Positions 1 through 47,270 of a stretch of DNA of 47,270 nucleotides are shown piece after piece (positions within the stretch are counted from its first letter, which is position 1; each line of letters opens with the position of its first letter). The notes beneath the pieces are model-generated. The model worked only from the letters and a program-made list of their open reading frames with translations. It had not been told where the DNA came from and ran no database searches. Position numbers and translations under genes: made by a program. Source of the DNA: a virus; the IMG/VR virus record IMGVR_UViG_3300020395_000020, positions 1 through 47,270 of that record; one strand, 5' to 3'.

Positions 1-55
1 ATGAACGATCCGTTCCGAGTCGGCTTACTTGCGTCCCCAATACGGGGGATGAACG
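1..55 (-). ncRNA. Candidate glutamine riboswitch (glnA / Downstream-peptide type), possibly tandem
   Basis: Read on the minus strand, this leader begins CGTTCATCC, forms a hairpin (TCCCC/GGGGA around CGTATT), continues with ACGCAAGTAAG, a short CCG-ACT-CGG hairpin, and closes with GAACG, which pairs with the opening CGTTC. This order of conserved pieces matches my memory of the glutamine-binding glnA and Downstream-peptide RNAs of cyanobacteria and cyanophages. The aptamer spans about 11-55. A second ATCGTTCAT follows at 1-9 and is cut by the window edge; since these aptamers often occur in tandem, it may be the start of a second copy. A sigma70-type promoter at 64-92 puts the transcription start at about 57, so the RNA would begin with the aptamer. 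The regulated gene lies to the left, outside the window. The class is recognised from memory, not from a covariance-model search. Confidence 0.7.
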
Positions 56-63
56 TTGTGTTA

Positions 64-92
64 ATACTAACACATTTCAACTATTTAGTCAA
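64..92 (-). promoter_or_regulatory. Sigma70-type promoter driving the riboswitch leader
   Basis: On the minus strand TTGACT (87-92) and TAGTAT (64-69) are separated by exactly 17 bases. The same -35 hexamer and spacing occur at 11911-11939. The predicted start, about 57, sits just before the aptamer. This resembles host RNA polymerase promoters used by T4-like cyanophages for early genes. Confidence rests on hexamer match and position, just after a terminator and just before a structured leader. Confidence 0.65.
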
Positions 93-112
93 GTAATATG
101 TCGTTTTACTAC

Positions 113-126
113 ATCGACCCTACAGA
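113..126 (-). repeat. 14-bp motif, copy 1 (minus strand TCTGTAGGGTCGAT)
   Basis: The 14-mer ATCGACCCTACAGA (plus strand) occurs here and again at 11976-11989. Both copies lie between a factor-independent terminator and a TTGACT sigma70-type promoter. The gap to the -35 box is 20 bases here and 36 bases at the other copy. Its role is unknown; a protein-binding site or promoter-associated element is an inference. Confidence 0.55.
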
Positions 127-128
127 GC

Positions 129-158
129 AAAAAAATACCCCGATTTTTTATCGGGATA
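129..158 (-). terminator. Factor-independent terminator of the 3141-184 operon
   Basis: Minus-strand hairpin CCCGAT / ATCGGG (150-155 and 139-144, loop of five A, outer A-T pairs beyond one mismatch), followed by a GTATTTTTTT tract. It lies 25 bases past the stop of the last oxygenase gene and separates that operon from the riboswitch promoter. Confidence 0.8.
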
Positions 159-183
159 TATGGTAAAAAAAGTTCGATTTTGG

Positions 184-783
184 TCAGGTGGTAAAATATT
201 CCACTCTACCATCAGGTCTAGTAGCAATCGCATTCTTATCACAAAAGTTTTCCATATCTTTATACCTATCTAACTCATCCTTATTAATAAGATTAAACGC
301 TATAGATACCCTATCCTCATTACTTTCATTAGTCTCAACTCCATGTTCCAACCATGAAGGAAAATAAACTACCATACCTGCCTGTGCTTGTACACTAACT
401 TCTGGTTCATACACATAATACTTATTATCCGACATCGCACCCAATGAACGTACTCTAGGATCATAAAATATAATACGACCAGAATCTTCAGGAACCTTAA
501 GATAATAAACACCAGAAAGAAATACAGCATTATCAGTATGATGATGCCTATAATTATAATCACCTGGTTTATTATAATTAACCCAATAATGAAGATACAT
601 CTCAGGCAATTCTAAATCTTCACGTTTAGATATTTTATCCCTTAATGCTTGAGATAGACCATCAATACCAACCAAATCTTTTCTTTGCTGTCCATTATCA
701 ATAATCTTATCCAATATTACTGAAATATCAAGGTCTAATTCTTCCACCCATATTTTAGTTGGAAACAATTCAAAACAAGTCAT
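184..783 (-). CDS. 2OG-Fe(II) oxygenase, phage type
   Basis: A 199-residue putative 2-oxoglutarate/Fe(II)-dependent oxygenase of the family common in T4-like cyanophages (PF13759-like). The opening FELFPTKIW is typical of the family. Candidate metal ligands are in the cluster R-HHH-T-D (H80-H82, D84), followed by FLSGVYYL, then H147 in FPSWLEHGVETN, with R158 (RVSIAFN) as the likely 2-oxoglutarate contact. The start overlaps the stop of the upstream gene as ATGA (780-783), suggesting translational coupling. It is the last gene of its operon, and a terminator follows. It is a close paralogue of the preceding gene, so the pair looks like a tandem duplication. The substrate is unknown; hydroxylation of a protein or small molecule is inferred from the family only. 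Confidence 0.85.
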   Translation of the reverse strand: MTCFELFPTKIWVEELDLDISVILDKIIDNGQQRKDLVGIDGLSQALRDKISKREDLELPEMYLHYWVNYNKPGDYNYRHHHTDNAVFLSGVYYLKVPEDSGRIIFYDPRVRSLGAMSDNKYYVYEPEVSVQAQAGMVVYFPSWLEHGVETNESNEDRVSIAFNLINKDELDRYKDMENFCDKNAIATRPDGRVEYFTT

Positions 784-1370
784 GTCATTAAACTATCTTC
801 CATTGCCTTATATCTATCCAATTCATACTTACTAACAATATTAAATGCTATTGAAATTCTTTCACTTTCACCTTGATTAGTTTCAACCTCATGCTCTAAC
901 CATGAAGGAAAGTAAACTATCATGCCTGGTTGTGGATCTATAGAAACTTCTGGTTCAAATTTATAGAATCTAGAATCTCCCATCGAATTTATTGTAAGTC
1001 CTCTAGGATCAAAGAATGTAATACGTCCAGAATTTGGTGGAACCTTAAGATAATATACACCTGATAAAAGTATCACAGTATCAGTATGATGATGCCTATG
1101 ATTAAAAGCACCTGGTGGATTAAAATTAGCCCAATAATGTATATAAGTTTCAGGCACACTCATCCCTTCAGGTCTAGGTATGTTATCCTTTATTGCTTCA
1201 GATAATTCATCACAATTAAAACCATCACCTTTAGCACTCATTGATCTATTATCATGAAGAACTGCTCCTCCATTATCAAGCCACTTTGTCAATTTGTCTA
1301 AAATGATTGTCTCATCAATATCTAACTTACCCATCCACAACTTAGTTGGGAATAAATCAAATGAATGCAT
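780..1370 (-). CDS. 2OG-Fe(II) oxygenase, paralogue of the next gene
   Basis: A 196-residue oxygenase starting at MHSFDLFPTKLW. I chose the ATG at 1370 over a longer frame because alignment with the neighbouring paralogue begins exactly there, and the upstream stop is only two bases away. Candidate iron ligands are HRHHHTD (H91-D97) and H160 in FPSWLEHEVETN, with R171 for 2-oxoglutarate. It shares long stretches with the gene at 184-783, including LSGVYYLKVP, the SGRI segment and the C-terminal ELDRYK. It is coupled to that gene by an ATGA overlap. The fold and cofactors are well supported; the substrate is unknown. Two adjacent copies may act on different targets or form a heterodimer. Confidence 0.85.
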   Translation of the reverse strand: MHSFDLFPTKLWMGKLDIDETIILDKLTKWLDNGGAVLHDNRSMSAKGDGFNCDELSEAIKDNIPRPEGMSVPETYIHYWANFNPPGAFNHRHHHTDTVILLSGVYYLKVPPNSGRITFFDPRGLTINSMGDSRFYKFEPEVSIDPQPGMIVYFPSWLEHEVETNQGESERISIAFNIVSKYELDRYKAMEDSLMT

Positions 1371-1372
1371 AA

Positions 1373-1756
1373 TTACTTTCTCTTTTTCTTTCTGGAAGGT
1401 GTAGACTGATACCCCCACAACTTAGGACTTATCTTACCATTACCATAATCTATACTTTTCAACCCAGATTTAAACTTATCCCAATACATATCAAAAACCT
1501 TTGTCCTTGGACCTCTTGTCAAATCCAAATGTTTATTTTGATTTATTGTATAAGTTATTATAAGAGCATCATTAGGTGCTTGAGTAGTGTTAACGTCTTC
1601 TAAAGTACCGTTAGAAACTAAAATCTCACAACAATACTTTTGCTTAGAAGATTCTCTTTCTTCTTTACTCCAAGCATCAAATTTAGGTTGTGGTTTAGGA
1701 TCCAGTTTCTGTTCTTCTTTTTCTGGTGCTTGTGCTTCACCTACTGGTTTTGTCAT
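1373..1756 (-). CDS. Uncharacterised phage protein with charged ends
   Basis: I do not recognise this 127-residue protein. The N-terminal third is rich in Pro, Lys, Glu and Gln (residues 1-35) and probably disordered. The middle contains YCCEILVSNGTLEDV, and the C-terminus ends in a very basic RKKKRK tail after KLWGYQ. The phrase GTLED also occurs in the protease propeptide encoded at 30511-32955, probably by chance. It starts with ATGA overlapping the stop of the upstream oxygenase (1753-1756) and ends two bases before the next oxygenase, so it is part of that operon. The basic tail could bind nucleic acid; this is speculation. Confidence 0.7.
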   Translation of the reverse strand: MTKPVGEAQAPEKEEQKLDPKPQPKFDAWSKEERESSKQKYCCEILVSNGTLEDVNTTQAPNDALIITYTINQNKHLDLTRGPRTKVFDMYWDKFKSGLKSIDYGNGKISPKLWGYQSTPSRKKKRK

Positions 1757-2334
1757 GATCTTCTACCTCGTTTATCAATATTCATAGAAATACTTATTCT
1801 TTTTCCTTTAGTAGATGGAACTTCATGTTGTAATGTTGATTGCCATATTAAAAGCATACCATTTTGTGGTTGAATTGTCAATGGTTGATTATTATCATTC
1901 ACTCCATCATTCCTTATACTTTCAAAAATAATAGGAGAAGAATCTAATTCTACATCCACATAATAACAAGCAGAAAAATCAGATCCAAAGTGTGAATGTC
2001 TATCTGTATATTCAGAATCTTCATACATTATAGCCCATAAATCAACAACTGTATAAGAAGTTAAATCTGGATTACTATGAAAAAAATCTTGTGAAATATA
2101 ATCACAAGTAAAAAGTGTTCTATCTACTAATGGTTGAAACTTTAAATTATGTTCATGAGTATCCCATGAACTATGCCATGCTTTTACATTACTGCTATTT
2201 GACTCTGGATTATTCTGCCTATGATCTAGTATAACCTGTTTCATATACTGATTAAACTCTACATGATCCTCAAAGATAGTAGAGAAAATAGGCATTGGTT
2301 TAGAGACAAACTGTACTTCCAATACACTAGACAT
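1753..2334 (-). CDS. 2OG-Fe(II) oxygenase, divergent member
   Basis: A 193-residue protein with the oxygenase pattern in more divergent form. It has DRHSHFGSDFSACYYVDV (H113, H115), a conserved GMLLIWQSTLQHEV block with H170, and R179 in KRISISMNI. It lacks the LFPT opening of its neighbours and has FVSKPMPIFSTIF instead. It starts five bases after the upstream stop and overlaps the next gene by four bases. The family call rests on the ligand pattern plus the surrounding SxSxN strand. The metal ligand set reads H-x-H rather than the classic H-x-D, as is frequent in this phage family. Substrate unknown. Confidence 0.75.
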   Translation of the reverse strand: MSSVLEVQFVSKPMPIFSTIFEDHVEFNQYMKQVILDHRQNNPESNSSNVKAWHSSWDTHEHNLKFQPLVDRTLFTCDYISQDFFHSNPDLTSYTVVDLWAIMYEDSEYTDRHSHFGSDFSACYYVDVELDSSPIIFESIRNDGVNDNNQPLTIQPQNGMLLIWQSTLQHEVPSTKGKRISISMNIDKRGRRS

Positions 2335-2339
2335 TTACA

Positions 2340-2951
2340 TCATGATCTACCACCCCAAGTAATATCTGGATATGCTTCTGATACTATTTCCTTTGTAATC
2401 TTATACTTATCAGTCAGTTTTTTATCTTTTATCAGAATTAAAATCTCTGCTTCCAATGGGTGCAATCCAGTAAGAATATTAATAAACATGGTCTCTCTAC
2501 GAATACCACTTAATCCATCATTACCACCCTTTATAAAGTTATAAAACTTCTGAAATTCTTTTCTAATACTTGCCTTACCTTGATCCTGAGAGCCTAAAGA
2601 GGTAGTTCTCAATTCACCCATCTTACTAACAGCATCCTCAATCTTTTCAGATAAAGTTCCTGTAGCTGTTTCATCTTCTAAATTATTAGCATAAGGAACC
2701 TCACCTTCAGGTAAGAGAGAAATAACAGTCTCATCAAAGTTCCATATAAAAACTGCCTTTAATGATGGATGAGAATATTTTTGAAGAACTTGTACTTTTA
2801 ATGCTTTGCTTCTCATCTTAGAAGCAGCATCTAAAACCTCAAATACAAAAGGATTTACTGGTAAATCAGGAACCTTCTGTGCTACTGGTTTCTTAGTTGT
2901 TGCTGTTGACTTCTTTCTAGTCGTCGTTGTCTTCTTCTTGGTCGTTGTCAT
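2340..2951 (-). CDS. Conserved T4-like cyanophage protein (DUF6433-like)
   Basis: A protein of about 203 residues. The N-terminus is a low-complexity Thr/Lys tail (TTTKKKTTTTRKKSTATTKK), followed by a compact domain from about residue 30. That domain contains NPFVFEVLDAASKMRSKALK, FIWNFDETVISLLPEGEVPY, FIKGGNDGLSGIRRETMFI, LHPLEAEILILIKDKKL and the terminal AYPDITWGGRS. I recognise this block as a protein conserved across cyanomyoviruses, probably the family named DUF6433, but its function is not known to me. I prefer the ATG at 2951 to a TTG nine bases upstream. The start lies inside the 3' end of the preceding gene (35-base overlap). No strong ribosome-binding site is visible. Confidence 0.75.
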   Translation of the reverse strand: MTTTKKKTTTTRKKSTATTKKPVAQKVPDLPVNPFVFEVLDAASKMRSKALKVQVLQKYSHPSLKAVFIWNFDETVISLLPEGEVPYANNLEDETATGTLSEKIEDAVSKMGELRTTSLGSQDQGKASIRKEFQKFYNFIKGGNDGLSGIRRETMFINILTGLHPLEAEILILIKDKKLTDKYKITKEIVSEAYPDITWGGRS

Positions 2952-3141
2952 AATTTTCAAATCTGAATGCTACAATTTCATCTGGAACTAGGTTTCCATT
3001 AACATCAAACATCTCAGGATGTATTCTAGGAACCTCCTGATAGTTCATCATATATTCTCTAGCAACCCAACCACCAATGGCTCCCACTATGAGAAACAAT
3101 ACTGTTAGAAAAGATCCAAATACTAAACTTATTGCTAACAT
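2917..3141 (-). CDS. Small single-pass membrane protein
   Basis: A 74-residue protein with one long hydrophobic segment (about residues 2-26, LAISLVFGSFLTVLFLIVGA) followed by a soluble part, YQEVPRIHPEMFDVNGNLVPDEI, and a very acidic C-terminus. I start it at 3141 because AGGAGG lies seven bases upstream. A longer frame would overlap the glutaredoxin gene and add sequence unrelated to the conserved core. Similar short membrane proteins occur in T4-like cyanophages next to the DUF6433-like gene. A late promoter at 3246-3253 lies about 105 bases upstream. The role is unknown; location in the host membrane or virion is inferred from the hydrophobic segment. Confidence 0.75.
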   Translation of the reverse strand: MLAISLVFGSFLTVLFLIVGAIGGWVAREYMMNYQEVPRIHPEMFDVNGNLVPDEIVAFRFENYDNDQEEDNDD

Positions 3142-3245
3142 GTCTCGTCCTCCTATTTTAAGTGTGGTAATATGTAATGGTTTGGTTTTTTGTTTACCTC
3201 CTGTTAAGATGAATTCAAACCCACGATTAATATCATAATCTGGTT

Positions 3246-3253
3246 TATTTATA
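3246..3253 (-). promoter_or_regulatory. T4-type late promoter TATAAATA
   Basis: A perfect minus-strand TATAAATA lies between the end of the glutaredoxin gene and the start of the small membrane protein gene (104 bases upstream). It would drive the 3141-184 operon late in infection. Confidence 0.65.
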
Positions 3254-3259
3254 CTTACC

Positions 3260-3508
3260 TTAGACGATTTTCTTTTCCTTAAGAAATTGAACTGTTTCAG
3301 TACACCCTCCGATTTTATGTCTTTGTCCCGTGTCATCACAGATTACCTGCGGAAAGGTTGATCCTTGACCAAACTCAGCATAAAAATCATCTCGTGTAAA
3401 ATCATCCTCTAGATTATACACTACATGACTTAGTTTTGTCAACGACATTACTTGTTTTACTTTTTCACAATATGGACAACCACTCTTAGAATAAATCGTA
3501 AAATTCAT
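3260..3508 (-). CDS. Glutaredoxin
   Basis: An 82-residue glutaredoxin, the usual length. The redox motif CPYC is at residues 11-14 after the strand NFTIYSKSG. The cis-proline motif TFPQV is at 51-55, and the glutathione-binding GG with a following Cys/Thr is at 67-70. It would reduce disulfides or serve as electron donor to ribonucleotide reductase, a common role of phage glutaredoxins. It stands alone between a structural gene and the late operon rather than next to nrd genes. A weak CTAAATA lies 22 bases before the start. Glutaredoxin genes are frequent in cyanomyoviruses. Confidence 0.92.
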   Translation of the reverse strand: MNFTIYSKSGCPYCEKVKQVMSLTKLSHVVYNLEDDFTRDDFYAEFGQGSTFPQVICDDTGQRHKIGGCTETVQFLKEKKIV

Positions 3509-3530
3509 TACTTATAGTTTTTTAAAAAAT

Positions 3531-3537
3531 TATTTAG
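3531..3537 (-). promoter_or_regulatory. Weak late-promoter-like CTAAATA
   Basis: Minus-strand CTAAATA lies 22 bases upstream of the glutaredoxin start, the same spacing as the clear late promoters elsewhere in the window. The match is imperfect and the surrounding TTTTTTAAAAAA is A/T-rich, so chance occurrence is possible. Confidence 0.35.
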
Positions 3538-3550
3538 TATCGATTATAAC

Positions 3551-5008
3551 CTAAAAATCTATACCAGCAGCAAAAAATGCTGATAAGTTAACGAACTTCC
3601 CTCTAGTAGATATTAAATCATCAGTACTCTTTTGTGTTGGTATATGTTCAGTACTGACACCAGTAGGACTATATGTTGCTGGATAATGCATAGTAATACC
3701 CATTCCTAATACCTGATCATGAGTTAACACAGCCACATTATCAAGAGTAAACTGTTTACCTGCAGCAAGATTTATACCTTCACTAAAATTAAATTGAGAA
3801 TTATCTATCTGCCATTTTATAGTCTTATCAATATCAGAACCAGCCTTAACTGTAATTCCACCAGTATTTGCTGTTTGATTACTAGCACCAGCAGTATCAA
3901 AAGTTACTGAATCACTTCCAGTTCCTTGGAAATTATTATCAACTTCAACAGTTGTACCAGAAACATTTGTAACTTTAGTATCAGCAGGAATAGTAACTTG
4001 ATTTGGATTAGGTATTGTTATGATCATTCCTATGGCAATACCAGAAGTATCACCCACATTTGTAATTACATTAGTGCCAGATACTATATCACCACTAAAA
4101 GAACCAGGAAGAACATATCCTATCTCTAGATTAGAATCCTTAATTCTAACTTTAGTCGTAAATAAATTTGTCTCATCACCCTTTACATTTAGTGACTTAG
4201 CAACATCTAAATTACCACCAGTAATATTAACATCACCAGTTAGTATACTACTTCCATCAACATGAAACTTTGTATTCGTAGAAGCTGTTATACCAATACC
4301 AACATTGCCACTAATTCTAGCATTACCTAAAACGATTAGATCATCACTATCTGGCAATCCAGTTATGGCATAATATAATCTACCATGACAGAGAAAACTT
4401 ATATTAGATCCATTATCAGATGATCCTACTAAAGTTTGTCCTTCTTGTAATTTAAGATCTGTTCTAGTATAGGTCTGTCCTGGTTTAATTGTTATATTAT
4501 ATTCAATATATTCTCTACTATCAAAATCACCTAGACCAGCATCAGATATACCAATCTTAACTCTACTAATATCAGAACCTAAATTACACATTGAAAGTGT
4601 AGCACTCACTCTAGACCCAGAAGGAGCAACGAATATAGTTTTTGGTGTTGTGCTATTTGAAATTATGTTATTTAAAACACCAGACTTTATTGGATTTAAA
4701 TAATCACTAACTGTTTGTCCATAATATAAAAAATTAATATCAGTTCTATCAGATCTTACTACCAATTGCTGTCCAGAACCTAAATGTATGTCCTGAGTTT
4801 CATAAGTTTCTTGATACCTAATAAGTTTATTATACTCAAAGTATCTTACCTCACCACCATCTAAATATCCAAGACGAATCAATGCTTTATCGGGATTTTT
4901 ACTGGTTACAGATATTTTACCAACTGTCAATTTATCAGCAGTTCCAGTGTACCAAGTAGTATTTTGTTTAGTTGGTGGTATAATAGTACCTAAGAGTCCA
5001 AAGGCCAT
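3551..5008 (-). CDS. Virion structural protein with duplicated N-terminal domain
   Basis: A 485-residue structural-type protein. Two related domains (about residues 25-100 and 105-215) carry the pattern of a beta-sandwich that includes an EYIEYNITIKPGQ-like strand. The same domain forms the whole 106-residue protein encoded at 15350-15670. Next come phage-fibre repeats of the type GNVGIG, FHVDGSSILTGDVNITGG and NLDVAKSLNVKGD, then a beta-rich region with SGIAIGMIITIP and TDTKV-like turns. The C-terminus (HYPATYSPTGVS onward) shows no recognised peptidase or chaperone motif. A GATAAATA late promoter sits 22 bases before the ATG, and no Shine-Dalgarno sequence is visible. Assembly into tail fibres or another virion appendage is inferred. 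Confidence 0.75.
   Translation of the reverse strand: MAFGLLGTIIPPTKQNTTWYTGTADKLTVGKISVTSKNPDKALIRLGYLDGGEVRYFEYNKLIRYQETYETQDIHLGSGQQLVVRSDRTDINFLYYGQTVSDYLNPIKSGVLNNIISNSTTPKTIFVAPSGSRVSATLSMCNLGSDISRVKIGISDAGLGDFDSREYIEYNITIKPGQTYTRTDLKLQEGQTLVGSSDNGSNISFLCHGRLYYAITGLPDSDDLIVLGNARISGNVGIGITASTNTKFHVDGSSILTGDVNITGGNLDVAKSLNVKGDETNLFTTKVRIKDSNLEIGYVLPGSFSGDIVSGTNVITNVGDTSGIAIGMIITIPNPNQVTIPADTKVTNVSGTTVEVDNNFQGTGSDSVTFDTAGASNQTANTGGITVKAGSDIDKTIKWQIDNSQFNFSEGINLAAGKQFTLDNVAVLTHDQVLGMGITMHYPATYSPTGVSTEHIPTQKSTDDLISTRGKFVNLSAFFAAGIDF
4976..4984 (+). promoter_or_regulatory. Possible extended -10 promoter for hldD
   Basis: The plus strand reads TGGTATAAT here, an extended -10 (TGn plus TATAAT) 55 bases before the hldD start, inside the opposite-strand structural gene. 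No good -35 box is found at 16-18 bases. It is the best candidate seen for the only rightward gene of the window. Confidence 0.35.
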
Positions 5009-5030
5009 TTAAACACACAATAATTTTAAG

Positions 5031-5038
5031 TATTTATC
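5031..5038 (-). promoter_or_regulatory. Late promoter GATAAATA
   Basis: Minus-strand GATAAATA lies 22 bases before the start at 5008. It ends one base before the plus-strand hldD ATG (5040), so the two divergent genes share this 31-base gap. Confidence 0.6.
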
Positions 5039-5039
5039 T

Positions 5040-5858
5040 ATGATTATATTAACAGGTTCAAAAGGTTTCATTGGTCAGAACTTTCTTAAGTATCTAATAG
5101 AACATTCTGATGAAGAAATCGTTACAGTTGATGAACATGATTGTTGGGATTGGATAGCATACTTTAAGGACTGGGATAAAGTATCCCTTATACTACACCA
5201 AGGAGCGATCTCAGCAACGACAGAAACAGATATAGATAAACTCCATAGGACTAATGTTTGGTTCACTATAGAACTGTTTGAGAGGGCAATAGAGCATCAA
5301 ATAGATGTTAAATTTGCCTCATCAGCATCAGTATATGGTAATACTAGAAAGAGTTTATTCGCAACTACTCCTAATAAAATATCTCCATTAAATTACTACG
5401 CAATTACTAAGTTACAGATTGATTATTACATACAAGACAACTTAGATAAGTTCTCATCTATCCAGAGTTTCAGATACTTTAATGTGTATGGAGAAGGAGA
5501 AGATAAAAAAGGAGATCAAGCAAGTCCTGTACATAAGTTTACACAACAGATAAAAGAAACAGGTAAACTAAAACTGTTTGAAGGATCAGGTAAGTACCTA
5601 AGAGATTTTATTTGGGTTGGAGATATAGTAGAAGTCGTTCTTAATAATGATAAACCATCTGGGATCTATGATCTAGGAACCAGTAGTCCAGTTAGTTTCA
5701 AAACTGTTGGTGAACTTATAGCATTAAAATATAAGGGAGAAATAGAATACATTCCATTCCCAGAACACCTAAAAGGAAAGTATCAATACCTAACTATCGC
5801 AGAGAAGGTATGGGACTATCAATTTATAAACATAGCACAGTATCTTAATCTGTTTTGA
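5040..5858 (+). CDS. hldD: ADP-glyceromanno-heptose 6-epimerase (HldD-like)
   Basis: A 272-residue short-chain dehydrogenase-type epimerase, shorter than the roughly 310 residues of enterobacterial HldD. It would convert ADP-D-glycero-D-manno-heptose to the L-glycero form using NADP. Visible motifs are the Rossmann GSKGFIG (6-12), the HldD-like HQGAISATTE (53-62), SSASVYG (94-100) and the catalytic YAITK (Y120, K124). The RDFIWVGD block (188-195) and IPFPEHLKGKYQ near the C-terminus are strongly HldD-like. It is the only convincing plus-strand gene, and its last 14 bases overlap the convergent oxygenase gene. It complements the kinase and nucleotidyltransferase genes of the neighbouring operon. 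Another sugar-nucleotide epimerase activity is possible but less likely given the HldD-specific segments. Confidence 0.87.
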   Translation: MIILTGSKGFIGQNFLKYLIEHSDEEIVTVDEHDCWDWIAYFKDWDKVSLILHQGAISATTETDIDKLHRTNVWFTIELFERAIEHQIDVKFASSASVYGNTRKSLFATTPNKISPLNYYAITKLQIDYYIQDNLDKFSSIQSFRYFNVYGEGEDKKGDQASPVHKFTQQIKETGKLKLFEGSGKYLRDFIWVGDIVEVVLNNDKPSGIYDLGTSSPVSFKTVGELIALKYKGEIEYIPFPEHLKGKYQYLTIAEKVWDYQFINIAQYLNLF

Positions 5859-6408
5859 ATACTAGATTAAATGCTACAGTCTTTCTAATATTATCTGATT
5901 TATGAGCCGCTACTCCATGTAGCATATACGATGGAAATAATAAAAGTTTACCTCTTTCAGCTTTTATAAATTTTCTATCCCATCCAAAACCAATCTCTCT
6001 CCATTCCCTAGAAACTTCTGTACAACCTTCATTATAAAAGAAAAATCTACCATCACCTTCTTGCTCATCAGTTAAAAAAAGAACTCCAGATAAATGTGAA
6101 GGAATATGATCATGAATCTCTTGATGATAATTTCTACTATAAGTATTCCTCCAAATTTCAGGACAATACACACGGAGATTACTCATATCCAATTCCAATT
6201 CACTAAAAAATATCTCCAATGAAGGTCCAAATAACGGAAAAAATGTATCCATTAAGTCCAATCTCTCAGTTTTAACAGAACAATATTCAGTCCATTCAAA
6301 TTGCTGATCTTCAGTTAATTCTGAATTTTCTATACTCATTAATATCTCTTCTATATTTGGAGGATCTATTAATGAATAAACTTTATGTGTTAAAGTATCT
6401 AACATCAA
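5845..6408 (-). CDS. 2OG-Fe(II) oxygenase at the end of the glycan operon
   Basis: A 187-residue oxygenase. The first ligand region is HQEIHDHIPSHLSGVLFL (H95, H99, D100, H101), with the second at H164 in LFPSYMLHGVAAH and R175 before TVAFNLVF. The spacing and LSGVLFL/LFPS blocks match the phage oxygenase family. It is the last of eight tightly packed genes and overlaps the upstream cupin gene by ATGA (6405-6408). Its 3' end overlaps the convergent hldD by 14 bases. No terminator hairpin is evident between the two. The substrate is unknown; its place in the operon suggests modification of a sugar, sugar nucleotide or glycosylated protein. Confidence 0.8.
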   Translation of the reverse strand: MMLDTLTHKVYSLIDPPNIEEILMSIENSELTEDQQFEWTEYCSVKTERLDLMDTFFPLFGPSLEIFFSELELDMSNLRVYCPEIWRNTYSRNYHQEIHDHIPSHLSGVLFLTDEQEGDGRFFFYNEGCTEVSREWREIGFGWDRKFIKAERGKLLLFPSYMLHGVAAHKSDNIRKTVAFNLVFKTD

Positions 6409-6761
6409 TCTCCCCTGAAGACTCTATGTGAATCCAAATCAAAATGTTGTGTAGAAAACTCAAATAATTCAGAATCTTCAAGAGCAACCATCTGATGTCT
6501 CATCTTCCTTTCAATATGAAATTTATCACCTGGTTCTAAAACTATACTATCAGATAATGAAATGTCATTATCAAAACCATAGAAGAGATGTATCTTACCT
6601 GACTGTAGGTAAAAGGTTTCATCTTTTAATAGATGATAATGCCAAGAACATCTCATACCTTTGGCAAAGAATAAAAGCTTGCCACAATATTCAGAAGTAT
6701 TACATATCCACTTCTCGTAACCCCAACCCTTGGGAACAAATTTTATATCTTCATCATTCAT
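6405..6761 (-). CDS. Small cupin, mannose-6-phosphate-isomerase-like
   Basis: A 118-residue single-domain cupin. It shows GWGYEKW near the start, then the metal motif H41-x-H43 with E48 in WHYHLLKDETFYLQSG, and the second cupin motif EPGDKFHIERKMRHQM, which supplies H89. This resembles the C-terminal domain of type II phosphomannose isomerases and other sugar-binding cupins. It probably binds or isomerises a phosphorylated sugar, but small cupins have many activities. It is coupled by ATGA overlaps on both sides, so it is made together with the hydroxylases flanking it. If the heptose reading of the operon is right, it could help supply or modify the sugar precursor; this is inference. Confidence 0.75.
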   Translation of the reverse strand: MNDEDIKFVPKGWGYEKWICNTSEYCGKLLFFAKGMRCSWHYHLLKDETFYLQSGKIHLFYGFDNDISLSDSIVLEPGDKFHIERKMRHQMVALEDSELFEFSTQHFDLDSHRVFRGD

Positions 6762-7369
6762 ACAAAATTAGGTCCTAATCCCCATCCAACTAATGCCTTT
6801 CTACACCCACTAGTAACTGGTGTTACCCTATGTAGTAAGAATGAAGGGAAAACTAACATATCTCCACTACTAAGTTTAAAACTATGTTGAGTGTCTCTAC
6901 TTATCATAAATTCAAATTCACCACCCTCATAATAATCTTTAGAAAGACCTATTGAAAATGAAACCTTTCTCTGCAATCCTTCTAATTGTCTAGGAGAAAT
7001 ATCCATATGCCAATCATAATGTCCTTTATATTCTGAATCATATCTACTATATTGAAGTCCTTCCCATCCACGAATATTATATCCCCAAAGATCATCATTA
7101 ACATCTCTAACAATTCTTGAAATCGCATCATAAATTGGAGTAATTAAATCTCCGTAATCAGTATCTACTAACCAACATATTTCTGAACGTCTAATATCAC
7201 TACCTTCACCACCAACTGTAGAAGCCTGTTCTAAATCTTTTCTACTAACATACTCATCAACACGTTCTAATATATCATCACCAATCAATTTTGGAAGATT
7301 AGCAAACCAAGTTGTATGAAACTCTGGTACAGATATATTATTAACATCTTTATAAAAATAATCAGGCAT
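6758..7369 (-). CDS. Prolyl-4-hydroxylase-type 2OG-Fe(II) dioxygenase
   Basis: A 203-residue dioxygenase of the P4H/PKHD type, different from the other phage oxygenases here. It has a classic HxD motif in HYDWHMDIS (H121, D123), GLSKDYYEGGEFEF as the next strands, then SGDMLVFPSFLLHRVTPVTSGCR with H180 and R190, ending KALVGWGLGPNF. These are the iron and 2-oxoglutarate ligands of the family. Members hydroxylate prolyl residues in proteins or act on small molecules. The start overlaps the upstream HAD gene stop as TAATG. Its co-transcription with glycosylation genes suggests hydroxylation that creates or accompanies a sugar attachment site. The glycine-rich virion proteins are one possible target, but no collagen-like GXY tract is present. 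Confidence 0.83.
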   Translation of the reverse strand: MPDYFYKDVNNISVPEFHTTWFANLPKLIGDDILERVDEYVSRKDLEQASTVGGEGSDIRRSEICWLVDTDYGDLITPIYDAISRIVRDVNDDLWGYNIRGWEGLQYSRYDSEYKGHYDWHMDISPRQLEGLQRKVSFSIGLSKDYYEGGEFEFMISRDTQHSFKLSSGDMLVFPSFLLHRVTPVTSGCRKALVGWGLGPNFV

Positions 7370-7716
7370 TATACTCCATGACTTTCAAAGAATGAATCAC
7401 ACTGCCACCCCTTATCATCTATAAAATAATCTGCATGTGGTTTACCCATAATTAATTCATGATATTTAACTCCCCACTCATCTAATTGATCTCTTGTAAG
7501 ATCAAATAAAACTCCTTCTGCTTTTACAGAAGCAATAGAATGTGGTTCTTCTGAGAACCTACCCATCGCTCTAGCAGTAAAGTAAATTATATAATGACCT
7601 TCATCATAAAGTTTATTTAGTACCTCGATTCTATCTTTCCACGGTTCTGCTTTATGGTAATCCCTACCAACAGTTGGTGTACAAATAGTACCATCAATGT
7701 CTATACAGTATCTCAT
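7369..7716 (-). CDS. Small HAD-superfamily phosphatase
   Basis: A 115-residue capless HAD protein. It shows the nucleophile motif DIDGT (D6, D8), motif II YFTAR (T47), and the Lys and acidic pair of motifs III/IV in GKPHADYFIDDKG (K92, D100, D101). All catalytic residues are present. The start has a perfect GGAGG six bases upstream and lies 23 bases inside the kinase gene. Related short HAD proteins accompany capsule or sugar-phosphate genes. By position between the heptose kinase and the rest of the operon it could serve the GmhB step (heptose-1,7-bisphosphate to heptose-1-phosphate). However, it is much shorter than GmhB and lacks that family's zinc-binding cysteines, so the assignment is only contextual. 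Confidence 0.8.
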   Translation of the reverse strand: MRYCIDIDGTICTPTVGRDYHKAEPWKDRIEVLNKLYDEGHYIIYFTARAMGRFSEEPHSIASVKAEGVLFDLTRDQLDEWGVKYHELIMGKPHADYFIDDKGWQCDSFFESHGV

Positions 7717-8437
7717 GAATGTCCTCCTGTTGTAAAACGTAAGTTCCTAATTGCTGAACAGCAACTGCTGCTGCTCTATTACCTAACATTAATGCCTGTT
7801 CTATATCATTATATGTTAGATAACCATATACTAAACCAGCAAGAAAAGTATCTCCAGCACCGACAACATCATAAACATTGACTTTCTCTGCTGGATATAA
7901 TGTATTATTGTAAATACATCCTTGAGATCCCTTTGTTACTATTAGATTGTCTATCTTATAATCATCTAATTTCTCATATTCTACATCATTTATCTTAATA
8001 AAGCAATTGGGTTTGTTAGGAAGTATAGACTTCTTACTATCAATAAACACAGGACAAGATGCACTCTCCACAATCTCAAATATCTTTTCTGTAGATAGAT
8101 ACCCTTTATTATAATCTGATATCACAATAGCATCAAAACTATTTGTTGCTACAGGAACTAATAAAGGTTTTACTCTCTCTTCATTATCAACTCTAAGAAT
8201 ATGTTGATTTGATTTCTCATCAATAAATCTAGTCTTTACAATCTTCTCAGGATTAGTTAAGAATGTAATCTCCATATTAAATGACTGAAGATTTAAGCAT
8301 ACATTAGCTGCCATACCAGGTTTAGTTTGTATCTTAGCATAGTCTAAAACAGGTACAGGAGCTTCTGGACTTATCCTAGTACATCTACCATAGATATATT
8401 CATCCTCACAACTATCACCCAGTAACAATACTTTCAT
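7694..8437 (-). CDS. hldA: Heptose-7-phosphate kinase (HldE kinase domain, separate protein)
   Basis: A 247-residue PfkB-family sugar kinase matching the N-terminal half of HldE. It has the phosphate/substrate signature GDSCEDEYIYGRCTRISPEAP (7-27, compare the usual RISPEAPVPV), KPGMAANVCLN (39-49) and the catalytic VVGAGDTFLAG (191-201, base D196). It would phosphorylate D-glycero-beta-D-manno-heptose-7-phosphate at C1. It is notably shorter than the usual domain of about 315 residues, so loops are trimmed. I start at the ATG at 8437, where homology begins; the longer frame adds 13 unrelated residues. It overlaps the upstream nucleotidyltransferase gene by 23 bases. In enterobacteria the two activities are fused in the opposite order. 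Confidence 0.87.
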   Translation of the reverse strand: MKVLLLGDSCEDEYIYGRCTRISPEAPVPVLDYAKIQTKPGMAANVCLNLQSFNMEITFLTNPEKIVKTRFIDEKSNQHILRVDNEERVKPLLVPVATNSFDAIVISDYNKGYLSTEKIFEIVESASCPVFIDSKKSILPNKPNCFIKINDVEYEKLDDYKIDNLIVTKGSQGCIYNNTLYPAEKVNVYDVVGAGDTFLAGLVYGYLTYNDIEQALMLGNRAAAVAVQQLGTYVLQQEDIHEILYRH

Positions 8438-8831
8438 TAATCTTTTTGATGACATTACTGCTGGCATATCCACCAACTCTAGGAAGATGTCTTACCTCAC
8501 CAGCATTTTCCCAACCAACTACATCACCATCCCTCCAATCATCACCAAGTAATAATATATCGGGTTGATATAGTTCAATTAAATCTTCTAATTCTTTCCT
8601 ACTACCAAACGTGTGAACAACATCAATATACTTGATTGCTTCAAGCATAGTAACCCTATAATAAAGATCATTTATAGGGCGATGCTCACCTTTATCAGTA
8701 CGAATCTTCTCATCCGTATCCGTAGCAACTATTACTTTGTCTCCTAGAGATCTAGCAACCTTGAATAATTCTATGTGACCTGGATGAAGAATATCGAATG
8801 TGCCATTACACCAAACAATATCATTCTGCAT
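8415..8831 (-). CDS. hldC: Heptose-1-phosphate nucleotidyltransferase (HldE C-domain, separate protein)
   Basis: A 138-residue cytidylyltransferase-fold enzyme matching the C-terminal domain of HldE. It shows CNGTFDILHPGHIELF (8-23, catalytic HPGH at 16-19), HRPINDLYYRVTMLEA, PDILLLGDDW and the terminal ASSNVIKKI, which corresponds to the STTNIIKKI of HldE. It would join heptose-1-phosphate with ATP to give ADP-heptose and pyrophosphate. It has the full length of this domain. The start overlaps the carbamoyltransferase gene by 11 bases, and the end overlaps the kinase gene by 23. Glycerol-phosphate or other cytidylyltransferases share the fold, but the adjacent kinase and the nearby epimerase make heptose the best reading. 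Confidence 0.88.
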   Translation of the reverse strand: MQNDIVWCNGTFDILHPGHIELFKVARSLGDKVIVATDTDEKIRTDKGEHRPINDLYYRVTMLEAIKYIDVVHTFGSRKELEDLIELYQPDILLLGDDWRDGDVVGWENAGEVRHLPRVGGYASSNVIKKINESIVTG

Positions 8832-10617
8832 TAGGAATCTTTACTAACTTTTGTATCTCAGGAAGATACATATATTCAATCTTACTCTTATATAAAGTAT
8901 GAATAGCATCATGAATTGTTTCTACTAATGGTTCTCCACCAAGATTAAAAGAAGTATTGAAAAGTATTGGAACACCACTTAAATTTTCAAAAGAATCTAT
9001 AAGATTGTAATAATGTTTGTTCTCATCTTTAGTGAGAGTTTGAATCCTACATGTACCATCAACATGAATGACTGATGGAATCTTTTCTTGAACACCAGGT
9101 AAACATTCAACAGCATACATCATATGAGGTGAATCTTCTCTACCCTGAAGATCAAACCATTCATTAACTTTTTCCTTCTTAATAGAACAAGCAAAAGGTC
9201 TAAAGAACTCTCTATGCTTTACCTCATTAACAAGATCCTTACCATTCTTAATAGTAGGATCAAATAATATAGAACGATTACCAAGTGCTCTAGGACCACC
9301 TTCAGACCTTCCTTGGAAGATAGTAACTATCTCACCACTACGAATTAATTTAGCAACATCATCATAAGAAGTATCAACAACATCCAAGTGATCATATTCA
9401 TCCAAATAAGTATCTGGATCATATTGTGGACCATAATAAATTGAAGTTACTCTTGGTGGTGGACTAGTTATTTTTTCTTCTTGTGCCCAAACTTTTCTAA
9501 CAGCACCTATAGAAGTTCCACCATCATGTGATATTGGTTCAACATAGATATTTAAATCTGGAAAATGTTTTAAATACTGATAATTAGATACACAATTCAA
9601 TCCATAACCACCAGAAATAACTATATTCTTTTCACCAGTTAGATCATGAGCCTTTTGAATCAACTTTATCATAGCATTTTCAGTATCTTTCTGAATCTTA
9701 TATGCTAAATCTTTTTGCACTTGCGTATATTCCTTACACCCACCTTCAAAAAGTCTAGGTGAAGATACTCCATATCTTTCTTTTTCTACTGGTGGTTTTG
9801 TTTTATCTTTTTCATGTAATGCAATAATATTTTCAGCATCCTTAGTCATAATAGGATATCTTTGAATATTAATATGAGAATTATTGGGATAATTTGGAAT
9901 AAAAAATTCTCTATTAACCCAACCATCTCTAAACAAATCTGGAAGATCAGGATTCTCCTTTCCATATGGAGATAGACCCATAGTTTTTCCAGCATCAATA
10001 GCATCAAATCCACAATATTCAGTTATTGCTTCATATGCTTTTGTAAGACCTGGATATTCTGTAATGAATAATTCCTTATTTTCACCAACATTCTTAACAC
10101 CAACAGAATCAGAAGTACCAAGATGCTTATAAACAACATCAAATTTTAAATCAGGATCATAAGCTGCTTTAAAAATAGTTTCAAATTCAAAGATAGTATC
10201 ATCAGTCAACTCACATCCCAAGAAACTTCCTGCACCATCAACACTTAAACAAGCAGCAGATTCAAATCCAGAGTTTAAAAAAGCACAACTAGCATGAACC
10301 TCATGATGTATTGTATCAATAAAAGTAATTCTATGTCCAGAATCCATCTTAGTCTGCTTTGTAAGCTTCCTTATCCAACCCTGATATAAATCCTCACCAG
10401 TCCAATCACACTTAGGACCATGCCTATGTGTATGAGTTACAACTAAATGATCTATATGATCTACATATTCAAAAGCTTTTAATAAACCTAACAATGGTGT
10501 CCCATCTCTTTTAAATCTAGATAAACGTTCTTCTTCTAGATAAAATACAATCTCACCATCAACCATCAATGTGGTACTAGAATTATGACCACGAGAACAT
10601 CCAAGAATAATACTCAT
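8821..10617 (-). CDS. Carbamoyltransferase, NodU/CmcH family
   Basis: A 598-residue, full-length carbamoyltransferase. The N-terminal Kae1-like domain opens with ILGCSRGHNSSTTLM and contains the conserved HHEVHA (104-109), SVDGAG (125-130), SGGYGLNCVSN (335-345) and HDGGTSIGA (364-372). The C-terminal YrdC-like domain starts near residue 380 and carries FQGRSEGGPRALGNRSI (434-450) and FFRPFACSI. The family makes carbamoyl-adenylate from carbamoyl phosphate and ATP and transfers the carbamoyl group to a hydroxyl, usually on a sugar. It follows the glycosyltransferase gene by six bases and overlaps the nucleotidyltransferase gene. Carbamoylated heptose is known in Pseudomonas lipopolysaccharide core, which fits this context; the actual acceptor is unknown. 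Confidence 0.92.
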   Translation of the reverse strand: MSIILGCSRGHNSSTTLMVDGEIVFYLEEERLSRFKRDGTPLLGLLKAFEYVDHIDHLVVTHTHRHGPKCDWTGEDLYQGWIRKLTKQTKMDSGHRITFIDTIHHEVHASCAFLNSGFESAACLSVDGAGSFLGCELTDDTIFEFETIFKAAYDPDLKFDVVYKHLGTSDSVGVKNVGENKELFITEYPGLTKAYEAITEYCGFDAIDAGKTMGLSPYGKENPDLPDLFRDGWVNREFFIPNYPNNSHINIQRYPIMTKDAENIIALHEKDKTKPPVEKERYGVSSPRLFEGGCKEYTQVQKDLAYKIQKDTENAMIKLIQKAHDLTGEKNIVISGGYGLNCVSNYQYLKHFPDLNIYVEPISHDGGTSIGAVRKVWAQEEKITSPPPRVTSIYYGPQYDPDTYLDEYDHLDVVDTSYDDVAKLIRSGEIVTIFQGRSEGGPRALGNRSILFDPTIKNGKDLVNEVKHREFFRPFACSIKKEKVNEWFDLQGREDSPHMMYAVECLPGVQEKIPSVIHVDGTCRIQTLTKDENKHYYNLIDSFENLSGVPILFNTSFNLGGEPLVETIHDAIHTLYKSKIEYMYLPEIQKLVKIPNAE

Positions 10618-10623
10618 AATACC

Positions 10624-11886
10624 TTACGATTTAGAATTAACTTCAAGTTCCAACAACTGATCAATTGGTTTCTTCTTTGAAGATGGCTTTAATGGTTGTT
10701 GGAAACCATTATATTTAACACCCTTACTACTACCAGAAGATAATGGTTTCACTGCTAAAGGAGTAGTTTTAGAAGGTTCTAATACTTCTGTCTTAGATGA
10801 TGTTGATTTTGATTTAAATTTTACTGGTTCTTTAGTACTAGGTTTAAGTTCTTTAATATTAGATTTAAATCCTCCTCCTGCTCCTGGTTTAGGTGTAGCA
10901 TATGCTTTACTTTGATTTAAAGTATTTTTTGGGGGAGAAGTTAGTCCCATTGTTTTATTATTTGTAGTGCTTACACCTATCTTATCTTTGATTGATTTTG
11001 CAATCTTCTTAACAACACTACTATCAAAACACATTAAAGCTTCATTATTCCTTTCAGTAAATAAATCATATGTCAATCTTATAGGACTATATCTTCTCTT
11101 CCCTTCAGCATTATCAATAATAGTAAATTTCTTACTTTCTGGATATGAAATGTTTTCAGGATAAGTTGACCCTACCACAACAGTAGCAGGTTTACCCATA
11201 GCATGAGCAAAATGTTGTCCCACACTATCACAACCTAGAAAATAATCAGCAGCATTAATTACTCCTGCCCATTTATTAAGATCCATTCCAGTAGGACAAG
11301 CAACACCAAGTCCTTCCCATCCTGGAATTTCTATCTCAGTCATTAAAATAACAGAATAATTTTTTCTTAACTCTTCTATTACTTGAATAACATTTGAAAC
11401 TTCAAAACTTCTACCAGTAGGATCAAAAATGAATTGTCCTTCCTTCTTACTTCCCTGACCAAATGGTTGAAAAACTACTGTTTTATCTTTACCTAAAGTT
11501 TGCTTAACTTCTGCTACTATATTATGTCCAGTTATCTGCTCTTCTTTACTAAGAGATAGGTTAATAGTACCAAGATCTCTAGCATCATCAAGATCATTGA
11601 TTTCAATATCAAATGCTTGAATGAGATTACATTTTTGATTAAAGTATTGATTAACTCTATATGGTTCTGGTGAAATTATTTTTCTGTCAGTTAACATATT
11701 TTCAAATAGTCCTTTATGAACCATTTGATATACCTTATCTCTAAGTTTCTCATTTAAAAAGTATAATTCACCCCAAGATTCAGCAACGATTATAAAATCG
11801 TCATCCTTCTCAGCATATTTTTCTAACGCTGGCATGGAACAAAGTACACGTCCACTACCACCATTAATAAAGAAAGCTTTTTTCAT
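10624..11886 (-). CDS. GT9-like (heptosyltransferase-type) glycosyltransferase with disordered tail
   Basis: A 420-residue protein. Residues 1-305 look like a GT-B glycosyltransferase of the GT9/heptosyltransferase kind. They open with FFINGGSGRVLCSMPALEKY, carry QPFGQGSKK near 140, and have the donor-site block ADYFLGCDSVGQHFAHAMGK (213-232, D220 and H225) followed by PATVVVG and PENISYP. Residues from about 305 to the end are Ser, Thr, Lys and Pro rich and probably unstructured, an unusual addition whose role is unknown. It is the first gene of the glycan operon, with the sigma70-type promoter 25 bases upstream of its start. An ADP-heptose donor is suggested by the nearby heptose genes, not proven by motifs. 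Other GT9-like enzymes also act in protein glycosylation. Confidence 0.78.
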   Translation of the reverse strand: MKKAFFINGGSGRVLCSMPALEKYAEKDDDFIIVAESWGELYFLNEKLRDKVYQMVHKGLFENMLTDRKIISPEPYRVNQYFNQKCNLIQAFDIEINDLDDARDLGTINLSLSKEEQITGHNIVAEVKQTLGKDKTVVFQPFGQGSKKEGQFIFDPTGRSFEVSNVIQVIEELRKNYSVILMTEIEIPGWEGLGVACPTGMDLNKWAGVINAADYFLGCDSVGQHFAHAMGKPATVVVGSTYPENISYPESKKFTIIDNAEGKRRYSPIRLTYDLFTERNNEALMCFDSSVVKKIAKSIKDKIGVSTTNNKTMGLTSPPKNTLNQSKAYATPKPGAGGGFKSNIKELKPSTKEPVKFKSKSTSSKTEVLEPSKTTPLAVKPLSSGSSKGVKYNGFQQPLKPSSKKKPIDQLLELEVNSKS

Positions 11887-11910
11887 TCAACTCAAACCTC
11901 AATGTTTAAT

Positions 11911-11939
11911 ATTGTAGCATTGTTTCATTATATAGTCAA
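11911..11939 (-). promoter_or_regulatory. Sigma70-type promoter of the glycan operon
   Basis: Minus-strand TTGACT (11934-11939) and TACAAT (11911-11916) are separated by 17 bases, giving a start near 11904 and a leader of about 18 bases with GAGG before the ATG at 11886. It follows the terminator at about 12000 and shares its -35 hexamer and spacer with the promoter at 64-92. It suggests host-polymerase, probably early, expression of genes 11886-5845. Confidence 0.72.
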
Positions 11940-11975
11940 CTAAGAAAAGAATGTTATGTAATGATATTACTACCT

Positions 11976-11989
11976 ATCGACCCTACAGA
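11976..11989 (-). repeat. 14-bp motif, copy 2 (minus strand TCTGTAGGGTCGAT)
   Basis: Identical to 113-126. Here it lies directly after the T-tract of the 12-kb terminator and 36 bases upstream of the glycan-operon -35 box. An inverted repeat GTAAT-ATC-ATTAC follows it within the gap (minus strand). No further copy was noticed in the window. Confidence 0.55.
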
Positions 11990-11993
11990 CAAA

Positions 11994-12025
11994 AAAAATG
12001 GCGGAGTTTTTTTTCCGCCATTTTT
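11994..12025 (-). terminator. Strong factor-independent terminator ending the structural block
   Basis: Hairpin ATGGCGGA / TCCGCCAT (11998-12005 and 12014-12021), extended by A-T pairs. On the minus strand it is followed by eight T. The A/T flanks on both sides could allow some bidirectional activity, but all adjacent genes are leftward. It separates the late structural genes from the glycan operon. Confidence 0.85.
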
Positions 12026-12047
12026 GAAATTAAAAGTTGATTTTAGT

Positions 12048-13184
12048 TTACTTCCACTGAACACAAACCATTCCAAATCTACCCATGTCTCCACAATGGT
12101 TCTGACAACCACTAGAAGAACTTGAAGTCCATCCACCAGCACCAGGAACTTGTAGATATCCACTAGTATATCTCCATCCACCACCACAACATGAGTTTGA
12201 TGACCATCCCTGTACACATTGTGAAGTATTTTCAAATCCATATATTGCAGGATGACAGTTACAACCATAATTATTTGTATGGTGACACCAACCACCCCAT
12301 ATTCCACGAATACCATAAATTAAGTTCTCTGGAGTTAGTTTTGTGTGTGTAGGAGTACCCGATCCAGTCAAATCTTGTGCTGCTGGATCTATATTTAAAG
12401 TACCAGCAAAGATTGAACCAGCCATTGCAGGGAAGTTTCCACTATATCCACCACTATTTTTACATATTGATGCACCATACTGACAAACACGAACTTCTCT
12501 GTAACTACCATTATGACATGGTTGATAGCAAGGATTCTCTCCACCTAATCTAGTTCCCCAATACTCACCCTGTGATCCATCACCACCTTGAGCACAAACA
12601 TAGCATAATCCACATCCCTGAACATATGTTGGACATCCTGGAATTCTATTAGAACCAGATTGAGAACCACCCCAACAACAATAAGCACAACCAGCACAAA
12701 CTGTATAAGAATGTCCAGCAGTTACTGGAATAATAACTGAAAGATAAGCACCAGTAGATCCAAAGTGTGTCCATCCACAACATCTAGATGCATGGTTTGC
12801 TCCACCACCAGAACCCCACAATTGAAATCTAGCTCTAGTTACACCACCTGGAACAACCCAAGTACAGTTTTTACCACAATTACCACTCTCAGTAGTATCA
12901 CAGACCTTCATATTACCAGTCCAATCTGCACCTTCATAGATACAAGTCCACTTAGTGGTATCCATTGGACAGCAGTTCATATAACGTTCTAAGTTACATC
13001 CAGAACCATCCATACATAACCACTTACAAGCAGCAGTCCATGCTTCAACAGGTGCTTCTTCATAAGTACCAGCACCTCCACCACCAGCATCTGCCTTCAA
13101 ATCAAATAATTCTTTTTGCTTGGCAGCAATCTGTTTCTTAAGAGATGACTGCTCATTAAGAGCACTATAAACTAATACATCCAT
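12048..13184 (-). CDS. Cysteine-rich, glycine-rich virion-type protein A
   Basis: A 378-residue protein with about 32 cysteines. An N-terminal coiled-coil stretch (about residues 8-32, SSLKKQIAAKQKELFDLKAD) is followed by GGGGAG. The core resembles the glycine-rich beta domain of the neighbouring giant proteins (CTWVVPGGVTRARFQLWGSG, then HSYTVCAGCAYCC). Many positions that are hydrophobic or Gly in those proteins are Cys here. The end is VPGAGGW, then CGDMGRFGMVCVQW. It is paralogous to the protein at 13944-15050. The cysteines could form disulfides once virions leave the reducing cytoplasm, or bind metal. It is the last gene of the structural block, 20 bases before the terminator. A receptor-contact or fibre-tip role is inferred. 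Confidence 0.75.
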   Translation of the reverse strand: MDVLVYSALNEQSSLKKQIAAKQKELFDLKADAGGGGAGTYEEAPVEAWTAACKWLCMDGSGCNLERYMNCCPMDTTKWTCIYEGADWTGNMKVCDTTESGNCGKNCTWVVPGGVTRARFQLWGSGGGANHASRCCGWTHFGSTGAYLSVIIPVTAGHSYTVCAGCAYCCWGGSQSGSNRIPGCPTYVQGCGLCYVCAQGGDGSQGEYWGTRLGGENPCYQPCHNGSYREVRVCQYGASICKNSGGYSGNFPAMAGSIFAGTLNIDPAAQDLTGSGTPTHTKLTPENLIYGIRGIWGGWCHHTNNYGCNCHPAIYGFENTSQCVQGWSSNSCCGGGWRYTSGYLQVPGAGGWTSSSSSGCQNHCGDMGRFGMVCVQWK

Positions 13185-13190
13185 GTGTAA

Positions 13191-13904
13191 TTAACCCTCC
13201 GCAGTTTCGCCAGGAAATGTCAAAACAGGTCCACCACCTAAAGCATAACTATGTGGTAAAGGCAAATTCTTAAATGCTTTCATAATATCAGCATCTATCT
13301 TTGGAATATCTGGAGGAGTTGGTTGAGTAGTATACTTCCAAGTCTTATACTTAGGATTAGCATTTATGTAAGAAGTTATTCCTACAAGATAGGCATCTAT
13401 CTTAGCATTAACATCTGCTCCAAAATCATATTGAGAATAATAAGTCTCTACATAAGACTTTCTTCTCTTCGCCTCTGCCTGTGCATTATTACGTTGTTCT
13501 TTCAATATTTGTTCTACAATCCACTTACCTTGTGATTCATCCCATCTTGGGGTCATATACACATCTTCTAAGTCTGGATTATCCAACCTATTGTATACAT
13601 CACCATTATCCATAGTTTCTTGAACATAATTTTCTGTCCAAACAAAACCTTCTTCATCAACATGATGTCTAGCGAGATATGCTATAGGTAACTGCGAAGA
13701 TTCAGTAGCCTTAATAGTTTTCTTTCTATCAGGAGAAGGATACTCGGTCAAATCAAAATTAATGATATAACCTTCACCATCTATCTCCACATCAAACTCA
13801 TCTGGTCCTATGTAAGTATAGGTAGCAGTTTTAGTAGTCGAAATACCAGCGACATAATTTTCCTCTGGCAGAGCGTAAGTAAATGATTGTGTAATTGTTG
13901 CCAT
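13191..13904 (-). CDS. Structural-block protein, possible fibre-assembly chaperone
   Basis: A 237-residue protein without a firm family match. The N-terminal half is beta-rich (TYTYIGPDEFDVEIDGEGYI). The C-terminal half is helical with many charged residues (EQILKEQRNNAQAEAKRRKS) and ends with YKTWKYTTQPTPPDIP. An acidic/basic helix with RN, a later aromatic segment and a Pro-rich end faintly recalls phage tail-fibre assembly chaperones, so I offer that as a low-confidence idea. A TATAAATA promoter lies 20 bases before the start, and the next gene, a Cys-rich protein, follows after six bases. Being between two Cys-rich fibre-type genes, it may act on them. Confidence 0.6.
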   Translation of the reverse strand: MATITQSFTYALPEENYVAGISTTKTATYTYIGPDEFDVEIDGEGYIINFDLTEYPSPDRKKTIKATESSQLPIAYLARHHVDEEGFVWTENYVQETMDNGDVYNRLDNPDLEDVYMTPRWDESQGKWIVEQILKEQRNNAQAEAKRRKSYVETYYSQYDFGADVNAKIDAYLVGITSYINANPKYKTWKYTTQPTPPDIPKIDADIMKAFKNLPLPHSYALGGGPVLTFPGETAEG

Positions 13905-13924
13905 TGTATCAGTCTACTTTTAGT

Positions 13925-13932
13925 TATTTATA
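13925..13932 (-). promoter_or_regulatory. Late promoter TATAAATA
   Basis: Perfect minus-strand TATAAATA, 20 bases upstream of the start at 13904. It gives a very short leader without an evident Shine-Dalgarno sequence. Confidence 0.65.
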
Positions 13933-13943
13933 AGGTGTACAAA

Positions 13944-15050
13944 TTAATTATAAGAAACACAAACCATGCCCATTCTACCTGCGTCACCACAAGTACAGTT
14001 ACCACCACAGGAAGATGTCATCCATCCACCAGCACCAGGCATCGGTCTAATACCAGTTTGCCAAGCACTCTGGCAGAATCCACCACAGTTATTACATACC
14101 CAACATCCACCTCTACCACAGCAATATTGTGGATAACCATACATTGTAGAAATCCATCCCAACGCTGGCATGTAATTATCAACACTTATATATGACCACA
14201 TTCCTCTGTGTCCATATACACCACTACCACCAGTAGAAGTTCCATAGAAACATACACAACGAGAAACCCAAGATGGATGAGCACCTGAACAATGTCCTTC
14301 TGGATATCCTTGTCCTTGTGTTTCATACTCAGCACATACCCAAGCACCACTTCTACAAATACATCCACCAAGATATCTACAATAACAGAACTGTCCTATC
14401 TTAACTCCATACTGATCTGCTCTATCCTCAATCTCTTTGAACATACAACCAGACCATCCACCTTCAACACAGAAGTTACTTAGGTTAGATCCCTGAACAT
14501 AAGATGATTCTCCTCTTTGTTGGTTATATCCATCTCCATAAGCATAGCAACAATAAGCACAACCAGCACATAATGTATAGGAAGAACCAGAAGAAACTGG
14601 AATAATAACAGAAGCATAAGCACCTGAAGATCCTGAAGGAGCGAATCCACAACACCTAGACTCATTACTACCTCCACCAGCACCCCAAATTTGGAATCTA
14701 GCACAAGTTGTTCCTGAAGGAACAGTCCAAGTACAGTTAGAACCACAACGATAATATCCTGTAGTATCACAAACTTTAAATCCACTAGTAAATGCTGTAC
14801 CACCATCAGGACATAATGGACATGCACCCATAGTAGTAGGTATCAAACACCACTGGTTGGCGTTAAGCATGTATCCTGCTTCAGCAACCTTTCTTAATAC
14901 ATCACACTGTGTTTGAAGTGGTACACCAGCACCACCACCACCTCCACCGCCACCAGCAGAGGTAACTTGATCGGTTAGATCAGCAAGTTCTTGTCTAAGT
15001 TCTTGATTTACTTCTTGTAAAGCATTATAGGTTAAAACATCAATTGCCAT
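13944..15050 (-). CDS. Cysteine-rich, glycine-rich virion-type protein B
   Basis: A 368-residue paralogue of the protein at 12048-13184, with about 34 cysteines. It has the same architecture: VLTYNALQE start, a coiled coil (residues 10-32, NQELRQELADLTDQV), a run of eight Gly, then the core with CTWTVPSGTTCARFQIWGAG and SSYTLCAGCAYCC, and the end MPGAGGW, CGDAGRMGMVCVSYN. Shared positions include the KVCDTTG block. The middle part differs greatly between the paralogues, as expected for a variable recognition surface. The start overlaps the preceding small gene by TAATG. Disulfide-stabilised fibre or adhesin is the best guess; metal binding by the paired CC motifs is an alternative. Confidence 0.75.
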   Translation of the reverse strand: MAIDVLTYNALQEVNQELRQELADLTDQVTSAGGGGGGGGAGVPLQTQCDVLRKVAEAGYMLNANQWCLIPTTMGACPLCPDGGTAFTSGFKVCDTTGYYRCGSNCTWTVPSGTTCARFQIWGAGGGSNESRCCGFAPSGSSGAYASVIIPVSSGSSYTLCAGCAYCCYAYGDGYNQQRGESSYVQGSNLSNFCVEGGWSGCMFKEIEDRADQYGVKIGQFCYCRYLGGCICRSGAWVCAEYETQGQGYPEGHCSGAHPSWVSRCVCFYGTSTGGSGVYGHRGMWSYISVDNYMPALGWISTMYGYPQYCCGRGGCWVCNNCGGFCQSAWQTGIRPMPGAGGWMTSSCGGNCTCGDAGRMGMVCVSYN

Positions 15051-15340
15051 TAGTTTGGATCCTCCTCAACAACAGTTACCAAGTTAGTGCCTGACTCATA
15101 AGTAAGCCTCCACTTTTTAGATACACCTCCAATATTTTCAGTGAATCCAGTGATTAAACCAACCGTAGACGCATTAGCATCATACTTTATATCAGAATAT
15201 GCTACATCACCCAATGTTACATCAGTAACATTATTATTACTATCTGTAGTAATACCAGATGATCGTGTAAAAGGTTCGGTAGGACCTAATCCTCCTCCAC
15301 CTTTACCTTTGTTGATAATTAAACCAATGTACCTACCCAT
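15050..15340 (-). CDS. Small structural-block protein
   Basis: A 96-residue protein beginning MGRYIGLIINKGKGGGG, with a Gly-rich linker at residues 13-18 and a beta-rich remainder (VTLGDVAYSDIKYD, KKWRLTYESGTNLVTVVEE). I do not recognise a family. AGAGGA is placed seven bases upstream of the ATG. It is cotranscribed with the 106-residue protein before it and the Cys-rich protein after it. Its size and position fit a short connector or fibre segment. Confidence 0.65.
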   Translation of the reverse strand: MGRYIGLIINKGKGGGGLGPTEPFTRSSGITTDSNNNVTDVTLGDVAYSDIKYDANASTVGLITGFTENIGGVSKKWRLTYESGTNLVTVVEEDPN

Positions 15341-15349
15341 TTTATTCCT

Positions 15350-15670
15350 CTAAGCAGCTTGTTCAAGACCATAAACACTAACACTAGTGTCTCCAGTTGA
15401 GCAATATACTACAACTATCTTACCAGCATTTAATGCTATTCCAGTTCTTTCAACAACTCCTTTCGCAGGAACCGTAACATCATACTCAATATACTCCGAG
15501 TTTGATGGAGTATTACCTGTCGCTAGAGCAATTCTTACATCAACAGGGTTAGCACCTGAACGATTAAGAACGTTTATATTAACAACAGAAAGAGTTGACG
15601 CAGGAACTGTGTAAACAGAAGTATCAGTACTAGCAGAAGGAGCAGCTTGCCCCAAAATTCCAGATGCCAT
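15350..15670 (-). CDS. Single-domain beta-sandwich structural protein
   Basis: A 106-residue protein beginning MASGILGQAAPSA. It is related to the N-terminal repeats of the 485-residue protein at 3551-5008, which begins MAFGLLGTIIPP. Both share the sequence SEYIEYDVTVPAKG / REYIEYNITIKPGQ and the ending segment on VYGLE or LCHGRLY. The protein at 43239-43568 has the same size and a comparable strand pattern (YTAPVGYSGVILSCQATN). Small proteins of this sort are found in cyanomyovirus virion regions. A perfect late promoter lies 24 bases upstream. Function unknown; a decoration or connector protein is plausible. Confidence 0.7.
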   Translation of the reverse strand: MASGILGQAAPSASTDTSVYTVPASTLSVVNINVLNRSGANPVDVRIALATGNTPSNSEYIEYDVTVPAKGVVERTGIALNAGKIVVVYCSTGDTSVSVYGLEQAA

Positions 15671-15694
15671 TTTTAAAAGATGTTCCTTTTCTTG

Positions 15695-15702
15695 TATTTA
15701 TA
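15695..15702 (-). promoter_or_regulatory. Late promoter TATAAATA
   Basis: Perfect minus-strand TATAAATA in the 44-base gap between the 1325-residue protein gene and the gene starting at 15670, 24 bases before that start. Confidence 0.65.
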
Positions 15703-15714
15703 AAGAAGTTATCA

Positions 15715-18700
15715 TTAACTAGTTGCAGTAAAGAAAGTAGGGGCACTAACAGATTCAAATGCTGTTTTGATTCCAGCATCAGCACGTCTTACTGCATCAT
15801 ATAATGCTCCAGATGTTTGTACACCAACGAATGTTCTAACTGCTGCCTGTGTTGGAACCTTCTCATTACTATTTTGAGAAAGTGTTCCATCAGTTGAGAA
15901 CTCATTAATTTGAGCACCTAACTGAGCACCAATTGAACCCAATTGTAGTGAAGTTAGACCAGATAGATCGAACGCACTAGCATTCAATGTTGCGGAACCA
16001 GTTGCCTGGTTAACACGGAAGTACTTACCAACACGGAAGTTACCATCTTGGTCAGTTGAAACATAGAATACACGTCCAGGGAACCCTTCAGTAATTTCTT
16101 GTGACTGAATTGGGTCTACCGTAGGTACATCAGGCCAGTTAGTTGTAACTGTTCCACCTGTACCGACTTGTAAGAAGTCATGTCCTGTTAGTCTTGCTTG
16201 ACTATAGAGATAACGAATCTTAATGTTCTGTTCATCAAAACATTTATTAGGTTTCTCTTCAACAAGAGTTAACACAGTAATACCAGTAGCATCTGTTGAT
16301 AGTCCAACTACTTTAACAAACTCATTATCAATCTTATAGAAATCATTCTGAGTAAATGGAGTAGGAGTTACAACTCTGATATCAGTATCAGTAGAAGTAC
16401 AATCCTTCCAAAGCTCAACACTGTTAGTTAACAAACTAGTATTACCAATAGAAACTATTTGTTCTCCAATAGTATATGCTGCTGCAGCACCAGCACCATC
16501 TTGGTTTCTTGATACAGTCATCTGAGTTGCTGAGTTAAGACTTACAATCTTCATCAACTCTTTGGTTGGACTCAATACATATTCTCCAGGGTTAAATCCA
16601 GAGATTGAGTTAACGTTAATAGTAGTATCACCAGAAGCAACTGGAGTCAAGAATGTAGCACTACCAGTTCCAACTGGATAATGAACTAAAGCTTTAGTTC
16701 CTCCAGTATGAGCAGCACCAGCTGTTGACCACTGTGCTCTCTCAACAGTTAATGAACCACGTCCATCAGCACCAGTCTGACTTACACCATCAATCACGAA
16801 TGTAAACGGATCAGCACCAGTAATTGTAGAGTTATTAAATCCACCATTACCAGATCCAGTAACAAATTCTATACTACCATTAGCAGTAAGAGTTGGTGAA
16901 GTACTTAATCCAGAAGAAACAATCGTAAATCCTGATTGACCTCTGTTAGCAGTTTGTCCATTAGGATGTAAAGTAGCAGTTGTACCATTTGTCAAACCTG
17001 TTATAGTTTCACTCTGAACAAATCCAGTACCAACACCAGCAGGTCCAGCAGTAATCAAAGAATAATAGATAAGAGTTTTATCACCACCCTGAATAGAATT
17101 AATATATCCTATTGACTCTGAAGTATTACCTCTGATTCTTTCGCCAACAGCAAAGTCATTAGGATCAGTACCATCACCACCTATTACTTTAGAGTCTTTA
17201 TCAAACTCCAACATCAATCCTTCAATTTGACCTGCTCTATGCTTCTCTTGTTGGTTAAATCCAGAACTTACAATCGCATAGTTACCCCAAGAACTGTTTC
17301 CAGCAAGAGATCTTATCCTACCACCACGAGTAGCACAATAAGAAACGTGACAATAATAAGTGAATGATGAAACTAATTCAGCAGCAGCGTTATTAGTAAT
17401 CCAGAATCCTACACCATCATCATGTATCTGTGTGAAGGAGTCCATAACAATTGATTTGTTAGATGGTGTAGGACCATCATCAGTAAACTGTCTATGAACA
17501 AGACCATCTACAATTGCTCCAACACCGCCTTTTGATTGACAAGAACAGTTAGAAATATATGGAGATTTAGTGATCGGAGTCTCAGGGTTCATCTGAACAA
17601 AGACACCTTTAATAGTTGCGTTATTAAGGTCTTCTGGAGATGCAGTGTATGTTAATGTTCCAGAAGAAACTGTTTGATTCTTATCAACTTCTAATTGTGT
17701 ATCACTAATAAAGTTAATAACTTTAGTTCCTTCAGCAACACCAGTACCAGTTACACTAGTTCCAACCAAATCAGGGAAGAATCCAGAACCAGTTACAATA
17801 GTATCTGCGATTTGACCTGTATTTTGTAGTACCTGTCCTGCTTTAACAAAACCAGTCATACCTTCCATTAGAAGGTCTTTCAACATAGTTTTGTCACTCA
17901 AGAAGAACATTACAGATTCAGCATTTGATCTCTGTTCTATATTTGTTATAGCAATATCATTACCAAGGTTCTCCCATGTATCTGATGTTGTCCATAATCC
18001 ACCAGTCATTGGTCTTATATGAACAGTCTTCTCATCATAACTTGCTTCTAAAATACTAGCAGTCTTTGTTCCAGCACCATTAGAAATGGTAGTACCATAA
18101 GAAATATAAGGTGTTGTCTTAGAAAGTCCACTACCAGTAGCAGAAACATATTGGTGGGTATTACTAATACTAATTGCTTCACCAGGACTCTTATTAACGT
18201 TTATAGTAACAGTGTTAGATGTTACTGCTATAACAGTAAGAGCTTTATCATAAGCATAGTCAGCACCACTAGGAGTGTTTGCTCCAGTTGCTCTTGGATA
18301 TGCTTTCTGAGCAGCAGAACCAGTAGCACCATTGAAATTACAACTGAATACTATTGATTCTTCAGCAAGTTTAACTTTATCATTAACATTAAGTGTATGA
18401 GTACCTATAGTTAATAATAAATTACCATTAGCAGTATTATAGTTAGCATTAGTTACTGTAAATGTTGGTTGTGGTACACTTGCTAAAGTAACTACTTGAT
18501 AGTGTGCATCACCAGATTGAGGTTTAATTCTAGATGTTCTTAGGTTATCACCAACAATTGATACTTCAGTTGGAACTACAATAGGTAATGACTCCTCATA
18601 TGTACCAGCCTTTACATAGATTGTTGCTGGTCCAGTAGCAATACCACAAGCATGTTTAAGACTAGCAAATGATCTACTAATATTTGAACCATCATTACTA

Positions 18701-19692
18701 TCAGATCCTTCCTCAGTTACATAATAAACTGGATGTGTAACATTACTGGTTTCCCAATTAGGTAATCCACTACTGTTTACTGTTAATACTTTACCATCTG
18801 TTCCAGTTGGTAGTCTAGTAGCACCAGTAGTATAGTAAACCAAGTCACCAGATGTTGTCATCACATTGGTGTCAGCACCTTCAATCAAAACGTTCCAGTA
18901 ATTACCTGGACCATCAGTTGAAGGGTCTTGATTTAAGTTGGTGAGAGCAGTAACAATACCAACATAACTATTACTTAATCGTTTAACAACTTCACCTGGT
19001 AGATAGGTAGTGTTAGCATCCCAGTTACCTTTCCACTCAAAACCTTTAGATACTAAACTCCACTTAGCAGTGCTAGAACTTGGAGCAACGTTAGTACTAG
19101 TTGAAATCGCAACGTATGTAAATCCACCATAGATTACAACATTACCTTGAGTGTAATCATTACCAGCACCCCAAGTACCTACAACATTAAATCCTGTTGT
19201 TAGGATGTCCCAATCAGCAGCTAGATTATATGCTGGTGGTTTGTTTGTATGATCACTAGTAGCAACATAAGTATAACCACCGTATGCTACAACGTCACCA
19301 ACTTGATATGCTGTTGCCGCATCCCAACTATCTTCATAATTAAATGATGAAATATATTCTTCTAATTGAGTTGTATTAGTAGTATCAAGTATAGTTGTAG
19401 AGAAACCTACCTTTACTCTATACTGACTATTACCATACTTAATAATATCATTAATCTTATAATAACCACCAGATACCCATTCACCTTTACTTGCTATACT
19501 CTCCGTATGTAAGGACCATTTAGAAGAATCATCATTATAATAAAGATTCTCGCTAGTTGTGGAAGTATGGTTCTGAGTACAAACATATGTATTCGCACCA
19601 AACTTTACTATATCATCAATTACATAAGCAGTACTGGCAGTCCAGTTGCCTTTCCAAGAAAATTTTAGCCTCCCAAGTCTAAATTCAGCCAT
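15715..19692 (-). CDS. Giant fibre protein with carbohydrate-binding-like repeats and beta-helix
   Basis: A 1325-residue protein. Residues about 11-270 hold five repeats of roughly 48-55 residues with the pattern W-x-Y-x(2)-D-x-V-x-Y-G-x-x-Y, for example GNWTASTAYVIDDIVKFGAN and SWDAATAYQVGDVVAYGG. They resemble chitin-binding family 5/12 modules. Next, a DUF1565-like right-handed beta-helix start is seen at YYVTEEGSDSNDGSNISR and ATIYVKAGTYEE. A long beta-rich shaft follows. Near the end VFYVSTDQDGNFRVG matches the end of the beta-helix protein at 43573-46050, followed by LTSLQLGSIGAQLGAQINEF. AGGAG stands before the ATG. It probably forms a virion fibre or spike that binds surface glycans; no catalytic residues could be assigned. 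Confidence 0.8.
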   Translation of the reverse strand: MAEFRLGRLKFSWKGNWTASTAYVIDDIVKFGANTYVCTQNHTSTTSENLYYNDDSSKWSLHTESIASKGEWVSGGYYKINDIIKYGNSQYRVKVGFSTTILDTTNTTQLEEYISSFNYEDSWDAATAYQVGDVVAYGGYTYVATSDHTNKPPAYNLAADWDILTTGFNVVGTWGAGNDYTQGNVVIYGGFTYVAISTSTNVAPSSSTAKWSLVSKGFEWKGNWDANTTYLPGEVVKRLSNSYVGIVTALTNLNQDPSTDGPGNYWNVLIEGADTNVMTTSGDLVYYTTGATRLPTGTDGKVLTVNSSGLPNWETSNVTHPVYYVTEEGSDSNDGSNISRSFASLKHACGIATGPATIYVKAGTYEESLPIVVPTEVSIVGDNLRTSRIKPQSGDAHYQVVTLASVPQPTFTVTNANYNTANGNLLLTIGTHTLNVNDKVKLAEESIVFSCNFNGATGSAAQKAYPRATGANTPSGADYAYDKALTVIAVTSNTVTINVNKSPGEAISISNTHQYVSATGSGLSKTTPYISYGTTISNGAGTKTASILEASYDEKTVHIRPMTGGLWTTSDTWENLGNDIAITNIEQRSNAESVMFFLSDKTMLKDLLMEGMTGFVKAGQVLQNTGQIADTIVTGSGFFPDLVGTSVTGTGVAEGTKVINFISDTQLEVDKNQTVSSGTLTYTASPEDLNNATIKGVFVQMNPETPITKSPYISNCSCQSKGGVGAIVDGLVHRQFTDDGPTPSNKSIVMDSFTQIHDDGVGFWITNNAAAELVSSFTYYCHVSYCATRGGRIRSLAGNSSWGNYAIVSSGFNQQEKHRAGQIEGLMLEFDKDSKVIGGDGTDPNDFAVGERIRGNTSESIGYINSIQGGDKTLIYYSLITAGPAGVGTGFVQSETITGLTNGTTATLHPNGQTANRGQSGFTIVSSGLSTSPTLTANGSIEFVTGSGNGGFNNSTITGADPFTFVIDGVSQTGADGRGSLTVERAQWSTAGAAHTGGTKALVHYPVGTGSATFLTPVASGDTTINVNSISGFNPGEYVLSPTKELMKIVSLNSATQMTVSRNQDGAGAAAAYTIGEQIVSIGNTSLLTNSVELWKDCTSTDTDIRVVTPTPFTQNDFYKIDNEFVKVVGLSTDATGITVLTLVEEKPNKCFDEQNIKIRYLYSQARLTGHDFLQVGTGGTVTTNWPDVPTVDPIQSQEITEGFPGRVFYVSTDQDGNFRVGKYFRVNQATGSATLNASAFDLSGLTSLQLGSIGAQLGAQINEFSTDGTLSQNSNEKVPTQAAVRTFVGVQTSGALYDAVRRADAGIKTAFESVSAPTFFTATS

Positions 19693-19706
19693 TGTTTGTT
19701 AAACTC

Positions 19707-20078
19707 CTATTTTGGTCCTGCGGAATAATCATAATCACCAAATTTTGCTACTAAGTATCCATCACTATCGATGTAATAAGACGTGCGTCTAAAATCAAAT
19801 CGGAACTGTTGGTATTTATCTTGTGGGTGATTTAAATGTGTCTTTACCTCAGTGGTTTCTTCAACATAATCACCACCATCTAAAAAATCTGGGTAAGCAG
19901 TTCCATCTAAACGATGAAAATCCTGTACTCCAGCTTCGGTACTCTTAACTTTGGTATATTGCAACATACCATCAGCATCTCTTCTCAGAGCATGAACATA
20001 AAAACTATTTTGTTGTGATACTAAAAGACCTCCTCCACCATTGGAAGAGTCTATACTCTCACTTAAAAACATTGTCAT
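19707..20078 (-). CDS. Conserved-looking structural-block protein
   Basis: A 123-residue protein without a family I can name. After a short Gly-rich start (SSNGGGG) it reads SFYVHALRRDADGMLQYTKV, then DFLDGGDYVEETTE and a C-terminal QFRFDFRRTSYYIDSDGYL. The composition, with many aromatic, acidic and Arg residues and no membrane segment, suits a compact soluble protein. It overlaps the upstream fibre gene by ATGA (20075-20078) and precedes the giant repeat protein by 14 bases. Its place between two fibre-type genes suggests a connector or chaperone. Confidence 0.65.
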   Translation of the reverse strand: MTMFLSESIDSSNGGGGLLVSQQNSFYVHALRRDADGMLQYTKVKSTEAGVQDFHRLDGTAYPDFLDGGDYVEETTEVKTHLNHPQDKYQQFRFDFRRTSYYIDSDGYLVAKFGDYDYSAGPK

Positions 20079-20815
20079 GCAAATACCCTCCAGTAAGTAT
20101 TAGTCCAAACTAATTTTACAGCAGCACCAGCGACATCACATGCTAAAGGAGAATCAATCACGCCTTCATAATTTTTAAACTGCTCATTATTTTGAGTTGC
20201 AACCATAAGATTATTTATGTCCCAATTAGATTCGGTATCATGAAGTTCAACAAAATCGCCAGCCTGCTTACTTGCAGGAAGAGTTGCTGTAAAAACTGCC
20301 GAAGTTGTATCAGCAGAATAACTTACATTAGCACTTAAATTAGTATTAGTGTTTATAAGTGTAAGACCTGGTACTGTAGCTTCTGATTTAGAAACAAGGT
20401 CTGTAAAATCAATAACAATAGTACTACCATATCCAGTAACACTAAGACCTTCACCAACAAAACTTAAATCAGTAAATCCTACACCAATTCTTGGATTGAT
20501 TATAGCACCACCAGCTGCTTGTCCTGCTTCTACAGAAGTTGTTGATCCAATACCAACTCCAGCACTAGGATTAAATTGGACACCATTCTGAAATAGACCG
20601 CCAAGAAAATCAATATCTTGTGCAACAGTTAATCCACCACCAACATAAACATCTTCTCTGAATGTAGCGATTCCAGCTACGTCAAGTTTATGAATCGGAT
20701 TTGTGGTCCCAATACCAACGTAAGGTGTTGATGTACTGGTAATAGCAATATTACCGTTGTTGTCATCAACAACTACAAAGGACCCAAGTTGAGAAAATTC
20801 TCTGTTTCTTGCCAT
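20075..20815 (-). CDS. Fibre-like structural protein
   Basis: A 246-residue protein with the cyanophage fibre pattern: VGIGTTNPIHKLDVAGIATF, EDVYVGGGLTVAQDIDFLGG, then a Gly/Ala region and GEGLSVTGYGSTIVIDFTDL. The C-terminal half (from about 150) contains LINTNTNLSANVSYSADTTS and the segment AGDFVELHDTESNWDINNLM, ending KLVWTNTYWRVFA. The same kind of end is common in phage fibre tips, where a short beta domain trimerises. A GATAAATA promoter is 19 bases upstream, and no Shine-Dalgarno sequence is apparent. Confidence 0.7.
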   Translation of the reverse strand: MARNREFSQLGSFVVVDDNNGNIAITSTSTPYVGIGTTNPIHKLDVAGIATFREDVYVGGGLTVAQDIDFLGGLFQNGVQFNPSAGVGIGSTTSVEAGQAAGGAIINPRIGVGFTDLSFVGEGLSVTGYGSTIVIDFTDLVSKSEATVPGLTLINTNTNLSANVSYSADTTSAVFTATLPASKQAGDFVELHDTESNWDINNLMVATQNNEQFKNYEGVIDSPLACDVAGAAVKLVWTNTYWRVFA

Positions 20816-20834
20816 CTATATGACTATTTTTACT

Positions 20835-20842
20835 TATTTATC
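20835..20842 (-). promoter_or_regulatory. Late promoter GATAAATA
   Basis: Minus-strand GATAAATA in the 30-base gap between two fibre genes, 19 bases upstream of the start at 20815. Confidence 0.6.
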
Positions 20843-20845
20843 ACA

Positions 20846-22354
20846 TTAACTATAAGGGCTATTAGTTGAAGAGGTAGGTCCTCCATTTTGCGACACTGTA
20901 CCTGTTGAGTTACCAGGACCCCAGTAGGCAGTGTTAAGAGATGTACTATTAAAATCAAGTAATGATGTTCCAGTTATCTCAGTTAAAGGTGGTAACAAAG
21001 CAACTTGATTAGGGTTATTCCAATTATCCCAAACATCAAAGTTTGAAGTATAAACAGCAACACCTTTCGTTACACGAACATTAGACATCCATCCATGAAT
21101 ATTATAATCTGTATTAGCAGTCCAATTTCCAATCCTTATAGAGTCAGTTTGAGTATCATTCAATGATGTAGTATAACCATTACCACTATTGATACTAGTA
21201 TCTTTCACACCATCAAGATAAAAATCTAAGTTATTACCATTCCTAACGAAAGCATAGTGTCTCCATTTAACAGTTTGATTCAAAGCAGCATTAGTCATAG
21301 TATCTGTAGTAGTTTCAAATGCAAGATTACCACCCTCAATCCATACCATCTTCTGACCTAAACTATTTGCTTGAATTGCCCACGTTTGAGAAATTAAAGG
21401 ACTTGCTTTATAACCTTCAATGAAAACAGCAAATGATCTTTGCCTACCAGTATTACTACTTGACGTATTGCCATTTGGATCAACAACACCAGTCCTGTGC
21501 CAAAATTCTATAGTAAAGTTTCCTGATCCAAGTTGAAAAACACCAGAAGTTCCTGGAGTGTAATCAAAATAATCATCGTATTGATTACCTCTAAAGTAAG
21601 TACTATAGTTACCATCTATTCTAGGAAAACCATCTCCTATTAAATATGGAGCACCCCAAGCAATACTAACTCCACCATCTCCACCAGTACCACCAAAATT
21701 ACCAACACCTGCAGGTCCTTCAGCACCACCTCCACCATATTTACCACCAGACGCACCAGTGTTGCCAACATAAAATCCACCATCAGCACCAGTTGTTCCT
21801 GATATTAATGCAGTTCCACCACCACCTCTACCAGAAGGAGTAGATGAACCAGCCCAAGTTGCGGATTTAAATGCTGATCCTGTTGAACTATGTTGTGGAG
21901 GAACTGTAGATTGTCCAGCTAGAGTATATTCACCATCACCACCATCTAAAACTCTTCCATTACCAGAGAAAAATTCTCCACCTCCACCTAAATTACTTTG
22001 GCTCATTGAACCACCGCCATAAGATTTTACAAGGTATTCACCATTACTTCGTCTCTTAACATAACTTGTTTGTCCTTGAACAGGAAGTGTTGGTGGTGAA
22101 TTAATTGCTCCTGTTCCACCAGCACCAACATTTATATCTAAAACCTCACCAGGAGTTACAGAGACATTATCAGACCAAACTAATCCTCCACCAGCACATC
22201 CATATTGACCTCCACCAGCACCTCCACCAACTGAGACTATAGAAACCTCAGTAAATCCAGGAGGAACAATAAAAGAATATGATCCTACATTAGTATATGT
22301 TTCGTATCCAGGTGGTACTACTCCGAGTACCATAAATGCTTGTTGTATTGCCAT
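20846..22354 (-). CDS. Glycine-rich domain plus LamG-like lectin protein
   Basis: A 502-residue protein with two parts. Residues about 20-235 form a glycine-rich unit that opens with VGSYSFIVPPGFTEVSIVSV and ends with GGDGGVSIAWG, the same kind of unit that is repeated in the next two genes. Residues about 260-480 look like a concanavalin-A/LamG jelly roll: FTIEFWHRTG, WRHYAFVRNGNNLDFYLDG, SIRIGNWTANTDYNIHGWMS and NVRVTKGVAVYTSNF. Such a lectin module binds sugars in many proteins. It begins MAIQQ, like the following genes (MSIQQ, MPIQQ), suggesting a shared N-terminal docking peptide. A fibre or adhesin role is inferred. Confidence 0.78.
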   Translation of the reverse strand: MAIQQAFMVLGVVPPGYETYTNVGSYSFIVPPGFTEVSIVSVGGGAGGGQYGCAGGGLVWSDNVSVTPGEVLDINVGAGGTGAINSPPTLPVQGQTSYVKRRSNGEYLVKSYGGGSMSQSNLGGGGEFFSGNGRVLDGGDGEYTLAGQSTVPPQHSSTGSAFKSATWAGSSTPSGRGGGGTALISGTTGADGGFYVGNTGASGGKYGGGGAEGPAGVGNFGGTGGDGGVSIAWGAPYLIGDGFPRIDGNYSTYFRGNQYDDYFDYTPGTSGVFQLGSGNFTIEFWHRTGVVDPNGNTSSSNTGRQRSFAVFIEGYKASPLISQTWAIQANSLGQKMVWIEGGNLAFETTTDTMTNAALNQTVKWRHYAFVRNGNNLDFYLDGVKDTSINSGNGYTTSLNDTQTDSIRIGNWTANTDYNIHGWMSNVRVTKGVAVYTSNFDVWDNWNNPNQVALLPPLTEITGTSLLDFNSTSLNTAYWGPGNSTGTVSQNGGPTSSTNSPYS

Positions 22355-22357
22355 GTC

Positions 22358-25300
22358 TTATATATCTCCAGCGTTATAGTTAGGGAAAGCTCTTCCTGAA
22401 CCCCACATAATTCTCACTGCTCCAACTCCACCATCACCACCAGATCCACCATAGGATACTCCTGGAGCATATACTTGCATTGATCCTACACTTCCACCTC
22501 CACCATATTTACCACCATCTTTACCCTGATAGTTTCCTGCAGTACCTTCCTCACCATTCTCACCATTAGATCCACCACCACCACCTCTTCCAGGTGGAGT
22601 TACATTTGTTCCGTTAGCTCCAGTAGCTCCTTCTCCATATATTCCAGTACCACCGCCACCACTAGAACTATAAATTAATCCACCAGTTCCATTTGCTTGA
22701 CAACCTTCACCAGATCCACCACCACTAGCAACCGTTACACCCCTACCATCTCCAGCACCACAACCACCATATCCAGCAGCACCAGCACCACCACCACCAA
22801 CAACCATATGTCCATATCCACCATTACGTCCACCATAATTTGATGAGTTACCTACACCATCATTCTCTCCTACAAAATCTCCACCCTGACCTTGACCTTC
22901 TCCACCATATCCTCTACCACCTTTAACAGTAGATGTGTCTATAAAATATGAATCTCCACCATCACCACCTTTAGAAAGTTGAGCATTATTAGGACCAGAT
23001 TGTCCACCAGATCCACCATCTCCAACAACTACAGTATAAGATTGTCCTGGCGTTACAGAAATATTATTCTTATATCCGAGTCCACCTCCACCACCAGCAC
23101 CACGAGAATTGTCATTAGTACCATCATAAGCACCTGCTCCACCACCGCCACCACCGATGGCAACAACACAAACAGATGTTACATTATCAGGAGCAGTCCA
23201 AGTAAATGTTCCTGCTGTTGTAAATTCTTCAGCACCTTGTATTGGTTCGCCATTTTGACCAGTAGCAGTATTATTCTGTGGATATGATCTATTATATCCC
23301 CATATAATTCTTAAACCACCATCAGATCCAGCTACTCCATCAGATACTCCTCCATTAACAGTTTGATTACTAGCACCACCAGATCCACCACCATGAAGAC
23401 CTCCTCCCATAATACTAGATATTCCAACACCAGTACCAAATGAAGCACCACCAGATCCACCACCACCATGTCCTATGGTAGCTGTCTCAAATTGATCTGT
23501 TGTGTTTGTTGCTGGAAATGCTCTTCCAGTTCCCCATATAAGTCTTACTGCCCCATTAGATCCAGCAATACCATTACCACCACCTCCACCAGAACCAGGT
23601 CCTAAACCAGGGAATGCTGCAAAAGTTTGTGGAGCACCACCAGATCCACCTTTTCCACAGTGTCCATAAGATTGAGCACCTTGTCCATCATACGTACCAG
23701 CACCAGCACCATCAGTACCTTCGCCTTGTAGTCCTACACCACCACCAGCACCACCTTCCCAAGAAGCACCAGCACCTCCACCACCAGCACCACCATTACC
23801 TTGATTACCAGAACTTGCTCCAAAACTTATTCCTGTTCCACCATTACCACCATTACCTGAGTATCCACCAGCTCCACCGCCACCACCAGAACCACCAGTA
23901 CTTTGATTCTGTGATCCACCATTACCACCATTACCACCACCGTCTCCTACAAAAGTTCCACCAGTTCCTGCCGAACCACCAGCACTAGCACTACCAGTAC
24001 CACCGCCACCACCTTTAACAGTAGTTGAGTTTATAAAATAAGAATCTCCACCACCTGTATTTTTATTACCAACAACTACAGTATAAGATTGACCTGGTGT
24101 CACTGGTATATCATTCTTCCATCCCAATCCACCTCCACCATCTCCATGTTTATTACTACCACCATCAGCACCAGCACCAACACAGACCGCACAAACAGAT
24201 GTTACACCATCAGGACAAGTCCAACTATAAGATCCTGACGATGTCCATTCCTGTTGCAAAGCACCATTATCAATTGATCCACCAGCACCATTACTTCCTT
24301 TTGCTTCAAGACCTACACCACCTCCTCCAGCAGCATTTGTAAAATTAGTTGAATTAATATATCCATGAGCTCCACCACCAGCACCACCACCAGAACCACC
24401 AACAGCATTACTGGTCGTTGATCCACCACCACCAGATCCACCATTACCAGTATATCCAGCAGCACCGCCACCTCCACCAGGACCATAAGTAGCAGATCCA
24501 GATCCACCAGCACCACCAGAACCACCACCGTCTCCTGCAAAATTTCCACCATTACCATATCCATTAGAACCAGGTAGAGCATTTTCTCCAGCACCACCTT
24601 TAACAGTATTAACGTCTATAAAATAAGAATCACCAGAAGAATTGATTTTACTTCCACCAGCACTTGAAGGTAAAGTTTGTACTTGTCCAGCAGCACCAAC
24701 AACAACACTATAAGATTGTCCTTCTGTTACAGGAATATAATTATTATATCCCAATCCAGCACCACCTCCACCATTTCCTTCTTCATAAGATCCAGAGAAA
24801 GCATTATATCCAGAACTTGCTCCACCAGCACCAACAGCAACTACTGAAACATGATGCACACCAACAGGACAAATCCAACTATATGTTCCTGCTGATGTAT
24901 AATCTTGTTGCCCTACTTTATCATTTACATTACCAGTATTAGTATTTGGATAATATCTATCCCTACCCCACACAATTCTTACAGCACCACTACCACCTTG
25001 AGCACCAGCACCAGATCCACCACCACCATATGAAATTCCAGATCCACCAGATCCAGCAGTTCCACTTCCAAATGGGACACCTGTAGGTGGAGAATACGCA
25101 CCACCTAAACCAGGAGATCCAGCACCTAAAATTCCTACACCACCTCCAGTATATCCACCACCATATCCACCGCCACCGCCACCGCCACCAGATCCATCTT
25201 GACCTTGTCTATCAGCGAGAGAAGTACTGGAAGGATGTGTCACTCCATTACCAAAACCACCAGCTCCACCAGACCCTGTATATCCACCAGCTCCACCGCC

Positions 25301-27007
25301 TCCACCTTCATATGTTGAACCACCAGATCCACCAGCTCCACCGTTACCTCCACCATCTCCCACATAAGTTCCACCAGGTTGACCAGTAGAAATTGTTGAT
25401 CCTTGTCCACCACCACCTTTTACAGTAGTCGCATTTATAAAATATGAATCTCCACCATCATTACCTGATCCACCAGTAGCAGCACTACCGACTTCTAATG
25501 TATAAGATTGTCCAGGTGTTACTGGAATATTATTTTTCCATCCAAGACCTCCACCACCAGCAGCACCACCTGATCCAGATTGATTATCACCATTACCAGC
25601 ACCTCCACCACCAACACAAACAACAGAAACTTGATAGACACCAGGAGGACAGATCCAAGTATGTGTTCCTGTTTCTATAAAAGTTGCTTGACCAACAACA
25701 TCTACTATTTCACATTTATTATCAGAAGGAGTAATGTCAGTAGTTTGAGTAGATTCATTAGGAGATTGAAGACCACCCCACACAGCAGTAGCATCAGAAC
25801 CACCGCCCATAGTGGCATATTGAATCCTACCATAATCTTGATGTTGATAAGAATAACTATTGAGAGTATAACTTGTACTACTATAATTACAATATCCCAC
25901 ACCAGATCCATCAGAAGGAAGTTTGTAAATTGTTATCACACCACCAGAACCATCAGCATTTATCCATATATCATCATTAGAATCGATAGTTATTTTTGAT
26001 AGAGATCCAGATAATGTTTTTGAGAAAATAAGATTTCCACTAGGATTTATCTTTAGAAGTCTTCCATTTGATTGTATAGTATAAAGATTTCCCGAAGAAT
26101 CTAATGCCATATCCATGACGTCTGAAGTATCTAATTGCTTCCACCAGATTGTACCTTGATTAGTTGTACTTGTATTATAACTATCCACTCTGGTTATCAT
26201 GCCATAACCACCCATATCTCCACCAATATATGTTCTACCGTTAACAGTATCTTTTGCAATACATCTTGCCACACAATTAGTACCATTATTATAAAATCTA
26301 TAAGTGTTAGAAAATCCAGCACTACCATTGATTACCCAAAAGTGATCACTACCAGTTCCAGCTGGTGAATAATTTTTACCACATAGATACATGTCTCCAC
26401 CAGTAACATTAGCACCATACCAGAAAGTAAATGCCTGATTACCACCATTGACACTATTATAATATCCTGATGAGTAAGTACCATCAGAAGTAGAAATATC
26501 AAATTTAGCAGTATTACCATAACTTCCATATGGACCAGCAATTCTTATAGTGTTATCACTAACAAGTTGCATACATCCATTAGCAAACGTATCATTATTG
26601 CTAATAGTATAACCATTACCCCAATAAGTTCTAGTTGACCATTGAAGATCAAGGTCGGAATTATACTTAATACATCTTCCCTGACCACCATGAACATAAA
26701 CATTGCCTAGAGAATCAGAAACTATACCAGTAAACTCAGCACTAGTACCTCCTGATGAAGGATCGTGTTGTACCGATTTTAATAAACTACCATCATTAGA
26801 TAACTTATAAACGAATCCATCAATCCCATTACCAGGATTATTGGTAGCCATATTAATGCCACCACAAACAAAAATATTACCTTCAGGATCAATAGTATGA
26901 TCATATACTGTTACCTCACCACCATCAGGATGGGTAATAGTATTCGTCCAATAACTTTCAGTTGATGTTCCAGTATCACCACTAATTAACATTTGTTGTA
27001 TTGACAT
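22358..27007 (-). CDS. Giant glycine-rich repeat protein with N-terminal propeller-like region
   Basis: A 1549-residue protein. Residues 1-425 contain beta-propeller-like repeats (for example TIDPEGNIFVCGG, SDSLGNVYVHGG, LDSSGNLYTIQSNGR, IDSNDDIWINADG). The rest is four full glycine-rich units and one degenerate unit. Each full unit starts like TWxCPxGVxxVSVVCVGGGG, passes through a conserved LGWKNNIPVTPGQSYTVVVG, runs through very Gly-rich loops and ends in RIxWGxxRxFP. The units recall the polyglycine sandwiches of T-even gp38 adhesins, where loops read receptors. GGAGAGAG-type ribosome binding sequence AAGGAGAG precedes the ATG. An adhesin or fibre-tip role is the best inference. The plus-strand frames here are His/Leu-rich shadows. 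Confidence 0.8.
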   Translation of the reverse strand: MSIQQMLISGDTGTSTESYWTNTITHPDGGEVTVYDHTIDPEGNIFVCGGINMATNNPGNGIDGFVYKLSNDGSLLKSVQHDPSSGGTSAEFTGIVSDSLGNVYVHGGQGRCIKYNSDLDLQWSTRTYWGNGYTISNNDTFANGCMQLVSDNTIRIAGPYGSYGNTAKFDISTSDGTYSSGYYNSVNGGNQAFTFWYGANVTGGDMYLCGKNYSPAGTGSDHFWVINGSAGFSNTYRFYNNGTNCVARCIAKDTVNGRTYIGGDMGGYGMITRVDSYNTSTTNQGTIWWKQLDTSDVMDMALDSSGNLYTIQSNGRLLKINPSGNLIFSKTLSGSLSKITIDSNDDIWINADGSGGVITIYKLPSDGSGVGYCNYSSTSYTLNSYSYQHQDYGRIQYATMGGGSDATAVWGGLQSPNESTQTTDITPSDNKCEIVDVVGQATFIETGTHTWICPPGVYQVSVVCVGGGGAGNGDNQSGSGGAAGGGGLGWKNNIPVTPGQSYTLEVGSAATGGSGNDGGDSYFINATTVKGGGGQGSTISTGQPGGTYVGDGGGNGGAGGSGGSTYEGGGGGAGGYTGSGGAGGFGNGVTHPSSTSLADRQGQDGSGGGGGGGGYGGGYTGGGVGILGAGSPGLGGAYSPPTGVPFGSGTAGSGGSGISYGGGGSGAGAQGGSGAVRIVWGRDRYYPNTNTGNVNDKVGQQDYTSAGTYSWICPVGVHHVSVVAVGAGGASSGYNAFSGSYEEGNGGGGAGLGYNNYIPVTEGQSYSVVVGAAGQVQTLPSSAGGSKINSSGDSYFIDVNTVKGGAGENALPGSNGYGNGGNFAGDGGGSGGAGGSGSATYGPGGGGGAAGYTGNGGSGGGGSTTSNAVGGSGGGAGGGAHGYINSTNFTNAAGGGGVGLEAKGSNGAGGSIDNGALQQEWTSSGSYSWTCPDGVTSVCAVCVGAGADGGSNKHGDGGGGLGWKNDIPVTPGQSYTVVVGNKNTGGGDSYFINSTTVKGGGGGTGSASAGGSAGTGGTFVGDGGGNGGNGGSQNQSTGGSGGGGGAGGYSGNGGNGGTGISFGASSGNQGNGGAGGGGAGASWEGGAGGGVGLQGEGTDGAGAGTYDGQGAQSYGHCGKGGSGGAPQTFAAFPGLGPGSGGGGGNGIAGSNGAVRLIWGTGRAFPATNTTDQFETATIGHGGGGSGGASFGTGVGISSIMGGGLHGGGSGGASNQTVNGGVSDGVAGSDGGLRIIWGYNRSYPQNNTATGQNGEPIQGAEEFTTAGTFTWTAPDNVTSVCVVAIGGGGGGAGAYDGTNDNSRGAGGGGGLGYKNNISVTPGQSYTVVVGDGGSGGQSGPNNAQLSKGGDGGDSYFIDTSTVKGGRGYGGEGQGQGGDFVGENDGVGNSSNYGGRNGGYGHMVVGGGGAGAAGYGGCGAGDGRGVTVASGGGSGEGCQANGTGGLIYSSSGGGGTGIYGEGATGANGTNVTPPGRGGGGGSNGENGEEGTAGNYQGKDGGKYGGGGSVGSMQVYAPGVSYGGSGGDGGVGAVRIMWGSGRAFPNYNAGDI

Positions 27008-27017
27008 ATCTCTCTCC

Positions 27018-29978
27018 TTAAGTTGCGTTTGATGGGAATGTTCGACCAGATCCCCAGATAATTCTTAATCCACCTACAGCACCAGAACCATTTCCACCAC
27101 CTGGATTGGAATATCCACCACCACCTCCTCCACCAGGAGATGCACCAGAACCACCAGCACCATTATTACCACCATAGGTTTGACCATTAGAACCAGTATT
27201 ACCACCTGATCCACCGCCACCACCATTTATACCTGATCCAGCAGCACCACTAGTACCTTCACCATTTAAACCAGTGCCTCCACCGCCACCACTACCTCCA
27301 TAATAACTTGCACCGCCACCACCAGCTCCACCACCAGCACCATCAGTTCCAGCAGTATTTGCATATCCACCTTCACCACCTTCACCACTATATCCACCAG
27401 CACCTCCACCAGCAGAACATCCAGTTGCTTGACCACCATCACCACCACTATAACCAATTCCAGTCATTGGTCTTCCACCCATCCTTAAACTAAGATTTGT
27501 TCTTTTAACTCCACCAGCTCCACCTTCAGCATGAAGTAAAGTATTTACACCATCTATACCAAAAGTAGTATCACCACCTCTCTGAGCTTCAGTTTGTCCA
27601 GCATTTAAATTACCAACACCTTGAGCAGCAGCACCTCCAGCACCAACAACAACTTTATAATCCTGTCCTGCTACTACTGGAATATAATTTTTATATACCA
27701 AAGCACCACCACCTCCACCTTGTCCCTCAAATCCAGGTGTGCCTTGATAATTACCTGATGATTGACCACCGCCACCACCACCAATAGCAACTGCAGATAT
27801 AGAAGTTACACCTACAGGACATGTCCAAGTAAATGTTCCTGCTGTAGTAAATTGTTGTCCACCAGTAACTTGAGTCTCAGCCCTATTAGTAGCTTCAGCA
27901 AGAGCATTATTTGGGAATGATCTTCCAGTTCCCCACATAATTCTTACAGCACCTCTAGCAGATCTTGTCCACGGTGTTCCACCAGCACCATAATTACCAG
28001 CTACTCTTCGTTGAGAATCACCAGGATAACTAAAAATATCACCACCATTTTGTATTGCTTGACCACCTATACTACTTCCATGTCCACCATCACCATAAGG
28101 ATCTTTTGATCCACCACCTCCTTTACCAGGACCATATCCACCAGGTCCACCACCATATCTTACTCCACCTTCACCATTTCCACCTTCACCATATATTCCT
28201 ACACCACCACCAGGAGCACCACCTCCAGCACTACCGCCACCGCCACCGCCACCACCAGCACCACCAGTACCAGGTGATCCTGCTAGTCCAGCATATTGAT
28301 AATATGCCCATCCTGCTCTTCCACCAGCACCACCTGATCCAGAATATCCACCAGCTCCACCGCCTCCACCATCTCCAGAAGAGTATTGACTGCCACCATA
28401 TCTACTACCAGCACCACCGCCATTACCACCACCATCACCAACAAAATCTCCAGCAGGAACACTAAACCCACCATAACCATTTGAATTAGTCCAACCACCA
28501 CCACCTTTTACAGTAGTTCTATTGACAAAGAATGAATCAGCTGGACCTTCATAATATGTACTTCCTGTTCCACTTACCCAAGGAGCATTATTTTGTGCAT
28601 TTGGTCCTCCTACTTGAACAGCATAACTTTGTCCTGGTGTTACAGAATAATTATTAATATATCCAAGTCCACCACCAGAACATCCCTCATTACCATTATT
28701 ACTTGTAACTGAAGTAGAACCAGAACCAACACAAACAACAGATACACTTGTCACATTCGCAGGACAAACCCAACTATAGGATCCTTCTTCAGTGTATATT
28801 GATTCACCAACAGGATCAAATGAAGTATCATTTATAATTACGTTTGCTGCTGCCACTAATGTAGTGTATCCAGCATCAGTATATAATGCAATGTAAATAA
28901 CTTCTTCACCTTCAGTTGAAATATCAGCAGCAACAGTATGAGAAAAACTAAATCCACCAGATGAAACAGTTCCTGAACCAGTTAAAGACCCAGAAGTTAA
29001 ATCAGAAGAATCTATACCAGTCAATCTCCAATATAAAGTTGTTCCATCAGCAACATTTCCAGTAGTAAGAGTTGTTGTGAAACTACTACCCTCATCTACA
29101 CTATTAGGGGCATTAAGAGCATAGGTTGATGAAGAGTTTTGATTAGAAGTTAATGTATTTGGAAATGCTCTAGAGACACCATTAACAACACCCCATATAA
29201 TTCTTACAGCACCTTGTCCACCATTACCAGCAAGAATTGTACCGTATTGGGAACCAGAACCTCCACCAGCACCTCCACCATAATTACCACCAGGACCACC
29301 AGCAACTAGACCATAATATCCACCACTAAAACTTGGTACAGTTCCATTTGTACCACTATTTCCACCAGATCCTCCTCCACCACCAGGCATTGTTTGACCA
29401 CTGGAGTTATTAACTGGAGAATTAGAACCACTAGTACCTTCACCATATATTCCTACTCCTCCACCACCAGCACCACCACCAGTTAAACCATTGGCAGAAC
29501 CATAACCACCAGCACCACCAGATTGTGAATTACCATTTCCAGAATATCCACCAGCTCCACCGCCTCCACCATATACTTGATGATCACCGCCAGTACCACC
29601 ACCATCACCAACAAAATCTCCACCACCTTGATTATTACCTTTTCCACCACCACCTTTTACAGTAGTTGGGTTTATAAAATATGAATCTCCACCATCAGTT
29701 CCACCAGAAGTATTTTGAGTTCCTCCATTACCAACTACAACAGAATAAACTTGACCTGGATTTACTGGAATATTATTTTTCCATCCAAGACCTCCACCTC
29801 CACCTGCTGCGAAGTCTTGTGTTTGACCACCACCGCCACCACCTATACAGACAACATGAACTTGATTCACCTCAGATGGACAAGTCCAACTATAGGATCC
29901 TGGTGATGTATATTCTTGCTGTCCAACAACAGTTGTTGCTGCTGGTGGTTCGTGAAGTAGTGCCTGTTGTATGGGCAT
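27018..29978 (-). CDS. Glycine-rich repeat protein with Calx-beta-like insert
   Basis: A 986-residue protein beginning MPIQQALL. It has three glycine-rich units beginning near residues 19, 395 and 660 (SYSWTCPSEVNQVHVV, SYSWVCPANVTSVSVVCV, TFTWTCPVGVTSISAV), each ending in an RIxWGxxRxFP-type block. Between units 1 and 2, residues about 285-385 are not glycine-rich and resemble a Calx-beta or Ig-like strand domain (VDEGSSFTTTLTTGNVADGT, EVIYIALYTDAGYTT). Submotifs such as GIYGEGTSG recur inside the units and in the neighbouring gene. It is the first of three related genes. It may be a receptor-binding adhesin or fibre segment; no enzyme motif is seen. Confidence 0.78.
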   Translation of the reverse strand: MPIQQALLHEPPAATTVVGQQEYTSPGSYSWTCPSEVNQVHVVCIGGGGGGQTQDFAAGGGGGLGWKNNIPVNPGQVYSVVVGNGGTQNTSGGTDGGDSYFINPTTVKGGGGKGNNQGGGDFVGDGGGTGGDHQVYGGGGGAGGYSGNGNSQSGGAGGYGSANGLTGGGAGGGGVGIYGEGTSGSNSPVNNSSGQTMPGGGGGSGGNSGTNGTVPSFSGGYYGLVAGGPGGNYGGGAGGGSGSQYGTILAGNGGQGAVRIIWGVVNGVSRAFPNTLTSNQNSSSTYALNAPNSVDEGSSFTTTLTTGNVADGTTLYWRLTGIDSSDLTSGSLTGSGTVSSGGFSFSHTVAADISTEGEEVIYIALYTDAGYTTLVAAANVIINDTSFDPVGESIYTEEGSYSWVCPANVTSVSVVCVGSGSTSVTSNNGNEGCSGGGLGYINNYSVTPGQSYAVQVGGPNAQNNAPWVSGTGSTYYEGPADSFFVNRTTVKGGGGWTNSNGYGGFSVPAGDFVGDGGGNGGGAGSRYGGSQYSSGDGGGGGAGGYSGSGGAGGRAGWAYYQYAGLAGSPGTGGAGGGGGGGGSAGGGAPGGGVGIYGEGGNGEGGVRYGGGPGGYGPGKGGGGSKDPYGDGGHGSSIGGQAIQNGGDIFSYPGDSQRRVAGNYGAGGTPWTRSARGAVRIMWGTGRSFPNNALAEATNRAETQVTGGQQFTTAGTFTWTCPVGVTSISAVAIGGGGGGQSSGNYQGTPGFEGQGGGGGALVYKNYIPVVAGQDYKVVVGAGGAAAQGVGNLNAGQTEAQRGGDTTFGIDGVNTLLHAEGGAGGVKRTNLSLRMGGRPMTGIGYSGGDGGQATGCSAGGGAGGYSGEGGEGGYANTAGTDGAGGGAGGGGASYYGGSGGGGGTGLNGEGTSGAAGSGINGGGGGSGGNTGSNGQTYGGNNGAGGSGASPGGGGGGGYSNPGGGNGSGAVGGLRIIWGSGRTFPSNAT

Positions 29979-29989
29979 TTTAAATCCCC

Positions 29990-30499
29990 CTAACTCAGAC
30001 CACCGCCAATAATTGTAAACGTATTAGTTCCTACACATAATACAGTAGCAACTCCTCTCTGTGCCAGAACCCTGTTACCAGTATTTGAAGTACCTGCTTG
30101 ATACATTGTAACTGATGAACCTTGAGTTATTGTAATATCACTAGCACTATTATTATAAATTGTAATCGCATCTCCAGCAGTAAATGCTGGACTAAGGTTT
30201 GCTGGAATAGTAACACCAGCAGTAGTATTAATTAATTCACCAACATCACCCTTTACTATCTGATAGGTAGATGACTTAGAATTACTAACTATCTGTCTAA
30301 CATTACCTGCACCATCATTGACAGCAGAGGCAGTTAATATACCAACAGCATTTACATTTCTACCAACTTGAATATCGGTGCTTATACCAATCTTAGCAGC
30401 TTTTAAATCTAACTCATCAGTAACAGCTTCTATGGCAGGATTACCAGAAGCAGCCGCTGCTATATTTAACTCCTTTACACCAAAACCTTTTTGTGCCAT
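29990..30499 (-). CDS. Short fibre-type protein
   Basis: A 169-residue protein. The N-terminal half (KELNIAAAASGNPAIEAV, IQVGRNVNAVGILTASAV) shows fibre-shaft repeats. The C-terminal half is a compact beta domain of a kind often found at phage fibre ends: YQIVKGDVGELINTTAGVTI, FTAGDAITIYNNSASDIT and VLCVGTNTFTIIGGG. A TATAAATA promoter 16 bases upstream overlaps the 3' end of the protease gene. It is followed by the glycine-rich protein genes, so it may be the connector that carries them. Confidence 0.7.
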   Translation of the reverse strand: MAQKGFGVKELNIAAAASGNPAIEAVTDELDLKAAKIGISTDIQVGRNVNAVGILTASAVNDGAGNVRQIVSNSKSSTYQIVKGDVGELINTTAGVTIPANLSPAFTAGDAITIYNNSASDITITQGSSVTMYQAGTSNTGNRVLAQRGVATVLCVGTNTFTIIGGGLS

Positions 30500-30510
30500 A
30501 GTTAAGTTTT

Positions 30511-32955
30511 TTAGGTATTTATAAAGTTGACTCCACTTATTTGGATACCACCAGCATTCCTAAATCTTAATTGTATTTTCTCATCACCAGATTCTGTTTC
30601 ATTTCCTGTAGCAGCATCATAAATTATGATAGGTTCACCACCTTGAGTATTATTCTGATCAGTCCATTCTGAATCATTAAAGGTTTGAGATTCTGTTCCA
30701 CTAAAGAAATCAGCAGCATCCAAAGTGCCAACCTGATTCGTAATCCAATCTAAAACATCTTCAACAGTCCATTGTCTATTGTACTGAAGTTTAGTAGCAA
30801 TTAATCCACAAGAAATAGGACAAGCAGCACTCGTACCACCAAATCTACAATCCTCAGATTCTACTGATTGGTTGGAGTTTAAAGTATAATACGCATCATA
30901 TCGATTATATCTTGTACCAGTATTACTATCACATCCAGAAAGAACATCATAAGCAGGAGCATAAAATGGAACTAAGTTTCCCATATTACTATAAACAATT
31001 TTTCTCTCTTGCCCAGTCCCTGAAGTTGATTCTAAATCAGTATCCATAGCACCAACAGGTATAGTTCTATATACGTTTTCGCTTGTCTTACCTATCATTC
31101 CAGGAAAACCTTGCCTATTAATACTATTATATGTTTGAAAACCCCAAGCAAATGTCTGAGAATTAGCATAAGAACCGTCACCAGCAGTTGACCAATAATT
31201 ATTATAATCTGGGTGATCTGCCTTAACCAATTTCTGATTTGTATTACCCGAAGAACAAACAAAAATAACACCAGCAGCAATCATTTCATCACCAGCAGTA
31301 ACCAAACTATTTCCAACATACTCAAATCTTATAGCACCCTGCCAAAAATTATCCATAAAAGGTACTTGACTCAATGCAGTATATTGAGTACCAGCAGCCT
31401 GTGAATTACCAACATCAATCTGCCCAACCATACCACCATGATATTCACACTGATAATAATATGTTCCAGCAGCACTTGGTGTCCAAGTAACTGTTCCTGA
31501 TACTGTACCACCATTAGTAACACCAGTTGCTTGATCTCCTGTTCCTGTTCCAGCAACAGTCTTTATCCAAAATGGATGTCCTGTAGCATCAACAACAAAG
31601 TTAAGAGTATCTCCTGCGTTACATGTAATTGTTGGATTATTACCACTAACATTTCCAGCCTTATCAGTTCCCGAAAGTGTATAAGCACCAGATCCAGCAG
31701 CAGTTACATCTATAGAATAACTTTGAGTTAGTAATCCAGAAAGTCCTTTACGGTAAAAATGATATGCTTGGTTTGGAAGATCCTTTCTATATCCAAAACT
31801 ATTACTACTTATTGTAGCATCCCTTGTACCATAAGTATTATTAATTGGTTTATTCTGATGGAATATTTTTGTAATGTCAAAATATTTTTCTACTCCTGTT
31901 CCATATGTACCATAAGCATTAATATACCATTTGTTAGCATTGAATGCCCAACCATAATTTCTACCGTAAGCTAAAGAAGCACATGGTGTTCCATGATAAT
32001 CACTACCACCATGAGTTGGCATCGTAACATTACTACCATTACTTCTATCTCTGGTATATCCACTACTACCAAGATCAACGGTTCCTACACTAGCAAATGC
32101 TGCGGATCTCTTAGAAGAGTCTGACCACCAACCCAAGGCAACAGATTCATCAGGAACTGTTGTACCATCCCAACGAGTAACTAATCTTATTGCAGGATTA
32201 GCATTGAAATAATCAGGATCAATATAATATGGAGCATCCAATACAAGATCTAATACATCACATGATCCTGAAGTAGTAGATATATTTTTCCTTGTTAAAG
32301 TATTTCCACCCTCATAAAGAGTTGGTCCTCCTAAATTATTTTGAAATTCTATATGTCCTAACCAAGCAGCCTGATCAGCAACTATAACATCAACATCCTT
32401 ACCAGATCCATAAAGTTTAGGTTTATCATCTAATACTTGGTTAACATTGTTTCCCCAAGGATTACTCTTCTGCTGACACCTCATCAATTGATAACTAGTA
32501 CGATCTTTCTCTGCTGCTCCTGGACTAGCAGGAAGGAAGGTAGCAGGATCACCCCTATAATTTTTAACAGTATTTGTATATCTTTCAGTTTGTACTACAG
32601 CATCTGAAATCGCTGCTGGATCTGGCATATAAGTACCAGGATAAGAAGCAGTGTCAATATTAACATCCTTTACTTTTGGATGCTTACGTAAATCAGCAAC
32701 CTCAGTTTCATTTAATATATAAGTTCCTCTAGTGGAACTATGTTGCTTAACATCAGAACATTGTACAGATTGGTTTGGGATGTTGTCTTCTAAAGTACCA
32801 TCCTTAAGTAATACTTGATGTATACTTGTCCAATCTTTTGGTTCATTACAAGTAACAACATATTTCTTTTTTACATCACCTACAGGTTCTTTAGGTTGTG
32901 TTTTTAACCACTCCTGAAATTTAGGAGTTATTGTTGTCGTTCCAATACCTACCAT
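30511..32955 (-). CDS. Subtilisin-like protease with inserted cupredoxin-like domain
   Basis: An 814-residue protein with an apparently complete S8 serine protease catalytic set. It has D194 in DVDVIVADQAAW, H321 in YHGTPCAS, the oxyanion N571 in VIFVCSSGN and S709 in FGGTSAACP. Residues about 30-100 resemble an inhibitory propeptide. Between the His and Asn blocks sits an insert (about 411-520) with a cupredoxin pattern: H460 in ATGHPFWIK and C503-x2-H506-x2-M509 in YQCEYHGGM, a full type 1 copper ligand set. The C-terminus ends LRFRNAGGIQISGVNF, like other virion proteins here. It lies amid fibre genes, nine bases after the previous gene, and no signal peptide is seen. It may process virion proteins or degrade host surface proteins. 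Confidence 0.82.
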   Translation of the reverse strand: MVGIGTTTITPKFQEWLKTQPKEPVGDVKKKYVVTCNEPKDWTSIHQVLLKDGTLEDNIPNQSVQCSDVKQHSSTRGTYILNETEVADLRKHPKVKDVNIDTASYPGTYMPDPAAISDAVVQTERYTNTVKNYRGDPATFLPASPGAAEKDRTSYQLMRCQQKSNPWGNNVNQVLDDKPKLYGSGKDVDVIVADQAAWLGHIEFQNNLGGPTLYEGGNTLTRKNISTTSGSCDVLDLVLDAPYYIDPDYFNANPAIRLVTRWDGTTVPDESVALGWWSDSSKRSAAFASVGTVDLGSSGYTRDRSNGSNVTMPTHGGSDYHGTPCASLAYGRNYGWAFNANKWYINAYGTYGTGVEKYFDITKIFHQNKPINNTYGTRDATISSNSFGYRKDLPNQAYHFYRKGLSGLLTQSYSIDVTAAGSGAYTLSGTDKAGNVSGNNPTITCNAGDTLNFVVDATGHPFWIKTVAGTGTGDQATGVTNGGTVSGTVTWTPSAAGTYYYQCEYHGGMVGQIDVGNSQAAGTQYTALSQVPFMDNFWQGAIRFEYVGNSLVTAGDEMIAAGVIFVCSSGNTNQKLVKADHPDYNNYWSTAGDGSYANSQTFAWGFQTYNSINRQGFPGMIGKTSENVYRTIPVGAMDTDLESTSGTGQERKIVYSNMGNLVPFYAPAYDVLSGCDSNTGTRYNRYDAYYTLNSNQSVESEDCRFGGTSAACPISCGLIATKLQYNRQWTVEDVLDWITNQVGTLDAADFFSGTESQTFNDSEWTDQNNTQGGEPIIIYDAATGNETESGDEKIQLRFRNAGGIQISGVNFINT
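30516..30523 (-). promoter_or_regulatory. Late promoter TATAAATA inside the protease gene end
   Basis: Perfect minus-strand TATAAATA, 16 bases before the start at 30499. It lies within the last codons of the subtilisin-like gene, so genes from 30499 leftward can be expressed independently of the protease. Confidence 0.62.
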
Positions 32956-32963
32956 GTTTCACA

Positions 32964-34499
32964 CTATAGTATAGTTTGTCTAACTAATCTAAAGGTGGTT
33001 ACACCACTTATACCAGATTCAGGTGTTGCTTGTAATTTACAGTCACCACCACTAACTATTGCTCCAAGAGATGCTATCTTATTTGGATTAGACATAATCG
33101 CATACTCAGTATAATATGCGGTTGATCCATTCTGCATCACTAGAATCTTCTGTGATTGTATATTATTACCGTTAGTGAAATGAACTGTATACTCAATGGA
33201 TTTATAATCCTCAGTAGCAACAGGGAAAATATTTAAATCTGCTGGTGCTCCAGGAACTGCTGTAAATACTCCACCAGAAGTTGCAATTCCAACCGTTGAA
33301 CCGATAGTTAAATCATCAGTAACAACAGGACCACTAAATGTAGTAGCAGTTAATACTCCAGTAACTATCGCTCCCGTGTTAGTAGTAATTATTTTTTCAT
33401 TATTATTATAGTATATCTGTACTCCAGCACTACCTGTAACTCTTATACCCGTATTACTAGTAGCTCCTTCAATATCAACAGTTTTATTTCCACCATACTG
33501 ACCACCTCTAATTGTTATATTATTTGTACCAGTTATAAGTCCATAGGTAGAATTTCCTTCTAATTGTAATCCAGCACCAGGACCTGGTTGAGTCGAAGCA
33601 ACTGATGTAGAAGTTGGACCCATGTATATCTTAACAGAGTCTTGGAACTGAAGTGCTCCATTACTCGTATCCCAATACATGGCATCAGCATCAAGGCCAC
33701 TGTAATTTGATTCAAAATAAACATCATTAGCAAATGTGGATATACCCAATACGTCAACATTGGTTACGTCTTCATAAGTTAAAGTTCCACCGATACTTAC
33801 ATCACCACTGAAAGTCGCAGCAGCACCAACAATATTTCTTACAGCAATGTCTGGAGTACCACTCAATCCATTAGAAGGACCATTAAAAGAACCAGTAAAG
33901 ATAGTCGCTGATACACCACCAGTCATATTAATGGAACCAGTACCATTAATAATTTTGTTATTAAGATCTAAATTACCACCAAGTTGAGGAGTAGTATCCT
34001 CTACAACATTTGATAAACCAACTATTGAACTTTCTATTGTAAACCCACTAGCAGTAAGTCCAGCAAAAGAAATACCTGTACCTGCTGTTAATAGAGTATC
34101 ATCTTCAGATCCATCTGATCCAGCTAATCTTATTATAACATTACTACCATCCAATACAGGTAGCATACCGTAAGTAGTATTTGTATCTGTATTAACTGAA
34201 GTTATTGTTGCAACACCAGCAGAAACTGGACTTACTGAAATATTTGTTCCAAAATTAAAAGTACCTGCTGTACCAACTAGAGATTCGTCCTCTAAACAAA
34301 CAATACCTGTACCAGATGCGGTAACACCCGATAGTCCTGATCCATCTCCTACAAATTTACCAGCAGTACAAACTCCTGTTATATTAACTCCACCAGCACC
34401 TTGTAGAGTACCACTAACTGGTATGTCTGCTCCATAAGTTAATTCTGGTGCACCAGCAGCGGCCTTATTAACAAATTTATCTGCTCTAAGCCTAGACAT
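32964..34499 (-). CDS. Fibre protein
   Basis: A 511-residue protein with an N-terminal MSRLRADKFVNKAAAGAP and typical cyanophage fibre repeats: GGVNITGVCTAGKFVGDGSG, LSNVVEDTTPQLGGNLDLN and FSGDVSIGGTLTYEDVTNVD. The same GGTLTYEDVTN unit occurs in the 1696-residue fibre at 38139-43229. The C-terminal 95 residues form a domain of common fibre-tip type, including EDYKSIEYTVHFTNGNNIQ, ILVMQNGSTAYYTEYAIM and CKLQATPESGISGVTTFRLV. A perfect late promoter is 22 bases upstream. Part of the tail-fibre or whisker system by inference. Confidence 0.78.
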   Translation of the reverse strand: MSRLRADKFVNKAAAGAPELTYGADIPVSGTLQGAGGVNITGVCTAGKFVGDGSGLSGVTASGTGIVCLEDESLVGTAGTFNFGTNISVSPVSAGVATITSVNTDTNTTYGMLPVLDGSNVIIRLAGSDGSEDDTLLTAGTGISFAGLTASGFTIESSIVGLSNVVEDTTPQLGGNLDLNNKIINGTGSINMTGGVSATIFTGSFNGPSNGLSGTPDIAVRNIVGAAATFSGDVSIGGTLTYEDVTNVDVLGISTFANDVYFESNYSGLDADAMYWDTSNGALQFQDSVKIYMGPTSTSVASTQPGPGAGLQLEGNSTYGLITGTNNITIRGGQYGGNKTVDIEGATSNTGIRVTGSAGVQIYYNNNEKIITTNTGAIVTGVLTATTFSGPVVTDDLTIGSTVGIATSGGVFTAVPGAPADLNIFPVATEDYKSIEYTVHFTNGNNIQSQKILVMQNGSTAYYTEYAIMSNPNKIASLGAIVSGGDCKLQATPESGISGVTTFRLVRQTIL

Positions 34500-34521
34500 T
34501 ACTTATTACCAATGTTAATTG

Positions 34522-34529
34522 TATTTATA
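34522..34529 (-). promoter_or_regulatory. Late promoter TATAAATA
   Basis: Perfect minus-strand TATAAATA, 22 bases before the fibre gene start at 34499. The leader carries no clear Shine-Dalgarno sequence. Confidence 0.65.
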
Positions 34530-34540
34530 CTGATCATAGA

Positions 34541-35035
34541 TCAATGAAATATTATAAAGTCTCCATCAGATATAGTTAAATCCACATCATCATTAATCAA
34601 CACTTCCTCATGTTTAACATATGCTATATCATCAAGCATATTTGGAGTGACTGATGTATGTTCAGTAACACTAATTGTTCTTGGAAATGATATTACATGA
34701 TATAAAAATCCACTACTACCAACTGTGCTTTCTCCACCAGCAAGTTCACCAAAACGAGTACCAGTTACATTTAAATTAGTAACAGTTAAATCATTAAAAG
34801 CAGTAGATCCACTAGTAGATATTCCAGCAAGTGCTGGAGCATCAGTAACAGTTAAAATTCCAGTCTGAGGATCAACACCTAAACCACTTCCTACTCTGAA
34901 AGCACCAAGAGTAGTTGCCGAACCAATAGGAAGTTGTAATTGAACAACCCAAGTAAACCCATCAAAGATCCAACTCTTACCAGATTCATTATGAACCTGT
35001 CCAATAACAGGACCTTGTGGAAATTGTATGGCCAT
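34541..35035 (-). CDS. Small fibre-type protein
   Basis: A 164-residue protein starting MAIQFPQGPVIGQVHNESGK, followed by SWIFDGFTWVVQ; this FP-x-GP-x-x-GQ plus DGxxW pattern is common in phage fibre connectors. The centre has fibre repeats (FRVGSGLGVDPQTGILTVTD, NDLTVTNLNVTG). The C-terminal 60 residues, with YHVISFPRTISVTEHTSVTP and the end DLTISDGDFIIFH, form a small domain. GGAGGATG lies upstream of its start, together with an AATAAATA promoter. It is placed between a fibre gene and a small conserved gene. Role inferred as structural. Confidence 0.7.
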   Translation of the reverse strand: MAIQFPQGPVIGQVHNESGKSWIFDGFTWVVQLQLPIGSATTLGAFRVGSGLGVDPQTGILTVTDAPALAGISTSGSTAFNDLTVTNLNVTGTRFGELAGGESTVGSSGFLYHVISFPRTISVTEHTSVTPNMLDDIAYVKHEEVLINDDVDLTISDGDFIIFH

Positions 35036-35057
35036 ACTTTACATCATCCTCCAGATG

Positions 35058-35369
35058 TTATTTATTGTAATATCCTCTAGGATATTGTTGCCCCGTAGCA
35101 GGTCTTCGACCAGTTATCCATCCACGAATAGAACTTGATAACTTATTCATAGTAAATGCCTCAAGGACAGCTGTAGGACTTATCCTCCTAACAATAGAAC
35201 TAAAATTAGTCCTAACATTGTCCTCATCTATAGGACTCATCTCCTCATATTGAATATTAACACCACCACCTTCTCTAGAAACATTAATATTTCTATTATT
35301 AGTATCTCGGAAATTGCCATATAAAGCAGCACCAGATGTCATGGAATTAGTTAAATCATGAGCAGCCAT
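35058..35369 (-). CDS. Conserved-looking small structural protein
   Basis: A 103-residue protein beginning MAAHDLTNSMTSGAALYGNF. It includes INVSREGGGVNIQYEEMSPID and an Arg/Gly-rich end (GWITGRRPATGQQYPRGYYN). I recall similar small proteins in cyanomyovirus fibre regions but cannot name a family. The start overlaps the previous gene stop by one base (position 35369), so translation is coupled. No membrane segment or enzyme motif is visible. Confidence 0.65.
   Translation of the reverse strand: MAAHDLTNSMTSGAALYGNFRDTNNRNINVSREGGGVNIQYEEMSPIDEDNVRTNFSSIVRRISPTAVLEAFTMNKLSSSIRGWITGRRPATGQQYPRGYYNK
35059..35066 (-). promoter_or_regulatory. Late-promoter-like AATAAATA
   Basis: Minus-strand AATAAATA, 23 bases upstream of the start at 35035 and overlapping the stop codon of the previous gene. 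First base differs from the perfect TATAAATA. Confidence 0.5.
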
Positions 35370-38131
35370 TAAGTAATCCTCGCACAGAGAAGAACACCAT
35401 TAACTAAATTTGAAGCAGCTTCATTATAATCATACTCAGATTGATTATAACAAGCATATATTATTTGGTAAACTTCAACACCAGATATAACTGTTATAGT
35501 ATCACCCTGCCTATATTCTGTATCTCCTGGTGCAGCACCTATATGAATTAATACAAAATCATCTGGTAGAAAATATGGACAAGGAACAAGACTTGACTGA
35601 AGAGGAATACCTTTTACTGGTCTATAATAATCTGAGGTGGCAGAAACACCAGATGTATTACTACCAACCTTATCAATATCAGCATTTCTATAATAGAATG
35701 TACCATGACTATTCCAATCATGATCATTAGTTCTTTTATAAGCTGCTATAGAAGGTTGCCAACGAGATACTATTTCTGCTTTACCACTACCACCAGTATA
35801 ATTATTCTGAATTCCCCTATAAGTTCTTAAATAACCCCATATTGCTTCTCTACATTTTGTGTATACTGTAGGAGGATCATTTACTGGATTTTGTGCACTT
35901 GATGCATATCCTGGGATACGAGTAGCAGTAACAAAAACAGAATCATCCCATCCATCCTTTTTTTCACCTGAATAATAATTAGTTTCTCTATCATGACCAA
36001 ATCGAGTAATTGATCCATTATAGAGTTCATCATAATCAATTCCAGGATTTGGATTCATAAATTGAGGTCCTTTTGGAATACTAAAAGTAAACCAAGTATG
36101 AGCTTCTGTATTAATTGTTTGTACAAAAGAAAGTATAGAAAAATTAGGATCTTGAGCATTATTTCCTTTATACCAATTTATCTTTAATGCAGCGTCATTT
36201 GAATTAGTTGGCTTACAGATTCGATAATAAGATCCATATGCAGTCTGATTGGATGTTTCTAGATAATCATCCATATTCTGATATCCAGTATGCACAGCAC
36301 AATAAGGAGCATATTGTCTCTCTTCACCCATTACACCACAAAAATAACCATACTCAAAAATATCATCTTCACCAAAACCACCCTCATTATTATTATGATG
36401 TATCCCCATACAATTCATTACTTCAACATAAGTACCAGAATTAATGAACATAGTATTATGAAAAGCATCACCAGGACCATCAGCTAATGAGAATGAATAG
36501 AAGGTGGTTCCATACTTCTTAGTAGCATCATTAACTACTCTCAGCACTGCGAACCTACCGTGCTTTGATTTTAAGAAAAACTTACCGTCATTCGATCCAC
36601 CAAAATCTGTACAGCACAAAGAAGCTATTCCATCATTAGAACCAGTAGAAGTTTCTGCAGTGTTTTCACCAAAAACAAGATCATCTGTACCATCAACACC
36701 ACCAATCTTTGAACCAAGTATAGTAAAAGAATGATTTGTCGAACTCTTCCATCCACCACCCAATCCAGTTCCAGAATTATATGGATTAGTAGAAGTTGAT
36801 GCTACATTTATAACCTGTACATCTTTGATACGACCACCATGTGTACTATTATTATACCCTTGCCATCTACGAACTCTTAAAAATAAATTTGTAGCACCAG
36901 CATCACTTCCACCACCATTAGTATTAGGTATTTCAACATCCCAGAAAGGATGAACATAATTATATCCATTATGATATGCAGGAAGTATTTCAATCTCACC
37001 CTTCATAGCAGAATGAGTTGGATGAATGTATGAATATACTTTTGGAGTAGATGTGTACCATCCTCTGTCAATATTAGTATTTCTCGCTTCAAAGTCATAT
37101 GTATTATTACCATATGCAGTCTCAATAACACCTCCTTGATTCATGTGAGCAGGTTTATCAACACTAAACGATAGTGTTACTCCATTTGAATCAGTAGTTT
37201 TTACCTTATCAGTTTGATTTAACCCATTAGCAGTACTAACCCTCCAACGTTTTATATCACCAGTTGAAGATGAATTACCCACATACCACTCACTATTACT
37301 AGTATTCTGTTCATTAGGAAAATAATTCCAATCACTACCCCATGCTATACCTGGTGAATGTATGGTAGTTCTATTATCATACGTCCATTCTTTAGTACTA
37401 TCTAAAGTATCACCACCTGGTAAATCTTGTTGATATGTTTTAAAACTTCTTCCATCATTGTTTGGAAAATGTAAAATTATATCATCCCCCATTAAAACAG
37501 ATATCTTCTTATTCTCTGAAGTAGCACCTGCTGGTTCATATAATCTTGTATTTACAGTCCATCCACCAGTAGGAGCATCAGCACCTATATTTTGTGCAGT
37601 TCCGAGATTAGCATTCTCAACAGACGTTGCTAATTTAATTGTTGTTGCATTTTCACGTATAACATAATAACTTTGACCTAAAGTAAGTAAAGAAATATTA
37701 TAATTCTGATCTGATTGTCCTGGACACCAAACAACTTCCTTTCCTGTCGTTAATGCAGAGTTAGCAGGAACAGTTAATGTATCATTAGCGTTTGACGCAC
37801 CAGTTGGTTGCCAATATTCTTTTATAATCCAAGCAGTATTCCCAGTCTTTTGTGTTACGTCATAATTTCTAGTATGAATAGTCCTATATGATAATGCAGG
37901 AGCTGCTGTCTTCCACGCTTCAGAACCTATAGTAGTAGTACCCGAAGAATCAGAAGGATTGTCTGAAGTTGATGATAAACCAGGAGCAAGACAAGCAGTA
38001 GGAACTCCATATCTAGCAGTACCACCATGAAGTCCACATGCTTGGAACGCTGATTCCATAGCGTCTAATAATTGCGAATTAGTCCAGTTGTCTCCAGATC
38101 CTACAGCTACTGAATTGGTAGTTACTGCCAT
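35369..38131 (-). CDS. Large structural protein of unknown family
   Basis: A 920-residue protein, not recognised with certainty. The N-terminus reads AVTTNSVAVGSGDNWTNSQL, then LLDAMESAFQACGLHGG. The rest is rich in Asn, Tyr, Gly and Thr with many short beta segments (YYVIRENATTIKLATSVENA, FLRVRRWQGYNNSTHGGRIK). The C-terminus contains ITVISGVEVYQIIYACYNQS. It is followed by a coupled small gene and preceded by the 1696-residue fibre gene. No glycosidase, lyase or peptidase signature could be identified by eye. A baseplate or fibre component is plausible from position. Confidence 0.7.
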   Translation of the reverse strand: MAVTTNSVAVGSGDNWTNSQLLDAMESAFQACGLHGGTARYGVPTACLAPGLSSTSDNPSDSSGTTTIGSEAWKTAAPALSYRTIHTRNYDVTQKTGNTAWIIKEYWQPTGASNANDTLTVPANSALTTGKEVVWCPGQSDQNYNISLLTLGQSYYVIRENATTIKLATSVENANLGTAQNIGADAPTGGWTVNTRLYEPAGATSENKKISVLMGDDIILHFPNNDGRSFKTYQQDLPGGDTLDSTKEWTYDNRTTIHSPGIAWGSDWNYFPNEQNTSNSEWYVGNSSSTGDIKRWRVSTANGLNQTDKVKTTDSNGVTLSFSVDKPAHMNQGGVIETAYGNNTYDFEARNTNIDRGWYTSTPKVYSYIHPTHSAMKGEIEILPAYHNGYNYVHPFWDVEIPNTNGGGSDAGATNLFLRVRRWQGYNNSTHGGRIKDVQVINVASTSTNPYNSGTGLGGGWKSSTNHSFTILGSKIGGVDGTDDLVFGENTAETSTGSNDGIASLCCTDFGGSNDGKFFLKSKHGRFAVLRVVNDATKKYGTTFYSFSLADGPGDAFHNTMFINSGTYVEVMNCMGIHHNNNEGGFGEDDIFEYGYFCGVMGEERQYAPYCAVHTGYQNMDDYLETSNQTAYGSYYRICKPTNSNDAALKINWYKGNNAQDPNFSILSFVQTINTEAHTWFTFSIPKGPQFMNPNPGIDYDELYNGSITRFGHDRETNYYSGEKKDGWDDSVFVTATRIPGYASSAQNPVNDPPTVYTKCREAIWGYLRTYRGIQNNYTGGSGKAEIVSRWQPSIAAYKRTNDHDWNSHGTFYYRNADIDKVGSNTSGVSATSDYYRPVKGIPLQSSLVPCPYFLPDDFVLIHIGAAPGDTEYRQGDTITVISGVEVYQIIYACYNQSEYDYNEAASNLVNGVLLCARIT

Positions 38132-38138
38132 GTTTTTT

Positions 38139-41100
38139 CTATCCTAATTTTAGTATGGTTAACGTCACGGTAACGGTTGTGGTACTACCACTCCTATTAT
38201 TTATTGCTACGTAAATTTTCTTAGTTCTCGTTGGAGAATCATTATTGAATCCCATAACACCAGGTGTTATTAACACCTCTTGATTTGCTCCCGTAGTTCT
38301 TACTTCAGCAAGAACTCCACTTCCTGGTACTGGGTCACTACCCTCACTTCTTGTAGCATCAAGTTGCCTTGAACTGTCATCAACATATAATCTAACCCAT
38401 GAAGCAACACTTGGTTTGATTTTAAATAATGTATATACAGTTTCACCTGTGATATCTAATTCAGCATAAGCATTATTAGCAACAGTAGTAGCTGTTGTAG
38501 CATTAACATCATTTATAGTAGAAGCACCAGCAGCATCAGTAAACTCTAATCCATTCTCAGCAGAATTAACCTTTAAGAATTTACCAGCGTAACTAGTATA
38601 ATCATTAGGTGTATCACTTAATCCCTTAAATGCTGTTGATCCACCAGTACCAGACTCATCAGTATCTGGTTTCCATACTGAATTTGTATCATCCCATTTC
38701 AATACTTGACCATCTGCTGGTGTAGCATTAGAAACATTGGAAAGATCGGCAAGATTATTTGTTGATGCTATCCATTTCTGTTGTGTATTATTCCATCTTA
38801 ATGAATTATTAATAGTAGAAGCAGTTCCATCAAAGTCACTAGCATCCTTAATTTTTCCAGTTGTTGCTATATCCTTTAATGTTGGCTTGTTTAAAATACC
38901 ACCAGCAGTTCCTGTAGGATTTGCAGATGTACCACCATTTACATTCCAATCTGGAGTAGTAACTGTGGCACTATCAATTGTAATTCTCTTGTAAGTAGCA
39001 TCCCAAGAAATTGTAGTTCCATTAGAACCTTGGAAATGAATGCTATCTGTATTATTATCACTATCCTTTAAATCAATATAGGCTTCATTAGTTGTAGTGT
39101 TTCTACCTAGAAGATCATAAGTTGTATTCTGATTGGAAGTAGCACCAGTAAGTGTCATTCCAATTGTTTTATTAACAGAATTATATTGGAACCCTACTGT
39201 TCCACCATTAATACTTGCGTGAGTTCCTTGTGCTAGAGCAGCACCTGCAGCAGCCTTTGCTTCAGTATCAGTATAATCAGTACCACTAGCATCAGCTTGT
39301 GTGAATAATAAAGTATTAGCGTCAGTTCTGGAAATAACTAATCCATTACCACCAGCAAATGTAATATCAGTATTAGCATTTGAACTTGCTAGATTATCAG
39401 TCAGTCTTAAAATGGAATTTGATGCTCCACCTGAGTCTTCAGCAGTCATGCTAAAGCTTCCAGAATTTACAGAGAATCCAATCTCAGTTTCACTCTGAGA
39501 ATTTGTTGTGTTTGATATTGTTAATCCAGTACCAGCATGAAGAATGAACTGAGATACATTAGGAGTTGTTTCACTATCAGATAACTTTATCCTCCTTCTA
39601 GCAGAATTATATGAACCACTTCCACCAGAATAAGTAGTAGCAGAAAGTGAATAAGTCTTTTCAAAATTATCTAATATAGATGCGAAATCAGATGATTGGA
39701 AATCAGTAGTTACTACCCTCTGTCCTGTCCAATCAGTTCCATCAGAAAGATATAATGACTTATTATTATCAGAGAATGCTAATTGTCCTTGATTCGCAGT
39801 AGCCGCAGGGAAGTTAGATACAGCACTATATCTAGGAACACCTGTACTATTTGATAGTGGATCATTAACCCATTTAGCACCATTCCACTTAAGAATATCT
39901 CCATCATTTACAGCAGATATTGTTGTATCGGTAAGAGCAGAAACACTTGGAGCAGCAGCAGATGCTGTAATGACTCCATTACTAATTGTAATAGTAGTAC
40001 CATCAACCTTAACACCACCTAAATCACTTGCGGTTGCTGTAGGTAGAAGATATGGTGTGAATGTAAGAGCACCAGTTGTATTATTATACTGAAGATTATT
40101 TGTTCCTGGTGATTCAACAGTAACAGAAACATCTTCTAAAGCAGCACCAACATTCTTAGTAGGTGTTGAAGCATAAACTATAAGAACACCACCAAAGATA
40201 CTAGGTGCTAATGGGTTTGTACCAGAATTACCCAACCATGTTGCCTTAAATCCTGTTGTTGTCTTATTGGTTATACTAACAGTATGAGTATCGTACTGTT
40301 CCCTTTCTGCTAATACATAATAGTTTGCATCTGATTGAGCACCTACAAAGGTGAATATCATTTCACCATTAGAACTATTATAAGCACCCCATGTCATATT
40401 AGTGCCTGTGCCAGCACTATCTGTATCAACTTTAGCGTATGCTACAGGAACGATTACAGTTTCACTGCCACCGCCACCGCCACCGCCAGTGGAATCAGTT
40501 TGAGCCTGCCATTTACCAACAGTATTATTCCATTTTAAAACCTGTCCATCAGATGGAGTAGGAGCAGTAACATCACTTAAAGTATTTAAAGTTGGAAGAA
40601 GAGTTAATCCAGATCCATCACCAGAGAACTTAGTTGCTGTTGCTACACCACTAACAACGATACCAGATTGATTAATCTCATGAATAGTATTGGTATTAAT
40701 TTGAGATTCAATAGTAGTACCAGCACCAACACTATGAATAATATTTTTATTTGCTGTATGAATAATTTCTAAATCATCAGAATCACCGAAGGTTGCCCTA
40801 GCACCATCCATAAACATCAACTTACTTGCATTCTTGTCCCAGATTGCGTCATAAGTACTATCAAATGTTACATTACTTTCATAGTTAACTGGACCAACAG
40901 CAGTTACAATACCAGTTGTTTTTAAATTCCTAGTTACAATATCTGCACCATATGAAGGTGGATCAGCACCCTCGTCTCCACCAGTAATCTTAACACCAGT
41001 AACCCAAAGTTCGTTCTTAACGTATAATGATTCTTCAACATAAACATTCTCACTAGTAAATGTAGTAATACCAGCAAATGTAGCAATTCCAGAAACAACT

Positions 41101-43229
41101 ACAGTATCGAATGATGAATGAGCACCAGTTACTTGAAGATTCTTACCAGATACCTTAAAGGAATTCTCATCATAAAGAAGATGACTATCTCCTCTAAGCT
41201 GTCCACCAAGACCAGCATAAACAACAGAGTTTTGAATAATGTTCTCAGAAACAACAGTCGTTGCTTTCATGATGTTATTAACATCAACAATACCCTCAAA
41301 TGTAGCAAGATCTGCTACTTGTAACTTACCACCAAGAGCAGCATCATATGGAGTATTGATTCCATTTGCATTTGATTGAGTTGAATTACCCATCAGTGGG
41401 TGATTCACACATTGATAATGAAGACCTATTGGAGTAGAATCACTAACTTCTATTTCAGTATAAGCACCAGCAGTTCCAGCATTACCATTAAAACTAACAC
41501 CAGTTGTATACTCAGTAGTTCTACCAGAATCTAAGTAAAATCTTAATTGATGAGTCTCATTAGAAGTATCAGCTTGATCAAATCTATATGTTATACCAGG
41601 AATTAAAGTTAAGAAAGGAGATTCCAATCCATCTAAAGTATATCCGTTAGCACTACCAGTTCCAAAATATCTATGTGCTGATGTCTTAGTTACAACCTTT
41701 ACATCAATTGTTTTGGTAGATCCGTAAGAACCAGAAGTAATATAACTAACACCATTTAAAGAACCACTAACATCTAAGTTACCATTAATATCAACATTAC
41801 CATTAACAGTAGTAATACCTGCCAGTCTAACTCCAGTAGAAGATAACCTTATACGTTCTTGTAAAATATTAGAATTATCAAGAGACCCAAATGTTATATC
41901 ATTTCCATTAGACTCATGTACTATATTTCCACCAACAGTACCAGAAACAGTACGAAAAGCTATAAACGAACTTTCACTATCAGCAGATCTCTGTAATGTA
42001 ATACCAGGAGTAGATCCCTTAATATGAAATAGTGAATATGGAACAGTAATATTACCAATACCTACCTTACCAGTTCCATTTGGTTGTAACAGTATATGAG
42101 AATTAGAAGTTGTTACAATTTTCTTACCATTTATATCAAGATCACCACCTAACTGTGGAGTAGTGTCGGAAATTATATCAGATAATCCACCAGAAGCAGA
42201 ATCATTAATCCATCCTTGCCCAGCTTCATATTTTAAAACCTGTCCTGTTTGTGGAGATGATATAGTTGTATCAGTTAAACCATCTAAAGTACTAGATCCA
42301 TTTCCATTCCCACTACTACCAGTAGTACTTAAAATTCCAGTAGTAGTAATTGTTAATCCAGTTCCTACTTTAATACCACCCAATACAGCATCAGTTGCAG
42401 GTGTTAGTGTATAGGAAACAGCACCACCACCTCCACCACCAGCAGCAGCATCAACCCACTGTGAACTATCTTCATCACTATAGTATATCTTTAACTGACC
42501 TTCATTAGATTTCCACCAAAGATCACCACTAGCAGCATCATTTGGTGCGGTGTCACCTACACTTACTTGAGCACCACCTCCACCTCCACCACCACCTCCT
42601 GTGGTGTTGATAGTATTATATGAAATAACTTCTACAATATCACCATCAAAAGCAGGTGATAATAAAACTATCTGAGTACCATTATTTGCTGTAAATTCAG
42701 TGTTCCTTAATAACTTAACTCCATTATAGAAAACATCAACAAAAACAGAATTATATGAATGATTAATTAATACCTGACCAGCACTCATTACAAAGGTAGT
42801 ACTTGCTCTTAACTGAGGGAAATCAGACCAAGTTACACCATACCCAACACTCTTTAAATATTGTCCTTCTTTTCCATCTGTACCACCAGCACCTAATGGA
42901 CCAGAAAGTATATCAACACCAGTTCTAGCAGTAACAATACCAAGAGAATCTATATTAGTTACATCTTCATAAGTTAAAGTACCACCTATAGAAACATTAC
43001 CAAGGAAGGTAGCAATTCCACTTATTCTTAAATTTCTTGCTCTGACATCATCAAACTCTGCTGGAGCAGTTCCAGAAACAATAATACTAGGAGCTCTTAA
43101 CTCACCACCAACATCTAAATCATTGGTGATATTAGCATTTCCTATAACATCAAGGACAAGTTTATTATCGGTAAATGATGTTATACCGATATGTTGATGT
43201 GGGACTCTTCCGCTTCTGAACCTTGCCAT
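38139..43229 (-). CDS. Giant tail-fibre-type protein with cupredoxin-like domain
   Basis: A 1696-residue fibre protein, the largest in the window. The N-terminus (FRSGRVPHQHIGITSFTDNK) leads into shaft repeats including GGTLTYEDVTNIDSLGIVTA. Poly-Gly linkers follow, together with a DTAPNDAASGDLWWKSNEGQ unit. Residues about 505-625 hold a cupredoxin-like domain with H560 (ETHQLRF) and C607-x2-H610-x2-M613 (YQCVNHPLMGN), the same ligand spacing as in the protease insert. Several LTDTTISxxxxGQVLKYxxxxGW-type repeats follow. The C-terminal domain (SWVRLYVDDSSRQLDA onward) resembles a common phage fibre end. It may form long tail fibres or another virion appendage; whether copper is bound is unknown. 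Confidence 0.82.
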   Translation of the reverse strand: MARFRSGRVPHQHIGITSFTDNKLVLDVIGNANITNDLDVGGELRAPSIIVSGTAPAEFDDVRARNLRISGIATFLGNVSIGGTLTYEDVTNIDSLGIVTARTGVDILSGPLGAGGTDGKEGQYLKSVGYGVTWSDFPQLRASTTFVMSAGQVLINHSYNSVFVDVFYNGVKLLRNTEFTANNGTQIVLLSPAFDGDIVEVISYNTINTTGGGGGGGGGAQVSVGDTAPNDAASGDLWWKSNEGQLKIYYSDEDSSQWVDAAAGGGGGGAVSYTLTPATDAVLGGIKVGTGLTITTTGILSTTGSSGNGNGSSTLDGLTDTTISSPQTGQVLKYEAGQGWINDSASGGLSDIISDTTPQLGGDLDINGKKIVTTSNSHILLQPNGTGKVGIGNITVPYSLFHIKGSTPGITLQRSADSESSFIAFRTVSGTVGGNIVHESNGNDITFGSLDNSNILQERIRLSSTGVRLAGITTVNGNVDINGNLDVSGSLNGVSYITSGSYGSTKTIDVKVVTKTSAHRYFGTGSANGYTLDGLESPFLTLIPGITYRFDQADTSNETHQLRFYLDSGRTTEYTTGVSFNGNAGTAGAYTEIEVSDSTPIGLHYQCVNHPLMGNSTQSNANGINTPYDAALGGKLQVADLATFEGIVDVNNIMKATTVVSENIIQNSVVYAGLGGQLRGDSHLLYDENSFKVSGKNLQVTGAHSSFDTVVVSGIATFAGITTFTSENVYVEESLYVKNELWVTGVKITGGDEGADPPSYGADIVTRNLKTTGIVTAVGPVNYESNVTFDSTYDAIWDKNASKLMFMDGARATFGDSDDLEIIHTANKNIIHSVGAGTTIESQINTNTIHEINQSGIVVSGVATATKFSGDGSGLTLLPTLNTLSDVTAPTPSDGQVLKWNNTVGKWQAQTDSTGGGGGGGSETVIVPVAYAKVDTDSAGTGTNMTWGAYNSSNGEMIFTFVGAQSDANYYVLAEREQYDTHTVSITNKTTTGFKATWLGNSGTNPLAPSIFGGVLIVYASTPTKNVGAALEDVSVTVESPGTNNLQYNNTTGALTFTPYLLPTATASDLGGVKVDGTTITISNGVITASAAAPSVSALTDTTISAVNDGDILKWNGAKWVNDPLSNSTGVPRYSAVSNFPAATANQGQLAFSDNNKSLYLSDGTDWTGQRVVTTDFQSSDFASILDNFEKTYSLSATTYSGGSGSYNSARRRIKLSDSETTPNVSQFILHAGTGLTISNTTNSQSETEIGFSVNSGSFSMTAEDSGGASNSILRLTDNLASSNANTDITFAGGNGLVISRTDANTLLFTQADASGTDYTDTEAKAAAGAALAQGTHASINGGTVGFQYNSVNKTIGMTLTGATSNQNTTYDLLGRNTTTNEAYIDLKDSDNNTDSIHFQGSNGTTISWDATYKRITIDSATVTTPDWNVNGGTSANPTGTAGGILNKPTLKDIATTGKIKDASDFDGTASTINNSLRWNNTQQKWIASTNNLADLSNVSNATPADGQVLKWDDTNSVWKPDTDESGTGGSTAFKGLSDTPNDYTSYAGKFLKVNSAENGLEFTDAAGASTINDVNATTATTVANNAYAELDITGETVYTLFKIKPSVASWVRLYVDDSSRQLDATRSEGSDPVPGSGVLAEVRTTGANQEVLITPGVMGFNNDSPTRTKKIYVAINNRSGSTTTVTVTLTILKLG

Positions 43230-43238
43230 TACTTGATA

Positions 43239-43568
43239 TTAATTAAGGGTTTCTAGGATACTTGCAATAAATTTCACATGATTTGCATTACTAGCAGATA
43301 ATTTAAGTGAATCACCAGGCTCAAGAACCAATTTACCTTGAGTCAATCCCATACTATCGTGCCCCTGAATAGGCATTTCCTTCACAATTTCTGTATGAGT
43401 AGCACCTCTCACATGATCTAATGAAACTGTATGAGATGTAGAATCTACATTCGTTGCTTGACAACTTAAAATAACACCACTGTATCCAACTGGGGCAGTG
43501 TAAATTCCAACCTTAGTTGCTGGTGCTACGTATGTTATTGTTTGAAATACATTTAATGGTAAAGCCAT
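43239..43568 (-). CDS. Small beta-rich structural protein
   Basis: A 109-residue protein (MALPLNVFQTITYVAPATKVG) of the same size as the one at 15350-15670 and with a similar strand order: YTAPVGYSGVILSCQATNVD, SHTVSLDHVRG, LVLEPGDSLKLSASNANHVK. Cyanophage virion regions commonly contain such single-domain proteins. AGGAGGAG lies ten bases before the ATG, a strong ribosome-binding site. It sits between the beta-helix protein and the giant fibre, with gaps of four and nine bases, and is likely a connector or decoration protein of that appendage. Confidence 0.7.
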   Translation of the reverse strand: MALPLNVFQTITYVAPATKVGIYTAPVGYSGVILSCQATNVDSTSHTVSLDHVRGATHTEIVKEMPIQGHDSMGLTQGKLVLEPGDSLKLSASNANHVKFIASILETLN

Positions 43569-43572
43569 TTTA

Positions 43573-46050
43573 TTATTCTCCTCCTAGTGCTAGAATTAAT
43601 GGTGTAACATTTGCGAATAAACTCTTAGAATAAAAATTACCTGTAATTGTTCCAGAGATTTGATCTATCTTTACACCCTCACCTATCCTAAAGTTTCCAC
43701 CTTGATCAGTACTAGTGTAAATTACCAATCCACCATCACGATTATCAACTTCATTCTCCTGTATAGGAACACCACCACGAGAAGGAAGTGATTTAATAGG
43801 ATCAGTCCCACTACCAATATACTCAAATGAATGACTGGATGCTAATATTCTACTTTGTCTATAGAATGGTGTCGTTGATCCAACACCAACAGAGTATGGT
43901 ACATTCTCATTAATGGTAACAGTACAAATTCCAGATGATATTGGAGTAGATGTTTTAACTGAATAATAAGAAGGTAATAATTCTATTGTAGCTGTTGCTG
44001 TATTTATTCCTACATCTGGAGTCGAAAATACAATCTCTGGAAGAGAAGTATATCCTCTACCACTAGAGATAATTGTAACTTCATCAAGATGATCTCCAAT
44101 TATAGTAGAAGTCGCAGTTGCTTTAACACCCCAAGTATTAGCAGTACTAGGTGGATCTATAGTAATCGTTGGTGGATTATTATATCCACTACCTGGATTT
44201 GTAATCTTTACTCTACCAATACTATTATATAAATCATCAAAATAAATTACCTTTCCATCAAAAGGTCTTATCAAATTCATCGATGCTTTACCACCACCCA
44301 AATAATCATGAGAGAATCTATTAGGTCCAACATAAGTGGTAAAATTCTTATCATCAATAATCTCCTCTACAGTAAATACATTACCATACTTATCTGGGAA
44401 TTGTTCATGAGTTGCTACACCAACATTAATAGTTAGTACATCAGTACTAACAGTCTCTACACCCAAAATTTGGTTGTATGAAGGATCAGTTGTCCTCGGA
44501 TAAGAATGTTCGGTAGCATGATTATCTTTAGCACAAGTAAATACTAAAGAGTTAGCATCAATAGTAAGAGTATCATTAGCTTTCGTAATACCATTATTAG
44601 AAGATGATTTAAACCAATGTTCTGTAGTATCTTCAGAGATTCCAACATTAACATCAAAAGTATTTAAAGTTTTATTTGATATTTGTAACCACTTATTATA
44701 AACAGGATCAGTTATTCTAGGATAAGAATGTTCTGTAGCATGACTATCTTTAGCACAGGTGAAAGTTATTGATTCTTGATCAAATCTAATATAATCACCA
44801 TTATTAAATCCATGACCATTAATGGTTACGGATAAAAGTCCAGTAGTAGGTGTATATGTAGCAGTAGAAATTGTATGATTTGTTGATCCAGACAATCCAT
44901 GACCAGCAATTGTCAATGCTAGATAACCAGATGTTGGATTATAAGCAGCAGCAGTTGGTGTTACCTGATTACCACCTGTGATATTAATTGAATTACTTGA
45001 TGAAGATCCATATTGGAATATATGTGCGTAATCACCCTCAGTACAACCAAAACCCAATCTATTTAAAGTAACACCCATTCCAACATTGAATCCATGATTG
45101 GTGTATGTTGAAATAGTAGTAAGACCAGTTACATTATCATAGATAGCATCCCTAATACTATAATCAGGAGCAGACATATTAATTTCAAACCTATCAGCAT
45201 TAGGTGCTGCTGTTGAAGCAATGGTTCCTGTATATTGATGAGGTCCTATACCTTCAGCAATTAATCCATAATTACCAAATGAAGAGTTAGAGTTTGTAAG
45301 ATCACATTGCCCACCAGATCCTGTAAAAACAGCAGCATCTGTATTGATAGTAAACATAGAAACTATCTGAGCATATCCCTCATTGGTAATAGAAACACCT
45401 ATACCATTCTGGTTATATTGAGTGAAGGAGTCAGTAACCATTGCTTTAAATGGTCCAATCTGATGACTACCATCAATCTTCATACCAATACTATTGGTAA
45501 CAAAGTTAGTACAATTAAGAATATATGGTGATTGATTACTGTATTGAATCTTATCTGGATCAAAAGCAACTATTGCTTTTCCAACATCCATTGTTCCTGT
45601 GAAAGAACAGTCACTAACCAAGACACCTGGTGATACATGGAATAAATCTTGATCTGCGTTTTGAGGTATTATACTTACTTCTCTTAAACTTCCACCAACT
45701 ATACTAATCTGAGGTGGAACTTTAACTGGATTATCTTCTATGTAAGTTCCAGAAGCAACTTTAATAGTAGTTCCTTCTGAAGCAATTCCGACTGCTCCCT
45801 TGATTGTTGCTTTTGCGTCTGCGAGTGTGAGTCCTGTATTACTGTCGTCTCCATTTTTATTAACATATAAAATATTTTGTACAGATGCACCACCTATCTT
45901 AACAACTTCTGTCCCGATACCTGGACGATAGCGTAGTGTGTATAGCTCAGCATCATAAGTATTAAGAGCTAATTCACCTAATTGGAGATCTTGAACTGCT
46001 GGAATCTTTCCAGGAACAGCAGACCTTTTAATCCTTAATGGAGTTCCCAT
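43573..46050 (-). CDS. Beta-helix virion protein (DUF1565-like)
   Basis: An 825-residue protein. The N-terminus LRIKRSAVPGKIPAVQDLQL-GELALNTYDAELYT is a classic phage fibre/tail leader. Residues about 80-160 show the DUF1565 beta-helix start: ILYVNKNGDDSNTGLTLADA, IKVASGTYIEDNPVKVPP, SIVGGSLREVSIIPQNAD. Later repeats carry SYPRITDPVYNKW-type and KVTNPGSGYNNPPTITIDPP-type segments. The end IYTSTDQGGNFRIGEGVKID is shared with the giant protein at 15715-19692, as is the internal VxDSFTQxxxxGxGxxITN block. It is probably a spike or fibre with a parallel beta-helix. No lyase active-site residues can be assigned. A late promoter and a palindrome lie upstream. Confidence 0.8.
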   Translation of the reverse strand: MGTPLRIKRSAVPGKIPAVQDLQLGELALNTYDAELYTLRYRPGIGTEVVKIGGASVQNILYVNKNGDDSNTGLTLADAKATIKGAVGIASEGTTIKVASGTYIEDNPVKVPPQISIVGGSLREVSIIPQNADQDLFHVSPGVLVSDCSFTGTMDVGKAIVAFDPDKIQYSNQSPYILNCTNFVTNSIGMKIDGSHQIGPFKAMVTDSFTQYNQNGIGVSITNEGYAQIVSMFTINTDAAVFTGSGGQCDLTNSNSSFGNYGLIAEGIGPHQYTGTIASTAAPNADRFEINMSAPDYSIRDAIYDNVTGLTTISTYTNHGFNVGMGVTLNRLGFGCTEGDYAHIFQYGSSSSNSINITGGNQVTPTAAAYNPTSGYLALTIAGHGLSGSTNHTISTATYTPTTGLLSVTINGHGFNNGDYIRFDQESITFTCAKDSHATEHSYPRITDPVYNKWLQISNKTLNTFDVNVGISEDTTEHWFKSSSNNGITKANDTLTIDANSLVFTCAKDNHATEHSYPRTTDPSYNQILGVETVSTDVLTINVGVATHEQFPDKYGNVFTVEEIIDDKNFTTYVGPNRFSHDYLGGGKASMNLIRPFDGKVIYFDDLYNSIGRVKITNPGSGYNNPPTITIDPPSTANTWGVKATATSTIIGDHLDEVTIISSGRGYTSLPEIVFSTPDVGINTATATIELLPSYYSVKTSTPISSGICTVTINENVPYSVGVGSTTPFYRQSRILASSHSFEYIGSGTDPIKSLPSRGGVPIQENEVDNRDGGLVIYTSTDQGGNFRIGEGVKIDQISGTITGNFYSKSLFANVTPLILALGGE

Positions 46051-46078
46051 TTATATTATTCGGTATGTACCTATAAAA

Positions 46079-46094
46079 AGCAGTATATACTGCT
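46079..46094. repeat. Perfect 16-bp palindrome at a predicted late transcription start
   Basis: AGCAGTATATACTGCT is a perfect inverted repeat. It lies in the gap between the HNH gene and the beta-helix gene, seven or eight bases past the AATAAATA late promoter, that is, at the expected start site on the minus strand. The following TTTTTA makes a weak terminator conceivable, but the hairpin loop would leave only five base pairs. An operator for a dimeric protein or a 5' RNA hairpin are alternatives. Confidence 0.55.
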
Positions 46095-46098
46095 AACT

Positions 46099-46106
46099 TA
46101 TTTATT
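46099..46106 (-). promoter_or_regulatory. Late-promoter-like AATAAATA
   Basis: Minus-strand AATAAATA that touches the last base of the HNH stop codon, 48 bases upstream of the beta-helix gene start at 46050 and just before the 16-bp palindrome. Confidence 0.52.
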
Positions 46107-46477
46107 CAAGTTAAATTATTCCTTCTGGGACGATACTGAAAAAGATCCTGTGGAGGATCAGGTTGCATCCACTTTCTAATTTTATGGTATCTTTCTAGTG
46201 AGAAAAATTTCTGACTGAAGAACCACTCTTCCCAGTCTTCATGCCCCTTCTTTTGGTTACATGAATGACAACAGCAGACAACATTCTTAGTAAAGTCTGG
46301 TCCACCTTTCGCTCTTGGAACTATGTGATCTATAGTAAGATGATTATCATCACCACAGTATGCACACTCATAATCCCAATTTTCCTTTATATCTTTCCTC
46401 CATAACCGCTTTGCTTCTGATGAACTTGTAGTTTGTAAGTTAAACACATAAGCCTTCGGTGTATGGAAAATAGTCAT
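46106..46477 (-). CDS. Free-standing HNH endonuclease
   Basis: A 123-residue HNH nuclease. Zinc-binding pairs are CAYC (38-41) and CHSC (70-73). The catalytic signature is TIDHIVPRAKGG (D50, H51), N65 in FTKNVVC and N74 in CNQKKG. It would nick or cut DNA with a divalent metal. Such genes are frequent near psbA in cyanophages, where homing endonucleases can spread neighbouring DNA. Here an oxygenase gene separates it from psbA. The C-terminal 40 residues (SLERYHKIRKWMQPD onward) are basic and may contact DNA. It has its own AATAAATA promoter and no evident Shine-Dalgarno sequence. A role in homing is inferred; a packaging or repair role is an alternative. Confidence 0.88.
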   Translation of the reverse strand: MTIFHTPKAYVFNLQTTSSSEAKRLWRKDIKENWDYECAYCGDDNHLTIDHIVPRAKGGPDFTKNVVCCCHSCNQKKGHEDWEEWFFSQKFFSLERYHKIRKWMQPDPPQDLFQYRPRRNNLT

Positions 46478-46499
46478 AAACTATTTGCTTGGTTAAAAT

Positions 46500-46507
46500 T
46501 ATTTATT
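46500..46507 (-). promoter_or_regulatory. Late-promoter-like AATAAATA
   Basis: Minus-strand AATAAATA in the 32-base gap between the oxygenase and HNH genes, 22 bases before the HNH start. The spacing equals that of the perfect late promoters in this window. Confidence 0.52.
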
Positions 46508-46509
46508 AA

Positions 46510-47100
46510 TTACTGTTTCCACCTATGAGTAAAACGTGTATTAAAACTAATACAGGATCTCCTACCAATTTCTTTATCGGTTTTATGTTCTAACCAACTA
46601 GGAAATAATACTAATACACCAGATGTAATATCAACTGCATCAAAAAAATTAGGGTATGAAGCTGAATGAGGAAAATCATATTCTTCAGCCATTTTATACA
46701 TCCAAATAGGATCTTTAAATAATAAAGGTCTTACTGGTTCATCAACTTTAGGATGAAACACACCACTAACTATGGAACGCTCATGACGATGTAACTCTAA
46801 TCTACCACCAACCTCAGTTATATTAGACCAACTACCAGTCATATAAAGATCAGTAAATCCCACTCGTTCAGTATAATCAGCAAGACAACACTCTATAGAT
46901 TCTTTTAATTCTAATAAATCAGGTTTATCCAAAAATCTATTATTAATACGATAATCTGTTCCACCATTATCTAACAAATGAAATTCTAGCTTTTCTACAC
47001 TTTCAATATTCTCATGTATAATATCCAAATCCAAATAAGAAAGATCATATAAAGAAACTGGGGTTGGAAATAAATTTAATTCTTCTCGTGATATTTCCAT
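46510..47100 (-). CDS. 2OG-Fe(II) oxygenase downstream of psbA
   Basis: A 196-residue member of the phage oxygenase family. The opening LNLFPTPVSLYDL is characteristic. The first ligand region is LELHRHERSIVSGVFHP (H104, H106), the second H172 in FPSWLEHKTD, with R181 before CISFNTRF. Its ATG follows the psbA terminator T-tract directly. I keep this start because the family begins right here and no later Met precedes the conserved LFPTP. There is no Shine-Dalgarno sequence at normal distance. A sigma70-type promoter at 47127-47155 would start transcripts inside the terminator hairpin. Substrate unknown. It is one of six oxygenases in this window. Confidence 0.85.
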   Translation of the reverse strand: MEISREELNLFPTPVSLYDLSYLDLDIIHENIESVEKLEFHLLDNGGTDYRINNRFLDKPDLLELKESIECCLADYTERVGFTDLYMTGSWSNITEVGGRLELHRHERSIVSGVFHPKVDEPVRPLLFKDPIWMYKMAEEYDFPHSASYPNFFDAVDITSGVLVLFPSWLEHKTDKEIGRRSCISFNTRFTHRWKQ

Positions 47101-47101
47101 T

Positions 47102-47125
47102 AAAAAAGGAGGGTATTAACCCTCC
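47102..47125 (-). terminator. psbA terminator
   Basis: Minus-strand hairpin GGAGGGT / ACCCTCC (7 bp, loop TAAT) followed by six T, 26 bases after the psbA stop. The plus strand lacks a T-tract, so it acts leftward only. Confidence 0.9.
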
Positions 47126-47126
47126 T

Positions 47127-47270
<144 letters not shown>

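Follow-up and report, generated by a model that had tools for sequence, protein, structure and literature searches.

The 47,270-nucleotide stretch of viral DNA analysed here (the window; IMG/VR record IMGVR_UViG_3300020395_000020) is a fragment of a T4-like cyanophage near P-SSM2, and carries a cassette that likely encodes a complete viral route from host sedoheptulose-7-phosphate (S7P) to ADP-L-glycero-D-manno-heptose, along with enzymes that use the product. Gene fusions, gene linkage and gene presence and absence across genomes point to a 118-residue cupin within the cassette as probably the isomerase of the step that had appeared to be missing. The original prediction had placed HldD, HldA, HldC, a HAD phosphatase, a GT9 glycosyltransferase, a carbamoyltransferase, the cupin and two hydroxylases within 7 kb and read them as an ADP-heptose pathway. 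All nine genes prove to be open reading frames at positions 5040-11886 with profile or fold matches (Table 1), and both homology and gene order lend good support to an assignment to NDP-heptose synthesis. The marine Synechococcus setting that accompanied it is not supported, because the closest named isolates, P-SSM2 and P-SSM5, came from Prochlorococcus.

Table 1. Genes of the heptose cassette and its neighbourhood in the window
Feature	Position	Strand	Evidence
HldD-like ADP-glycero-manno-heptose 6-epimerase	5040..5858	+	TIGR02197, PDB 1eq2
2OG-Fe(II) oxygenase, variable cassette part	5845..6408	-	PF13759 2.5e-14
Cupin, 118 aa, proposed sedoheptulose-7-phosphate isomerase replacing GmhA	6405..6761	-	weakly isomerase-like sequence, kinase fusions elsewhere
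2OG-Fe(II) oxygenase, variable cassette part	6758..7369	-	PF13640 1.2e-13
HAD phosphatase, short (EcbF/BcbF type), candidate for the GmhB step	7369..7716	-	TIGR01689, PDB profile
HldA-like heptose-7-phosphate kinase (PfkB), shortened	7694..8476	-	TIGR02198
HldC-like heptose-1-phosphate adenylyltransferase	8415..8831	-	TIGR02199
Carbamoyltransferase (NodU type)	8821..10617	-	PF16861, PF02543
GT9-fold glycosyltransferase, putative heptosyltransferase	10624..11886	-	PF01075 sub-cut-off; WaaF/WaaC/TibC folds
Cys/Gly-rich protein 1, candidate acceptor	12048..13184	-	phrog_35878; adjoins GT9
Cys/Gly-rich protein 2, candidate acceptor	13944..15050	-	phrog_35878; weakly also phrog_863 (tail fiber assembly) at 21 bits
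Tail fibre protein near cassette (context)	15715..19692	-	phrog_9851 tail fiber protein, 1484 bits

The predicted heptose enzymes and their linkage in phages

The best NCBIfam matches of the epimerase, kinase and nucleotidyltransferase are respectively TIGR02197 (best of 12; 208.1 bits, below the curated equivalog cut-off of 274.6), TIGR02198 (best of 20; 154.5 bits, below the curated score of 345) and TIGR02199 (best of 11; 106.4 bits, below the curated score of 181.5). HldD itself is the best PDB match of the epimerase (1eq2, 6.3e-44), and the kinase, shortened to 260 residues against a 315-position model, has an invariant GAGDT motif and a PEAPVPV-type stretch conserved in 25 relatives. The short HAD protein matches only the EcbF/BcbF and BT0820 models of NCBIfam (TIGR01689 at 33 bits, under its cut-off of 162) and neither of the GmhB models TIGR01656 and TIGR00213, the former of which is also absent from 12 of 12 named phages. 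Its profile shows the motifs D6-x-D8-x-T10, GKP and DDK and retrieves 9iqw (4.7e-17, the best match) and 1xpj (2.5e-10) from the PDB. These motifs and matches bear out the earlier description as a HAD phosphatase in preference to the public label 'phosphoheptose isomerase', and they reject the identity with GmhA implied by the P-SSM2 record, where this protein (306) is called an isomerase. We propose that the protein is likely a GmhB substitute and that the public label is wrong.

Linkage was examined in 80 viral loci fetched by means of HldC, with counts made only where the flank sufficed (72, 42 or 50 of the 80). The association exceeds what chance would give: HldA was present in 72 of 72, a cupin gene came no more than 5.5 kb after HldC in 41 of 42, and HldD and the HAD gene were found in 41 and 38 of 42, respectively; 11 short loci outside this count are visibly devoid of cupin, HldD and HAD there, and if taken as misses they bring the cupin figure to 41 of 53. 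Twelve loci (L026-L034, L036, L038, L039) show HldC-HldA followed by a glutaredoxin gene, with no HAD, cupin or HldD there. P-SSM2 and P-SSM5 carry homologous GT9, carbamoyltransferase, HldC, HldA, HAD, cupin and HldD genes, with the gene order preserved and tail genes on either side, whereas P-SSM2 has no gene at the places of the two 2OG oxygenases found inside the window's cassette. Phage Bellamy shows the order HddA-cupin-HddC, with no HldC match and no GmhA, in a cluster that includes a GMD-like dehydratase.

No SIS-type GmhA (PF13580) turned up in the window, in P-SSM2 or P-SSM5, in any of the 50 viral records (out of the 80 HldC loci) that this search covered, or in 9 of 10 further named phages, and an SIS-type enzyme encoded elsewhere in P-SSM2, P-SSM5 or those nine phages was rejected on this basis. 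The earlier statement that only GmhA is missing, which came with a proposal to look for the gene across the genome, stands for the SIS-type enzyme in the window and probably fails for the step as such, which the cupin would cover.

In SynMITS9220M01 the cupin adjoins a strong HddA, and a GmhA-like SIS protein (TIGR00441 47 bits; PF13580 18 bits) adjoins a second HddA-like kinase. The joint presence of cupin and GmhA-like protein in this phage is counterevidence to the cupin replacing GmhA.

The cupin as candidate isomerase

The homologues of the cupin carry the public label 'cysteine dioxygenase', and its Pfam Cupin_2 score (26.4 bits) falls just below the cut-off of 27.2. A single-sequence PDB search retrieved 2y0o, a D-lyxose isomerase (0.0064), and 5avp, an L-ribose isomerase (0.026), and the profile search 5avp (5.5e-4), 3ww1 (0.004), 2y0o (0.0055), 7nzo (0.021) and the mannose-6-phosphate isomerase 7zvm (0.027). 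By sequence, the cupin thus appears nearest to cupin ketol-isomerases, the resemblance being weak. The fused cupin domain of one genome-contig locus (L095) reaches 22.9 against a cut-off of 20.8 with the Lyx_isomer model PF07385; for the cupin of the window, this model is not among the matches listed. A structure model of the window's cupin, which has a pLDDT of 83 and matches cupins in Foldseek with E values as low as 4.9e-8, places it in the double-stranded beta-helix cupin superfamily, a different fold from the SIS-type GmhA family. The best Z-scores belong to KdgF and many unrelated cupins; fold alone gives the isomerase claim no support, because VIA-align also ranks KdgF and other cupins above the isomerases. 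All 42 cupins compared keep H43, E48 and H89, and all but one keep H41; we take these four to be the metal ligands of the cupin site. D-lyxose, L-ribose and small archaeal phosphomannose isomerases share the fold, the His/Glu site pattern and the proposed reaction type, whereas the phage cupin is low in sequence similarity to them and has a signature of its own (KGWG.EKW, YCGK, FEFST).

Gene fusions in bacteria bear on the function of the cupin. In 9 of 32 genome-contig cupin loci it lies N-terminal to an HldA kinase in a single protein, with an HldC-like ORF next in each case, and a tenth fusion was found in genome G126; these ten genomes are mostly Patescibacteria-like, and no cyanobacterium figures among the titles of the 32 loci. 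In two loci (L104, L105) the protein after the fusion is itself a GmhB-HldC fusion, and therefore two genes supply four domains for four steps. Nine of the ten fused genomes lack GmhA beyond at most weak matches in ORFs of 598-646 residues, presumably the size of GlmS; fused genome G015 encodes a 90-bit SIS protein. A GmhB-type phosphatase scores over the cut-off in 9 of the 10 and lies beside the kinase in 8.

The fairest sample is a draw of 145 genomes, even though the fused genome G015 served as its centre and the cupin scan had already turned up both G014 and G015. Nine of its genomes have a kinase above 200 bits: three fused, with no strong GmhA, and six unfused, each of which encodes a GmhA (193-228 bits) no more than about 1.1 kb from the kinase (Fisher p = 0.012; 2 versus 6 and p = 1/28 without G015). 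In larger tables p is 0.0017 with one cupin cut-off and 0.033 with another, and 10 fused against 6 unfused genomes give p = 1.2e-4, all of these being biased by selection. The draw held 12 kinase-positive genomes, and the count leaves out three whose kinases are weak (76-94 bits): in G141 a 125-bit GmhA lies next to the kinase, G222 has a 188-bit GmhA on another contig, and G148 has no GmhA; all three lack the cupin.

Of the 35 genomes that we profiled, 25 belong to the 30 in which the cupin loci lie (all except G001, G002, G004, G005 and G029) and 10 more come from the draw. Four (G010, G013, G016, G018) combine the kinase with a stand-alone cupin and give no TIGR00441 match. Several others count against replacement of GmhA. 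In G019 and G028 the cupin (106 and 91 bits) occurs alongside strong GmhA (196 and 220 bits); G153 and G205 have GmhA plus a weaker cupin elsewhere (75 and 83 bits), and in G006 a cupin is accompanied by a kinase of low score (78 bits) and a pair of SIS proteins (120 and 63 bits). Further counterevidence comes from seven of the 35 (G003, G008, G009, G024-G027), which have a cupin without a kinase match at 1e-20 or a GmhA match; in the four Campylobacterales among them (G024-G027) an HldC-like ORF lies beside the cupin. Gene absences in this set are soft, because most of the genomes are metagenome-assembled and of unstated completeness. With the cupin as a strong candidate for the GmhA step, the phage need not rely on a host GmhA.

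Putative heptose transfer and candidate acceptors

The GT9 protein scores 20.9 bits with PF01075, just below the cut-off of 22, and a PDB profile search with its alignment returned nothing useful. Its model, in which residues 312-398 are of low confidence, has the GT9 heptosyltransferase fold by Foldseek, with WaaF (1psw), 3tov and WaaC (2h1h/2gt1) as top rows (E 1.2e-8 to 3.5e-7, probability 1.00; modest matches at TM 0.37-0.56 and rmsd 7-10 Å) and TibC (4rap) also among the main matches. We regard it as a putative heptosyltransferase. The fold search does not separate protein- from LPS-heptosyltransferases, since WaaF, WaaC and TibC all match. The carbamoyltransferase is recognized by PF16861 (2.1e-58) and PF02543 (2.1e-21), and reaches 143 bits with the NodU model, whose cut-off is 1000.

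Tail or neck genes surround the unit in the window, P-SSM2, S-CAM1, S-CAM3, S-SSM7 and Sf-FS3, all of which have GT9 and all but S-CAM3 Cys/Gly-rich matches. The second Cys/Gly-rich protein co-occurs with GT9 in named phages; the match of these proteins, phrog_35878, is of unknown function. For the GT9-type cassette, gene neighbourhood favours virion tail proteins as acceptor, with the Cys/Gly-rich neighbours as first candidates, which is the weakest step of our proposal.

Proposed route, alternatives and significance

Based on these observations we propose that the cupin would convert S7P to D-glycero-D-manno-heptose 7-phosphate in place of SIS-type GmhA, whereupon HldA, by homology, would phosphorylate C1, the short HAD protein would remove the 7-phosphate in place of GmhB, and HldC and HldD, again by homology, would add AMP and epimerise C6, respectively. 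The GT9-fold enzyme would then transfer the heptose, which the carbamoyltransferase probably carbamoylates, most likely to a virion tail protein. The same overall route is expected as in the Gram-negative pathway (GmhA, HldE, GmhB, HldD), to which the kinase, nucleotidyltransferase and epimerase are homologous, whereas a cupin is proposed for GmhA and an EcbF/BcbF-type HAD for GmhB, and the phage kinase and nucleotidyltransferase are separate, short proteins. TibC/AAH autotransporter heptosyltransferases offer a related fold and an analogy for a protein acceptor, although the phage GT9 matches TibC no better than WaaF/WaaC, and TibC, in the pertinent part of PMC4358343, was crystallised with ADP-D,D-heptose whereas the phage cassette includes HldD.

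The viral heptose enzymes of Tang 2024 (Science) are said in commentaries to make ADP-heptose in vitro. According to one commentary the phosphatase is absent in viruses, whereas here a HAD protein is proposed for that step and a cupin for the isomerase. The P-SSM2/P-SSM5 'LPS' genes are T4-GC 302-308 in Sullivan 2010 (PMC3037559), excerpts of which assign the cupin (307) no function. Cyanophage 'LPS/heptose' genes being already published, the cassette alone is not new; the new part is the reading of the cupin as a probable GmhA replacement, of which we found no report in one open-access library.

Cupins are functionally diverse, the fold match is unspecific and in seven genomes that have the cupin no HldA-type kinase was detected, all of which would suit an arrangement in which a host GmhA or other host isomerase acts first, the phage performs the later steps and the cupin serves otherwise, as a heptose epimerase or in metabolite sensing. 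We regard this as unlikely: the cupin-kinase fusions occur in genomes mostly without GmhA, and the cupin is retained in the ADP-heptose as well as the GDP-heptose branch, which have the isomerase and phosphatase steps in common. Heptose is furthermore reported absent from cyanobacterial LPS in a passage of a review (PMC4390846). A text search of PMC2211374 found no gmhA, rfaE or KDO. The small phosphomannose isomerases 7zvm and 7zvy among the profile and fold matches, and the dehydratase in the Bellamy cluster, would fit a cupin that feeds GDP-mannose rather than heptose synthesis. This is very improbable given the fusion to a heptose kinase and the pairing with HldC or HddA, neither of which is, to our knowledge, part of GDP-mannose synthesis.

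Compatible with the isomerase assignment, though less likely than not, is addition of the heptose to the LPS or some other surface glycan of the infected host cell rather than to the virion. In S-SM2, S-T4, Sf-CH5, Bellamy, P-TIM68 and SynMITS9220M01 the genes lie within sugar-enzyme clusters with one to several glycosyltransferases, and such clusters are termed LPS genes in parts of Sullivan 2010 (PMC3037559); the tail or neck setting of the GT9-bearing units described above speaks against it. The same source, in part, raises the possibility of functionless 'stuffer DNA', which is scarcely credible here in view of the open frames, the conserved catalytic stretches and an order kept over diverged phages.

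Our fullest proposal is accordingly tentative: that the cupin may found an unrecognised S7P isomerase family which has taken the place of GmhA in cyanophages, in Patescibacteria-like bacteria and in some further lineages, and that these viruses, using the short HAD instead of GmhB, may produce their own ADP-L,D-heptose and put carbamoylated heptose on Cys/Gly-rich tail proteins. If true, it would amount to virus-made protein heptosylation, and an apparently incomplete viral pathway would become self-sufficient. Functions would be proposed for two protein families misleadingly named in public phage records ('cysteine dioxygenase' and 'phosphoheptose isomerase'), and Patescibacteria-like genomes without detected GmhA would gain a plausible heptose route. 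If virions carry heptose, what sugar-decorated tails do for ocean phages would open to study.

The heptose cassette and its viral distribution

Every gene that the original prediction had named between 5040 and 11886, from the HldA-, HldC- and HldD-like enzymes to the GT9-like glycosyltransferase, was found there. The expected families are the best NCBIfam matches of these heptose enzymes, yet the scores fall below the curated cut-offs. The window, a 47,270-base virus record, is closest in the phage collection to Marine virus AG-345-F15 and to two T4-like phages of Prochlorococcus, P-SSM5 and P-SSM2; the last of these has the same gene order minus the two inner 2OG genes. The window has five 2OG-Fe(II) oxygenase genes in all, which vary between relatives.

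Genes of the cassette (minus-strand genes in their order) and other features of the window
Feature	Position	Strand	Size
2OG oxygenase	184-783		
2OG oxygenase	780-1418		
2OG oxygenase	1753-2334		
HldD-like epimerase	within 5040-11886	+	
2OG oxygenase	5845-6408	-	
Cupin	6405-6761	-	118 aa
Second 2OG oxygenase of the cassette	6758-7369	-	
HAD phosphatase	7369-7716	-	115 aa
HldA-like kinase	within 5040-11886	-	
HldC-like nucleotidyltransferase	within 5040-11886	-	
NodU-type carbamoyltransferase	within 5040-11886	-	
GT9-like protein	10624-11886	-	
Cys/Gly-rich protein 1	12048-13184	-	
Cys/Gly-rich protein 2	13944-15050	-	

Viral genes for ADP-heptose are not in themselves a new finding: Sullivan 2010 (PMC3037559) reported clusters of LPS genes in cyanophages with large genomes, the SynMITS9220M01 announcement (PMC7378029) names heptose genes, and two commentaries on Tang 2024 (PMC11461863, PMC11573728) report viral heptose enzymes active in vitro, the first of them stating that viruses lack the phosphatase. 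Sullivan 2010 (PMC3037559) found T4-GC 260, 265, 266, 304, 305, 307 and 308 together in P-SSM2, S-SM2 and S-SSM7, and the passage on these clusters leaves function versus 'stuffer DNA' undecided; from the P-SSM2 record, T4-GC 304 is HldC, 305 the kinase, 307 the cupin and 308 the epimerase.

Conservation of the unit is strong. HldC was used to fetch 80 viral loci, and presence was counted solely where the flank was long enough: HldA was found in all 72 loci whose flank downstream of HldC reaches 900 bases or more; cupin and HldD each lie within 5.5 kb of HldC in 41 of the 42 loci with at least 4 kb downstream, HAD in 38 of them, and carbamoyltransferase and GT9 each within 7 kb upstream in 44 of the 50 loci with at least 6 kb upstream. 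A subgroup of 12 loci (L026-L034, L036, L038, L039) keeps HldC-HldA, with a glutaredoxin gene straight after HldA and no HAD, cupin or HldD at that place; 11 of these fall outside the 42, their contigs or available stretches ending early, and the cupin figure becomes 41 of 53 if they are scored as misses. In the annotated phage collection HldC was matched in 90 records, 32 of them cyanophage or 'Marine virus', and 31 of the latter also have the cupin, the exception being a 4-kb fragment. The cupin stands without an HldC match in four records, two of Bellamy and one each of SynMITS9220M01 and AG-345-E15. Just before HldC, four loci (L060, L070, L071, L142) carry a gene with the beginning of a tryptophan-halogenase-like flavoprotein, named tryptophan halogenase in S-SSM7.

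Possible destinations of the heptose

A heptosyltransferase role is plausible for the GT9 protein because its model (pLDDT 76.8; residues 312-398 below 50) matches WaaF, WaaC and TibC, alongside a Veillonella GT9; matches of the modelled fold do not separate LPS from protein heptosyltransferases. GT9-like relatives of about 28% identity occur in 31 Vibrio phage records (e.g. OZ195742, about 9490-10197), of about 78 kb among the matches listed. Tail or neck genes surround the unit in the window, P-SSM2, S-CAM1, S-CAM3, S-SSM7 and Sf-FS3; in S-SM2, S-T4, Sf-CH5, Bellamy, P-TIM68 and SynMITS9220M01 it is part of sugar-enzyme clusters with glycosyltransferases.

Next to GT9 are two Cys/Gly-rich paralogues (phrog_35878) on either side of a 237-aa protein; four viral loci (L052, L060, L070, L071) carry three diverged weak matches in tandem. 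Of 18 phage records that match Cys/Gly-rich protein 2, 17 also have GT9 and the 18th is another contig of the single-cell virus AG-345-E02, itself among the 17; the match covers just 25-32% of the protein in S-CAM1, S-SSM7, S-SSM6a and Sf-FS3. Six of the 23 cyanophage/marine GT9 records (four of S-CAM3, AG-345-O18, AG-345-P14) show no such match. On account of this co-occurrence with GT9, these proteins are first candidates as acceptor, and no more. We lean slightly towards decoration of the virion rather than of the host surface.

A proposed cupin isomerase for the missing step

The original prediction had the pathway without GmhA, and a search of the window for gmhA found no SIS-type protein (PF13580); none was found in P-SSM2 or P-SSM5, in any of 50 viral records searched, or in nine of ten further named phages. 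The public labels of the short HAD and cupin in named phage records look misleading. In the phage records examined, the genes named 'phosphoheptose isomerase' that adjoin the cupin or lie close to it are of 102-115 aa; by sequence they are HAD in P-SSM2, Bellamy and both S-SM2 copies, and by size and place they are judged to be HAD in S-CAM3, S-T4, Sf-CH5, P-TIM68, S-CAM1, S-SSM7 and Sf-FS3. The cupin beside HAD is labelled 'cysteine dioxygenase' in several. In many of the named records behind L001, L135-L142 and L144, HAD likewise carries the label 'phosphoheptose isomerase', with the cupin annotated as 'cysteine dioxygenase' or 'nucleotidyltransferase'. SynMITS9220M01 differs in that its 168-aa 'phosphoheptose isomerase' is GmhA-like.

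With seven carbons instead of six, the step from sedoheptulose 7-phosphate (S7P) to manno-heptose 7-phosphate corresponds to that from fructose 6-phosphate to mannose 6-phosphate. Against solved structures, the top matches of the window cupin are D-lyxose isomerase (2y0o, 0.0064) and L-ribose isomerases (5avp, 0.026; 3ww1, 0.056), and a profile of ten phage cupins retrieves 5avp (5.5e-4), the unnamed cupin 3d82 (0.0014), 3ww1 (0.004) and 2y0o (0.0055), followed lower down by D-lyxose/D-mannose isomerase (7nzo, 0.021) and mannose-6-phosphate isomerase (7zvm, 0.027) amid CooA regulators and other cupins. Ketol-isomerases recur among the matches, though with weak scores. The fold model (pLDDT 83) best matches KdgF, with D-lyxose isomerase and small phosphomannose isomerases also in the lists, and the predicted fold alone is not specific for function. 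Invariant in 42 phage and cellular cupins are E16, Y25, G27, K28, H43, K46, D47, E48, F50, Q53, G55, G78, H89, E101, S103 and D110, with H41 kept in 41. The original interpretation is partly right: the pathway it proposed is present, but its GmhA gap is probably filled by the cupin; HAD is likely a substitute for GmhB.

Cellular genomes and the GDP-heptose branch

Run against genome contigs, the cupin alignment picked out 32 loci, nine of which (L095, L096, L098, L099, L101, L104-L107) encode the cupin N-terminal to an HldA-type kinase in one protein, always with an HldC-like ORF next; eight have titles of Patescibacteria, Peregrinibacteria or Peribacter/Peribacteria and one merely 'bacterium'. 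L095 reaches 314.6 bits to TIGR02198 with its kinase part, under the cut-off of 345, and its cupin part exceeds the Pfam Lyx_isomer cut-off. Marine MAG contigs with a phage-like cluster (L083-L085, L089, L113) may be viral and were left out of the cellular evidence.

Among 145 genomes from one class, the kinase was matched at 1e-20 in 12, nine of them above 200 bits. In each of the six unfused (G137, G153, G163, G205, G209, G213) a GmhA of 193-228 bits lies no more than about 1.1 kb from the kinase, on the same contig; four of the six have no cupin match, and G153 and G205 have a weaker one elsewhere. The three with a fused frame (G014, G015, G126) have no strong GmhA beside the kinase: the only hits in G014 and G126 are weak and fall within ORFs of 598 and 644 aa, and G015 has, besides weak hits, a 90-bit SIS protein on another contig. 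For fusion versus GmhA in these 3 fused and 6 unfused genomes Fisher p = 0.012, in a draw whose class was picked because of G015 and of which G014 and G015 were known beforehand. GmhA beyond weak hits was not found in nine of ten fused genomes, and a GmhB-type phosphatase exceeds the cut-off in nine of the ten, beside the cupin-kinase gene in eight. Four further genomes (G010, G013, G016, G018) have the kinase and a stand-alone cupin without a TIGR00441 match; in some of them ORFs of 356-604 aa give weak PF13580 hits. Seven have the cupin without a kinase or GmhA match (G003, G008, G009 and Campylobacterales G024-G027); in the Campylobacterales (L108-L111) it adjoins an HldC-like ORF (two were scored, at 83 and 76 bits). 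As genome completeness is not given, these absences are soft. Exceptions are G019 and G028, with the cupin (106 and 91 bits) together with strong GmhA, G030, with weak cupin and weak GmhA, and G006, with the cupin, a weak kinase and two SIS proteins.

SynMITS9220M01 bears on the alternative that the cupin is not an isomerase. Its HddA-cupin-nucleotidyltransferase block is followed after about 5 kb (L143:12577-14027) by another HddA-like kinase, which is accompanied by the GmhA-like SIS protein (47 bits). Each kind has its own kinase beside it. This arrangement can be read either way, as two isomerases or as a cupin with another function. We continue to favour the isomerase role. Kinase and nucleotidyltransferase set the ADP- and GDP-heptose routes apart, and isomerase and phosphatase are common to both. 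Bellamy, with neither an HldC match nor GmhA, has the order GHMP kinase, cupin, NTP transferase, with HAD in the cupin cluster; the best NCBIfam matches are HddA for the kinase (278.8 bits, full length, cut-off 600) and HddC for the transferase (62.5 bits, cut-off 300). Cupin and HAD are the common element of these phage clusters across both heptose branches. In two fused cellular loci (L104, L105) the protein after the cupin-kinase is GmhB-like fused to HldC-like, giving two genes whose four domains match the four steps from S7P to ADP-heptose.
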